Below are positions 1 to 64,000 of a stretch of 64,000 bases of DNA, in pieces. Positions within the stretch are counted from its first letter, which is position 1, and each line of letters begins with the position of its first letter. Position numbers and translations under genes: made by a program. Source of the DNA: Clavaria fumosa (taxonomy: Eukaryota; Basidiomycota; Agaricomycetes; Agaricales; Clavariaceae). The DNA is taken from positions 3,762,501-3,826,500 of the forward strand of contig OX637795.1 of the NCBI GenBank assembly GCA_951802425.1, read 5' to 3'. Under the pieces are notes generated by a model. The model was given only the letters and a program-made list of their open reading frames with translations, made no database searches and was not told where the DNA came from.

Positions 1-916
1 TCCTCTCTCTCTCACACAGCTCTATGCAGGCTCGGAGCCGTGCAATCTCTTTCTCATATCCCTCCGCCATTTGGGGGGCACATGGTGCTGCCCGGGTTTG
101 GGCCCTTGGGACCTGCAGACGCATATCAGGCAGGGGGCAGAAACGGACAGCATGGCCAGTCTGGTGGCATCGGAAACAACATCTCTCATCAGCAGGGGCC
201 CATCCTCGGGCCATGGCCACATCTGGAGTACACAGCAGAGGGGTCACAAGAGGTCGCGAAACGGTCACGGCAGGTCGCGGTAGGGTCGCAGTGGGTCGCG
301 CGGGGGTCACAGTGGGTCGCGGCGTCCGTTCCGTGAGTATCCCATCCAGTCACCTTTGCTGGGCATCAAGCCTCTCAGCCAGCACCTTCCATTCTCCATA
401 TGTCTCTGGCATCGGGGAGACACCATAGATTCTCTCCACCAACCTCCTACTCAGGTTCAACTCCAGCCAATGGACTAGGATTCCTGAGTCCTTCTCTGCA
501 CTCAACTTCGCCTGTCGGAACAGCGTCTCGAATTTTGCGAAGAACTCTGGTGCTGTCATGGCACCCTGTTTCAGCCCTGCAATATCGGCAAGGGCAGTCG
601 CACGGTCATTCGGGTCATCGAATGCGCGCTTCATCTCCTCCACAAACTCTGCCCAGGTTCTGGCCTCGCCACTACCCAGGATCTCTTCTGCCTTCATATT
701 CGCCCACTCTGCAGCGAATCCTTCTCCAGTAATTTTGCTCAGAGCAAGAAGGACCTTCACCAGGTCCACAGCATAGACAGTCGGGTTCGCCATAAACAGG
801 AGGCGAAGGGATCGGAGGAACGTACGGAAGTTCCTTTTCTGCCCATCAAAGGGGGCAACAGATAGGTCAAGCCTCATAGGTTGGGCTACAGGCGGGGCGA
901 CATGGTCTGCCATCAC
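1..916 (-). pseudogene. Ty3/Gypsy gag remnant, copy A
   Basis: Minus-strand gag of an LTR retrotransposon, open from an ATG at 916 to 350 (188 aa). It carries the conserved capsid segment that starts near MRLDLSVAPFDGQKRNFRTF and the block KITGEGFAAEWANM, both shared with the fuller gag at 19208-20404. A single in-frame TGA at 350-352, just after DAQQR, breaks it. The same frame then stays open to a CCHC zinc knuckle (CFRCHQTGHAVRFC, about 140-181; CX2CX4HX4C), the nucleic-acid-binding motif of gag. The rest lies beyond the left edge of the window. The stop falls where the fuller copy has an Arg codon. Family assignment is firm; function is lost unless the stop is read through. Confidence 0.8.
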
Positions 917-929
917 AGGCCCTGGATGC

Positions 930-1340
930 TGTAAATAAAGTTCCAGGCCTTGGGCACTCAGGATTTCTTCGATCTCTTAACAGTCCTGTCCTCTTAGGCT
1001 GCTCTTCTGTGTACTTATGTACCTATAGAACTCTCATTCTATGAAACTTTTGTTAACGTGGGGCCCAAATGGTGTCCCAGGTGGTCGCTCCACAACTCCT
1101 AATGAGTTGCCTGTGCGCCCTTCTGACAATGGTCACAGAGCAAGGGCCCTGTCCACTGGACCAGGAAACTACAGAAAGACTATGTAGGGGCCTTTCCTTG
1201 CCCTGTACACTACACGATTCACTGGTATGTAGCTGTAAAACAAAGTTCTGGGCCTTGGGCACTCGGTATCACTTGGGGAGGGTCACAGTTGACTTCCTCC
1301 TGGTCTGGTCACGTGTATCTACACACAGTAAAAATTTTGC
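930..1340 (-). repeat. Leader region of Ty3 copy A
   Basis: Sequence between the gag start and the LTR material. It recurs at about 10250-10456 upstream of the second gag remnant, including the shared block around gtggggcccaaatggtgtcc. No convincing coding frame is present. Confidence 0.55.
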
Positions 1341-1399
1341 ACGGTTCTGTTACACACCGCGGGCAGGGTAAAGGAGAAGAGGATGATAGGGGCTGAGCT

Positions 1400-1777
1400 G
1401 TGACAACGTGTCACAGTTTGAAATTAAGGGTCCAGGCTAGCCGGGTTAGGACACGGGGCTAGGGCGGACAGGCGGATCTTAGTATTATATCAGACTGGGT
1501 CTCACACAACTTAAGCGTAAGGTCATGACGACAATACTAAGATAAGGGGAAAAGGGTACAAGAATGGAAAAGATGTAGTATATATAGCGAACGCTTCGGC
1601 ATTTGCCGGCATTCCCACGCTCGGACCTCTCGGATCACGTGATGCGCCCAGGCCCAGGTCATGTGATCTTACGATTATGTAATCTGACCACAGCCACAGG
1701 TCATGTGACCTTCCAACAACCCTCCCCAGTTTCTCCACAACTGCACTTTGGGATGGCTTACATAAGCGATCCTAACA
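1400..1777 (-). mobile_element. LTR remnant of Ty3 copy A
   Basis: Read on the minus strand from 1777, it begins TGTTAGGATCGCTTATG followed by TAAGCC. This resembles the LTR start of the complete Ty3 element (TGTCAGGATCCATTACATAA). A TATA-like stretch (ctatatatac) lies inside, as in the other LTR. The 3' end of the LTR is unclear: 1488 or about 1400 both fit. Its first base abuts the inverted arm that starts at 1777. Confidence 0.5.
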
Positions 1778-2779
1778 GATGAAAACAAATATGCCTTCCA
1801 ATAGGCTTCCAATTGGTAGGAGCAAATGCAACCTTCAAATATCCAATGGAACCATCACAAGCTAGGGTGAAAGGTGGTGTGTCAACTGATTCAGGATATT
1901 CTTTGGGAAAGGATGGGCCTTAATATCCTTTCTGGAGGGTACATGGACAGCACAACATAGGATGATTTGACACTAGGGATTATTTGAAAGGATGCCACTG
2001 GCCCACATAGGGTTAGGGTTAGGGCAGATAAACTGCAATAGATTCAGGGTGATCTCTTATACCATATCCATTTGTCAAAGCTAATCCACAAGTACAAATT
2101 AATTACAACAAATCTAAAGAAAAACATGTCTGGCATTTACATCAGAGGATGGGTGGCCAAATCCACCTGACAAGCCATTCATATCTTAATATGTGCTTCA
2201 TTGCAAAGGGGGCACTGCAATCTAGGCAAGCCCCACTTCACCAAAGCAAGAGTCCCCAGTCTCAAGTAGATAAGAAAACAAGAAGATGATCTGTAAGAAA
2301 CTAGGGTGGGAGGACACCAACCACATGGCAGTCAGCAGTCCATCCCAGAGCCCATACAGCAGCCCCAAGGTATGAGATGAGCAGCAGATAGCACAAAAAA
2401 ACTTACAAAGATGGGGTTGGGGGAGGTTGTCTGCATAATAGACCACACTCACATCCTTGGCCCATTTGGCCACCCCAGGTGCAGGTATGAATGAGGGTTG
2501 GTTGGGGCCAGCCTGCATATAAGCAGCCACCAAACCAAAAGGCCCATATGGCCACCCTCTTCACATAATATTCTGAAAAGCAACATCAACAAGCACCATA
2601 CCAGTAAAAAGTGTGAATAGTAATAAAACCCACATACCTCTGCAGGTGTCAAGCTCATACAGACACCTGAAGGCAGACAAGAGCAGCATTCCCTGTATGG
2701 CACTGCAGTTGCCACACAGAGAATGCTGCCCTTGTCTGCCACAAACCATAAGGTGGACATGGCAGCACAGGAAGAGCAG
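1777..2779. repeat. Left 1,003-bp inverted arm
   Basis: Reverse complement of 6689-7691. It contains tagggttagggttaggg at 2008-2024, identical in motif to fungal telomere repeat. Several 60-100 aa open frames occur in both arms, but they lack family features and I do not call them genes. Confidence 0.85.
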
Positions 2780-3100
2780 CGGGCAGGCGGGGCAGCTGGG
2801 CAGCAGGCGGGGCTGCGGGTGGGCAGGGTGGGGCAGGCGGGGCTGCGAGGCAGCGGAGTGGGGCGTCAGGGCAGGTGGCGGGCAGGCAGGGCAGCGGGCG
2901 GGCAGGCGGGGCTGCAGGCGGGCAGGGCAGGGCTGCGGGTGGGCAGGGCTGCGGGTGGGCAGGGTGGGGCGTCAGGGCAGCAGGGTGGCGGGCAGCGGGG
3001 CAGCGGAGCAGGGGCAGCTTGGCAGGAGGGGAGGGCGGGATGCTGGGAAAGCAGGGTGGTGGGGCAATGGGGTGGCAGGCAACGGGGGCAGTGGGGCAGC
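2780..3100. repeat. G-rich GGCAGG/GGCGGGGC tract
   Basis: Low-complexity tract with dense runs of two to four G on the plus strand, so G-quadruplex formation is plausible. The mirrored C-rich tract at 6090-6688 makes the G strand point the same way relative to each arm. Open frames across it encode only Gly/Ala/Arg-rich low-complexity peptide. Confidence 0.8.
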
Positions 3101-3118
3101 AGAGGATGTTGTATGCAC

Positions 3119-3226
3119 CGTGTTTGTTTGGTGCTCACCATATAAAGTGTTTCAACATTTGGCTCTGTTTGTTCATGTTGATATGTCATGTGACTCAGCC
3201 CAATGACACAATCACAAGCCTTTTCT
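3119..3226 (+). repeat. Direct repeat DR-1 inside the hAT-like element
   Basis: About 100 bp from tgtttgtttggtgctcac to atcacaagcctttt. It recurs in the same orientation at 5960-6053 with a few indels, although the surrounding arms and GC tracts are inverted. Confidence 0.75.
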
Positions 3227-3377
3227 TGGCCCTGTACTCAGGCCAAGCTAGAATGGGAGGATTTTATGTACTAGGTTCTATATGATGTGATAAGCTAGAG
3301 TCTAGATGTGGGTGAGCATGTACAACCCAGTTTGATTCAGATAATCATGAAGCTCTGAAAAGAAGAGGTGTGAAGGC

Positions 3378-5626
3378 TCAGTTGCATAGAACCAGATCCA
3401 GAGGTGGTGCATGAGAGTGGTGCATGAGAGTGTGAATCCCAGCATTGTTGAGAAAGGGGTGTGCTGCAAAGGGTGCACATCGATAGAAGGGATTGAGGAC
3501 TACTGCAGCAATGAAGATCTCCTGGTCAGCAACAATCCAGCACTTTTCTAGACTGTCCATAATGGCACAGATCCTCTTCATCAGTAAACCCATGATATTG
3601 CATCATCAGAAAGCCAAATGTGAGCAGCACAGTGTTGAGGCAGCAGAATGAAGCTTGTGTAATGTTTGCAGCAATTACAGGGGGCTCTAGGTGTCATTTA
3701 ATACTGTGGCAATGCAGTCATTAGGACTTGAAGCCAACCATAACAGCAGGATATAGACCAGAGCAGGGAGTGCCAGAACACAGGATTCATGATGATGCTG
3801 ATCATCTTTTGAGCATGTGCTTTGGCCACTCTATCACCAGTAACAATCTGCTTTTTTGCAGGAAGCCTTGCAGCATCAGCTGAGCAGATACAAAGAAGAG
3901 ATGCCTGCAGCTCAAGCAGGTGTCTATATGCCTGCAGCTCAAGCAGGCATCTATATGCCTGATAATGAGCTGTCCAGCAAGTGAGAACTGTGTGAATGAC
4001 TGTCTTCACAGTGCCTGTTGCATTGGGATGAGCTGTCTGGAGTAGAGCAAGCACATATGTCTTGCTGCAAAGCCATGTTATAACCTCATTTGCCATGGTA
4101 GTATAGAAAAGAAGGGCAGCTCCAGACTTGAAATAATCACCAACAACAAGGTTTATCTACAAAATTATCAGTCCATAATTATGCCTGAGTAGAAATTACA
4201 CAAACCTGGTGTGCATAGCAGTCAAGGACAATGATGTTCAGATATTTCTGTCCAACTATATGTTGAGCCTTATGACATTCACCAGAGGCATCAGTGACAA
4301 TTGCCACAACAACTGCACCCCTCTCAATTTTGACCAGCTTGATGACTTCCTCAAGGAGTGGGATCAGATTTTCAGCTGTTTTGCGCTCTGCAGACACATC
4401 ATGGACCTTTACAGTTCGAATCTATCAACATATCAGTACATATGAAGAGTATATGAAATGGCAAATGCATACCTTTCCATCCACAGTAATCATAAATGCA
4501 GTAAGGTGGTGATAATTAACACCAGTCCACCCATCTGCTTGGATTGTCACATCATGACCTTTGGCAGCAGCCTTTGCTTCAGCCTGATACATAGCAAGAG
4601 CAGCTGGAACAATATGATTGGTGAGGACTTTCAAGATGGGGATCTTGCAGTGGGTAAAAATTCATCCAAGAAATCGAGCCATGCAGGATTATCAATCCAT
4701 GACAATGAGAATCCCACTGAGGCTGTTATTCAAGCCATATGGTTCTCAAAACTGTGTTGGTGGGCCACAGTCCATGTGTCAGTAGTTTTGCCTGGACTGA
4801 ACCAAGAGGAAGTGCATCGGAGTCCTGAAAGGGAATGATTTCGAGAATCCCATGCACTTGATGCTTGGCCAGTCATCGAAGAACCAGCTTCTGATGGAGC
4901 AGGGCTGAAATTTGGAAGGATTGGTGAGTTCAAGAAGGGAGGTGATAAAAATGGTACAGCAGGTGAAGGTGGCACAGATGATGAAGGTGGTGGTCATGAG
5001 TCTGAGGGTTGTGTTGCTGAGAAGCTTGTACTGCTATTTGAAGCCCCAACAGGAGGCATAGGGCCTGGCATGTGAAAGAGGAGAGGTTGAGTTGCATATA
5101 AGGCTGTTTCTGCACCTGTTTGAAGCCCCATTCGATTGTTCGTGTGGCATGAACCCTGGCCTGGAGATGGTGTCCCACTATGCTGGATGTGGTCATTCCT
5201 TGCTCACTCAGTTGTCTCTGTGAGCTGCAATTGGCAGTAGCAGAGATGACACAACATTGTTGTTGGAACACCACAAAGCCAACCATGGGGCATATGTGGT
5301 CCAGATTTCAAAGTCCAGACTAGTGGACAGAGTCAAAACAGACATAGGAATGCATGCGAGCACATAAGGTACACTTCTATAGCATCAACCCCATGAGCAG
5401 CCTGTCACAATCCAGATTTGACACCAGCTCAGTCCTCCTCTTGAACAGCTGCAATGTGATTGTCCAAGCATTTTGTGCAATAAACCTTGTCCTTTGCTGA
5501 CAAGCCTGTGCAAGTCATGCCCTCAGGTAGTTCAAGCTTTATAGATGGATGGTCAGTGAAATAATCTCGCCACCATTTGCATGCATTTGCTCTTGTCATG
5601 GCTGCAGTTGAGACAAGTTGAGACAA
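3378..5626 (-). pseudogene. hAT/DUF659-type transposase, decayed
   Basis: Minus-strand pieces in gene order. At 5626-5429 is an N-terminal zinc-finger-like region (CKWWRDYFTDHP, then YCTKCLDNH). At 4634-4425 is a block with IQADGWTGVNYHHLTAFMIT. At 4397-4179 is VVAIVTDASGECHKAQHIVG followed by LDCYAHQ, typical of the RNase H-like core of DUF659/hAT transposases. At 4096-3698 is a helical segment. At 3593-3378 is DQEIFIAAVVLNPF, found near the C terminus of this family. The pieces are in different frames; some breaks may be introns, others are lesions. The C-terminal dimerisation segment is not visible. In the family this enzyme cuts and pastes the element in the nucleus; this copy is probably inactive. 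Confidence 0.7.
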
Positions 5627-5959
5627 GGTGATGGGTAACAGGTGTTGCTATAGGGTTGAAGCACACTCTTGATGCACAGTGCAGCTGTAGTATGTGAAAT
5701 GGAGTGATATTAAGTGCATGTAGCCAAAGCACAGCAAGCAGGAGACAAGATTCACATGTGTCTGCTGTGTGACATGCCATGACTGCATCATGCAAATGGT
5801 AAATCCATATAAGGGAATTTGGCACATGACCCAGAACTAATCAGGGTCTGGCTGAGTCAAGGATCCTTTGACTGTCATTGACTGTCAATGACTAGTCAGC
5901 AAAGTCAGTGACTTGACTTTTCACCAAAGTCATTGACTGCCCAACACTGAGCAGAGGAC

Positions 5960-6053
5960 TGTGTTTGTTTGGTGCTCACTGTTTCAACATTTTGCTCTGT
6001 TTGTTCATGTTGATATGTCATGTGACTCAGCAATGACATGATCACAAGCCTTT
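5960..6053 (+). repeat. Direct repeat DR-2 inside the hAT-like element
   Basis: Second copy of the ~100-bp repeat at 3119-3226, same orientation. It borders the transposase region on its other side. Confidence 0.75.
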
Positions 6054-6089
6054 TTTTTCTCTTTCTCGCATTGCTGTCACCTCTCTGCC

Positions 6090-6688
6090 TCGCACCCTCG
6101 GAGCCTTGCAGTCCTCTCCCCTCCCCCTCCCCTTGCCACTGCCTCCCTTGCCCCTCTGCTCTACTGCCTGTCCAGCTGCCCTATCGCCCCACCTCCCTGT
6201 CGCCCCATCGTCCCATCACCGCATCGCGCTGCTGCACACCACACTGCTGCCTGCCAAGCTGCTGCTCTGCTGCCCCACAGCCATGCTGCACTGCCCCGCC
6301 TGCCCGCAGCCCCGCCCGCCTGCTGCTCCGCCTGCCTACTGCTCCACCTGCCTACTGCCCCGCCTGCCCGCATCCCTGCCCGCCCACAGCCCTGCCCGAC
6401 CGCAGCCCCGCCTGCCTGCAGCCCCCTGCCCGCAGCCCTGCCCGCCCGCAGCCCTGCCTGCCCACCTATTGCCCCGCCCTGCCTGCCTGCCTGCCCGCTA
6501 CTTCGCCCTGCCCCCCCGCTGCTCCACATGCCCGCCACCCCGCCCTGCCTGCCCGCTACACTGCCGTGCCTGCCCGCTACCCCGCCCTGCCCTGCCCGCT
6601 GCCCTGCTCTGCCCACCCACTGCCATGCCTGCCTACTATCCCGCCCTGCCTGCCTGCTGCCCTGCCCACCTGCTGCCCCACCCCCCCA
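6090..6688. repeat. C-rich tract facing the right arm
   Basis: Low-complexity CCTGCCCGC-type tract, the mirror of 2780-3100 but longer. Plus-strand frames give long Pro/Ala/Cys-rich peptides that are artefacts of composition. Confidence 0.8.
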
Positions 6689-7691
6689 CTGCTCTTCCTG
6701 TGCTGCCATGTCCACCTTATGGTTTGTGGCAGACAAGGGCAGCATTCTCTGTGTGGCAACTGCAGTGCCATACAGGGAATGCTGCTCTTGTCTGCCTTCA
6801 GGTGTCTGTATGAGCTTGACACCTGCAGAGGTATGTGGGTTTTATTACTATTCACACTTTTTACTGGTATGGTGCTTGTTGATGTTGCTTTTCAGAATAT
6901 TATGTGAAGAGGGTGGCCATATGGGCCTTTTGGTTTGGTGGCTGCTTATATGCAGGCTGGCCCCAACCAACCCTCATTCATACCTGCACCTGGGGTGGCC
7001 AAATGGGCCAAGGATGTGAGTGTGGTCTATTATGCAGACAACCTCCCCCAACCCCATCTTTGTAAGTTTTTTTGTGCTATCTGCTGCTCATCTCATACCT
7101 TGGGGCTGCTGTATGGGCTCTGGGATGGACTGCTGACTGCCATGTGGTTGGTGTCCTCCCACCCTAGTTTCTTACAGATCATCTTCTTGTTTTCTTATCT
7201 ACTTGAGACTGGGGACTCTTGCTTTGGTGAAGTGGGGCTTGCCTAGATTGCAGTGCCCCCTTTGCAATGAAGCACATATTAAGATATGAATGGCTTGTCA
7301 GGTGGATTTGGCCACCCATCCTCTGATGTAAATGCCAGACATGTTTTTCTTTAGATTTGTTGTAATTAATTTGTACTTGTGGATTAGCTTTGACAAATGG
7401 ATATGGTATAAGAGATCACCCTGAATCTATTGCAGTTTATCTGCCCTAACCCTAACCCTATGTGGGCCAGTGGCATCCTTTCAAATAATCCCTAGTGTCA
7501 AATCATCCTATGTTGTGCTGTCCATGTACCCTCCAGAAAGGATATTAAGGCCCATCCTTTCCCAAAGAATATCCTGAATCAGTTGACACACCACCTTTCA
7601 CCCTAGCTTGTGATGGTTCCATTGGATATTTGAAGGTTGCATTTGCTCCTACCAATTGGAAGCCTATTGGAAGGCATATTTGTTTTCATCT
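6689..7691. repeat. Right 1,003-bp inverted arm
   Basis: Reverse complement of 1777-2779. It contains ccctaaccctaacccta at 7444-7460. Its outer end (gttttcatct) pairs with agatgaaaac at 1777. Confidence 0.85.
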
Positions 7692-9540
7692 CACCCAGTT
7701 ATGTGAAGTTATAATATCTCATTTATATACACTGATCAGGAGCCTTAGATAATGGAAGATGACCTTACAATTTATGCATCTATCAAATAGCATCTCTGAT
7801 CTTTGGCTTCATAATCTGTGTATGCTATCCCCAGCTTCTTTGGTCTAATTTGTCATGTATGTGCAAGAAGTGTTTCAATAGGGTGCTTCAGGCCCTCTAC
7901 ACTGGTTTCTAAAATGTATATTGGCCAGCCCTTTTGAAAGGGCATCTTCAGTACCATGGGATCCCTGTATGCCTAGTGTGATTTTGGTATATCAAGTTGA
8001 TTGGCCAAGCCTATAAAGCAATATCTCAGCTGATGATCAGCTGGGCCCATGAAAAGGGCATCAGTCAAAATTGGCTAGGCCTTTTGGATAGGGGGTGGGT
8101 GTGCTGAAGGGAGTGAACCCAGATTTCAAGTGTGACAATGTGTCACAATGTGACTAGCGATGAAGTACTTTGCTGCTGGTCACACTGTGACATGTCACAC
8201 CTAACATTCAATAATGAACAATTTATTGTAGGGTGTCATATTAAATAAAGGGACATTTGATATAGGATGTTGGATGCAGAATAATTGTCTGGGCTAAGCT
8301 CTTCTTGCTCAGGTACATTAATATCTGGCGGTATTACTACAGTATCTGGTAATTTAGATGAGTGAGCAGTGCATTAGGGCTGGAAAATCATAATATGGGT
8401 GCTACCAGATGTAAGGTGGTGATATTAGACCTGGAATGCAGGTTGAAGAATATTATTCTGAGCCAAGCCCTACTGACCTGGGCCAAGCCTATTTTAAGGG
8501 CCCCATGCATATCCAGTCATCTGAACCTCTAGTTACCAATTTTGGGTGACCTAAGATCTCGGCCCAGCCTATTATGTAATATCTCAGCTGACGCTCGGCT
8601 GGGCCTATAAGATGGCCACCAGTCAAAATGGGCTGGCCCTATAAGATGGGAGTTGGGTACGCTGAAGGGTGTGAATTTCTAGATATGGTCTCCCTGTGAA
8701 ATTCATCCCCCTTTAGGATGGATGGATGACCAAGACTCTGGATGACTGTCCCAACTAGACAGGTACAGCACTTTGACTGTCAACAAGTTTTACCAAACTG
8801 TGAATAACTCCATGAGTTCTCAACCAATCCTCATGAAACTTTGCACATAGGTAGAGATAAAAATATAGCCATAGTTTAATACTATATGCAGAATAGTTGA
8901 ATAGGAACTTGGCATGCTATAACAGTTCGCATTTTTGGTGCAATATTTACAATAATTCCTCTTGTAAATATCTCAGCCAGTTCCTATTGCTTTCCCATGA
9001 AACTTTGTGGACATGTAGACAATAAATGTAGCCAAACACCTATATGCTACATGGTACAATAGAACAGTCTCATAGGTGGATATAATGATTTGACTATAAG
9101 GATGCTACATGCAATGTCTCCACTTTGAGGGGCATACATATTGAAACCCTGAAAGTATAAACATGACATCCTTACAATATATCCTTACAATATATCCTTT
9201 ATATGCCTATGCAATTATGCAATAAGGTTTACATAGCTACATGTAACACTGGCATGTTCATAATAAGAATGTGGGGATTGTTCTGTCAATGAGATTCATC
9301 AGAGTTTACCTAGAACCACCAAATCATACTGGTAACACATGAGTGATTCTTGCAGGTAATACAGAGAAGTATGGCAGGTAATATGCCTAGTCAATGGGAC
9401 ACCATTCCTAGTGCTTCTCTCAAGGCACTTATCATAGAACTGTGCTCCAAGAGGTTCCATTAACTACTAGCCACAATGGTGAATGATTGTAGGCTATGCA
9501 CCAGATACTCTGCACTCTGACTATGGGATTACTCCCATCC
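7692..9540. other. Non-coding AT-rich region with dispersed repeats
   Basis: No supportable gene. One ~115-bp module occurs twice in direct orientation, at 7999-8113 and 8560-8680. Both copies run from ggcc(a/c)agcctat through atatctcagctga to gctgaaggg. The rest looks like old repeat debris. Confidence 0.6.
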
Positions 9541-9561
9541 CTAACAGCGACCTTGGGGTGG

Positions 9562-10250
9562 TCACGTGATGTCACTGCAACAAATCTGTAGTTCTGCTCC
9601 AAATATTATGGGCTTTTGTATGATTGTATTAGATGTCATAAGGTGTAGTCTGATGGCTGGAATTTGCAATATAACAAATAGCCATGCTCTGTTCTGCGAG
9701 TATCCTATCCAGTCACCTCTGCTGGGCATCAAGTCTCTCTGCCAGCACCTTCCATTCTCTGTATGTCTCTGGCATCGGGGAGACACCATAGATCCTCTCC
9801 ACCAACCTCCTACTCAGGTTCAACTCCAGCCAATGGACTAGGATTCCTGAGTCCTTCTCTGCACTCAACTTTGCCCATCGGAACAGTGTCTCAAATTTCA
9901 TGAAGAACTCCAGTGCTGTCATGGCACCCTGTTTCAACCCTGCAATATCGGCAAGGGCAGTCACATGGTCATTCAGGTCATCAAATGCACGCTTCATCTC
10001 CTCCACAAACTCTGCCCAGGTTCTGGCCTTGCCACTACCCAGGATCTCTTCCACTTTCATATTTGCCCATTCTGCAGCAAATCCTTCTCCAGCAAATTTG
10101 CTCAGAGCAAAGAGGACCTTCACCAGGTCCATAGTATAGGTGGTTGGGTTTGCCATAAACAGGAGGCGAAGGGATCAGAGGAACATACAAAAGTTCCTTT
10201 TCTGCCCATCAAAGGGGGCAACAGCTAGGTCCAGCATCATGCTATGGCAC
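9562..10250 (-). pseudogene. Ty3/Gypsy gag remnant, copy B
   Basis: Second gag copy of the same family as 350-916. The open part is 10156-9713 (147 aa, from MANPTTYTM) and ends at the same TGA after DAQQR. Upstream, where copy A reads TTCCTCCGATCC, copy B reads TTCCTCTGATCC, so an Arg CGA has become TGA. Neighbouring CGT and ACG codons have become TGT and ATG. The downstream zinc-knuckle part is missing from about 9690. The upstream leader runs to 10456, where the next LTR element begins. Confidence 0.75.
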
Positions 10251-10456
10251 TGTAAAAATAAAGTTCTGGGCCTTGGGCACTCAAGATTTCTTCAATCTCT
10301 TAGCAGTCCTGTCCTCTTAGGCTGCTCTTCTATGTACTTATGTACCTATAGAACTCTTATTCTATGAAACTATTGTTAATGTGGGGCCCAAATGGTGTCC
10401 CAGGTGGTTGCTCCACAACTCCTAATGAGTTGCCCATGTGCCCTTCTGACAATGGT

Positions 10457-11785
10457 TGTCACATCCGTGCCGCTCCCTTCGGGTCCAGACCGGAAACACC
10501 ATCTCCGGTCCCGGACTTCCTATCTCCGGCCTCGACTCTCATCTCCTGCCCCCGACTTCGGATCTCCGGACCTCGACTTCCAATCTCCGGACCCCGACTT
10601 CCAATCTCCGGACCCGACCTCCGATCTCCGGACCCGGACCTCCGAACTCCCACTCTGGTGCCTCAGCATCTGAGGTTACCTGCCCCACATGTGGGGCAGG
10701 CACCAAACCCACTCCCGGGGATAGTTCCCCAAGAGGCTGTCCCGATCCCAATCCCGATTCCCAATCCCAATCTCCGAATCCCGAACCCGACTTCCTGACT
10801 GTTGTGAACCGACATCCGTGGTTACTCCACCAGCAATGAACTCCGAGCATGGAAATCGGACAATCCACGCAGTTACTTGGCAGCATAGTTACCAACCTGA
10901 TGGTAGTAGCGTCTGACTCCGGGATCAGGAAACTGATCCCTGTTGTTATTCCATTGTTCCGTAGTAAGTCCCGCAACATATCTCCAGGACATTCTCCGTA
11001 GCTACCGTCAATACTCCGGGTTGCTGGAAACGCCCCGGACTTGTAGTATATATGCCTACCTACTTCCTAGAGTATTCTGCAGTCCGGATACCACCCTCGT
11101 ATACCCACGTACACCCCTCCCGTATACCCCCAAACTCCCCCACACCTCTGTCCCCCTGTCCCTCGTATATCTCCGCACCTCCGTACTCCTGTCCGACTCC
11201 CCGTCTCCTGTCCCTCTGTCTATCTCCACACCTCCATCCTTTCCGCCCGCCACCTTGTAATTTGTATCATGTCTAATCCAACCCCTGCCCTCTGCCTCCT
11301 ATACCAGTTGTGCTAAGTCCCAACCAACTCCTGACCAACTCCCGACCAACTCCTGACCAACTCCTGACTTCCACCCGACACCCGGAATCTGTCCCGACAG
11401 CCCACACCATCCGTCTGACCTCCGGAAATCATCTGCGAACTCCGGAACTCCGTATCCTTCCTCCTTCCTGGCCTCTGTCTCCTCTACTTAGTCACTCGTT
11501 AAACCCGAACTCCATCCGAACTCCGTCTCCACCCTCCCATCCGTCCCTCACCTCGAATATGACGAAGTCCATCCTGGACATCTCGCCTGAGCACCGGACC
11601 CAAAGTCCCAAATCCCGTAACTCCGAAATATGGGACACCCAGGACTCAGTAAGGGCGTCGTTTCAATACATTCGCCAAAGTCTCACCCGAACCCCGAAGT
11701 CCAACTCCGGACCTCCGGACCTCCCGGACCCGAAATCCGAACTCCGACCGGACTTCACCCTGACCTTCCGAGCATGCACGTAACA
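10457..11785 (+). repeat. 5' LTR of the LARD-like element
   Basis: Starts tgtcacatccgtgccgctcc and ends cacgtaaca. It differs from the 3' LTR mainly by C/T and G/A transitions. A TATA-like tagtatatatgc lies near 11045. Clusters of tccggac/ccgactt repeats fill its first 350 bp. Confidence 0.85.
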
Positions 11786-14700
11786 GTGTATCCGGACTCC
11801 CGCTTTCTAGTCCTGAAATATTCCTTCACCTGACACAGTTGACCTCCAACCCCTTAGTGGACAAGAGGCTGACACCCCCATCCCACAACTCCAAGTGAAT
11901 TGTCAATTCCCGACATCACTATCCCGACCAGCCGAGAATACTCTGCTGTCCCGCTCAACCTCGCTGGTGCAACCCATGCCACTACAAAGTCCAGACCAAG
12001 TTCCGGCATGATCGCAAGCTAGGGAACCCGACCTCCGTGATACTCCGAAAATCCGACAAAAATCTCAATTCAGTCTCTGTAGTCCCCAAACTCCGACTGA
12101 CCCCGGACATCGCACTTGTGCGTCCGGAAAACACCAATCTGACCAAATCCGACCTCTCCGACTCTGCCCCGTCAAATCCCGGCAATTCCCAATGGATTGC
12201 TTTTACATCCGTCAAAATCTGTTTCCATCTCCGACCTACTCCCTGACCTCAGGAATCATTTCCCAAGATCTCCTCATCACTCCGATTGACTCAACCTCCT
12301 CCACAGTCCCAGGATATTACTGACTCACCCACCAGAACCCGTTGGTTCATTGGGTCAGAGACAGTGCCAATTTCCGGACTACCGGACACAAAGGAAAGTC
12401 GCATTATCCGAACCCGGGAACTCAAAACTCCCAAACTCCGGATCGCTGCACCGGACATTTATTCCTCAAAATGCAGTAAACCACTCCGTGATCACCGAAC
12501 TTCGGAGATCAAAATCCTTTTGTTCCGGACTTAGCCCCAGGACGAAACCTCCGTCCGGTTCCATCCCCCGGAACCTGCGGACCTCTCCGACATAATTCCG
12601 GAAGTCCGCAACCCCACCGACGTGCCCACCAAGTCGTGTTGACTGACACATCAGCTCCGTTTGACTGCAAGGTCAATACTGGAAGCAGGAAAAGAGACTG
12701 CAACATGGCACAATCAACTCCTGCTCCCGCCAGGAACTCCGAGTCTTTCCGAGATCCCATTACCTCTGAATCTGGTTTATCCACCACCCGTCCGCTTATC
12801 TGTCCCCCCCTTGTCTGCATCAAGACGGTTGTCTCCGCTTCGGCGAAGAACTCCTGGGTCGTTAATCCGAACCACCCGGAAACCGCAAACCAATTCCGCA
12901 ACACCCGGAATTCCTTAAGGCGTCCCCGGAAGCACGAAGATCTTTTATGGAAATCGATCTCCGGCTCGCCTTCCATTCGTCCGCATCATAGAAGCAACTT
13001 ATGGAAAATCCGCGCCTCGGACCTGCTCGATTGGCTTATGCCTTTCCACCCGACTAGTGCCATTTCGGCATTTCAACACTCCGACACCCCGCCAAATCCG
13101 AACTTCCTCCGACCGATCTCTGACACCTCCGAATATTGTCCGACACCTCTGATCCCGCGCACTTACGTGCACCCTGGGGAAACTCCTTCCGAAACCAAGG
13201 AAGTTGAATACCCCGGACACCCGACCCCACCCGGAAGGCTGCCATGGTCCTAGGAAACAGTTTTGTCACCCAGGACTGGCCTAAAGCCCTGCAAGGCTAA
13301 GGAAAGTATTTACTCTGAAGCTGCGCAAACCCTGTCCGAAGAATTATTCTCCGCAATTCCGATTCTCCGACTCCGTGGTACAGCTAATCCGAACTAGGCG
13401 ATATCCCTCACCCAGAAACTCTCCGCAAAATGTCTCGAGCATTCGAGACATTGAAAGTTCAATGCTTACTACACTTTCCACCCTGGCGACCGTCATTTCC
13501 GATGGTCGCCACGATTTTCCGCGATCTCCACATCCGGAAAATCGTTTCCGGTTGTACTCCACTCCTGGACTTTCTATTCCGGCATAGTCGAACTACTCAC
13601 GAGGAACTCCTGACAGCTGTTCAAAATCCTCAGTCTTTGCGCCTCGAAGGATTTGTTATTCCAGCTTAGGCATTCACTGACTATGAGAAACCCGAACAGG
13701 CAGGAACCACTCGGACTTTGACTGCGTCGAGTCCGGCAACCGGAGTTCTTTTCCAACCCTATTCCGCCCCCAACCTGGTAATCCGATCCCGCTCCGGAAT
13801 CCAAAACCCGAAACTCCGAATCGATGGGACCTCTGCCCTAAGAGGGGGAGAGTGGCTATGCCATTCTAGGCTTTGAAGCAATTTCTGACCCACACCTTTG
13901 GCAAAAAACACTCGAAATCCTCCTCCGGGCATCGTACCTCGTAAACTCTGGAACCCGACCCAAAACCCGAATGCTTGCATGAGCGAAATCTGACTGCTAG
14001 TCGCGAACTCGCAAATCACTGCAGGCCCCGCACAAGCGAAATCCGACTGTCCGGACTTTATCCCGGACCCCTCCGACTGGACACCCAGACTTATACTCCA
14101 AACGTCTTACCATCTGACCAAGTCCTACAGTCCTGACATGACCGCCCATCGCTGGTCAACGCAGACTTACCCGGAAATCCGACCCACCCGGGTTATGCGT
14201 GGCCCGACCATCCAAAAGTTCCGCAAACTCCTGCACGAACTGCTGAAATCAAGTCCTTCGGCTTAGGCCTAATGACTCCTCCACAACATCTGACCTCGGA
14301 GAAATCACGGAGATCAATCTCCGTACATATTTCACCGAACCATCCGAACCCGGTTGCAAGCCAGGGATTGTTATCTCAATACACAACACAGCCACCCAAG
14401 GAGTTGACTTTGTCACTCAAGTCCTTACAGACACGGGATTCCGACACACGTAATATCCGACCCCAAATCCGAAATCTGTCCGCCACTGGAATTTGCGAAT
14501 TAGCAATACTCCGAGCCCCGGAATTTCCCCGATCTTCGGGAATAAGAAATTCCACCCGAACCTATCTGAACCTGTCTGGCACTGCTTCCCGTCCGATTGT
14601 CAAGCTGCCAAAACACAAATCCGACCCCCGAAATCCGAACCCGGACATTCGTCCATCCGACCCTCGGAGCAACTTAGCGAAGCAATGCTATGACCTCCGA

Positions 14701-15000
14701 AGTGCCATCCCAAGGAACAAGTTTCATTCGTATTCCGACTTCCGGCACAAACTCCAACACCGAAATCCAGTACTACTCCTAAGCCAACTTTTCCCCGAAA
14801 CCCGAACTCCGAAATCCGAGTCACTGAAATTGTTTGACTCGCAGGTTTTGAAGTCCAACTCCTGCATAGGAACTGGTTGCAGAGTTTTATCCTGCATATC
14901 CGACACCACCCAGAACTTACTCCAATCTCCGGCTTTCCCGCGCACGACTTAATTCACACAAGTCCGAGTGCAGAAGTAAAGTACATTAAAATCAGAAAAA
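11786..15000. other. C-skewed interior of the LARD-like element
   Basis: About 3.2 kb very rich in C and poor in G on the plus strand, with repeated ccgaactccg/tccggac words. Plus-strand frames of 150-230 aa (for example 12636-13253 and 14272-14952) give Ser/Thr/Pro/Arg/Asn-rich sequence with no recognisable domain. I do not call them genes. Confidence 0.6.
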
Positions 15001-15012
15001 GAAACTATGTAC

Positions 15013-16241
15013 TTACACTGGCAACTTTTCGTTGCCCACGGTTGCTTTGCCCGCCGGAGCCAGCCCCGGCTCCGCTCCCTTCTCTGCTTCCGTTGCCGCG
15101 GACTTCGCCCCTCCCAGCCACGACCCCGTCTTCTTCTCCGGGCTCGCTCCCGCCTTCCGCCCGATCCCCGGACCCGCTTTCCCCTCCGCTCCTGTCTCCG
15201 GCTCCGCATCCGGCATTTCCGGATCTTTCTCCAGCTCTGGGAGCTCGATCCCGGCCTTCGCAAGGCGCTCACGGATGTTGTCCTCCACATTCCCTTCGAT
15301 GCGACGGACAATCTTCTCCCACCGCTGCGACATCTGTTCCCGGTTCAAGGCCCGGCCTAAAGCCTGAGCTCCGGCCGCCGCCATTTTCATCCTCAGGTCT
15401 CCCGACGTCTCCTCGACGGCGGATCGAATGGCCCGTAACTCCCACACGAGCCATTGAACTGCCTGCAGGACCGTAGCTCCTGCAGGCATATCAGCCGGCA
15501 TCGGCCCCGCCGCCCGTTGTTTTTTCCGTGCTGGCGCCTCCACCTCCGTCTCCACCGCCTCGTCCGATTCCGGACTTGCGGCTCGCTTCTCCACCCGCTT
15601 CCCTGCTTTCTTCCCCCGTTCTGGCTCCCCTGGCCAATTGCACACTGTGCTTTTCACGACATTCGTCGCAGCTCTTGACCCGACCGGGTCCGGTACGCTG
15701 GCACAGCTGCCGGAAATTCGTTAGCCCGGTCCCCAAAATCCTGCACTCCGAATTCCCGAAACCCCGAAATCCGACTCACCAAGCCCTTTTTAGCGCACCG
15801 CAGGCACGCCTCGTCTGTGGCCCGCTGGGCTGCCTCGACCTTTTCCGCCCGTTTCCGGGCCTCCCGCTCCGCCCGCTCTGTCACCGTCCGCGACGACTCC
15901 GCCTCCTGCTGCAAGGCCACTGCCTCCGCAGCAGTTCCTCCGACCCTCTTAACTGTTGGCCTTGCAGCCACAATTTCCTCCCGTCGGGCCCGAGCCCGCT
16001 CCCCCGATCCCGCCTCCTTCCGCTCCCGCTCCTCCGCTTTCCGCCTCGCTCGTTCCGCCTCCTCCGCCTCCTTCCGCACTCGCTCCTCCGCCTCTCTCCG
16101 AATACGCTCCGCTTCCTCCGCCTCCTGCCTTTTCCGCTCCTCTGCCTCTTTCGCCTTCCGCGTCCACTCCGCCTCCAACACCGCCATCTCTGCCCGCAAC
16201 TTCTCAATTTTTATTTCATAGTTGTCTCCATTGTCTGCCAT
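15013..16241 (-). CDS. Coiled-coil and cysteine-cluster protein, antisense in LARD-like element
   Basis: Starts at ATG 16241. Exon 1 (16241-15780) encodes a long Glu/Arg/Ala/Lys-rich helix (about residues 8-130), predicted coiled coil, ending CLRCAKKGL. A 73-nt intron with donor GTGAGT at 15779 and acceptor CAG at 15707 follows. Exon 2 continues with CQRTGPGRVKSCDEC, giving a CX2C...C...CX2C pattern like the cysteine-cluster proteins common in agaricomycete repeats. A +1 shift near 15660 is then needed to reach the frame starting VCNWPGEPE, which runs to 15013 with basic, nuclear-type residues and a helical segment. The shift may be a lesion, another splice choice or a sequencing error. DNA or nucleic-acid binding is inferred, not shown. 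The gene points away from the adjacent 3' LTR. Confidence 0.6.
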
Positions 16242-16447
16242 GCCTGATGGTGGTGGTTCAGGTCTAAGGAGGAAAACTGGACTTGGGGCATGAGCTCGGA
16301 CTTATATATCTGGGCTCGGAAATTCTCCGCCCGACATTCCCGATCCGATACTCCGCGGAATACTCTGATCCCATCACAACCCGATCTTCTCCAATCTCAT
16401 GGCTCCAATCTAAAGGTCTCAAGGGTTTGACCTTAAAGGGGAGGCAC

Positions 16448-17776
16448 TGTCACGTCCGTGCCGCTCCCTTCGGGTCCGGACCGGAAACACCATCTCCGGT
16501 CCCGGACTTCCTATCTCCGGCCTTGACTCTCATCTCCCGCCCCCGACTTCAGATCTCCGGACCTCGACTTCCAATCTCCGGACCCCGACTTCCAATCTCC
16601 GGACCTGACCTCCGATCTCTGGACCCGGACCTCCGAACTCCCGCTCTGGTGCCTCAGCATCTGAGGTTACCTGCCCCACATGTGGGGCAGGCACCAAACC
16701 CACTCCCGGGGATAGTTCCCCAAGAGGCTGTCCTGATCCCGATCCTGATTCCCGATCCCGATCTCCGAATCCCGAACCCGACTTCCCGACTGTTGTGAAC
16801 CGACGTCCGTGGTTACTCCACCAGCAACGAACTCCGAGCGTGGAAACCGGACAATCCACGCAGTTACTTGGCAGCATAGTTACCAACCTGATGGTAGTAG
16901 CGTCTGACTCCGGGATCAGGAAACTGATCCCTGTTGTTATTCCATTGTTCCGTAGTAAGTCCCGCAACATATCTCCAGGACATTCTCCATAGTTACCATC
17001 AATACTCCGGGTTGCTGGAAACGCCCCGGACTTGTAGTATATATACCTACCTACTTCCTAGAGTATTCTGCAGTCCGGATACCACCCTCGTATACCCACG
17101 TACACCCCTCCCGTATACCCCCGAACTCCCCCACACCTCTGTCCCCCCGTCCCTCGTATATCTCCTCACCTCTGTACTCCTGTCCGACTCCCCGTCTCCT
17201 GTCCCTCCGTCTATCTCCGCACCTCCGTCCTTTCCGCCCGCCACCTTGTAATTTGTATCATGTCTAATCCAACCCCTGCCCTCTGCCTCCTATACCAGTT
17301 GTGCTAAGTCCCGACCAACTCCCGACCAACTCCCGACCAACTCCTGACCAACTCCTGACTTCCACCCGACACCCGGAATCTGTCCCGACAGCCCACACCA
17401 TCCATCCAACCTCCGGAAATCATCTGCGAACTCTGGAACTCCGTATCCCTCCTCCTTCCTGGCCTCCGTCTCCTCTACTTAGTCACTCGTTAAACCCGAA
17501 CTCCATCCGAACTCCGTCTCCACCCTCCCATCCGTCCCTCACCTCGAATATGATGAAGTCCATCCTGGACATCTCGCCCGAGCACCGGACCCGAAGTCCC
17601 AAATCCCGTAACTCCGAAATATGGGACACCCAGGACTCAGTAAGGGCGTCGTTTCAATACATTCGCCAAAGTCCCACCCGAACCCCGAAGTCCAACTCCG
17701 GACCTCCGGACCTCCCGGACCCGAAATCCGAACTCCGACCGGACTTCACCCTGACCCTCCGAGCACGCACGTAACA
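16448..17776 (+). repeat. 3' LTR of the LARD-like element
   Basis: Same length (1,329 bp) as the 5' LTR, from tgtcacgtccgtgccgctcc to cacgtaaca. The purine tract ends at 16447. Confidence 0.85.
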
Positions 17777-17889
17777 TGCCATCACAAAAATGGGCCATGC
17801 CCTCAGTAGTGGTCACATGTCCTGGAGTCAGTCGGATGCTTACTAGTCATGTGACCACAACCTTTGGCAGTCACATGATGTCACCGCAA

Positions 17890-18025
17890 CATTCTGATGA
17901 TTTGCCACAAAGTGTACAAGTACATTTTGTGGTATCTTGGCTGAAATACAGTATCTACATATTGTAAATGCATTTCTATCAATTCAGTAACTAATTCTCA
18001 TGATCTTCTATCAATTCAGTGATTA
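17890..18025 (+). repeat. Flanking repeat module, left of Tc1-type element
   Basis: Module running gatgatttgcc(a/g)caaagtg, tacaagtacattt, a cttggc block, atgcatttctatcaatt. It recurs in the same orientation at 28620-28735 and 28795-28925 on the other side of the transposon, so the transposon landed in a short tandem repeat. Confidence 0.65.
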
Positions 18026-18154
18026 CTGTCTTTTTCAGGTAAGTTGGCGGAGTTTAAAATTTTGACTAAAAAGGTAATCCCACCAAAAAATTTGCATAGC
18101 TCACCAAATACTAAACAGAATGCCTTTGGTGGTATACTGTAGTGATCCTATGAA

Positions 18155-18159
18155 TTAGT
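18155..18159 (+). repeat. Target duplication TTAGT, left copy
   Basis: ttagt directly before the 5' LTR, identical to 24757-24761 directly after the 3' LTR. The Ty3 integration is therefore intact at both edges. Confidence 0.95.
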
Positions 18160-18721
18160 TGTCAGGATCCGTTACGTAAGCCACCCTCATTAAACCCCAT
18201 AGTGTGCTAGGAACTCGCGACGAGGAACAAGCACGGAGTCACATGACCACCCGCAACCTTAAGTGCTCGTCTGCGACTCCCCCAGGCATCTACAGGCCCG
18301 CGATAAGCGTCCATCACGTGCCCCCACCCACGTTCCTTGCAATTTCCCACACTTTGCAATTCGTGATGGAGGCGGATCAGCAATAATGCCTCTGATGTCC
18401 CCCATCAATCAATCTAACCTAAATGGGTCTAATTGAGGTCTCCCCTCAGGCAGCCAAGACCGCACCAAGCATTCCTTCTGTCATCCTCCCCTCATTCATA
18501 CCTCGCTGCTACCTTCCTTATTCGGCATCCCCTTTTCCCTATATCGCCTCCCCTATCCCGCGCAACTCAGAGCGTGTAGCCTCATTCCTCTACTTATGAC
18601 TCACTCCCTACACAGCCCCCTTCCCCCAGTATATATAATGTCTTTGTAATGAGTGTAGCCCCTCACATTGAAATCAAGCTTCTTTCCCCCTTTTCGCTTC
18701 TGTGAGGGACTTGGACTGACA
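18160..18721 (+). repeat. 5' LTR of Ty3 element
   Basis: TG...CA ends. A TATA-like tatatataa at 18630-18638 is the likely core promoter. Confidence 0.95.
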
Positions 18722-18861
18722 CAATTTCAACATCCACCCCTTGCTACCTCAACCCTGTCAACCCCCAGTCAGCCTAGCTTCTTTCTTTTCCCCTTGCCCA
18801 TCATGTGTAACAGAACGACGAGAGAACCGCCCTGGCATACCCGACACGTAATGAGGATATT

Positions 18862-20617
18862 ATGGACGAGTGGCTCACCACGGTCCTAGACTTTGGAGAA
18901 AACGAGTATTGGAGTAGGTACTTTGACACCTGTGTAAGAGCAGAAATCTACCCAGACACCCCTACGGAATCCGATGTCTCGGAGACGGAAACTGCGGTAC
19001 TGAGACCACGAGAGCTACGCCCATTCGAATTGTGGATTATTGAAGAAGAGAGACAACTTGCGCCCTATTTCGCGAGGTTGTATGCACAAGAACAAAGCAG
19101 ACGAGAGGAAAGATTGAGAGAGGCCTTGAGAATAGCACTACCAGACTCCGCGACCTCTGGAACGAGATTGCCTGCACACAGCACCATCGACATTAACCTC
19201 GACGACCTTGAGGACTACATCAACTCCGACAATGACGAGCCAGCAGCAGAACCGACACATGTTTCTGTGGAGATCCAGACAGAACTTAGCCTCCTCGGAA
19301 TCGAGCAATTCGTCGTCCACGAGTACCGACCCCTCGCCTTCATCTGTCGTCCCATCAACCCCATCCCCCCCAGTAGCACCAGTTCCTACTGAGCCCCCCA
19401 TAGACTTCGCGACTTTAGACGAGCGCCTAGTCCGACAAGCACCATCACCACCACCACAGCCACCTGCGACTCCGGAACCGAGACCCCAACCCGCAAGTCC
19501 ATCGCCACCCAAACTCTTGCCGCCGCCCTCGCCCACACCCGAAATGGCAGACATCGCCCCCACAGCCACAATGCCGAGGCTGGACCTAGCCGTCGCACCC
19601 TTTGACAGCAACAAGAAGAACTTCCGGACCTTCCTCAGGTCCCTCCGACTACAGTTCCTGGGAAACCAGGGACTCTACACAAATGACCTCAATAAGATCC
19701 TCTTTGTGTTGAGTAAGATTACAGGAGAAGGGTTTGCTGCAGAATGGGCAAACATGAGAGCTGATGAGATACTGAATGCTGGAGTGGCAGGAACCTGGGA
19801 GGATTTCGTTGTGGACCTGCGGAGGGCCTTCGATGACCCTAACATCACCGCGACGGCCCTGAATGACATCGCGAAGTTGAAACAGGGAGCGCTGGAAGCC
19901 GCAGAATTTTTTGCACTCTTCGAAACCCTAATGCGCAAGGCAGAACTGGACCCAGTCGACGACTCCGACATGCTCATCCACTGGCTGGAATCTAACCTCA
20001 ACTGGAGACTGACCACACAGGTCTACAACGTGAACCTGATGCCAGTCACATATGCCCAGTGGAAGACACTAGTAGAAACGCTGGATGCTCAGCAGAGGAG
20101 GCTCGACGCCATCATCCGTGAACAAAACGCCAGTCGCCCCGCCCCGCCTCAGTTTCAACAGTCACGACCACTCCCAACACCCCCACGCTACCTGAACCCG
20201 AACCCCCCGCAACCCGTACCTCGCTTCCCCTCTGTTCCGCAGCAGCAGCAATGCGCTCCTGCTCCCCAGATCATGCCCCGTCCTGCTGGTGCCGGTGACC
20301 AGATGATTGTGGACCAGACACAAGCCCCTGCGACCGAACATCGATGCTTCCATTGTGGCCAGGTAGGTCACCTTGCTCGGAACTGCCACCTCCCGGACAC
20401 GTGACCATATGTCCCGAGGCCGCAGGTTCGTGCGATGGCCCCTGGCCCAATGGAAGTGGAAGAATACAAGAACGAACTTGCGCTGCTCCACGACAGGCTC
20501 GCGATATACGAGAAAAAAAGGCAGATGGCTGGTGCCCCGCAGGCCCAGCAACAACAACAACAGCAGCTCCCGCCGGCTCCCATCCAGGAGCAGGGTTTTG
20601 GAGAAGAGGCGCAGTGA
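18862..20617 (+). pseudogene. gag: Ty3 gag (capsid, CCHC zinc knuckle)
   Basis: Structural gag protein of the element. An ATG at 18862 opens an acidic N-terminal frame (176 aa, to 19392). The main capsid frame, 19208-20404, is shifted relative to it, so one frameshift or lesion lies between. The main frame has a Ser/Pro-rich stretch, the capsid segment PRLDLAVAPFDSNKKNFRTF, KITGEGFAAEWANM, and the zinc knuckle CFHCGQVGHLARNC near its C terminus. A TGA at 20402-20404 follows, but the same frame is open again to 20617 with a helical, Gln-rich tail. It overlaps pol, which lies in the -1 frame. Confidence 0.85.
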
Positions 20618-23600
20618 GTCCGAACTCGCACCTCTGTAATAGTACGAGCAATGCCCCCACCCCCGCCCCTGTAACCATAGCAAGTATACCCCAATACACA
20701 ATCTTGCAACGGAAACATGCCCGGAGCGTGAACAGACTCGAGGACAAAACCACAATTAAGGTTGTGGAAGAGAAGCCAAAGAGACAGAGAAGAGAGTTGA
20801 CTCTGCCGGCGCACTTTGAGACTCTAACCACGGCTGAATGGGGAGGTGTCAAGGTCCTGATCGATTCAGGGTGTACTAATTGCTTCATGGACCTAGCCTG
20901 GTGCAAGGAACTGGGACTGGAACCTGTCCCACTGCAGAACCTGATCAAAGTGTACAATGTGGATGGATCGGCAAACAAGAGTGGACCCATCCACTACGGC
21001 ATCGACCTCCTGTTAACAATAGGAGACCACCAAGAGTGGATACACTTCTTACTCAGAACGGCCAAGTCACATAAGATCATCTTGGGGCATGACTGGTTGT
21101 CCAAACACAACCCTGAGATCGATTGGCCACTAGGCAAGGTCTCCTTCAAGCGCTGCCCTGCGAGTTGCCACTTTGACCCACACCTCGTGAGTCCTTGGGC
21201 CTACCCTAAAGGCAGTATATGGGACAATGCGCTACAAACGACTATGGATATTCGCTTTTCGGACTCTGGAGATATGCCCGACTGGCCGTCGCTATACCCA
21301 ATGGTCTTTAGTGAAGCGAAGTGGGATGAGTTGCCCAAACCACAACCTGACTTTGACATCAAGATCGAGTTTTGCGAAGACCTGGGCCACTTGTCCTCCA
21401 AACTATACTCACTGACGAGAGAAGAGATGATTGAGATGAACAAGTGGATTGACAAGCAACTCGCATTGGGGAGGATAAGACCTTCCAAGTTGCCCTACGC
21501 CAGTCCATTCTTCTTCAAACGAGAAAAGGACAAACTCCGACCAATCATCGACTACTCGTGACTCAATTCATTTTTAATCAAGGACAAATTCCCGCTGCCT
21601 CGTATCTGTGACTGTGTAGACAGGCTACGTGGAGCCAAGATCTTTTCCAAGATTGACGCAAAGGGAGGATTTCCATCGATGAGGTTGTGGGAAAGACACC
21701 AGGAGAGATGTGCCTTCTTGACATCGCGAGGTTTGTTCGAACCCACAGTAATGTGGTTTGGGCTCCAGAATGCCCCCACGACCTTTCAGAGATTCATGAA
21801 CCATATTTTGAGAGAAGAAATCGCTGGAGGACATGTGCTCGCATATATCGATGATGTCATCATCTTTGCCGACGACCTCGCGACCCACTGCTACTGGATG
21901 GATCAAGTCCTACAGAGGTTCTGCGACAACGGGCTATGTCTTCGATTGAGCAAATGTGAGTTTGAAAAGGCAGAGGTGTTCTACCTTGGGCTCAGACTCT
22001 CACACAATCAGCTCGAACACGACCCGGCCAAGGCAGAGGCAATCCGCAACTGGCCAGAACCCCGAAACATCAAGGAACTCCAGCGTTTCCTGGGAATGGT
22101 CAACCACTTGCGGAGGTTCATCCCCAACCTGTCCTCGCGAGCCAAGCCCCTGTTTAAGCTCACTGGTAACGTTCCCTGGTGCTGGCAGAGCGAACAGGTC
22201 GCGGCTTTCCTGGATGTGAAAGGAGCGCTCGTCTTGGCCCCGGTCCTCGCGCTACCCCAAGACACGGGCAAGTGGAAGGTAGAAACGGATGCGAGCAACC
22301 TCGCGATGGGCGGAGTTCTTTCTCAGCAGCAGCCCGATGGGACCTGGAGACCAGTTGACTACATCTCCGAGGCCCTCACGGCAGCCGAGAGGAACTACGA
22401 CGTTTATGACAAGGAACTCCTCACGGTCATCAGAGCATTAAGAGAGTGGAGAGCATACCTCGTGGGAGTGGATGAAACCTTCGAGATATGGACCGACCAT
22501 GCCAACCTGCAATACTTCAGAAAACCCCAACAACTGAAGCCACGGCAAATACGCTGGTATGGAGAACTCCAGAGTTTCAACTTCGAGATCAAGTACCGGA
22601 CTGGTAAGAGCAACACCAAGGCCGATACCCTCTCGCAAAGACCTGACTATGGAGATGCGGCCGAAGAAGATGCTCCCGTCCAGATGCTCCCCCCCGACAT
22701 GGACGTACGCACCAGCTTCACATCTGAAATGGAGACACTCCCCCAGAAAAAGAGCATGGAACACGTCACGAAACCCGAGGAGATTGACGACAGCTGGACA
22801 TGAGACCGTCTTGGACTGTGGTGGAGAAGCAACACAGTGTGGATACCCCCAACCGTCCGCGAGGTGGTGCTCAATTATGAACACGATCTTCCCATTGCGG
22901 GACACCCTGGAATTGAGAAAATGAAGGCCGCAATGTTCAAAGCCTACTGGTGGCCCAAGATGGTGAGGGATGTAGAGAAGTATGTGTCTGGATGCGAAGG
23001 CTGCCAGAGGACCAAGCCCGACCAAACCAAACGCGCCACACCCCTACACCCACATCCAGTCCCGAACGGCCCATGGTGGGCGATCAGTTGGGACATAGTA
23101 GGCCTGCTACCGCAATCTCGTGGGTTCAACTCCATCCTTGTGATCATTGACAAATTCACCAAGTGCACACTCATCGAAGCAATTGGTTTCAACTTGACGA
23201 GCCTGGGAGCAGCAAGAATCCTCCACAACTGAGTATTCCGGAACCATGGAATCCCCCAGAAGGTCGTCAGCAATCGTGGCCCGCAGTTCGTCTCTCAATT
23301 TATGAAGGAATTCTACCGGATGATTGGAATAAAGGCTAATCTGAGCACTGCCTTCCACCCCCAAACTGATGGACAAACAGAATGGGTGAATCAGGAGATC
23401 GAGACCTACCTGCGGGAATACGTTGACCATCTCCAGGATGATTGGGCGGAGTGGTTAAGCACTGCGGAATTTGTGTTGAACAACCGGGAGCATTCCGCGA
23501 CTGGCTACACGCCCTTCTTCCTGGACTATGGCCAACATCCTTGGAATGGGGGTATACACCCCCAGACAGAAGTGAATCCAGCTGCCGACAAGTGGATGGC

Positions 23601-24162
23601 GAAGTTAGAGGAGTCGCGGCGAGCTGCAAAGGACGCTATGGAAAAGGCTGCTTTAGTGATGAAGAAGAGCTATGACAGCGGGAAGCGACCCAGCTGCGAG
23701 TACGAAAAGGGCAGCCTTGTATGGTTAGACACACATAACCTAAAGATGGACTGCCCAAACAAGAAACTCGACAACAAGCATGCTGGACCCTTCGCTATTG
23801 TAGAGAAAGTGGGGCCAGCTGGATATCGTCTCAAACTGCCCCTGGCCTGGCGAATCCATGACGTGTTTAATGAGGCGCTCCTCACTCCGTTTGTCCCCCC
23901 TTCTTTTGCTTCTCAGGCCCAGCCACCTCCGCCTCCTCCAACCATTGACAATGACCACGTGGAGTATGATGTCAAAGAAATTCTGGATGTGAAGAAAGTG
24001 GGACGGGGAGTGAAGTATTTGGTAAAGTGGCTAGGATATCCTGTTGAGGAAAATACTTGGGAGCCCCGCCAGAACCTCACCAATGTCGCAATTCTCCTCT
24101 GCGACTTTTTCCTCAAACACCTGGACAAGGCGCGACTGGCTGGTCGAGACGCCCAGCCTTGA
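20344..24162 (+). pseudogene. pol: Ty3 pol: protease, RT, RNase H, integrase, chromodomain
   Basis: A single reading frame carries all domains, broken only by TGA at 21559-21561, 22801-22803 and 23230-23232; there is no frameshift. Protease has VLIDSGCTNCFMD. RT starts before the first stop and shows YIDDV after it. RNase H begins KVETDASNLAMGG and ends near TGKSNTKADTLS. Integrase has the first Asp region SWDIVG and the third region with TDGQTEWVNQEIE. The second catalytic position reads SNRGPQF (Asn at 23272-23274) where the family has Asp. A chromodomain (EYDVKEILDV to WLGYPVEENTWEP) ends the protein; in this family it guides integration to chromatin. The frame stops at 24160-24162, 12 bp before the 3' LTR. 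Function is lost in this copy. Confidence 0.92.
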
Positions 24163-24173
24163 GGAGGGGGCCA

Positions 24174-24756
24174 TGTCAGGATCCATTACATAAGCCACCC
24201 TCATTAAACCCCATAGTGTGCTAGGAACTCGTGACAAGGAACGAGCACGGAGTCACGTGACCACCCGCGACCTTAAGCGCCCATCCGCGACCTCAACTCC
24301 CCACTCGCGACTCCCCCAGGCATCTACAGGCCTGCGATAAGCGTCCATCACGTGCCCCCACCCACGTTCCTTGCAATTTCCCACGCTTTGCAATTCGTGA
24401 TGGAGGCAGATCAGCAATAATGCCTCTGATGTCCCCCATCAATCAATCTAACCTAAACGGGTCTAATTGAGGTCTCCCCTCGGGCAGCCAAGACCGCGCC
24501 AAGCATTCCTTCTGTTGTCCTCCCCTCATTCGTACCTCGCCGCTACCTTCCTTATTTGGCATCCCCTTTTCCCTATATCGCCTCCCCTATCCCACGCAAC
24601 TCAGAGCGCATAGCCTCATTCCTCTACTTATGACTCACTCCCTACACAGCCCCCTTCCCCCAGTATATATAATGTCTTTGTAATGAGTGTAGCCCCTCAC
24701 GTTGAAATCGAGCTTCTTTCCCCTTTTTCGCTTCTGTGAGGGACTTGGACTGACAT
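24174..24756 (+). repeat. 3' LTR of Ty3 element
   Basis: 583 bp, TGTCAGGATCC to GGACTGACA, followed by TTAGT at 24757-24761. Confidence 0.95.
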
Positions 24757-24892
24757 TAGTAGTATACAACTATCATAGACCAAGAGCGAAAAAACATAAA
24801 ATGAAATTTCCATTTTTTGACCATGTGATGAACCACTGCCAGACAAACAAAACATGAATGAAACTATGAAACTGATAGCAAATCATCATAAC

Positions 24893-27042
24893 TCAAGCAA
24901 TGACAGGAGCGAGGACATAAAAGTAAACTACTGAATAGCTAGACGAGGAATGATGAGCCTCCCAGCCTTGATATCTGCCATATCTTCTTCGGCATACTGA
25001 AGGATGAGCACAACTGTGCCAACCGGCACACCCAACCAATTGTGCATGTCTGTCAATGAAAAGAACTGTAAGGTGAGCTGCGAGATGTGGATAAAACCTT
25101 TCTCCTTCAGTACCAGACCATACGCAGACCATACGGTGCAAATGTAATCCTGTCCTTGTTCCAGCCGGCATGTGCATCAAGGTATCGGCACCAAGTGATA
25201 GTGTCAGGTATTTCGATCGGATGCGAGCTTTGATCAGCATTTGGTGGACCAGATGGTGCAGGGGGCTGATGCGTGAGGTGGTGGCAGGGAGCCGGAGGTT
25301 GTGGAACATAGTGGCAGCTGTGACCACAGCATCTGTGTTGACCGCTGCGCACAAAATCAGGTGCCGCTGGGGTGACTGGTGCTCGTGCATGTGGGCGAGC
25401 ATTGTGTAGATAGAGGTTGGCAGGCTTCGTGTCCACAGTAGTGCACTTCTCAAGCTAGATGGCATGTGAGAAGACATTCAAGACTCAGTAAATATATGGA
25501 CATACGATTTCAATGGCCCAAAAACGAATCTGACTATGGGTAAGCGTGTAATAGATGCCGTTTGATTGCCAGCAGTATGCGTCTTGCCCTTTTGAATGAT
25601 TCTCGCACCTCCAGTGTTGCTGTAGTTCAGTGATAACTTTGAGCCACTCATCACACTGAGAATCTTGCAGGTTCTGTGAGTCATCTGTGACCACAGTAGA
25701 GTGAGCAGTCAAGGATCTGCTCTGCCAAACTTATTGTCAGTCGAAAAGGTATAAGGGGAATAGAAACATACCTTCTTACTAGTAGCCTTGCTCAAGTCTA
25801 TCGGTTCACAAGCCACATTATCAGGAGAACCATCTTCAAAATATACAGTTATGGGTTTGAGTGTACAAGTTGAAATTTTGCCATTGGTGAGCTTTTGAGG
25901 CACAATCAGCAGCCTCATCCGGTCTTTGAAGATCTTGAGTTCGTCATTGGTTTGAATCGATGTCGCATTCGCCTTTGGCTTGTCAGTATCAAGACGATAT
26001 CGCAGCTGGAGAAGCCCAGGGAAGCATCAAAGCTTCTTGGCAACAAGGATTAAGAGGCTGTCCAACAAAACCAAAGATGAGATGGAGAATGGGAGATTGC
26101 TGCTCCCATCATGGCCTTTCACAGCAGCAGCAATAGTGAAATCTAAAAGGGATCATGGGTGTTTGTCTTTAGAAACAAGACAGGAGACTCACTGCATGTT
26201 GCGGGGTCAGGACGGTCAACTTCGACACTCTGGGCTCTTGAGGGCTTGGGGCCAGGCTTCCTCCTTGCTGGCTGTACTGATTCCTGCATGCGGAGAGTCT
26301 TTGTGCGGTGTTGGAGGACTTCATTGTCGAAATCTGATTCTTCTTCATCAATACTATCATCGCTGGACTGATGTGAGTCTTCTTCTTCTTCTATAGACAG
26401 GAAACAAGTGAAAGATTGCACAGTTTCTTCAGGCAAATCGTCCTCAGTAGCCTCTGAGGCATTCTCGCCCTCATCTTCGATAATAACTGGTAGGTGAGCC
26501 GTTCTGCTGTCAGATGCCACGTCTCTAGCATCCTGAATGTTGGGGCTTCAAATGATCAGAGTTGGGAGCAGTGCTCTGAGATCGACCATGTTTCTGTGGG
26601 ATTGCCGCAAGTGGCTGACTTGGAGGACGACTTGGAAGATTGTGGTCTAGTTGTGGTTCTGAGTGTGCCGCAGGGGCAGAACTGGCTCGAGAAGGTGGTT
26701 GTTGCTTCCTGCTGGGTTCTCGACTCGTATTCCTCACTCGCGATTTGGTTGAGACTTGAGCGGGCACACAGGATTTTTCGAGTCCAGCGATAATGCATTT
26801 CTGGCATTTTTCAGACCCATGTACGTATTCGCATTTGACTTTTCGGCCTTTACAACGTGCACAGGTAGCCCTAGTGGGCAATTGCACAGGCAACACTGGC
26901 TGGAGAGTGCCAGGTGCGTCTGAGAAACAAGAAAAAAGTATTTTATCATCGAAATATGTGGAAATAAACACTAGAGCTGACCTGTTTGCTGCCGGGGCAC
27001 TTTGGCAGCAGCTTTCTTGCGTTTTCTCCCTTGGTTGGGCAT
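24893..27042 (-). CDS. Zn2Cys6 zinc-cluster protein carried by the Tc1-type element
   Basis: Minus strand, proposed ATG at 27042. The first exon encodes a basic, nuclear-type start (MPNQGRKRKKAAAKVPRQQ). An intron follows (gtcagc to ttctcag, roughly 26980-26920). The next exon has six cysteines, CARCKGRKVKC then CQKC then C, in the spacing CX2CX6CX8CX2CX8C. That fits the fungal Zn(II)2Cys6 DNA-binding cluster. A Ser/Pro/Gln-rich region follows to 26525, then an acidic segment (26520-26143) in another frame. Further exons run to about 24900; the last includes FFSLTDMHNWLGVPVG and ends RLIIPRLAIQ. Exact splicing is unresolved and frame breaks may be introns or lesions. It may be a transposon regulator or a captured host transcription factor. 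Confidence 0.6.
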
Positions 27043-27189
27043 TTGTTGAGTGTTGTGAGAGGATGCGATGGCAAAAAGCACAAGCCGCATGACAAATCCA
27101 TGTCTGTCCATCCCTTGCACAAAACAGCTTTGATTCACATTTGAGTTTGACACAACTACCTTACAAACAGAAATCAAGTACATGGGCAT

Positions 27190-28428
27190 TCAAACATAGC
27201 CGCAGTGGTGATACCAACCATAAATATCTGAAGCTGAGGTTGAATAAACAGCTTTGAAAAGACACTGATATATCTCCTCGTCCGGCATCTGAGTCATTGC
27301 CATTCGGATGTAGTCTCCTTCTTGGCGGAGATGGTACTTCATATGGGAGAAGGCAAGTTTGATGGGATTGTAGTCAGGGGAGTATGGGGGAAGGAACTCG
27401 CAGCGTATGCCTCTGGAACGTCGATCAGTACATGAAGCGAGCGCAACACCATCTACATACCTTGCCTTGATCAGCTGCTGGATGTTGGGATGTTTATGGA
27501 TGCAGCAGTTGTCCAAGACAATCACAGAATTTGGCACAGGGTAAGGTTGCATGATGTCAAGGAGATTTTCAATAAATCTTGAGAATGCAGCTGTGCAGAA
27601 TGATCCTTCCATGATCTCGCAGTGCAGGACACCATTATCCAAGGAAATGGCAGGGAGCACAGAGAAACTGGAAAGATATTAGCAGTAGTACAACAAATCA
27701 TTATCAGGCTTATCACCAGCCACAGATAAAAAATGCTTTGCATTGTGCTTGGGTTCCTCGAACCGACCAAGCACATCCATGATAGGTTGTCCTGTGATCG
27801 ACCAAGCTCTCATCCACGAAAACTAGCTGATTAGCATCATACTTGCTGATTCTATCAAGGTACTCAAGCCATTTCTCAGCTGAACGTTCTGCTGCTGTCC
27901 GGGTCACCTGCAAGAACCAGCATCAATGATTTAGATCAGTTTCAATTTGTTTACTGACTTTCTTGAGTGTAAAGCCTCCCCTATGAAGCATCCACCACAC
28001 CGTTGAATGCGAGACCATCTGACCACAGGAGACTGCAAGCATCTCTTGAAGCTCGTCTAAGTACAAATCTGGGGTCTGCTTGACTGCTCCTAACAGAAAC
28101 TGGGCAAAGAAGGGTGAGAGAATTGATCAGAAGTTGCCATTCATGTACCTCAACATCCAGATCACGTAGGTATCTGCGCCTCCTCTTGCACTCTTCCTCC
28201 TTATGATCGATGGTTCCATGCACATTGAAGAAGGCAAGTACTCATTCGACAGTGCATTGTGAGGTGCCTGTATACATGGCAATGTCTACAGGTTTGAGCA
28301 AGGAGGAGAGCTGGATGATGGTCCAATGCACAGCGGCAGGGATCTTGCTCCCTCGCACCATGAGAGGCAACATTGAACAGCAAGTTCAACTCCGATACAC
28401 ACCAACTGCTCATGCACTCAACAGTCAA
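27190..28428 (-). pseudogene. Tc1/mariner DDE transposase (DDE_3 type), third acid lost
   Basis: Multi-exon minus-strand gene next to the right terminal repeat. The upstream part (about 28223-27981) is the helical DNA-binding side. At 27913-27713 the first catalytic Asp sits in LVFVDESLVDHRTT. At 27660-27190 the second is in VIVLDNCCIHK. The third block reads PPYSPDYNPIKLAFSHMK, where the family has Glu (NPIE); the codon AAA is at 27358-27360. With Lys there the copy should be catalytically dead, although its ends are intact. Introns separate the blocks, for example a GT...AG near 27715-27665. The call rests on the DDE block order, the PYSPDxNPI motif and the TA duplication. Confidence 0.85.
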
Positions 28429-28618
28429 AAATTGGAAATTTCATTTTACATCTTTTCACTCTCGGTCTATGATAGGTATATACTACTAATTCATAGGACC
28501 ACTATGGTGTACCACCAAAGGCATTCTGTTCAGTATTTGGCGAGCTATGCAAATTTTTTGGTGGGATTACCTTTTTAGTCAAAATTTTAAACTCCGCCAA
28601 CTTACCTGAAAAAGACAG
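28424..28618 (-). repeat. Right terminal inverted repeat of Tc1-type element
   Basis: Pairs with 18026-18159 plus 24762-24821. The outermost 13 bp are ctgaaaaagacag, followed by TA. Confidence 0.9.
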
Positions 28619-28619
28619 T

Positions 28620-28925
28620 AATTTTGATGATTTGCCGCAAAGTGTACAAGTACATTTCGCTGTATCTTGGCCAAAATAAATTATCCACATACTGTAGATG
28701 CATTTCTATCAATTGAGTAATTAATTTTGATGATCTGCCACTCTCTGAATAGGTGGGTTATGGATGCAATAAATTATGTATGTATGGTAATGGATTTCTA
28801 TCAACTCAGCAACCAATTGTGAAGGTTCACTGCAAAGTGTACAAGTACATTTCGCAGTGTTTTGGCCAAAATAGATCATCTATGTCCTGTAAATGCATCT
28901 CTATCAATTCAGTAATTAATTATAC
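28620..28925 (+). repeat. Flanking repeat modules, right of Tc1-type element
   Basis: Two more copies (28620-28735 and 28795-28925) of the module seen at 17890-18025, with the shared cores caaagtgtacaagtacattt and ggccaaaata. Confidence 0.65.
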
Positions 28926-29474
28926 AGGTTTTCCCTAACATGGTTAGGGCTCAGGTTCCTCTCGGGTTCGGATTTCTAGACCAATTTTATGCATAGTACA
29001 GTCTTTGTGACATGATCTCATGCACTAGCAATGAACCCATTATGTGCAACTATTGTAAACCAGTATCAAGTTTGTAGCAGAGATCTTGTGAATGAGCTTG
29101 CACACAACTGCTCAGCAATGTGCAAGAGTAATAGGACCTTTGCACACAACTGCTGCAGCAGCTCTGTGACTGGAGAAAAATGCATTCTGAGGTGGTACCA
29201 ACCAATTTTGAACTTGGCACCTGGTACCAGGTGCTGACACACATAGTGTTATTACAGTCAATCACCCAGATTCAAATGGATACATGTGAAGACTCGGATC
29301 CAGCAAACCAGCTCTACTCCTCACAATAGGTGAAGAACCATGTATCTGCCTCAAGTTTTGTGTTGGGGATAAGTTTGATCTAGGAAACAAAGGGTGTATA
29401 ATTGGTTAATGATGATGAAGACTGATCTACCTCCGATGCGCTTCGACCTTCCTTTACATAGTATGTTTTGCTGA
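28926..29474. other. Intergenic, no gene seen
   Basis: Between the repeat flank and the last called exon of the micro-exon gene. A short block at 29436-29456 between GT/AG-like sites could be a further small 3' exon of that gene, but this is not firm. Confidence 0.4.
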
Positions 29475-29888
29475 CTAATGTACAAAAGCATGAATAAGCC
29501 AGATCCATGGAGAGAAAAGGATGGAGTATATCCCACCGAAGTCTTGTTCCTTGCTCAACTGTTCCCTCAAATCATGTTCCTTAGTGGGTGAAATAGTGTG
29601 GAAAAGTGTAGCACCACAAGATCCATGAACAACATACCAGCTTTTGCTCCAATTTTTCATGTTCCCCTTTCTGCTGCTCCATGTCCTGTGCATACTTGGC
29701 CTTGAAATAGTGTAGCACTACAGTCAGATTAAGGATCTATGACAACATACCTCCAGCTGCTGCATGTCCCGCTCATACTGGGCCTTGAAAGAGTTAAGAA
29801 ATACAGTCAGATTAAGGATCTATGAACAACGTACCAACTTTTGTTCCAATCCTTTACATTTCTCTTCAATCTGTAGGTCCTGCTTGAC
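29475..29888 (-). other. Four larger coiled-coil exons of the micro-exon gene
   Basis: Exons 29888-29835 (18 codons, VKQDLQIEEKCKG...), 29783-29751 (11 codons), 29700-29638 (21 codons, AKYAQDMEQQ...) and 29579-29475 (34 codons plus TAG). Each has a length divisible by three. Introns between them start gtacgt or gtatgt and end in AAG. Two of them share the motif ccttaatctgactgta, with a CTGAC branch site. The last exon reads EHDLREQLSKEQDFGG and then a hydrophobic tail; an alternative donor at GGTGGG could skip that tail. Confidence 0.7.
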
Positions 29889-32800
29889 CTTGGTTGGGAT
29901 CACGAGAAGAAGCAATTAGCATCAGATTTTGGAAGTGAGAGTAAAAGGTAACAACATACTTGCTGAACATGGAGAGCATATGCAATTAGGTCAGACCACG
30001 AAGTAAATTGTCAATTGAAGAAAGGCATATATTCCAAAGGTGCAGAGCAAGCTCGACTGCGAAAGGGGGACATACATTCTAGCGGTTGAGGATAACGTGT
30101 TCAGGCCATGGTTGCAAATGCAAAGAATGCGATAACATACCGGCTGGAGCTAGAGAGGAACAATAAGGTCACAAATGCAGAGAGCGCCATGTCTACCTAC
30201 ACTCTGGAGTGAAGGGGGAGCACAATGGGTCGGATCACAAAAATGACTGCAAAGAATGGCACAACACACCTTCTGAAAGTGGAGAGCAGGGAAAATGGGT
30301 CCATTGATGAAAGCAAGGGCAAAGGGAGGAACAACATACAGCCTGAAGGTGGAGTGGGCACAATGGGGTCAGATAATTAAAGTAACTGCAAATGGGAGGA
30401 ACGACACACATACTGAAAGAGGGGTGAGATCACGAAGGCAACTGTGAAGGGAGGTATGACATACAGACTGAGAGAGCGCGATGGCATCAAATCACAAAAA
30501 TTAACTGAGAAGAAAAGAACAACACACAGCCTGAAGTTCAGAGCAGGTCAGATCGCCAACAAAAAACAAAAAAAAGGCAAGGGGAGGAACGACGTACAGC
30601 CTGAAGGTGCAGAGCAAGCACGATGGGGTCAGATCACGAAACTAACCGCAATGGGGAGAACGACGCACTCGCTGAAGGTGCAGAGCGAGCGCGATGGCGT
30701 CAGATCATGAAACCAACCGCAACGGGGGGAATGACATACAGCCTGAAGGTGCAGAGCGAGCGTGATGGGGTCACATCACGAAACCAACCGCAACGGGGGG
30801 AATGACGTACATACTGAAGGTGCAGAGCGAGCGCGATGGGGTCAGATCACAAAACCAACTGCAACGGGAGAACGACGTACAGTCTGAAGGTGCAGAGCGA
30901 GCGCGATGGGGTCAGATCATGAAACCAACCGCAACGGGGGGAATGATGTACTTCCTGAAGGTGCAGAGCAAGTGCGACGGGGTCAGATCACAAAACCAAC
31001 TGCAATGGGGGGAATGACGTACAGCCTGAAGGTGCAGAGCGAGCGCGATGGGGTCAGATCACAAAACCAACCACAACGGGGGGAACGACGTACAGCCTGA
31101 AGGTGCAGAGCAAGTGCGACGGGGTCAGATCACAAAACCAACTGCAATGGGGGGAACGACGTACAGCCTGAAGGTGCAGAGCGAGCGCGATGGGGTCAGA
31201 TCACAAAACCAACCGCAACAGGGGGAACGACGTACTTGCTGAACGTGCAGAGCGAGCGCGATGGGGTCAGATCACGAAACCAACTGCAAAGGGGGGAACG
31301 ACGTACAACCTGAAGGTGCACAGCAAGCGCGATGGGGTCAGATCACGAAACGAACTGCAACGGGGGAACGACATACAGCCTGAAGGTGCAGAGCAAGTGC
31401 GATGGGGTCAGATCACGAAACAAACTGCAACAGGGGGAACGACATACAGCCTGAAGGTGCAGAGCAAGTGCGATGGGGTCAGATCACAAAACCAACTGCA
31501 ACGGGGGGAACGACGTACGAGCTGAAGGTGCAGAGCGAGCGCGATGGGGTCAGATCACAAAACCAACCGTAACGGGGGAACGACGTACTTGCTGAAGGTG
31601 CAGAGCGAGCGCGATGGGGTCAGATCACAAAACCAACCGCAACAGGGGGAACGACGTACTTGCTGAACGTGCAGAGCGAGCGCGATGGGGTCAGATCACG
31701 AAACCAACTGCAAAGGGGGGAACGACGTACAACCTGAAGGTGCACAGCAAGCGCGATGGGGTCAGATCACAAAACGAACTGCAACGGGGGAACGACATAC
31801 AGCCTGAAGGTGCGGAGCAAGTGCGATGGGGTCAGATCACGAAACAAACTGCAACAGGGGGAACGACATACAGCCTGAAGGTGCAGAGCAAGTGCGATGG
31901 GGTCAGATCACGAAACCAACCGCAACGGGGGGAATGACGTACTTGCTGAAGGTGCAGAGCAAGTGCGACGGGGTCAGATCACGAAACCAACTGCAATGGG
32001 GGGAATGACATACAGCCTGAAGGTGCAGAGCGAGCGCGATGGGGTCAGATCACGAAACCAGTCGCAAAAGGAGGAACGACGTACTTCCTGGAGGTGCAGA
32101 GCGAGCGCGATGGGGTCAGATCACAAAACCAACCGCAACGGGGGGAACGACGTGCATGCTGAACGTGCAGAGCGAGCGCGATGGGGTCAGATCACGAAAC
32201 GAACTGCAACGGGGGGAACAACATACAGCCTGAAGGTGCAGAGCAAGTGCAATGGGGTCAGATCACGAAACCAACCGCAAAGGGGGGAACGACGTACAGA
32301 CTGAAGGTGCAGAGCAAGCGCGATGGGGTCAGATCACAAAACCAACCGCAAGAGGGGGAATGACGTACATACTGAAGGTGCAGAGCGAGCGCAATGGGGT
32401 CAGATCACGAAACCAACCGCAAGAGGGGGAATGACGTACATACTGAAGGTGCAGAGCGAGCGCAATGGGGTCAGATCACGAAACCAATCGCAAAAGGAGG
32501 AACGACGTACTTCCTGAAGGTGCAGAGCGAGCGCGATGGGGTCAGATCACGAAACCAATCGCAAAAGGAGGAACGACGTACTCGCTGAAGGTGCAGAGTA
32601 AGCATGATGGGGTCAGATCACGAAGCCAACTGCAAAGGGGGGAACGACGTACTCGCTGAAGGTGCACAGCAAGCGCGAGGGGTCAGATCACGAAACAAAC
32701 TGCAACAGGGGGAACGACATACAGCCTGAAGGTGCAGAGCAAGTGCGATGGGGTCAGATCACGAAACCAACCGCAAGAGGGGAATGACGTACATACTGAA

Positions 32801-34493
32801 GGTGCAGAGCGAGCGCAATGGGGTCAGATCACGAAACCAATCGCAAAAGGAGGAACGACGTACTTCCTGAAGGTGCAGAGCGAGCGCGATGGGGTCAGAT
32901 CACGAAACCAACTGCAAAGGGGGGAACGACGTACAACCTGAAGGTGCACAGCAAGCGCGATGGGGTCAGATCACGAAACGAACTGCAACGGGGGAACGAC
33001 ATACAGCCTGAAGGTGCAGAGCAAGTGCGATGGGGTCAGATCACGAAACCAATCGCAAAAGGAGGAACGACGTACTTGCTGAAGGTGCAGAGCAAGCGCG
33101 ATGGGGTCAGATCACGATACCAACCGCAACGGGGGAAATGACGTACTGGCTGAACGTGCAGAGCGAGCGCAATGGGGTTAGATCACAAAACCAACTGCAA
33201 CGGGGGGAACAACGTACGAGCTGAAGGTGCAGAGCGAGCGCGATGGGGTCAGATCACAAAACCAACCGCAACGGGGGAACGACGTACTTGCTGCAGGTGC
33301 AGAGCGAGCGCGATGGGGTCAGATCACAAAACCAACTGCAACGGGGGGAACGACGTACTTCCTGAAGGTGCAGAGCGAGCGCGATGGGGTCAGATCACGA
33401 AACCAACCGCAAAGGGGGGAACAACATACTTGCTGAAGGTGCAGAGCAAGCGCGATGGGGTCAGATCACGAAACGAACTGCAATGGGGGGAACGACATAC
33501 AGCCTGAAGGTGCAGAGCAAGTGCGATGGGGTCAGATCACGAAACCAACCGCAAGAGGGGGAATGACGTACAGCCTGAAGGTGCAGAGCGAGCGCAATGG
33601 GGTCAGATCACAAAACCAACCGCAACGGGGGGAACGACGTACACGCTGAACGTGCGGAGCGAGCGCGATGGGGTCAGATCACGAAACCAATCGCAAAAGG
33701 AGGAATGACGTACTTGCTGAAGGTGCAGAGCGAGCGCGATGGGGTCAGATCACGAAGCCAACTGCAAAGGGGGGAACGACGTACTTGCTGAAGGTGCACA
33801 GCAAGCGTGATGGGGTCAGATCACAAAACCAACTGCAGGGGGGGGAATGACGTACTTGCTGAAGGTGCAGAGCGAGCGCGATGGGGTCAGATCACAAATC
33901 CAACTGTAAAGGAGAGGAACGACGTACTTCCTGAAGGCGTGGAGCAAGCACGATGCGATCAGGTCGGAGCGTCACAGTACAGGAAGGAACAACATACCAA
34001 CTGTAGGAGGAAAGGGGCGCGGTGGGGTGAGACTGTCGACGTGACTATAAAGGAGTAACGTACCCACTGAAGATGGAGAGTGGGCGGAACGGGGTTAGAT
34101 CTCCAACTCGGTTGCAAAAGGAAGAGCAAACATTCTGATAGTGGATATCCAGTGAGATGGTGTAAGATCCTGGGCGCCATGGCGGGGTAGGAGGGGACGT
34201 ACAATCTGACGGTGGATAGCGGGTGCACATAAATGAGATTATGGACGTGACTGTGAGGAACGACATACTATCTGAAGGTGGAGACTCGGTCAGAATGTCA
34301 ACCGAAACGAGAAAGGAAGACCATACCTCCTGAAGCTGGAGAGCAGGTGAGACGATAACGGATAATGGAGTGCGAAAAGCGAGATATTGGATCAGAACAT
34401 GGACCGCATGCAAAGGGAGGAACGCCATACTGCCTGCAGGTGGATGCCAGGTGAGGTAGTGTCAGCACTTCCAAAGCGGGAGCGACAAACCAT
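29475..34493 (-). CDS. Micro-exon gene: 65 single-codon exons plus coiled-coil exons
   Basis: Unrecognised protein of about 149 aa if fully spliced. A TATA box lies ~80 nt upstream; the first exon is just ATG (34491-34493) between CTTCAG and GTTTGT. From there to 29960 the minus strand repeats the pattern AG, three nucleotides, donor. There are 65 such slots, none a stop codon. Introns are 52-113 nt, mostly 68, with a CTNAY branch motif about 25-35 nt before AG in nearly all. All donors are GT except one GC (slot at 32156). Four longer exons follow: 29888-29835 (54 nt), 29783-29751 (33), 29700-29638 (63) and 29579-29475 (105, with stop). They encode heptad-like helices such as AQYERDMQQLE. 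The micro-exon part is 18 Ala, 11 Gln and 7 Glu of 65, with no Gly or Cys, so it would extend the helix. All introns are phase 0. The C terminus is uncertain. Micro-exon splicing is inferred; RNA is the test. Confidence 0.75.
29960..31167 (-). other. Micro-exons 48-65 (array end and divergent 3' block)
   Basis: Slot positions and residues: 31165 A, 31094 A, 31023 A, 30952 E, 30881 T, 30811 Y, 30740 A, 30669 R, 30598 A, 30528 A, 30465 S, 30410 Y, 30340 A, 30270 K, 30201 S, 30141 P, 30076 N, 29960 Q. From 30528 down the introns diverge and shorten (52-67 nt) but keep the signals. The intron between the last two slots is 113 nt and contains a decayed unit (about 30027-30050) whose slot lost its AG and donor. 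Confidence 0.7.
31236..32513 (-). other. Micro-exons 29-47 (71-bp array, part 2)
   Basis: Slot positions and residues: 32511 E, 32440 Y, 32369 Y, 32298 S, 32227 A, 32156 H, 32085 E, 32014 A, 31943 Q, 31872 A, 31801 A, 31731 V, 31660 Q, 31589 Q, 31519 L, 31448 A, 31377 A, 31307 V, 31236 Q. The intron after the His slot has the donor GCACGT, a GC-AG intron if used. A block of six units (about 31190-31613) is a near copy of the next block (31614-32037). Confidence 0.7.
32582..33858 (-). other. Micro-exons 10-28 (71-bp array, part 1)
   Basis: Slot positions and residues: 33856 Q, 33785 Q, 33714 Q, 33643 R, 33572 A, 33501 A, 33430 Q, 33359 E, 33288 Q, 33218 L, 33147 P, 33076 Q, 33005 A, 32935 V, 32864 E, 32793 Y, 32723 A, 32653 R, 32582 R. 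Gln is always CAA and Ala always GCT here. Spacing is 70-71 bp, leaving introns of 67-68 nt. Confidence 0.7.
33928..34493 (-). other. Micro-exons 1-9 (divergent 5' block)
   Basis: Start positions of the 3-nt slots and their codons on the minus strand: 34491 ATG M, 34431 GCA A, 34327 GAG E, 34269 ATA I, 34203 ATT I, 34132 AAT N, 34064 TGG W, 33998 TTG L, 33928 GAA E. The introns here (55-101 nt) are not copies of the 71-bp repeat, yet each keeps GT, a CTGAC/CTGAT/CTCAT/CTTAC/CTAAC/CTCAC branch-like site and AG. This is the best evidence that the pattern is splicing and not a by-product of tandem duplication. Confidence 0.75.
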
Positions 34494-34573
34494 CTGAAGG
34501 TGAAATTCCTTTGCGATGCGTAGCTTCGACAAGGGAGAGACTGCACAGAGATTGAGAAAGGCCGAAACTGAGG

Positions 34574-34579
34574 TTTATA
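34574..34579 (-). promoter_or_regulatory. TATA box of the micro-exon gene
   Basis: Minus strand reads gaatataaacctc, with TATAAA at 34579-34574, about 80 nt upstream of the ATG. A pyrimidine-rich stretch (tttctcaatctctg), a plausible start region, lies between. Position and spacing fit a normal fungal core promoter. Confidence 0.6.
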
Positions 34580-34867
34580 TTCGATCGTTTCGCCGGGTTC
34601 CCACGGCTGCTACATCAGCAAAAGTGCATAGTCTAGGCCTTGTCAGGTGACCTTGGTGATCGGCATTTTATATATCGCAACATGTATCTAAGACAAGTAT
34701 CTAAGACAAAGACGCGGGGGGTACTACTAAGTAACGTGTGATAATTGGGTTCGCAATATTTTGAAGTAGATGGGAGTTTTGGTGCAAGGATTGCCTTTCA
34801 TCCTGACGGAACGATGGGGCGAAAAGGCCCCGGAAAAAGGAGGGGAAGGGATGGGAAAGGGAGGAAT

Positions 34868-36233
34868 TTAAGAAAATACGACAACTCTCGAAGTTGGCGG
34901 GCCGTCATCCTCCAAGTACTCCTCCTCGGTGATGTATTTGTTGTCTGATTCGCGTTCTTCATGGTGCATTTCGATGTCCTGGGTGTTGATGTCGGCTGGG
35001 AGTTTGCCTAGGACTTGACCGACAGCCCTGTCCAAAAACTTTTCCAGACGGGATGCCTCTACTTCTGCGGCACTCGCTCTCGGTGGGTTTTGGGTTGACA
35101 TGGGAATTGGGTCGGATTTGGTTTGGGGGGTAGCGGGAAAGGGGAAGGGGAAGCGGCGGTTGGGGAAGTTTTAAGCTTGCCAGTTTTGCATTTGGTCGTG
35201 TTGGCTCCCGTGGCGGGTGATGTATTAGCGGCGTTTTCTATTTGACGATGAATCTTGAGTGTCCGCCAACCTCGAAGGGGGGACCTATCCCCGAACAAGT
35301 AGACAATCTTGAAGATTCTGAGGATGTTGTGGGCGATTTTTGCATCGGGATCCTCGAAAGCAAACGATATGCTAGACCGAGCGTGTTCTCGGAAAGCTGG
35401 GCTTCTGTGTGATCTTCAGCTCCCTATAAAAAGGATTGTGTGCTAGCAATTCTCTGTGTATTTCGTCCGCGCTGTGGGCTGGGTCTTGCCTGTCCACACG
35501 TTATGTATGATGAGCCCGGACCACTTGACGTCCCGATGGACCAATACGGGATGAGTCGAGAAAGGAGCGATGACTGAAGAAATGGCTGTGGAGGTTGCTG
35601 AGAGTTCTTCGGGCGATACATCTGGGGCAGCAGTGACAACAAGGTTACCCTTTGTGGTGCGGTGCGCAGCCGACAACCGGGCTTTGTGTCCAAGCTTTTC
35701 TAAGCCCTCATTGATCGTCCTGAGGATTTCTGATGGCCGTTGGAGAATGAAGGTGCAGTCCGAAGTGACTTGGATGACAAGACGTGGGCGGACTACTGTT
35801 GTTGGTTTAGGAATGAGTGTTTTGGTGGTTTCGGTTGGTTTGGGAGAGGCCTTGCTGGCTGCAACGGCATAAGAGGGTGCCGGAGCGGATGAGGCTAAGC
35901 GATTCGGGGTAGAGATCTTGGAGTTCAGGCCTTCAAACCCGAGCTGATTTTCTTGAACTCGGCTGACTCAGCGACTGAGGGCTCCTTGACGATTTTTCGG
36001 GATTTTGGAAACAAGACGGCCCAGTGGGCATTGGCAGATGAATCGAACTACTCTGCCAAGCGACGTGAGTAGTCTTCGTCTTTGCTTTTGACCAGAGAGG
36101 CCAATATTGGCGACGCGCCCATGAACAGCGCGAGGAGTTGGTTATGCATTGTTTCGAGTTCGTTAGACGACTCAACGTATGAGATCATTATAGTACGAGG
36201 TCTGGGGACCCCTGGGGGATTCGCTCTGTCCAT
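34868..36233 (-). pseudogene. Non-LTR retrotransposon (LINE) ORF1 remnant
   Basis: Minus-strand frames in order. 36233-36048 is an N-terminal segment ending SRRLAE, followed by a TAG. 35872-35424 contains GLEKLGHKARLSAAHRT, TKGNLVVTAAPDVS and VKWSGLIIHNVWTG, a pattern I recognise from fungal LINE ORF1 proteins. Then come LAHNPFYRELKITQKPSFPR and DPDAKIAHN in shifted frames, and 35101-34868 with MSTQNPPRASAAEVEASRLE. Stops and frameshifts break it. No endonuclease or RT part is visible nearby. Family call is moderate. Confidence 0.5.
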
Positions 36234-36340
36234 ACTATAATGTAGTTCGAGGTGTTAAATGATAAGTTATAGGTGTGGAGAGTTGACTCTTTGTCGAGAC
36301 GGTGGTGGTTGCTGATTAACCCGTGCCGACACGCGGCCGC

Positions 36341-36882
36341 CAACACAGCGCTGCTCAACATAATCGAGCTCGTGCTGCAGGCCGAGTACCTGTACGGCGC
36401 GATGGCCGGCCGTGCCGCTCCTCGGGTTCACAGTCGCGGCGCTGACGCTGTGGAAGACGCTGGTGTACATGCTGCAGGAGGCGTTCTGCGGGGGTTGCGT
36501 GGTCAGGCAGAACGATCTGGCGCGGCTTGTGGTGTACTGGGTGGTCCCGAATGGGTGAGTTGATGCCGCCATTTTTCTCTCTCTTTCTTTTCTTGTTTTT
36601 TGTTTGGGGTTTTGGGTCCGGGGTGTGGGTGTGGCTGATGTTGGTGCTTGACTTGCGGTGAAGGTGCTGGATCGTGGTCCCCTCGATAGTCATCTGGACG
36701 CTTGGGTAGGACCTCGTCCAGCTGCTGCACGTCGCGCAGGGGAAGATGGATAAAAGAAAGACGACATGAGCGTGTCTGATCTACCAGCCGTGTTGTCGAA
36801 TGTTTTTTGTTTTTGCTTTGTGGTCTTTGTGGCCTCTCGTCGTTTATGCATCCTGTTGCTTGGTTGGTTCCGAAACGGACTT
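36341..36882 (+). pseudogene. Truncated copy of the membrane-protein gene at 38785-39625
   Basis: Matches exons 4-5, the intron between them and the 3' flank of the intact gene (cagcgctgctcaacataatc onwards). The final exon has LG followed by TAG where the intact gene has LGKDL, and the upstream exons are absent. The intron is retained, so it arose by DNA duplication and not retroposition. Confidence 0.8.
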
Positions 36883-37778
36883 GCGTGATTCTATCGCGGG
36901 TCCGCGACGGCGGGGCTGGAGCCGTCTCACCCACGCGTTGGCGAGGCACGAAAGGCAGCTGTTTCGTCCCGCCGGCTGTGCAGAAGAAGCGCGGTTAGAC
37001 GGAGAGCCGTTCTGCACCGTGGCTGGGTGGGCACCCGACGGGCGAACCAGCGGGACGGGCAGACGCAGAAGTGGGGCCGTCCGAGTCTTAACTGCCGAGT
37101 CCGGGCCCGGAATCGGCGGGCTTCATTGACCGCCGCCGCCGCCGAGGCGAGATGGCTGGCTGCGTTGTTGTGCTCCTGCCAGTTATCGCTGGTCAGCCGT
37201 TCCGTAGATGCACATTGGCTTGCTCGTGGTGACGCATGGTGCCTGTGACATGTGACCTGGTCCGCAACTGGTTTGCCTTCCTATACATGCCATCTTCACG
37301 GGATTCTCAAGCCTCCTTTAGTGCCACTGTCAAAATGTCCCTTTGTAAAGATATCGCAACCGTTGCTCAATCTGCCTGACCAAGCTGCCGACGGAAGGCA
37401 GTCTTTGCGCTCACCTGTTTGATGCCGCGTCATTGGGGTGGCGTCAGGTGAATCGAAGAGGTCCGAATGGCCATCGAAATGGGCCTTGTTGAACTTGGTT
37501 ATGAATGATCCACAACTGATAATGGTTTCTTTCGTGCGTATATCACTAGACAGTTCGGCCATCGAGCGAATGATGACAGAAACTGAGAAAGAACAGAATG
37601 TGCTTCCTGTCACCTGGCGTATTTACGCCAAACCTTGTTGCCCTCTCTCTATACTATACGTTGTCTCGTCAGGTGACTCCGACCACTCTCTCATTCCCCG
37701 CGGCACAGATTTGATGAATCGAAATGACGTTTATCTATCCGACCTTCGTGACGTCATACTATATTTAGGCTTTTCAAT

Positions 37779-38344
37779 TTGGTGCCTTTGGACCCGGAGA
37801 ACCTGAAGCGGTTCAAGATCCCCACTGACGATGTACCAGAACTCTCCATCCTTCACGCTTGTCGGTTTATCCTGGCCCCACCAGACACACCTTCGGACAG
37901 TCCCAATGCTGCTCGAATCTTTGATGTTATGCAATTTTTAGCCACGCACCCCAACGCATCTGGATGAGCAAGGTCAAGGATTCCGCTGTCACCCGTCTAT
38001 CCTGATTTCAAAGAGAAGAGATACTGGCGGCTTCCGATAAAATGGGCGTCATCTTGGCTTTGTTCATGCACCGGGTTTTACTACTGCCAGATGTCCATCG
38101 TGAAGAAATTCGACTGACGCGCCTCATCCATGCCTTTCTGTCTCTTAGAGATGAAGATATTGGTCCCTCCATTACTCCCGGCGGTCCGGACGGCAGCGAG
38201 AGCAATGTTGGCAGGAAGCGAGGCTCTGCGTCTGACGATGACTTTGATGCTGACTCCAAGAGGCGGCGATTACGGAGCGCAATAAACGGAGTCAAAACCA
38301 AACGGCTGGTCAAAAAGGCTCCACTGGCCGAGACACAATTGTAA
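37779..38344 (+). CDS. Hypothetical protein, exons only partly resolved
   Basis: Two open stretches look coding but I do not recognise them. 37779-37967 has VPLDPENLKRFKIPTDDVPE and no ATG, so an upstream exon is likely. 38042-38344 starts MGVILALFMHRVLLLPDVHR and ends with a bipartite basic stretch (SKRRRLRSAINGVKTKR), suggesting nuclear localisation. About 75 nt between them could be an intron. Whether they form one gene is a guess. Confidence 0.35.
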
Positions 38345-38784
38345 CTGAAAACAAACTTTTTGCCAGCGAATCCAAAACCAAACTGGTAAATCTCAATCCT
38401 TCCTTCCTTGATGATGGCTCCTTCAGACCGCATAAGCCGACCCATGGACAGCGAAAGTGGTAAGTCTTATACTTGTGTAATCTGCTCTTCTATCTTTTTT
38501 AACCAAACAGGTCTTTCCAAACAGTCTTGCGGCTGGGACCAGAACAAAGTCACAATGTTGGATGTTTGACCCTTCACTTTCGACGAAATAAATCGTGTTT
38601 GCCGCACTGTAATACTGTAATCACATTGTTGTAATCTTGTGCCTTTGTATTGGAACATACACTGCATTCTGGCTTGAGAATGAGTAAGTGTGACCTTGTG
38701 ACCATTTGCTGATTGACATCAAGCAACGCCGCCACTGCTACCGTTGCATCACCACCATCCCACCACCGTCCCTCACTCGTCCTC

Positions 38785-39625
38785 ATGCCCACACACACGC
38801 ACGGCTGGATCTCGCTCTGGTTCCTCGTCTCCATCCCGGTCGTCCTGTGGGACTCGGGCTTCATCTTCCTGCGGTGCGTCTCTCCATGCGACGTCGCCTC
38901 GGCCCCCTTCGTCCTCTCTGACACAGCGCCGCGCCAGGCCCCGCTCCATGCCCGGCGGTGACCTGCACTGGCCGTGGAAGCCGTACGCCTTCTACATGGA
39001 GGTGGACTATGTGCGTGGCCTCGCGCGGCCCCGCCCCGCCCCCTCTGACGGCGCGCCGCCGCCCGAACACAGATCTACGGCCTCAAGGCCCTGCATGACG
39101 GGGACGGTTTCCCCGCCGCCCAATGTGAGCCCGATCCTGTGTGCGATGCTCATGCTCATGCTCATGCTCACTGCCACCACCACCCGCCAACACAGCGCTG
39201 CTCAACATAATCGAGCTCGTGCTGCAGGCCGCGTACCTGTTCGGCGCGCACGCGGCGCGGTGGCCGGCCGCGCCGCTCGTCGGGTTCACAGTCGCGGCGC
39301 TGACGCTGTGGAAGACGCTGGTGTACATGCTGCAGGAGGCGTTCTGCGGGGGTTGCATGGTCGGGCAGAACGATCTGGCGCGGCTTATGGTGTACTGGGT
39401 GTTCCCGAATGGGTGAGTTGATGCCGCCGTTTTTTCTTTTGCTTTCTCTTTTTTTTGTTTGATTTTTGTTTGGGGTTTTTGTGGGTGTGGCTGATGTTGG
39501 TGCTTGACTTGCGGTGAAGGTGCTGGATCGTGGTCCCCTCGATGATCGTCTGGACGCTTGGGAAGGACCTCGTCGAGCTGCTGCACGTCGCGCAGGAGAA
39601 GACGGATGACAAGAAGTCGATTTGA
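38785..39625 (+). CDS. Multi-pass membrane protein, EXPERA/EBP-like
   Basis: Complete five-exon gene: 38785-38873, 38938-39010, 39073-39124, 39196-39412 and 39520-39625. All junctions are GT-AG and in frame. The protein (about 178 aa) starts MPTHTHGWISLWFLVSIPVV and has four or five hydrophobic segments. Internal motifs are RPRSMPGGDLHWPWKPYAFY and GLKALHDGDGFPAAQS, with NGCWIVVP near the end and a Lys-rich tail. The layout resembles fungal membrane proteins of the EXPERA/emopamil-binding type, but I would not assign sterol isomerase activity. The start is the ATG just before the first membrane segment. Two broken copies lie at 36341 and 50861. Confidence 0.7.
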
Positions 39626-40182
39626 GGGTATCTGATCTACCACGCCGTGTTGACGGACTCGAATGTTTTTTGTTTCGTTTTTGTTTTGGTTACCTCTCGT
39701 CGTTTATACATCTGCTGCTTGGTTGGTTCCGAAATGGACAGCTTAGACAACCACGTCCCCAGACCCGCCATGAATTAAGGCAATACAAACCACAAACCAC
39801 ACGACAGACTACCACACACCCAAGCCACGAACACACTACATACACATGTACAATACGTACAACCGCGTCTTTGTCATAGCTACATGTTGCGGTATAGAAA
39901 TGCTGATTCAAAATAAAAATAAAAATAAAAATAGACAACCACGTGACATGTGGAACGAGAGCTGAAAGAATCCCAACGTTGCGGTCACTAGTTGCGGTCA
40001 CTAGTCACTAGTCACCGTTCCATCCACAGTGCGCTCGCCGTCGCCAGCTGCCACCGCCGTCACCGCCGTTTTGCAGCGGGTTCGCTTGGGCATCCTCGGA
40101 TAATTATGGAAGTCTGAGTTTGCCGTCTTCCGTCCAGAAGTTCCTTGTTCTTCTGGCGTGGCTTTCTACAGGGCGATCTGCC
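39626..40182. other. Intergenic, no gene seen
   Basis: 3' flank of the membrane-protein gene (shared with its copies to about 39757), a short (aaaat)n run near 39915 and a ggtcactagt repeat near 39984. No supportable coding frame. Confidence 0.5.
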
Positions 40183-40324
40183 GGCCAATCCAGCAGGTCT
40201 GGAAAAGTCTTCTCCACGATTGCCTGCGGTTCTGGCCTCGTTGAAGCGAGCAGACATCTCAGGCGTGCTCTATAAGACATGCCTTACAGTTCGAGGTCTT
40301 TCCCCATTTCCTTCCCCTCCACGA

Positions 40325-40767
40325 TGCCTTTCACCATCGCCATGCGCAATTCCTTTGAGTCTGCTATCACGGCATCTATTCCTGCTCGAACTCAACTCCG
40401 CAGTCCTGGCATAGATGCCTCCGCAGTGCAGGCGACAGTCACGAACCCCGCTGGTGCATCGCCGAACGAGGGTGAACGCGTAAGCCATTCGCCACTCTTC
40501 CCCACTAGCCGTGCGACCTTACATTCTGAATCGCAGGCCCATCACACTATCTCAGGGGCATCGACGTTTTTCCCCCCCCTCCATAGAGAAGCGATTTCTA
40601 GTCTTCGGTGCTCATCAAATCGGCCTGCCCGTACTCTGTTTCCTTGGCAACAGACCGATGACAATCTCGCCTCTGCGCAGGTTGTCAACACCAGCTTCGT
40701 CGTCGATCGGCGTCGTCTATCGCGAAGCACCCATTTCCAGGCCGATCGGGCGGAGGCGGGTGAATAG
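40325..40767 (+). CDS. Hypothetical protein in duplicated block, copy 1
   Basis: A first exon from ATG at 40325 (MPFTIAMRNSFESAITASIP...) ends near SPNE before gtgaac. A second exon after tcgcag (about 40536) runs to 40767. In copy 2 the second exon keeps a frame reading RFLVFGAHQVGLPVLCFLGN; copy 1 has extra C residues in the poly-C tract and shifts out of it. Product unknown. Confidence 0.35.
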
Positions 40768-40770
40768 TCC

Positions 40771-41166
40771 ATGCAGGCATCCGTGACGCGATCGCTAGTA
40801 CACGTCACAGAGCATTGCGCTGCACCCAGCACTGGCACCAGTCTGCTCCCTTCGCCGGCTGCATCTGCTACGCCGATCCTGCAATCGAACGACCAGCACG
40901 AGGGCGCCAGGGGCGCTGAACACCCATCGCTTCTGCAAATGCGTGGGCAAGCCCAAAACAACGGCGAAGAACCAGCTTCTGTGCGTGCTCTCTCATCCCT
41001 TGGCGACAAGGAGACGGAACCAGAAGAAGTTAACGCGTCTGAGAATATTCGCTCCCCGGAGGACGCGACCGCTCTTCTTGGCGGTGCCTCCGACGACGAT
41101 GCCCTGGAGTCCCTCGAAGGTAATACGAACACCGCGCATCGCCATAGATACAGCCCTCCTCAATGA
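40771..41166 (+). CDS. Acidic hypothetical protein in duplicated block, copy 1
   Basis: 131-aa frame ending HRHRYSPPQ. Copy 2 keeps the frame VRALSSLGDKETEPEEVNA through to the same end, with a 3-bp indel (DDD versus DD). That in-frame difference favours coding. No domain recognised. Confidence 0.45.
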   Translation: MQASVTRSLVHVTEHCAAPSTGTSLLPSPAASATPILQSNDQHEGARGAEHPSLLQMRGQAQNNGEEPASVRALSSLGDKETEPEEVNASENIRSPEDATALLGGASDDDALESLEGNTNTAHRHRYSPPQ

Positions 41167-41612
41167 GGACCACAACCCAGCCGCCGCGCAGCGGATCGCT
41201 GGACCCCGAAGCCAACTCCGCAAGCGTTGTGGCCCCACCCCCTCCTCCGGCCGACGATGCGGACCCCCCGTGCGTTCCGCGACTGCTGCTCCCAGATGTC
41301 GACATCGCTCGCCGACTGCTACAGGGAATTCGAGATCCGTCCCGAAGACGTCCGCGTCGCACTGGCTGCGCCCCTCCCGGTTGGTGCCGCCGGATACGGC
41401 CGGGCCGGGCTGCCTTCTGGGCAGGAACCCGCACACGCCAGCGGTCCGGACGGCTTGCGTTCTAGCCCTCCCCGTGCCAGGCTCGACGCCTGCACCGACG
41501 CGCCACGCGCCATCGGCGCCGACCGCGCGCATGAGCCGAGCACCGCCCCCGAGCCGCGGGCTGCGCGCCGTGCAGCGCGAGGCAGACACGTCCATACTGG
41601 GCATGGCACCCG

Positions 41613-42092
41613 GTGGGTCCGCACGACACCGCTGCACCGGACCCTGCAGCCGGAGAGGGCAGCCCTTGTTCGAACGCCCCTCCAGCGGGCGCACCACCGC
41701 TTATCAGACTACCATCACATCAGGCCTTAAGCCTGAGTCTTCTAGACAGAGGCGGATATCGAATTCAGTTAGGCCAGGCAATGTCCCTGTCCCTACCCCT
41801 ACCTCGCCCATGCCGGGTGCCCTCTTGGGCAGTGCCAGAGCCAGACACTGAGGGCCTCGCAGCTCTGGAGACCTACAGCCCCTATAAGAAGAAAGACCCC
41901 TCTGAGGGACCAGACCAACAAAAAAGGCGCGATGTGAGGGAGTATACCCGGCGCAACTACAAATACTCACGGGTCGGAGAAAGGCGGAGGATCCGTGCAA
42001 GGGGAAACTATGGGAGTGAGGGAAGACGTCCTGACGGACGAGCAAATGGCCCTCCCGGCCAAGGCAGCCGCCGCCGCCGCGTCTGTCAGTAA
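41613..42092 (+). CDS. Basic hypothetical protein in duplicated block, copy 1
   Basis: 159-aa frame with SLLDRGGYRIQLGQAMSL, then LETYSPYKKKDPSEGPDQQK and an Arg-rich tail. In copy 2 (62465-62944) a TGA after RPCRVPS splits the same frame. Unknown function. The region upstream (41163-41610) has further Pro/Arg-rich frames on both strands that I cannot resolve. Confidence 0.4.
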   Translation: MGPHDTAAPDPAAGEGSPCSNAPPAGAPPLIRLPSHQALSLSLLDRGGYRIQLGQAMSLSLPLPRPCRVPSWAVPEPDTEGLAALETYSPYKKKDPSEGPDQQKRRDVREYTRRNYKYSRVGERRRIRARGNYGSEGRRPDGRANGPPGQGSRRRRVCQ

Positions 42093-42099
42093 CCCCCTT

Positions 42100-42828
42100 G
42101 TCGCCCCCTTTACTCGCATAATAGCCTGTTAATCCAGAAGGGACGACCAAAGAGGTACGCTTACGCGGATATGGTCAGGATGTGCGCCAGACGAGGGGAC
42201 ACGATGTAGACGGCGGCGACGTACATAATGGGCGGTGGTGGTGAGCTGGACGACGGATGGGTGATGATGGTCTGACGAACGACACCGAACAACTGCACAT
42301 CTCATAGCTACTTACCGAATATGGAAAGTGGGCGCCATTGTCATCGTTTATCTCAGGGTAAGTAGTGCACAGGGACGATCTCAGGAAGAAGAATATACGT
42401 GTGTTTCTGATGTACTGTACCCTGCTGTGTCGAAAGGACTCGAATGTGATTGTACCTCTTCTCAGCACTCGCACGACGTCGGACGTGTGCCACTGCAAAG
42501 AGAAAGAAAGAAAGCCGGAAGCACCCACCCATAGATTGCTTGCGAAGTTGTAACGGAGGGGCATCCTAGTTACATGTGCGCGAGGGGGAGGAGGCTGATA
42601 ACCCCAACACGCCTTCGGCGAACCCTGACCCCGATATGCGCGTCGAACAACCCGAGCAGCAGCAACTGACGACCGAAGAAGTGCCAGCGGGGTGTCGGCC
42701 ATACCGCATCCGGATCCAAAGCCAGAAAAATCGTTCATCTTCCTGAGCGCATTTAGTGGAAGGGTGACATCCAAAACAACATTTTCGCTATCAACAAACA
42801 CGCATATCTTTGCACATGGTATTATCAA
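42100..42828 (-). CDS. Multi-exon hypothetical gene fragment, copy 1
   Basis: Minus strand: an exon reading SENVVLDVTLPLNALRKMND and GCGMADTPLALLRSS (about 42800-42580). After tctttgcag comes an exon WHTSDVVRVLRR. Another reads PEINDDNGAHFPYS and ends at gtaagt (about 42330), and a further one follows ccgtccag. Splice sites are good. In copy 2 the MITE lies inside the first exon and the gtaagt donor has become ataagc. Function unknown; it may be downstream of, or part of, the NLR transcript. Confidence 0.4.
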
Positions 42829-44926
42829 TCTAGTCCCTCGCGTGAAAACGGCACCACCTCTTTGCCTTTTCCTTTGTCCCGCGTGCCTCTTGGGTACTCT
42901 AATCCATCTCCAGTGGACGTGCTAGACACTCCAGCTATCCCAGGATCACCATCGGTTAGACTCGGTGGCATTGTACCAAACTTCCAGTCAAACTTCCATC
43001 TTGTGCTGGACGCTTCTTGTGGGGAACCCGATTCGATACACCATTCTGGCCAGGCAGTGTGGCCCCACTGCATGTTCGAATGATCCCATCCACGATCGAT
43101 ATGCCTGTACGTGGCCATTGTTTCCACATCTCGCTGACGAGGAAAGATGTAGTCGATGACTCGGCTGAGGGCGCCTTTGGGTCGCTGTGCCAGTGCCACG
43201 GCAGTTGCAACCGCGAAAGGAGCTTGAATATCATGAAGAACCCCGTCAACTGGATCGATGAAGCTCGCAGGATAGACTCACCATCACATTTTTGTTGCTC
43301 GTTGAGACTCTCAGCACCTTCCTGACCCAGAACATTTTTATTCAATAATTTGAGCTTTGGAGACTCAAGAATCCGAAGTGGAATCCTTGTGCGGACGTTG
43401 GGAAGATAATGCTAAATTACAACATCAGTCATATGCCGCATCGACGGGAATCGGATCTTACCGCAATCACTACATTTATTCCTCGAGCCTTTGCTTTGGA
43501 TCCAACTGCCATCCATGACTGTATCTGGTGCACATAAATGAACGAGAGCGGCGGCGAATTCTATGCGAATTTTGATGTGAGACAGATAAAATAGACATCG
43601 GAAGGCATGTACTTGGACTTGGTTAATTTCCACTGCCATTACATACTTGGCTTTGATATCTCGCTCGTGTAATTGGGGTTCACCTTTAAGCCAGCGACTA
43701 CGACAGATCCTGACATTCGAAGTGCGGAAGCTCGAATTATCGTTGTCCCAGCTATCATTGTTGTGTTCCCAAGACACTATCCAGCACGGTGCAACCTGCA
43801 GTGGAGCCATCCTGAGATAAAATAGAGCCGGAAGAACAAGACATACCCCCTCTGAAGCGGCCTCTGTTGCAGACGATCCTCCCTGTTCAGCTGAGAAATC
43901 CATAGTTGCCACCAAGCCGAGTTTACCACCAAGTTTGCGCGACCAAGTTCTCCCAGAAATATGCTTCATCTTGAAGCCAGGTTCTGTATATGCTGCCAAC
44001 GGTACGCTAATCACTGGTTAGATAGAGGTCTTTGAATAAGAAGAGTGCTTACATATGTTCGGTCCACAGATATTTCTGACCATGCGCCAAAAATCCCACC
44101 GAGCCTATCGCAGAATCCACCTCAAAGGATGTGGTGCTTCTTGTCATAAGACAAACATGAGCTCTTACAGCTGGCTCATCCACATCTACTAATGTGTCCC
44201 AATTTGAATTTGGTTCGGGATAGAACTAGAAAGACATTTGTCACACGCAATATTTGACCATTGCTAAAAGAGGTGGGGAACAAACCTTGGCATATATTAG
44301 AACCTTCAGCCAATCCCTCTTGTCCTGGTCATCTACCAAAATGCCTAGTTGAATTTCTGATTTGTGAGTAATTTCCTTGTCGGTGTTTGTGCCTCCTTGA
44401 GGTGGAGGCACAGGTTTGTCATCATCATCCTCTGTTTCATTGTCTTCATGTTCATCTGTGCTGTGTGAGCCAACACCTCTATGCTGATAGTGCTTTCTTT
44501 GGTCCTGGGAGTTCTGGCCAGTGCCTGTATTCTGGCCAGTGCCAGAGGGTGGTGCTCCAGAAGAACTTCCTTGATTGCTAGCAGGGGAGGATGTAGACAT
44601 GCTGACATTAATAGAGGGAATGTCCACCAGAGGCCGTATGATTACAGGGAAACCTGATATATTTGCCAGCTCATCAGCTTGGTGAATGAGTTTTGCTGAC
44701 ATCTCTCCAAAGATTGCTAGTGCTTCTGACTCAATGGAAAGCATCATAGCCACTGGGCCCCAGTAACCTTGTTTGCGAAGTTTGACCAGGCAAGCATGAT
44801 CAAAATGGGCATCAATCCATGCATCTGCCAGAGTGGGGTCATACACTGAAACAATACAACCCCCAGAATTCCACTGAGTGTCCAGGAGGGAGCAATCCTT
44901 AATGCTTGTTGCCACCAACTTCCTGC
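42825..44926 (-). CDS. C-terminal exons attached to the NACHT-WD40 gene
   Basis: The WD40 exon ends at a clean donor (AACAG|gtgaga, about 44990). The next acceptor (ctctgcag, about 44927) continues the same frame into KLVATSIKDCSLLDTQWNSG. Further exons: one with a Ser/Gln-rich linker and acidic run (to about 44284), then YPEPNSNWDTLVDVDEP..., then VPLAAYTEPGFKMKHISGRT (from about 44013) and KPKxELQ-like basic pieces. The last exon (about 43209-42825) reads RPKGALSRVIDYIFPRQRD and ends SREGLD. Introns are short with GT-AG ends. The domain is not recognised. It could be an effector or sensor module of the NLR, or a separate gene read through. Confidence 0.5.
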
Positions 44927-44990
44927 AGAGACAGATTTAGTCAATGTGACTTGAAATAATACAATTGGGTTTCCTGATCAATAATCTCAC

Positions 44991-47900
44991 CTGTTTGTAG
45001 TGCCAGATACTTGTGGCCTGCATATCACATAGGCAGCCTCAGCAGCCTCCTCTTCATAGCTCATTCCTGGGTCTGACACAAACTCTGCTGTGCAATCTAT
45101 GGCTGGAGTGACAGCCATGGCTTCTGGGTTGATAGGCACAGTCTGTGTGACTGAGGTATCCAGATCTTCACCCTCACTTTTGGAATCAACAAGCTTATTT
45201 CCAGCTGAAGGTTGAGATGAATGGTTCCATGTGGCATTCAAATAGGAATACAGAGCAGTGAACCTGAGGACAACTATGTGTCCCTGAGAAGTGATCACTG
45301 CCACAGCATCAGTGATGGAGTCACACATTTTCTGATAAGCCACAGGAAGCCAGCAAAGTCTGTGTTGCATGAGAGCAGTGGATAGCCATCCATTTTCAAT
45401 GATATATGGCCATGATTGTCCACAATTTGAATCATTGTGAATGCTGTGAAGAGCACCAGTGACTGCATCCCACAGCCTCACAGTCTGGTCCCAAGACCCT
45501 GAAACTATCCTTGTGCCATCTGGAGAGAATGACACTGACATGATAAAAGAAGAATGGCCCCTGAGTGTTTGTAAATGAGTACCAGTGACTGCATCCCACA
45601 GTCTCACAGTCTTGTCCCAGGACCCTGAGACTATCCTTGTGCCATCTGGGGAGAATGACACTGATCTGACTGAATCAGAATGGCCCTTGAGTGTTTGTAA
45701 ATGAGCCCCAGTGACTGCATCCCACAGTCTTACAGTCATGTCTTTAGAACCTGACACTATCATTGTACCTTCTGGAGAGAATGACACTGATGTGACAGAT
45801 TTAGAATGGCCCTTGAGTGTTTGTAAATGAGCCCCAGTGACTGCATACCACAGTCTCACAGTCTGGTCCTGAGACCCTGAGACTATCCTTATGCCATCGG
45901 GAGAGAATGACACTGATGTGACATGATTAGAATGGCCCTTGAGTGTTTGTAAATGAGCCCCAGTGACTGCATCCCACAGTCTCACAGTCTGGTCCTGAGA
46001 CCCTGAGACTATCCTTGTGCCATCTGGAGAGAATGACACTGATATGATATGATTAGAATGGCCCTTGAGTGTTTGTAAATGAGCACCAGCAGCTGCATCC
46101 CACAGTCTCACAGTCTTATCAGCAGACCCTGAGACTATCTTGGTGCCATCTGGAGAGAATGACACTGATTCAACCCAATTAGAATGGCCCCTGAATGTTT
46201 GTAAATGGGCACCAGTGACTGCATCCCACATTCTCACAGTCTCATCAACAGACCCTGAGACTATCCTTCTGCCATCTGGGGAGAATAATACTGATTTAAC
46301 ATGATCAGAATGGGACTTGGGTGGTTGTATAAGAGCACCAGTGACTGCATCCCACAGTCTCACAGTCTTGTCCTGAGACCCTGAGACTATCCTTGTGCCA
46401 TCTGGAGAGAATGACACTGACAAGACAAAGGAAGAATGGTCATTGAGTATTTGTAAACAAGCACCAGTGACTGCATCCCACAGTCTCACAGTCTTGTCCC
46501 AGGACCCTGAGACTATCCTTGTGCCATCTGGGGAGAATGACACTGATTCAACCCAATCAGAATGGCCCCTGAGTGTTTGTAAATGAGCTCCAGTGACTGC
46601 ATCCCACAGTCTCACAGTGTAGTCCTTGGACCCTGAGACTATCCTTGTGCCATCTGGAGAGAATGACACTGATGTAACATAATCAGAATGGCCCTTGAGT
46701 GTTTGTAAATGAGCACCAGTGACTGCATCCCACAGTCTCACAGTCTTGTCATCAGACCCTGAGACTATCCTTGTGCCATCTGGGGAGAATGACACTGATT
46801 TGACCCAATCAAAATGGCCCTTGAGTGTCTGTAAATGAGCACCAGTGACTGCATCCCACAGTCTCACAGTCTCATCCCGAGACCCTGAGACTATCCTTGT
46901 GCCATCTGGAGAGAATGACACTGATGTGACATGATTAGAATGGCCCTTGAGTGTTTGTAGATGAGCATCAGTGACTGTATCACAATGTTTCACAATCTGT
47001 TCATCAGACCCAGAGACTATTCTTGTGCCAGTGACTGCATCCCACAGTCTCACAGTCTGGTCCTCAGACCCTGAGACTATCCTTGTGCCATCTGGAGAGA
47101 ATGACACTGATCTGACCCCAGAATGGCCCTTGAGTGTTTGTAAACAAGCACCAGTGACTGCATCCCACAGTCTCACAGTCTGATCTTGAGACCCTGAGGC
47201 TATCCTTTTGCCATCTGGAGAGAATGACACTGATTTGACTTGATTAGAATGGCCCTGGAGTATTTGTAAATGAGCACCAGTGACTGCACCCCACAATCTC
47301 ACAGTCATGTCATTAGACCCTGAGACTATCATTGTACCTTTTGGAGAGAATGACACTGATGTGACAGATTTAGAATGGCCCTTGAGTGTTTTTAAATGAG
47401 CACCAGTGACTGCATCCCACAGTCTCCCAGTCTGATCCTCAGACCCTGAGACTATCCTTGTGCAATCTGGGGAGAATGACACTGATGTGACATGGTTAGA
47501 ATGGCCCTTGAGTGTTTGTAAATGAGCACCAGTGACTGCATCCCACAGTCTCACAGTCATGTCATTAGACCCTGAGACTATCCTTGTACCATCTGGAGAG
47601 AATGACACTGACGTGATTGTGTCAGAATGGCCCTTGAGTGTTTGCAAATGAGCACCAGTGACTGCATCCCAAAGTCTCACAGTCCCACCATCAGACCCTG
47701 AGACTATCCTTGTGCCATCTAGAGAGAATGACACTGATATGATTGGGCCAGAATGGCCCTTGAGTGTTTGTAAATGAGCACCAGTGACTGCATCCCACAG
47801 TCTCACAGTCTTGTCATCAGACCCTGAGACTATCCTTGTGCCATCTGCAGAAAATGACATTGATGTCACTCCACCAGAATACCCCATGACCCATACACAT

Positions 47901-50691
47901 GCACTCCAATGTTTTAGCAATGCTCCTTCTACCAATACTGATCCATCCATTTTATCATGATATGTCTTGTAAAGTTTAGTGTCCACTGGCATGAAGGACA
48001 GTGCAGTGAAATACACCTGCAAGGCAGATGCACTCAGTGCTGGAAAGAACTCTTGAATCATTCTTTCACTGTCATAAAGCAGTGCTGAGACAACTTGATC
48101 ATCAGAGCCATTTATCTGCAAAATAATACATGTCAGCTTTACCTATCTCAGAGCTTCAACTTATGCACATACTTTCAGGCATCTCTGCACAGCTACCAAT
48201 ATCTGAACTGCATCTTTCAGATAACCAAGGAGGCTGCAGACCTCAATCCAGTTCACCAAATACTTCAAGCAAAAATCTTTCAAAAGCTGCAATAGGTCAC
48301 TTGAAAGCAATCCACTGCAAATATGCAATCCCCAATGTCTACATGCATACTCTAGACTGCATGAGATATTTTTTGATACCCTTTCTGAGAGACTTGGCAC
48401 TTCATGGTTAAATTTTGTAGGATCTTCTATGCCACATATATCCTTTTTCAACCTTGTCATCAAAGTCAAGCACTTCTTGGCAAGAATAGTATGTTGCAAT
48501 TGGGGCTTGACCCTGAACTGCAGTGCCTGCACTTCCTGGCATCTGTTGTGGTCCACAATAAAGTCAAAAAATGTTGGGTGAATTGGCTGGATAACTCCAA
48601 CACCATCTGCTGGGATAATCATGATTGACTGCAATTGCTGAAGATAGTGGTTTATCTTGTGGTCAAGCAGATCCTCCAATTGATTTAATGGGAGGGGGTC
48701 CTGGAGGAGGGCAACAGCCCCTAGAGACAATCGCAACTTGGCTGCAAGTTGATCAGAAATATTTGGAAATTTGCTTTTGAGCACTTGAGAGTAAAACTGA
48801 TCTTGATGCTGCTGTGGAGATGTGCCAGCGACAGGGTTTTTTTGCAAAAATTCCTTCAATTGTGCCATGGGATCACCTGGATCAGCCATCCCAATGAACC
48901 TTACTGCAGTGGCAGCAAAACTGAAGAGGCCTGAAGACATATGTGTCAAGGTTTCAATATCTGCAGAAGGTGGCCAGGGAGCAGGAATGTGATATTGATC
49001 CTTGATCACATTGAGATGCCATTCCAAATACTTCTGAATATCACTTTCAACAATGTCCAAGTCAACTTGATGAAGATTCAAAGGTCTGATTGCATTGCTG
49101 AGATGTGGATCTTGAAAAATGGGTTTACTGGTGATGAGGAATTGCAATGGGAACAGCTTGTCAATGTGTCGAGACAAGGATGCCAAAATGGTTGATGTGG
49201 CATTGTCATCTCTGCACTCATCCAATGCATCAATCACAACCACACTTGGAGGGAACTTGTTTTTGACAGCAATCAATGGCTCCACAATCAACTTCTCTAG
49301 CTGATAGGAAACATCGGAGTAGGCAATGCCTGGCTCAGACCCAAGAACACTTGAAAGGACAACTTTGAACTCCGGGCAAAATTTTCCCATCTGATAGGCA
49401 ATCGTAGTGAATACCAGTTTGATGTTACTGCAGGCAGCATTATCCCTGGAGCAAAAGAAGTTTGCAGCCAGTATGCCTTTGTCCTGACAATGCTCCGCGC
49501 AGGTAAACGCAATTATTGTCTTCCCACTTCCAGCTAAACCATTAATCCAAAATATTGGACTTCCCACCAGTCTACCAAGGCCTGGAGAGGGTACAGGCAC
49601 ACCCTCCTGCTCCCAGGTGCACTCAGGATAACTAATCCACCGGAATACTTCTTCAAGAACCTTGACACAGGTTCCAGGGAGACAAGGAACTAGCTTTCCC
49701 TTGTAACGGAAATGAGCCATAATTGCATAGGGAGGATTCAAACCACCTGTACAAGTCAGCATCAGTAATGTACTGCAGCCAGACTAAACTACTACCATAA
49801 ACATCAGGTTTCATCTTGATTTCCTGATACATGATTTAGGTCAGAAACTGGACAAGGAATGCCGACAGAACAAAACAAACTTCAATGCCCTCTTGATTTC
49901 CCTCAATCTTGTCCTCAATTCGAGTCATAACATCCCTTGTGAACCCAACATGTTCCTAGTCATTTAAACAGTCAGGTTTAGGCTTTTATCAAATTTGGTA
50001 CTGATAAACTTACATCAAGGGCAAACTCAATCGCTAACGTGCTTTCAACCTGACATCCAGGCAGCTTTATTTAGGGAGTGTAAATGGTGCGGTATACATA
50101 CTCACCAGAAAACTTTTAATAGACCAATGGATAGCAGAAATGCAGCCTGCAATCCCAAGCGCATCTCGATCAAAGGGTAAAAGTATGGGATAGCTCCGAT
50201 CGACTATGTTTTGGGCCCGGGCACCCATGGACTTCCATGATCTTCCATCCGGGATAAGCAATGTGCACACCAGGGATGGTGACTTACTCAGAAAGACAGT
50301 TGATACGGTCAACCATGGCGTCTGACAAGACGCCTTTATTGGTATCCAACACCTTCTTCAGCATGGCATCCGAGTCCTGAACACATTGGGCCAATGAAAC
50401 CAAGTCATCATAATTTCGCCCGGTTTTCTGGGTGAGGGACGGGTAAGTAGTGCGACAGTCCGGTAAGTGAGATGAATTGCACACCTCAACAGCATCAAGG
50501 AGGATGACGAAGCCCTTGATGCCTTCCTGAAGCCCTGACACACCTGTCCTGCCGGCAACCTCCTTGAACTGGTTGAGAGCATTCTGGAGACTGACGAGGG
50601 CAATTGAGCGGGGTCTCGATGAAAGCTGCGGCATCGCTAGGGCGGTAATGAGTGGCTCGCGCACACTGTGATACGGGAGTTTGGGTGGCAT
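44991..50691 (-). CDS. NLR-type STAND protein: N-terminal helical domain, NACHT, about 20 WD40 repeats
   Basis: Minus strand. An ATG at 50691 (MPPKLPYHSVREP) starts a helical exon ending near 50288 at gtaagt; its link to the next exon is unsure. The NACHT exon (about 49747-48173) has Walker A GLAGSGKT and Walker B VVVIDALDEC. A 57-nt intron (48172-48116) leads in frame to the WD40 exon (48115-44991). That exon holds 19 full repeats and one truncated one, of the type VSFSPDGTRIVSGSxDxTV then RLWDAVTGAHLQTLKGHS. In fungi such NTPases act as cytosolic pattern-sensing or incompatibility switches, for example HET-E/HET-D of Podospora: the WD beta-propellers detect a ligand, and nucleotide-driven oligomerisation triggers a cell-death domain. 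No known death domain is visible here. Repeat similarity is very high, the usual mark of concerted evolution. Confidence 0.88.
45440..47870 (-). repeat. 126-bp WD40-encoding repeat array
   Basis: Units of 42 codons (126 bp) repeated with few differences. The most frequent changes fall in the residues after GHS and in the SGSxDxT loop. Around 46960-47060 one unit is collapsed (TGTRIVSGSDEQIVKHCDTV), consistent with unequal recombination. Confidence 0.9.
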
Positions 50692-50860
50692 TTGTCGATG
50701 ATGAGTGGCAAATCCAAGACGGATGCTGCGGTGCTTATCGATAACGACGTGAGCTCTGTTGATGCGTGTTATTCCGAGGCGGTGTTGCGGCACACATGCC
50801 CAAACAAAGCTATACGAAGCACGCCACAAGTCGAGAACGACGTATCGTAACTATCGTTGT

Positions 50861-51190
50861 CTAGTTGATGCCGCCATTTTTCTCTCTCTTTCTTTCGTTG
50901 TTTGTTTGTTTGTGATTTTGGGTCCGGGATGTGGGTGCGGCTGATGTTGGTGCTTGACTTGTGGTGAAGGTGCTGGATCGTGCTCCCCTCGATGATCGTC
51001 TGGACGCTTGGGAAGGACCTCGTCGAGCTGCTGCACGTCGCGCAGGAGAAGACGGATGACAAGAAGACGATATGAGCGTGTCTGATCTGCCGACCGTGTT
51101 TTTGTTTTGTGGTTTTGGTAACTCTCGTCGTTTATGCATCCTGCTTGGTTAGTTCCTCCTGGACAGCTTAGACAACCACGTGACATGTGG
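50861..51190 (+). pseudogene. 3' fragment of the membrane-protein gene
   Basis: Contains only the last intron, the last exon (CWIVLPSMIVWTLGKDLVE...) and the 3' flank of the gene at 38785-39625. The exon frame is open with one Val-to-Leu type change, but nothing upstream could express it. Confidence 0.8.
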
Positions 51191-51349
51191 AACGAGAGCC
51201 CGCTTTTCCAACGCTGAACGTTGAACCCATTTCTCTGTGTCGTTTTTCCTAGATCACGAATCATGGCTCAAAACTGGCACTCGACACCGTTGAAATGCAA
51301 TAGTGCCTCGAACTCATGAACAAACACGGGAAGTGCCAGCACGCCGCCT

Positions 51350-53780
51350 ATGACACAAGGTGACCTCAAAGACGTGATGAAGGGGGAGCTCATCTGCGCT
51401 GCGTGGCAGAGTCATGATATCGTATCCGATTTACTCCCTCATGACAGCGAGGTTGTCGAGCGGGTTCGCGAACGGCTTGCAAGGAAATGGAGTTATCCCC
51501 CCATTCTGACTACTTTGAGCAACACGCCGAAATGAAACAGCCTTGGCCCGAGAAGCACTATTACGGCCCCTTTACCTATCCGCTCAACACTGCTTTCGCA
51601 ATTGCGCGAGAAGAGATGACACCACATGCGGGCTCCTACTATGGATCTTTGCGCTTTTCTACATACGACCGACCCGTGACAGATGGCATTGAAGGTTCCA
51701 AACCGGATGTTGTTGGTTGCGACGAAGAAATCGCTGGCGACAAAAGTGTTTCCTGGCGGGATATCCGCATACCCGTTGAAATCAAAGATACCTGGCCAGA
51801 CATGGTGGTGCAAGCTGGAACATACGCTCGCTGTATGTTTGCTTCCTCGCACGGTCGACAATATGTTCTCGTAATCGCATTCAACCACTCATCCAAGGTG
51901 GTCTGCTTTCTATTTTTCCACCGCGGCGGCATGACGGCTAGTCCAGCCGACTTGACACGACCGGACGGTTGGAAACACTTCGTTGCCGCCATGGTTGGCC
52001 TAGCCTCTGTAAACAATTGCCAATCAGCTGGGCTAGACGACTCTTGCGATAACTCTCACCTTAACTTGCCTGTTGTTGGCCTCTGCCAAGTGGACGAGCG
52101 TATCTTCAGCCGAATTTGTGTTCGTAGGCGGGCAACTCAGGTTATTCGAGTGAAAAGAGATCAGCTCGGCTCACAGACGCAGATACAAATGAGGATGCCG
52201 GCGCGCTTACCTTCGCCCTCGTCGAGACCCGATATCTCACCTTCCAAGCCTGAACGTCGAAATGACCGCGCAGGGAGGGGGCTAGCCTACTGCACTCGTG
52301 CCGCCATGCGTTCACGGCAACCACCTGTGGTATCATCTGACTGCAGATTTGGTTCTCGTTAGGCAGCGACGGCATGCCGAGGCCAGCGAGCGGGAGCAAG
52401 TCAAAGCTAACGAGGAGCAGCGACCCGTCGAGGAGCAGCGGTTCGAAGGCGGTGAGGGGCAGTGGGTCGAGAATAGCGAGGGAGAGCTGATCACAACTGG
52501 CCACAGTGGGGTCGATGCGCACGAGGGTTATCTGCCCAGAACCAATTGAGCCGCAGCCCGAAAACCAGATCCTTACATGCCACGACGACATCCCCAGTCT
52601 CCGCCTCGAAGATGTCCCCTCATCGTTCATCGTCAAAGACTCTTGGCCCTTGCTCATTCGAAATACTGAGGCGGCGATGTATCGAGATGCGCAGGGGCTC
52701 TTTGGAGTCCCGGAGGTTCTTGGCTCCTATAATGTCAAAGTGCCCAATGGAAAAGTCCACCTCACGGAGAACCTTATACTTGCTGACTCGGAACCTTGGA
52801 ACCTCTTCCGTCATAAAGACCTGGGGAATGTTCAACCGGAAGAGCGCATTCAGTCTCGCCATTTGTTCAGAACCGAGGGGCGAGATCTTCTTGACGCTTC
52901 GTCCCCTCACGAACTGCTTGAGGGGATATTGCACAGCATGATAGGTCGGTGACCTATGTATCCCTGACGCTCTCCGCTCTGATGACTTATGTGGCCCCGA
53001 AGGTTGCCTGAACTACTATGAGCAAGGATGGATGCATCGCGGTGTCAGTGTCGGGAATGTAATGCTGCTGAAGGAAAGGTTGACCCGACCGCCTTTCTCG
53101 CGGTGAGGATTGCTTAGAAAGCCGAATTCACTCAGAGTTCTCATACATGTTTTCAGCATTGAAGTTGTATCGGGATGGAATGTATGTATTGGTGTACTCA
53201 CTGACGGAGATCACGCCATTCAATGGAGAGACCATGACCGCGAACGAGCCACACATCGATCGGTCAGCTCATCATTCTCGCCCGACGCATCAACAATTCC
53301 TGATACCTCTTTAGGGCACCCTGCCGTTTTTATCCATGCGGCTCGTTGAAATTTGGGCATATGACTTGCCCTATCAACACACAACACTCGATGATCTCGA
53401 ATCTTTTCTTTGGTTGCTGTTATGGTGTATATTTTGCATCATTGAAGAGAAAGGCAAGTTGGACCGAGCAGAGGCCCACCACGTTAAGCAGCTCCGATCT
53501 ACGGATATCGAATCACATTTTTATGGTAGACCGGGAATCCTGGCCATGATTCAGCACACGCTTAAGCGCCGCACCGCGAGCGCAATGGTGGAGATATTTC
53601 AACCCTTGTTGTTTGAGCGGCACAAGATTTCCACTGAGTCCAGTGACCAAGTCTGCATTACAGGAGAACCCGACCCCCCCTGATGACGATCATTTATATA
53701 AACTCACCTATGAATGTTTTGGAAACTTTCTCGCCAAAGGGGCTGCTTACCTGAAGAAACTGCCAACAAATTGGGATGAG
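51350..53780 (+). pseudogene. FunK1 fungal-type protein kinase, 5' part, split by Ngaro
   Basis: Plus-strand exons. 51350-51535 starts MTQGDLKDVMKGEL. 51487-52362 has PDVVGCDEEIAGD, IPVEIKDTWPDMVVQAGTYA and LFFHRGGMTAS, typical of FunK1. 52506-52952 has VKDSWPLLIRNTEAAMYRD. About 52970-53103 has the catalytic loop WMHRGVSVGNVML. 53110-53349 has GVLTDGDHAIQW, the metal-binding Asp region. 53336-53683 has YQHTTLDDLESFLWLLLWCI. The gene runs into the Ngaro element at LPTNWDE (53781); its last exon piece lies at 59668-59729. The catalytic Asp of HRD is Gly (codon GGT), and frame breaks are partly introns. Probably non-functional. Confidence 0.75.
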
Positions 53781-54272
53781 ATCTCACACTTCACGCCTCA
53801 TGGGGCAGAGGAAAGAGAAGGGGTTGTAAATTATCATTAATAAATAGAGGGTGACTGAGTCTGAGTTCTGGGGGAGTAAGGCGGTCAACCAGAAGGGTGT
53901 GACCTCCTAACTGGGTTGTGCCGGGGCGGGGGAGCCCCTGCAGACTCAATCGAGGGAGAGGAGGGAGGGTACAAAAACTGAGGAGGAAGCTACGAAGGGT
54001 TCTACAATATGGAGATGGAGGTGGTAGAGGGAAAGAGGCGCCGGGATGTTCGGAGTTACAAATCCGGCTTGGTTTGAGATGTCGATCTCGAGCTCGTTCC
54101 GGGCTGAGATCGGTCATCTCACACTTCACGCCTCATGGGGCAGAGGAAAGAGAAGGGGTTGTAAATTATCATTAATAAATAGAGGGTGACTGAGTCTGAG
54201 TTCTGGGGGAGTAAGGCGGTCAACCAGAAGGGTGTGACCTCCTAACTGGGTTGTGCCGGGGCGGGGGAGCCC
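53781..54272 (-). repeat. Ngaro 3' repeats B1-A2-B2
   Basis: B (from atctcacacttcacgcc to gggcgggggagcccc) occurs twice around A (tacaaaaactgaggaggaag to ggtcatct). About 30 bp of unrelated sequence separates A2 and B2. The common atct at the joints is the likely crossover site. Confidence 0.9.
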
Positions 54273-55279
54273 CCCACAGCGAGCGGAGCTGCGACCCCGG
54301 AACGGCGCCCAAACCGAGACTCTTCGTTGATTAGTTCGACATGTAAGGCCGCAATCTCAGGCGCATTCCTCCAGTAACGCAGGAAGCTGTCCGAGTCCCA
54401 GCGCCCCATGACACGTACCACGTCAGGGTGCACGCCACGCAGCAGAAGTTCCGTAGTCCCACCTATGCGAAAGCAGTGACCAGAAAAACGCCCGAGACCC
54501 AGGTGTTCGAAGATTACATTACAGCGTCTGAGGAAGGCGGACCCAGAGAGTACTGCAAACTCTCCAGATGAAAGGCGATAGCACGCAAGAGGAAGATCCA
54601 ACTCTTGCAACAAGCCATTGACACTGAGGTGGTTTTCGAGGGCGGCAATGGGGTCCGATAGCCCACATTGGCGGCAAATCGCGATATCCTCGCCTCTGGA
54701 CCTGAGCATCTTCGTCCAAGGGAGGTGGAGAGTCCTTGAACCAAGGGACGACGAAGGTCCGGACAGGTTCCGGACTGAAGGGACAAGTGGGGCAGGAAGG
54801 GTTGAGCGGTTAGGTAGCAGTTCGCCCAGTCGGGCTTGGCCCCAGAATGCACAAGAGGCCATCGCTAGGATTGCTGCGTCCATCCCATCGGAGTAGTTGA
54901 GGTGGTTGCGGAGCGCAATTATATGTGCTTGACGGATTGCAGGACGAGGGGCCCTCCGCGAAATGGTAGGCGCAAGGTTGTTCACTCCCCTGAGGACATA
55001 TACGAGCATTTCTCCCCCACAGTATGACAGTCCATGTAAAATATGCCAGGCCCGAATGCCTGCGAGGTCATTGCGAACAGCGGAAGCTGACCGCACGCCT
55101 AAGGATGATGCAGCGAAGGCGCACAGGGTAAATTCTGGCACGGGGAGTGACAGGGCAATCCCTGAGGAGGAGCACCAAGAGGTGAAGCGAGCGATACCCC
55201 GGTTGTACAAGGCACGAGTGGAGGGTGCCCAGGCAGCCGTTATGGCTGTGGAGATGAGGTCGGAGTGTGCATGAGACAT
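54242..55279 (-). CDS. Ngaro tyrosine recombinase (YR)
   Basis: 345-aa frame from ATG at 55279 (MSHAHSDLISTAI). N-terminal SAM-like helices (WAPSTRALYNRGIARF) precede a catalytic domain with the R-H-R-Y set: Arg in QARLGELLP, His and Arg in SGHCFRIGGTT, and Tyr in LRYWR after MGRWDSDS. In these elements the enzyme inserts the circular cDNA by site-specific strand exchange in the nucleus. The frame is intact and its end overlaps repeat B1, which may be how the 3' end is formed. Confidence 0.88.
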   Translation of the reverse strand: MSHAHSDLISTAITAAWAPSTRALYNRGIARFTSWCSSSGIALSLPVPEFTLCAFAASSLGVRSASAVRNDLAGIRAWHILHGLSYCGGEMLVYVLRGVNNLAPTISRRAPRPAIRQAHIIALRNHLNYSDGMDAAILAMASCAFWGQARLGELLPNRSTLPAPLVPSVRNLSGPSSSLGSRTLHLPWTKMLRSRGEDIAICRQCGLSDPIAALENHLSVNGLLQELDLPLACYRLSSGEFAVLSGSAFLRRCNVIFEHLGLGRFSGHCFRIGGTTELLLRGVHPDVVRVMGRWDSDSFLRYWRNAPEIAALHVELINEESRFGRRSGVAAPLAVGGSPAPAQPS

Positions 55280-55517
55280 GGAAAAACTTAAGACAGAAAC
55301 GCAGAAAGTTTTGCGGTTGTCAGCCTCAGCTGCCTGCTCGAGGCTCCTGAATTATAATCAAGAGAAGGATGCAGACGAGTGAGGGTACACTGAAGGAAGA
55401 TATACATCCAATGGGAGTCCAGGCCTTAGCTCAACATGGAGACTAACTACGAGTCCAGGCCTTAGCTCGACATGGAGACTAACTACGAAGACAGGTTGAA
55501 AACACGACAGGGCATCA

Positions 55518-57869
55518 TTAATAGAGGTCGAGAGGGGAACTAACAGGAGATACGAAGTCACGGAGGGCGGAGGGCACTGGGGCTAACGGCAGCAGCAAGT
55601 CCCATGCGAGGGGCGACCCGCGCGAGGGCAAGTCCGCCAAGTTCTCCTCTGACGCGATCCACGAGAATGAAAGATGAATGCGGAAGTCATGAATGAGCAT
55701 GAGTGTTCGTCGCAGGGAGCTGTTCTGGAGGCTGTTTCTTGCATGGCCAGCTTTGAAAGCACCCACGACGCCAGCATTATCGGACCGAATGGTGAATCCC
55801 ACGTTCGCACAGCGGAGCTTGACCAGCATTCCCGCTGCTAGTTCGACCGCCACCATCTCAGCCCAGCCTATGCTGCGTTCACTCGATTTCCAGGAGGGCA
55901 CGAGTTTCCAGGATCTCCAACGTTCATTGATAACGAGCCCGAGCCCCCAGTCAGAGGCATCCACATGGATGACTTCATTACTAAGCAGTGGCACAGGCGT
56001 TATGCGCATCCCGCACCATGGGCGAGCTAGAGTAGTTTCCCACCACGCAAGGTCATCCATCGCGTCACGAGAGGGGTGGAGTTTTACGAAGAGCGACGAG
56101 TAGTTGTTGAACTTGCCAAGGAAGCGGTAAAGAGACGGCAGCCGAGTCCTGCTGAACCTGATGGCAACAGCGCAGTGGTTCAAAGAGCCAAGCAAGGATT
56201 CCAAATCTTTCCTAGTGATAGAGCCGCTGCTGAGGCAGTCGGTGACTTTCTTAAGGAATTTAAGGCGTTTCGACTCTGGCAAGCAGACAGATTTGTCAAT
56301 GATATTCCAGACAAACCCAAGGTACTTGAACGAAGAGGCAAATGGCATGCATTTCCCGGGCTTTGCTGACCATGGCCATCCCAACGTGGAGGCGACAGAA
56401 CGGATCAAGGATTCATCATAAGCAAAAACAGGGGCCAGGGACAAAGTGGCGGAGGCCGCTTGGGAAACGAGCACCTTGGAAGCACCAGCGGGCGTTTGGG
56501 AACCGGCCGCTTCGAGCGTCGGAGCCACCCTTGGGACTGGAAACCGCCAAAAGAGGAAATCATCTGCCCACTTTATAATCTTGTCCACCCCGAGGGCAAG
56601 GTAGATTGCTACTATAGCGTCAGCTACCCGGCTGAAAATTCCACTTGAGCTCGTGCAACCGAAACAACAGCAGTGATCAATGTAAAACGAACCATTCCAA
56701 GCGACGCATACATGGGGGCGATCAGTGGGGGAAGTAGGCATGCGGCGGTGAGCGGAGTCGACGTCAAACACGGCGACTTCTGTACCAAGAGGCGCATTTA
56801 GAACTGCAAGGAAGCAGTCCACCCAGCTTCCCCAGTCACACTGGAACAGGGACGTGTCGATGGCAGAGTTTGTCGAGGGAATGGAGGGGTTGTCACGGGG
56901 GAATGAGTGGTCGTTGATGACCCGGGCCTTCCCAGATGAGCAGTCAAAGACTACTCCAAGAGGAGCTGTGCGGAAGTGTCCTAGTATATTCGAAAGATTC
57001 ATGCACGAGAAAGGGCCAGAGTACCGTCCTAAGCGGAGCTCATTGGCAATGTGATCATCAATGATAGAGTGGTTTTCGAGTGCAGATTTATGGTTCGGAG
57101 GGGAGTAGGTACGATGAAGAATGGAAGATGTACCAATACGGAAGCCGAACTTAAGGCCTTCAACAACATCGGTAAATTTCTCAGAGTTTTTTGTGGAGAG
57201 CAGTAGGCGGTGCCATTCCTCCCAATGCAAAGGAGTAACGATGGGCAAAAATTCAGGCCTGAGGATGGGACTGGCCGCTGTGTTCACCTGACCCACAGAG
57301 TGAGCAGGCATGGGCGAAAGGGCAGGTGCTGACAGAGCATCCACGCGAGCCGTTGAAGCGGAAGCAGATACCGGCTTTGAATGTAGCAGGGGCACGCCAG
57401 TTTCCATCCTCACCCTTTGACAGGAAACCATTTCCCGATGAGGGGCAGTCCTTCCCATAATGCGAGGTTGCGAGGCAGACGAAGCATCAACCCCTTGGAG
57501 GGCCTGCACGGGGCCCGTGTCCGATGCCCGCCCCACTTCCCGCCCCACTTCGCGGCTGTCTGCGCCCACTATTTGCGGGAGGGGCGCCCCCCACCTGAGC
57601 CCGAAAGGGCCGCGGGATCTGCCCGGCATTAAACGATGCCAGGAAGGACGTGATCTGCGTGGACCGGTCACGATCCACAATGTCCTGCCATACGTGATAG
57701 TGGAAGATGGCAGGCGAGAATCCAGCAGAGTCCTGTAACCAACTGTGACGAATGCGAATATCGTAGAGCACATAGAGTCGGAATTGCTCCGCGAAGTCAG
57801 AGCGAGAAGTAATGACAGAGAAGTGGGTCCGAAAGGCATTTGCAATGGCAGAGCGAAGAGGCGAGGCAA
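55518..57869 (-). CDS. Ngaro reverse transcriptase / RNase H
   Basis: Frame of 783 aa; the true start is probably internal or reached from the gag frame, which it overlaps by 383 nt in another frame. RT motifs: VFDVDSAHRRMPTSP (motif A), HCCCFGCTSSSGIFS (motif B), KIIKWADDFLFW (catalytic ADD) and FKYLGFVW. RNase H: VIHVDASDWGLGLV, EMVAVELAAGML, TIRSDNAGVVGAF and a C-terminal SEENLADLPSRG. These copy element RNA into DNA. No internal stop. Confidence 0.88.
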   Translation of the reverse strand: MPRLFALPLQMPFGPTSLSLLLALTSRSNSDSMCSTIFAFVTVGYRTLLDSRLPSSTITYGRTLWIVTGPRRSRPSWHRLMPGRSRGPFGLRWGAPLPQIVGADSREVGREVGRASDTGPVQALQGVDASSASQPRIMGRTAPHREMVSCQRVRMETGVPLLHSKPVSASASTARVDALSAPALSPMPAHSVGQVNTAASPILRPEFLPIVTPLHWEEWHRLLLSTKNSEKFTDVVEGLKFGFRIGTSSILHRTYSPPNHKSALENHSIIDDHIANELRLGRYSGPFSCMNLSNILGHFRTAPLGVVFDCSSGKARVINDHSFPRDNPSIPSTNSAIDTSLFQCDWGSWVDCFLAVLNAPLGTEVAVFDVDSAHRRMPTSPTDRPHVCVAWNGSFYIDHCCCFGCTSSSGIFSRVADAIVAIYLALGVDKIIKWADDFLFWRFPVPRVAPTLEAAGSQTPAGASKVLVSQAASATLSLAPVFAYDESLIRSVASTLGWPWSAKPGKCMPFASSFKYLGFVWNIIDKSVCLPESKRLKFLKKVTDCLSSGSITRKDLESLLGSLNHCAVAIRFSRTRLPSLYRFLGKFNNYSSLFVKLHPSRDAMDDLAWWETTLARPWCGMRITPVPLLSNEVIHVDASDWGLGLVINERWRSWKLVPSWKSSERSIGWAEMVAVELAAGMLVKLRCANVGFTIRSDNAGVVGAFKAGHARNSLQNSSLRRTLMLIHDFRIHLSFSWIASEENLADLPSRGSPLAWDLLLPLAPVPSALRDFVSPVSSPLDLY

Positions 57870-58833
57870 GGTAGCGATTAATCATGTTGCAGAGACGGGG
57901 CCACGCTTCCGCAAATTCCACAAAGGAGATTGAAGTCTCCCCAGACTCATCGAGGCTAGGCTGCTTGAATTCCAATGCGCCAGAATCCCCAACCGTGAGG
58001 GTGCCCATGGAACGGTCCACAGAGAACAACGTGGCCCGGCAACGCGAGTTCGACAGCAAGTGAAGAGGAATGTGCTTACGCCAACCCTGCTCCAAAATGC
58101 GGATTATGAGGGGAGGTTCGACAATCTTATTTGGGTCTAGTTGAACATCTGATTCTACAAGGGTGAGGGGTGCTGCTGAGGCACTCCGGAGGACCGCATG
58201 GAGGGGGTCCAAAGGCAAAGAAGAAAGCTGTTGCAAAGCAGGGGCAGAGGCGAATGCTTGGTCAAGCCTTGCAGGATCAACTGCACGCCTATCAACATCC
58301 TGACTAGCCTCATTTGAGGGCACCAGACCTGCCGAGGCAGCTGCCTCTAAGGCAGACGACACAGAGGCCGCAATAATATCACGGAGAATGTCTATGGAGA
58401 AGGTCGAACCTGGTACCTTTGAAAGTACCGGTGCCCCTTGGCCTGCCAGGGGATTGACTGCTGAGTGGGTGGTACCAGGATCCGGCAAACCCAAGGGTCT
58501 CGTCCCCTGGCCTGCAAGGGGAGCAGGAGCAGGCAAACTCCTCGCAGCAAGCCCAAACGCGGGCGCCAGCGGCCGAACTGCGGCTGGGTCAGACAAAGGG
58601 ATCACAAAACGCCTGGAGAATGCACACCCACCCTGTCCAGGAGCTGGCAACAGGGGATCACGGGCAGGCGACGAAGGTGCATCTACACTATGCACAGAGG
58701 GTCCAGACCCTCGAGGGAAGACCGATGGGACATCCCCTACAACAAAAGTCACAAAACATCCAAATGATGATGGACTAGGACACACCCGACATGCCAGGAC
58801 CTGACAGCGGTGGCCTGGGGACCGAGGGTCCAA
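57487..58833 (-). CDS. Ngaro gag-like protein
   Basis: 448-aa frame upstream of RT. The central region has LPLDPLHAVLRSASAAPLTL, EQGWRKHIPLHLLSNS and FVEFAEAWPRLCNMINRYLA, a helical capsid-like segment often found before the RT in Ngaro elements. The C terminus is Arg/Gly/Pro-rich. It overlaps the upstream frame (58775-58833) and the RT frame, so frameshifting may link them. Confidence 0.6.
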   Translation of the reverse strand: MDPRSPGHRCQVLACRVCPSPSSFGCFVTFVVGDVPSVFPRGSGPSVHSVDAPSSPARDPLLPAPGQGGCAFSRRFVIPLSDPAAVRPLAPAFGLAARSLPAPAPLAGQGTRPLGLPDPGTTHSAVNPLAGQGAPVLSKVPGSTFSIDILRDIIAASVSSALEAAASAGLVPSNEASQDVDRRAVDPARLDQAFASAPALQQLSSLPLDPLHAVLRSASAAPLTLVESDVQLDPNKIVEPPLIIRILEQGWRKHIPLHLLSNSRCRATLFSVDRSMGTLTVGDSGALEFKQPSLDESGETSISFVEFAEAWPRLCNMINRYLASPLRSAIANAFRTHFSVITSRSDFAEQFRLYVLYDIRIRHSWLQDSAGFSPAIFHYHVWQDIVDRDRSTQITSFLASFNAGQIPRPFRAQVGGAPPANSGRRQPRSGAGSGAGIGHGPRAGPPRG

Positions 58834-59473
58834 AGGCCAAAGGGCCAGGCAAAGTGGAAGAAGATCCCAAGGCCGAAGGGCCTCCCAAGCCGGTTAAGGG
58901 ACCCCTTATGGTGGGTGGAGAGTCCACAGGGCCAGGAGCGGCCCTTAGAGGCGAAGGATTCAGGTTGAAAGGAGGTAGAAGGTCTGGGGCAGAGCCCGCC
59001 GCCTTATCAGAAAGAGTATCCGGTCCAGAAGCAGCTGGTAGCTGAGTGGCGGGGGGATCCATCCCTACCGCTGGTCGGTCTGGCGGGCTATCTCGGGGTA
59101 AGGCCGCTGGTGGTACGGCAATAGAGCGAGCCTTCTTCACCACCGGACGGGCGGGCGGAATATCTTGTTGAGTGGCCTTGGGGGAAGAGGAAGGGACCCG
59201 TGCCCTGCGCGTCCCAGCCATGACCTTGTCCGCGAAGTATCCACCGAGTGATCCAGATGCCCGGGCGCTATCTTGCAAAGACGATTGGGCTCCGAGTTGT
59301 AAGTCCAAGCGGTCAAGATCTAACTGGTTCGGATCCAGGCCTGTTTCTGGAAATGGGTTAAGACGGGTACTAGTTCCGGCCTTCCCTTTCCCTTTGTTTG
59401 TGGGCCTAACCGAGGTTGCACCCCCTACCACAGAGTCAGCAGGAGGTACAGATGCATTACGAGTTACAACCAT
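58775..59473 (-). CDS. Ngaro first ORF, Pro/Ser-rich
   Basis: 232-aa frame from ATG at 59473 (MVVTRNASVPPADSVVGGAT), beginning just inside repeat A1. It is low complexity, with a basic patch RRARVPSSSPKA and KKARS, and no domain. Probably the N-terminal part of the gag polyprotein, given the 59-nt overlap with the next frame. Confidence 0.55.
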   Translation of the reverse strand: MVVTRNASVPPADSVVGGATSVRPTNKGKGKAGTSTRLNPFPETGLDPNQLDLDRLDLQLGAQSSLQDSARASGSLGGYFADKVMAGTRRARVPSSSPKATQQDIPPARPVVKKARSIAVPPAALPRDSPPDRPAVGMDPPATQLPAASGPDTLSDKAAGSAPDLLPPFNLNPSPLRAAPGPVDSPPTIRGPLTGLGGPSALGSSSTLPGPLAFGPSVPRPPLSGPGMSGVS

Positions 59474-59517
59474 GGGAGCCGAAAAACCCTACAGGAACCC
59501 GAGAAGAAAGGCAATGC

Positions 59518-59667
59518 TACAAAAACTGAGGAGGAAGCTACGAAGGGTTCTACAATATGGAGATGGAGGTGGTAGAGGGAAAGAGGCGCCGGGATGTTCG
59601 GAGTTACAAATCCGGCTTGGTTTGAGATGTCGATCTCGAGCTCGTTCCGGGCTGAGATCGGTCATCT
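59518..59667 (-). repeat. Ngaro 5' repeat A1
   Basis: 150 bp identical in layout to 53970-54119. Its outer end ggtcatct joins ttgccagtagg of the split kinase gene. Confidence 0.9.
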
Positions 59668-59729
59668 TTGCCAGTAGGCCTCCTCCCTTTGTGCTGGAGA
59701 TAGGAGTGTCGCTCATGTTCTGTCTCTAG
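59668..59729 (+). pseudogene. FunK1 kinase, 3' tail separated by Ngaro
   Basis: The frame FASRPPPFVLEIGVSLMFCL and its stop at 59729 continue the kinase frame that enters the element at NWDEI (53781). Joining the flanks across the atct site gives an open frame, which dates the insertion after the gene was functional. Confidence 0.7.
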
Positions 59730-60216
59730 CACCGCCATAGAGCATTTATCACCGCACTACCCTTATGAACGAACATATCAACTCCATGACTGACAGATTA
59801 GAAACCCCAATAATTTGCTGTCGCGACGCTGTCAAGATAGGACCTTCGATATGTACAACAACCTATTGTAACAATAAGAGCAATGTTGTTGTACCATCCC
59901 TGAGGGCGGCCGAAATGAGCGAGGGCGAGCCGACAGCGCATGCGAAGGTGGAAGGAAGGTTATCGGTGCACTGCATCCTGTGGGTCCTGTGTAATAAACG
60001 AAAGGAAGCAAATGAAATGAGGTGTTGGAATTCTATCATCTTATTACTAAGTCTAATCCAACTTGTACTACTTTACATTCCATTATAAACATCCAATGCA
60101 AGGGCTCTGTCGCTTCTTCTCAGTACAAGTGTCATCAACAACTGTGGCGCGATCGATCCCTCTGAGTCTCGACCTCCCTCGACCACTACCATCACCAACC
60201 ACCACCGCCACCGCCG
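59730..60216. other. Intergenic, no gene seen
   Basis: A 107-aa plus frame (59765-60088) lacks domain or codon-bias support. A GC-rich stretch before 60217 is the likely 5' flank of the ARD1 fragment. Confidence 0.45.
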
Positions 60217-60545
60217 ATGAACGTCCACCCCGTGCGCATCGACGACCTCCTGGGCATGCAAGCCTGCAACAAGCAGAGCCTACCCGAGAACTACACCATG
60301 AAGCTCTGTGCGTCGCCCCCCCTCATTCCGCCGCGCACTGACCCACTGACCCACTGCACGCGTGTAGACATGTACCACGCGCTCACCTGGCCCTCACTCT
60401 CCTACGTCGCCGAGGACCAGAAGGTCCGCATCGTCGGCTATGTGCTCGCCAAGATGTGCATGCGCCGCTCCCGTTCCCGTTCTCGCCCGCCGTGTCTGCG
60501 CTGCGCTGACCGCTGACCGCTGACCGTCACCAGGGAAGAGGAGTC
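60217..60545 (+). pseudogene. naa10: ARD1/Naa10 N-terminal acetyltransferase catalytic subunit, 5' exons only
   Basis: Catalytic subunit of NatA, which acetylates nascent N termini at the ribosome. Exon 1 from ATG 60217 reads [20 protein letters not shown] and [10 protein letters not shown]. The intron gtgcgt to gtgtag follows. Exon 2 has [16 protein letters not shown] and GYVLAKM, and is followed by a second intron and then EEES. This matches the first third of the GNAT fold. After EEES (about 60550) the sequence is unrelated, so the acetyl-CoA-binding part is missing. A second, full gene must exist elsewhere if NatA is essential here. Confidence 0.85.
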
Positions 60546-60769
60546 CATGGCGCCGAACATGCCCGTGTGCGCCCGAATCTCGTCCGACGCAAATGTTTTA
60601 GACGCCGGCACGAAGTACGTGGAAAAGGGTGATCCGTGCGGCGGGAGCAGCATGAAGGTCCGTTCGGTGCGTTGCCGCGGGGGCGACGGCAGGATGGACA
60701 TGTGGAGACTAGCGCAGCAGCGGCTCAAGATTTCGCGCGTATTTTCCTACACACAACCTGCGAGGCAAC

Positions 60770-61042
60770 TCAATTTTTGAACACGACGCCGTGCTCCTTC
60801 TCGACGCCGACGAGCCGCTCGGCGCGCCGCCTCAGCGCCGTCTCGTCCCACAGGTGGCCGACGTACTTGAGGCAACGACCTTGGGGCGTCCCGGCCCGGA
60901 TGCTTCCGAGGAGCGCGTCGGCGGCGAGCAGCTGCGGTGGGCGGACGGCGGGTCGGTGAGGACAGGTGCGACGTTCGCGAGGGGGGGGGGCGATGGGCAT
61001 ACAATGCATGCTGTGTCTACCTGTGTCCGCAAAGGACGACAA
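60770..61042 (-). CDS. Unrecognised C-terminal exon
   Basis: Minus frame ending GRCLKYVGHLWDETALRRRA and a charged tail to a stop at 60770. Codon use looks coding and an upstream acceptor is possible near 60965. I cannot name the family. It lies tail to tail with the ARD1 fragment and may mark the breakpoint of a rearrangement. Confidence 0.35.
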   Translation of the reverse strand: MSSFADTGRHSMHCMPIAPPPRERRTCPHRPAVRPPQLLAADALLGSIRAGTPQGRCLKYVGHLWDETALRRRAERLVGVEKEHGVVFKN

Positions 61043-61200
61043 AGGACGACATGGGCCAATCCAGCAGGTCTGGACAAGTCTTCTCCACGATCGCCTGCGG
61101 TTCTGGCCTCGTTGAAGCGAGCAGACATCTCAGGCGTGCTCTATAAGACATGTCTTACAGTAACTTCGAGGTCTTTCCCCATTTCCTTTCCCTCCACGAT

Positions 61201-61641
61201 GGCTTTCACCATCGCCATGCGCAATTTCTTCGGGTCTGCTATCACGGCATTTATTCCTGCTCGAACTCAACTCCGCAGTCCTGGCAGAGATGCCTCTGCA
61301 GTGCAGGCGGCAGTCACGAACCCCGCTGGTGCATCGCCGAACGAGCATATCCAGGTGAGCGCGTAAGCCATTCACCAGTCTTCTCCACTACCCGTGCGAC
61401 CTTACATTCAATCGCAGGTCCATCACTCTATCTCAGGGGCATCGGCGTTCCCCCCCTCATAGAGAAGAGATTTCTAGTCTTCGGTGCTCATCAAGTCGGC
61501 CTGCCCGTACTCTGTTTCCTTGGCAACAGACCGATGACAATCTCGCCTCTGCGCAGGTTGTCAACACCAGCTTCGTCGTCGATCGGCGTCGTCTATGGCG
61601 AAGCACCCATCACCAGGCCGATTAGGCGGAGGCGGGTGTGA
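61201..61641 (+). CDS. Hypothetical protein in duplicated block, copy 2
   Basis: First exon MAFTIAMRNFFGSAITAFIP... to SPNEHIQ, donor gtgagc near 61354. Second exon from about 61421 reads IGVPPLIEKRFLVFGAHQVG and continues open to 61641. This looks like the better preserved copy of 40325-40767. Unknown function. Confidence 0.4.
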   Translation, partial: GFHHRHAQFLRVCYHGIYSCSNSTPQSWQRCLCSAGGSHEPRWCIAERAYPGERVSHSPVFSTTRATLHSIAGPSLYLRGIGVPPLIEKRFLVFGAHQVGLPVLCFLGNRPMTISPLRRLSTPASSSIGVVYGEAPITRPIRRRRV

Positions 61642-61835
61642 CGCAATCGCTAGTCCACGTCACAAAGCATCGCGCTGCACCCAGCACCGGCACTAGCCCG
61701 CTCCCTTCGCCGGCTGCATCCGCTACGCCAATCCTGCAATCGAATGACCAGCACGAGGGCGCCAGGGGCGCTGAACACCCATCGCTTCTGCAAATGCGTG
61801 AGTAAGCCCAAAACAACGGCGAAAGACCAGCTTCT

Positions 61836-62018
61836 GTGCGCGCTCTCTCATCCCTTGGCGACAAGGAGACGGAACCAGAAGAGGTTAACGCGTTTGAGAA
61901 TATTCGCTCCCCAGAGGACGCGACCGCCTTTCTCGGCGGTGCCTCCGACGATGCCCTGGAGTCCCTCGAAGGTAATACGAACACCGCGCATCGCCATAGA
62001 TACAGCCCTCCTCAATGA
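61836..62018 (+). CDS. Acidic hypothetical protein in duplicated block, copy 2
   Basis: Equivalent of the C-terminal part of 40771-41166. Upstream, copy 2 has tgcgtgagtaag where copy 1 has tgcgtgggcaag; this stops the upstream frame or creates a donor. Confidence 0.4.
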   Translation: MRALSSLGDKETEPEEVNAFENIRSPEDATAFLGGASDDALESLEGNTNTAHRHRYSPPQ

Positions 62019-62464
62019 GGACCACGGCTCAGCCGCGGCGCCTCCACCTCCGCCGCCGCGCAGCGGATCGCTGGGCCCCGGAGCCAACTCCGCAAGCGTT
62101 GTGGCCCCACCCCTTCATCCGGCTGACGACGTGGACCCCCCGTGCGTTCCGCGACTGCTGCTCCCAGCTATCGGCCACGCTCGCCGACTGCTAGGGGGAG
62201 TTCGAGATCCGTCCCGAAGACGTCCGCGTCGCACTGGCTGCGCCCCTCCCGTTTGGCGCCGCCGGATTCGGCCGGGCCGGGCTGCCTGGGCAGGAACCCG
62301 CGGGGGGGCGCGACGGACTGCCCGACCCGCACACGCCGGCGGTCCGGACGGCCTGCGTTCTAGCCCTCCCCGTGCCAGGCTCAATGCCTGCACCGACGCG
62401 CCACGCGCCATCGGCGCCGCGCGCATGAGCCGAGCACCGCCCCCCGAGCCGCGGGCTGCGCGCC

Positions 62465-62944
62465 TTGCAGCGCGAGGCAGACACGTCCATACTGGGCACG
62501 GCACCGGGTGGGTCCGCACGCGACACCGCGCACGACATCACTGCACCGGACCCTACAGCCGGGGAAGGCAGCCCTTGTTCGAACGCCCCTCCAGCGGGCA
62601 CACCACCGCTTATCAGACTACCATTACATTCGGTCTTAAGCTTGAGTCTTCTAGACAGAGGCGGATATCGAATTCAGTTAGGCCAGGCAATGTCCCTTGC
62701 CCTACCCCTACCTCGCCCGTGTCGGGTGCCCTCTTGAGCAGTGCCAGAGCCAGACACTGAGGCCCTCGCAGCTCTGGAGACCTACAGCCCCTATAAAAAG
62801 AAAGACCCTTTCGAGGGACCAGACCAACAAAAAAGGCACGATGTGAGGGAGTATACCCGGCGCAACTACATATACTCGCGGATCGGAGAACGGTGGAGAG
62901 TCCGTGCAAGGGGAAACTATGGAAGGGAGGGGAAGACGTCCTGA
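62465..62944 (+). pseudogene. Basic hypothetical protein in duplicated block, copy 2
   Basis: Equivalent of 41613-42092, split by a TGA at about 62735 and ending early after GREGKTS. Confidence 0.45.
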
Positions 62945-63573
62945 CGGACGAGCGTACGGCCCCTCCCGGCCAAGACAACCGCCATCGCCTCGTCTGTCAG
63001 TAACCCCCTTGTCGCCCATAATAGCCTGTTAATCCATGAGGGACCAAAGAGGTACACTTACGCGGATATGGTCAGGATGTGCGTCAGACGAGGGGACACG
63101 GTGTAGACGGCGGCGACGTACGTATTGGGCGGTGGTGGTGAGCTGGACGACGAATGGGTGATAATGGTCTGACGAACGACACTGAACAACTGTACATCTC
63201 ATAGCTGCTTATCGAATATGGAAAGTGGGTCGTTTATCTCAGGGTAAGTAGTGCATAGGGACGATCTCAGGAAGAAGAATATACGTGTGTTTCTGATCTG
63301 CTGTGCTCGAAGGACTCAAATGTGACTCTACCTCTTCTCAGTACTCACAGGACGTCGGACGTGTGCCTCTGCAAAGAGAAAGAAAGCACCCACCCATAGA
63401 TTGATAGATTGCTTGCGAAGTTGTAACGGAGGGGCATCCTAGTTACATGTGCGCGAGGGGGAGGAGGCTGATAACCCAACACACCTTCGGCGAACCCTGA
63501 CCCCGATATGCGCGTCGAACAACCCGAGCAGCAGCAACTGACGACCGAAGAAGTGCTGGCGGGGTGTCGGGCA

Positions 63574-63710
63574 CATCAGCAAAACAGCTCGGCTAAATGT
63601 AAGTATGGACAGGTATGGACTGGTGTGTAACACCCCAGGTTGTCTTGGGGTGTTACATACCAGTCCATACCTCTCTATACCGACAACTTAGCCGAGCTGT
63701 TTTGCTGATG
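63574..63710. mobile_element. 137-bp hairpin MITE
   Basis: Terminal inverted repeat catcagcaaaacagctcggc (63574) pairs with its complement ending gctgatg (63710). An inner palindrome built on tatggactggt and taacaccccag lets almost the whole element fold into one hairpin. Copy 1 of the duplication (about 42702) lacks it, which fixes the edges; a ca dinucleotide flanks both sides. No coding capacity. Confidence 0.9.
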
Positions 63711-63835
63711 CATACCGCATCCGGATTCGAAGCCAGAAAAATCGTTCATCTTCCTGAGCGCATTTAGTGGAAGGGTGGCATCCAAAACAACATTTTCGCT
63801 ATCAACAAACACATATATCTTTGCACATGGTATTA

Positions 63836-64000
63836 TCAATCTAGTCCCTCGCTTGAAAACGACACCACCTCCTTGCCTTTTCCTTTGTCCCCCGTGCTCC
63901 TTGGGTACTCTAACCCATCTCCAATGGACCCGCTAGATGTTCCGGCTATCCCAAGGTCACCATCGGTTAGACTCGATGGCGTTGTGCCAAACTTCCAGTC
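63836..64000 (-). CDS. Last exon of a second NLR C-terminal region, partial
   Basis: Matches the final exon at 42825-42989 with the same stop and frame (SFSSEGLD instead of PFSREGLD). The rest lies beyond the right edge, so a paralogue of the NLR or of its C-terminal gene probably starts there. Confidence 0.65.
   Translation of the reverse strand, partial: DWKFGTTPSSLTDGDLGIAGTSSGSIGDGLEYPRSTGDKGKGKEVVSFSSEGLD

Follow-up and report, generated by a model that had tools for sequence, protein, structure and literature searches.

A duplicated basidiomycete locus with a putative run of 65 or 80 consecutive one-codon exons

Codon-sized exons have been described in fungi before. According to excerpts of PMC4986451, PMC3689799, and PMC10197012, the NACHT-ANK (nank) genes of Tuber melanosporum (Iotti et al. 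2012) contain tens of codon-sized 3-bp microexons. An earlier note on the DNA studied here had regarded its run of one-codon exons as having no precedent, a view that these reports contradict. The abstract of a 2024 paper states that no functional microexons had been described earlier in filamentous fungi, though Iotti et al. appear among its references (PMC11121469), and this statement weakens the Tuber precedent. For schistosome micro-exon genes, excerpts of PMC10526429 give exons of 6 to 81 bp (3 to 81 bp in its abstract), mostly of 15 bp and 10 to 20 in number, separated by introns of 0.1 to 5 kb. The aphid bicycle and megacycle genes, as excerpted from PMC9168663, encode insect effectors and have phase-2 internal exons; a megacycle gene spreads about 2000 amino acids over more than 100 microexons, so that its exons must be far longer than 3 nt. 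In Arabidopsis a 1-nt exon (APC11) is reported, and the excerpted text cites stepwise removal around a 9-nt exon (PMC4674806), which together support one-by-one intron removal in principle. Fungal NLR proteins have WD, ANK, and TPR repeats described in part of PMC4986451 as showing high internal conservation, concerted evolution, and few hypervariable positions. A paper on basidiomycete P450 genes (PMC1184071) uses the word microexon, and the open-licence PMC literature that we searched reports no array like the present one in a basidiomycete.

The window, by which we mean the whole 64-kb stretch of DNA that was analyzed, carries on its minus strand, from 34493 down to 29962, 65 consecutive 3-nt slots between an acceptor AG and a donor GT. 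This locus, called copy A, has the following features:

34574..34580, minus strand: TATA-like box about 85 nt upstream of the first slot, from the sequence
34491..34493, minus strand: first slot, ATG, directly followed by a GTTTGT donor, from the sequence
33998..34493, minus strand: 5′ outer units 1 to 8 (M A E I I N W L) with introns of 55 to 101 nt, not copies of the array repeat
30598..33930, minus strand: homogenised array, units 9 to 56, with a period of ~71 nt (68-nt intron plus one codon)
29960..30530, minus strand: 3′ outer units 57 to 65 (A S Y A K S P N Q) with introns of 52 to 113 nt and a decayed unit within intron 64
29835..29888, minus strand: predicted first ordinary exon, 54 nt, VKQDLQIEEKCKGLEQKL, in phase with the slots, read by eye
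29751..29783, minus strand: predicted coiled-coil-like exon, 33 nt, read by eye
29638..29700, minus strand: predicted coiled-coil-like exon, 63 nt, read by eye
29475..29579, minus strand: predicted last exon, 105 nt, with the hydrophobic C-terminal stretch GGIYSILFSPWIWLIHAFVH and the stop codon TAG at 29475, read by eye

The slots are those AG-NNN-G(T/C) sites that were kept by a filter on donor shape (hexamer). The looser list of AG-NNN-G(T/C) sites is longer and includes shadow matches inside introns, e.g., AAG-TAC-GTCGTT and CAG-TTG-GTTTCG. As neighbouring array units are 69 to 74 nt apart throughout, the filter skipped no unit. Our recount returned the run of 65 reported in the earlier note, with the correction that unit 34 has a GC donor, the sole non-GT donor among the 65. 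Its other counts were also reproduced: the first slot is ATG, the slot residues include 18 Ala, 11 Gln, and 7 Glu with neither Gly nor a stop, and the introns measure 52 to 113 nt, with 68 nt in 39 of the 64 between-slot introns. The slot string reads MAEIINWLEQQQRAAQEQLPQAVEYARREYYSAHEAQAAVQQLAAVQAAAETYARAASYAKSPNQ. The predicted spliced slot codons begin ATGGCAGAG, and full inclusion would amount to 195 nt in copy A and 240 nt in the paralogous copy B described below. Likewise, the slots join ordinary coiled-coil-like exons of 54, 33, 63, and 105 nt in the same phase up to the stop codon, giving a predicted spliced frame of 149 amino acids in which 65 one-codon exons precede a coiled-coil-like part and a hydrophobic stretch at the C-terminus. 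The statement that the outer units keep exactly 3 nt holds for the donor-filtered slots, except that unit 63 can alternatively be read as a 9-nt exon, AG-CTCCAGCCG-GT. We consider it probable, at roughly 0.64, that the locus is a genuine fungal gene, present in duplicate, and that 65 (in copy B 80) consecutive 3-nt exons encode its predicted N-terminal helix.

The pattern was then sought elsewhere. Outside the array, neither strand of the 64-kb window contains a pair of [CT]AG-slot-GTRNGT sites spaced 45 to 120 nt, at any slot length from 0 to 9. Inside the copy A array, 59 strict sites are present on the minus strand and chains were formed only at slot length 3; other slot lengths formed none and were rejected. 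Across the 48.8-Mb genome, a strict pattern requiring TCAG-NNN-GTAYGT twice at 45 to 75 nt gave 93 matches, all on one strand and in two places of contig C2 (54 + 39), and the reversed control gave 0 matches. DNA similarity searches found the array unit at the same two loci only; the genome-wide scope is that of the strict pattern and of similarity, which one-codon arrays or paralogues of different sequence would escape. A dispersed repeat or introner was rejected since these searches found the unit at two loci only. Coding on the plus strand was rejected as well: the 71-nt period shifts the frame and places one stop in every third unit, so that stop-to-stop frames of about 70 amino acids recur there.

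The second locus, copy B, is a paralogue 142 kb from copy A in the same orientation, with 80 slots:

C2:3654680 down to 3649077: copy B slots, with the predicted first ordinary exon from 3649003
Window 28619..38541 versus C2:3647721-3660400: segmental duplication carrying the gene, in pieces of 90 to 96% identity

The boundary given for the duplication is the end of the partner sequence that was compared, and the block may be longer. In both copies together, all 145 slots are 3 nt long and none is a stop or Gly. A 601-bp stretch containing the leader and the 5′ outer units is 99% identical between the copies, with 0/60 substitutions in the 5′ leader and 2/563 in the 5′ outer units, of which all eight slots are identical. 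The adjoining upstream flank differs by 2.0% substitutions over 1367 aligned bases, the 3′ outer units by 14/708 (2.0%) with one differing slot (GCT versus GTT), and the 3′ flank by 2.0% over 917 aligned bases. The block of ordinary exons shows 35/334 substitutions (10.5%), a value from an alignment that runs partly across different repeats, exon repeats having been gained or lost. The 33-nt coiled-coil-like exon of copy A corresponds to 54 nt in copy B, seven codons more and in frame, and the last exon of copy B lacks one base, which displaces the stop downstream.

Between the arrays, the order of the units is largely scrambled. An alignment of units based on introns only scored 20, compared to a mean of 6.3 and a best score of 15 for 50 shuffled orders; among its 38 pairs, 12 had the slot in common (32%, versus 19% in shuffled orders), most plainly at the array edges. 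The 80-residue slot string of copy B resembles that of copy A chiefly at the ends. The mean intron difference between units was 7.1 within copy A, 6.8 within copy B, and 7.4 between A and B. Three histories would account for this: turnover in the arrays that far outpaced change in the flanks, differences between the arrays that already existed when the duplication took place, or a subsequent evening-out of the flanks. Whichever applies, the 145 slots have all kept their 3 nt and carry no stop. The scrambled arrays could therefore predate the duplication instead of being fast-changing, which counts against our preferred reading.

The introns were searched for a CTNAY branch motif roughly 10 to 60 nt before the acceptor, with base-shuffled introns as control. 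The motif was found in 105 of the 109 array introns of both copies (35.8 in shuffled introns) and in all eight 5′ outer introns of copy A (3.6 in shuffled), which upholds the earlier description of the motif as near-universal. In the 3′ outer introns of each copy it was present in only 6 of 10 (4.5 to 4.6 in shuffled), so that the description fails there, and this small excess counts against the one-codon-exon reading. With the looser motif YTNAY, no AG lies between branch and acceptor in any of the 106 array introns having the motif (35 expected, in an array that is homogenised), and an extra AG in this interval occurs in 2/8 of the 5′ and 1/8 of the 3′ outer introns (2.5 and ~2 expected).

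The signals at the slots bear on an alternative, which we regard as unlikely, namely that the gene is real and the array is one composite intron, with the ATG exon or a few outer slots joined to the downstream exons and most units skipped. The near-identical donors and acceptors across the array introns would make long-range pairing possible, and because the frame survives any skip, skipped units could persist harmlessly. One decayed unit is in fact already present within the 113-nt intron 64 (29963-30075, minus strand), around 30035 in copy A and also in copy B; its acceptor is GG in copy A and AG in copy B, and the GT donor is absent from both. If the slots were unread, however, one would expect their positions 1 and 2 to be about as variable as an ordinary intron column, and the donors and acceptors deep within the array to have degenerated; neither is observed.

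This is evident from a column analysis of 109 homogenised units of both copies (A9-55 and B9-70). The donor base G1, the branch bases T41 and A43 of the CTGAC motif, and the acceptor bases A70 and G71 never vary in these units. At T2 the only two changes are to C; they produce GC donors, a type that spliceosomes accept. Over all units, the entropy of the three slot columns was 1.55, 1.74, and 1.11; intron column 20 had a value of 1.57, as variable as the slots, which counts against our preferred reading, and the next intron column had 0.99. Among close pairs (2343 of 5671 pairs, with at most 6 differences in the 71 flanking columns), the slot bases rank 1, 2, and 3 in variability among the 74 columns.

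The slots form two lineages, ending in A (51) or in T/C (58). The non-modal shares at codon positions 1, 2, and 3 were 0.41, 0.36, and 0.03 for T/C-ending slots and 0.28, 0.26, and 0.00 for A-ending slots, whereas the intron mutation spectrum, which includes constrained columns, predicts 0.07, 0.05, and 0.03. Codon positions 1 and 2 thus vary about four to eight times more than predicted, and position 3 does not. Within a lineage, slot positions 1 and 2 rank second (T/C) or fourth (A) against the 71 intron columns; the 1 to 3 intron columns that exceed them count against the preferred reading. In 161 unit pairs with at most 2 flank differences, all 38 single-base slot differences change the residue, and about one-fifth would be expected to be synonymous; the units are related and recombining, so that these events and counts are not independent. 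A small number of founder codons may lie behind the codon composition. Rapid non-synonymous change combined with slow change at third positions, within an array of introns, fits a protein-coding reading and not an unread satellite. As a pattern, homogenised repeats with hypervariable, putatively coding positions correspond to the repeat arrays of fungal recognition genes that undergo concerted evolution.

The same data speak to two further explanations. It appears improbable that the array is a minisatellite in a dead gene, in which an intron plus one codon was tandemly duplicated and is conserved merely because the copies are young. The homogenised array is a tandem repeat of ~48 copies with 88% match, it lies near transposon remnants, and the stop of copy B is displaced, all as such an origin would have it. 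Yet the diverged outer units, with introns of 52 to 113 nt, still keep 3 nt, the splice-critical bases are among the 15 of 71 intron columns that are invariant, and the slots are the least conserved bases among close unit pairs. Less probable still is an introner-like origin, in which near-identical introns invaded an older, uninterrupted coding sequence at its codon boundaries. How much the slots of two units differ hardly depends on the divergence of their introns once the flanks differ at all, as if the codons were older. However, introner-like elements spread over many genes and the unit was found in these two arrays only, an insertion at every codon boundary is implausible beside tandem duplication, and in 16 of 19 pairs of units whose flanks are identical the slot is the same too.

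Elements of various kinds surround the locus. Tc1/IS630-like transposase fragments (DDE_3 and HTH) lie at 27190-28126 of the window, minus strand, immediately outside the duplicated block. Gag-, reverse-transcriptase-, integrase-, and chromodomain-like frames at 19136-24162, plus strand, resemble a Gypsy-type retrotransposon, and recombinase-like and reverse-transcriptase-like frames at 54242-57881, minus strand, suggest a tyrosine-recombinase retroelement, both judged by eye, the former from the ORF list. Two closely alike frames with 21-bp repeats, ~6 kb apart at 10539-11066 and 16530-17057, are by eye probably a repeated element.

At the protein level, the earlier note had set the lack of stop codons against about three expected. 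No stop is present, but the column-shuffled expectation is nearer two, 1.99 for copy A (P = 0.14) and 1.76 for copy B (P = 0.17), and intron mutation rates predict 2.46 stops in 109 units. Multiplying the probabilities of the two copies gives ~0.02, yet the copies are not independent. The absence of stops alone is weak evidence. Compared to column-shuffled codons, the 111 array slots contain 0 Gly versus 5.4 and 2 Pro versus 17.3, and their mean helix propensity is 1.185 versus 1.03 expected, excesses that are inflated by the shared descent of GCT and CAA codons. A hydropathy period of 3.5 was supported for the whole slot string (p = 0.0005 in copy A, 0.02 in copy B), for the arrays alone in copy A (p = 0.03; 0.28 in copy B), and by 18-residue windows in copy A (p = 0.002; 0.35 in copy B); 32 whole-sequence period tests were run, and periods other than 3.5 were not significant. 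The non-significant values of copy B, for its array alone and by windows, count against the preferred reading.

A Pfam scan of both predicted proteins gave no family over the cut-off, the best being Spectrin with 15.6 bits versus a cut-off of 29.9. Two protein-database searches returned no related protein, which counts against the preferred reading, although a mis-annotated homologue would be missed. As a control, the NACHT neighbour used as query returned agaricomycete proteins (e.g., from Jaapia and Galerina) from the same database. This neighbour lies 10 kb from the array gene at 44987-49783 of the window, minus strand, where a NACHT NLR frame has beside it a frame with a long array of highly alike 42-amino acid WD40-like repeats. 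Matches to NACHT or ANK at E ≤ 0.01 were absent from the 10 neighbouring ORFs scanned out of longer ORF lists. In the genome there are at least 150 NPHP3_N matches (150 of 185 candidates scored), an ankyrin search returned loci L072 to L086, and an open frame of ~1996 codons at C2:831217-836334 is dense in ankyrin-repeat matches.

Taken together, the rearranged copy B, the invariant splice and branch bases, and the hypervariable codon positions 1 and 2 support the reading as a gene with one-codon exons that the earlier note had put forward, even if its argument from missing stops is weak. The splicing of 3-bp microexons reported from Tuber also speaks for it. From the sequence we infer that the codons enter the mRNA. 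Between each 3-nt exon and its successor, a short, self-contained intron of ~68 nt would be spliced out. Such introns, each with its own donor, branch, and acceptor, suit intron definition and would be recognised singly, the order of removal would never put two spliceosomes on one 3-nt exon, which is unlikely to accommodate both at the same time, and with every splicing event the upstream exon would lengthen by one codon. That 65 such events should all succeed in each mRNA looks costly, which counts against this reading. Each slot being a complete codon, the frame stays open whichever slots are skipped; mistakes in splicing would be tolerated, and many different forms of the helix could result. 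Unequal exchange of intron-codon units would lengthen and shorten the array, with selection keeping or diversifying the codons, and the product would be an α-helical, coiled-coil protein. Our preferred guess, drawn from fungal repeat arrays that evolve in concert, is a role in recognition or self-assembly. More tentatively than the gene structure itself, and with considerable doubt, the locus could be viewed as a combinatorial generator of helix lengths and surfaces in which introns are homogenised and codons diversified, i.e., a device that diversifies recognition without being built as an NLR.

If the slots are read, the gene would have one of the most extreme exon-intron structures known to us, with one helix residue per exon, and dozens of successive splicing events would have to work around 3-nt exons. 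In a single fungal gene one could then test directly how small exons in series can be, in which order introns are removed, and how splicing errors relate to protein diversity. The range of codon-sized microexons would widen from the NLR genes of truffles to a gene of another phylum in which no NLR domain is recognised. With no homologue among predicted proteins, the locus suggests a class of genes that ordinary annotation would miss.

Codon-sized exons being known already, what is new, as far as the open-licence PMC literature searched shows, is a run of 65 and one of 80 in a probable basidiomycete gene with no recognised NACHT domain. The present locus shares with the Tuber nank genes, as the excerpts describe them, a fungal host, tens of 3-bp exons per gene (here as gene structure alone), and a proposed diversification by splicing. 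It differs from that expanded NACHT-ANK family of an ascomycete in being from a basidiomycete, in the two loci found, in the N-terminal position of the run of 65 or 80, and in that neither the predicted proteins nor the ten tested ORFs nearby matched NACHT or ANK. Schistosome micro-exon genes likewise have tiny serial exons, mostly multiples of three in length so that in-frame skipping is possible (PMC10526429, in part), whereas the slots described here are all 3 nt long and their introns of ~68 nt (52 to 113) are tandemly homogenised. The aphid bicycle genes similarly have many small internal exons of one phase, with fast protein evolution reported in the excerpts (PMC9168663), but of phase 2, in contrast to the phase 0 single codons of the present array. 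In fungal NLR repeats the repeat itself is coding, whereas 68 of the 71 bases of the present unit are intron. Single exons of 1 or 3 nt, such as that of Arabidopsis APC11, indicate that spliceosomes manage exons of such size; in the cases excerpted there are one or two of them per gene, and here dozens would follow one another in series.
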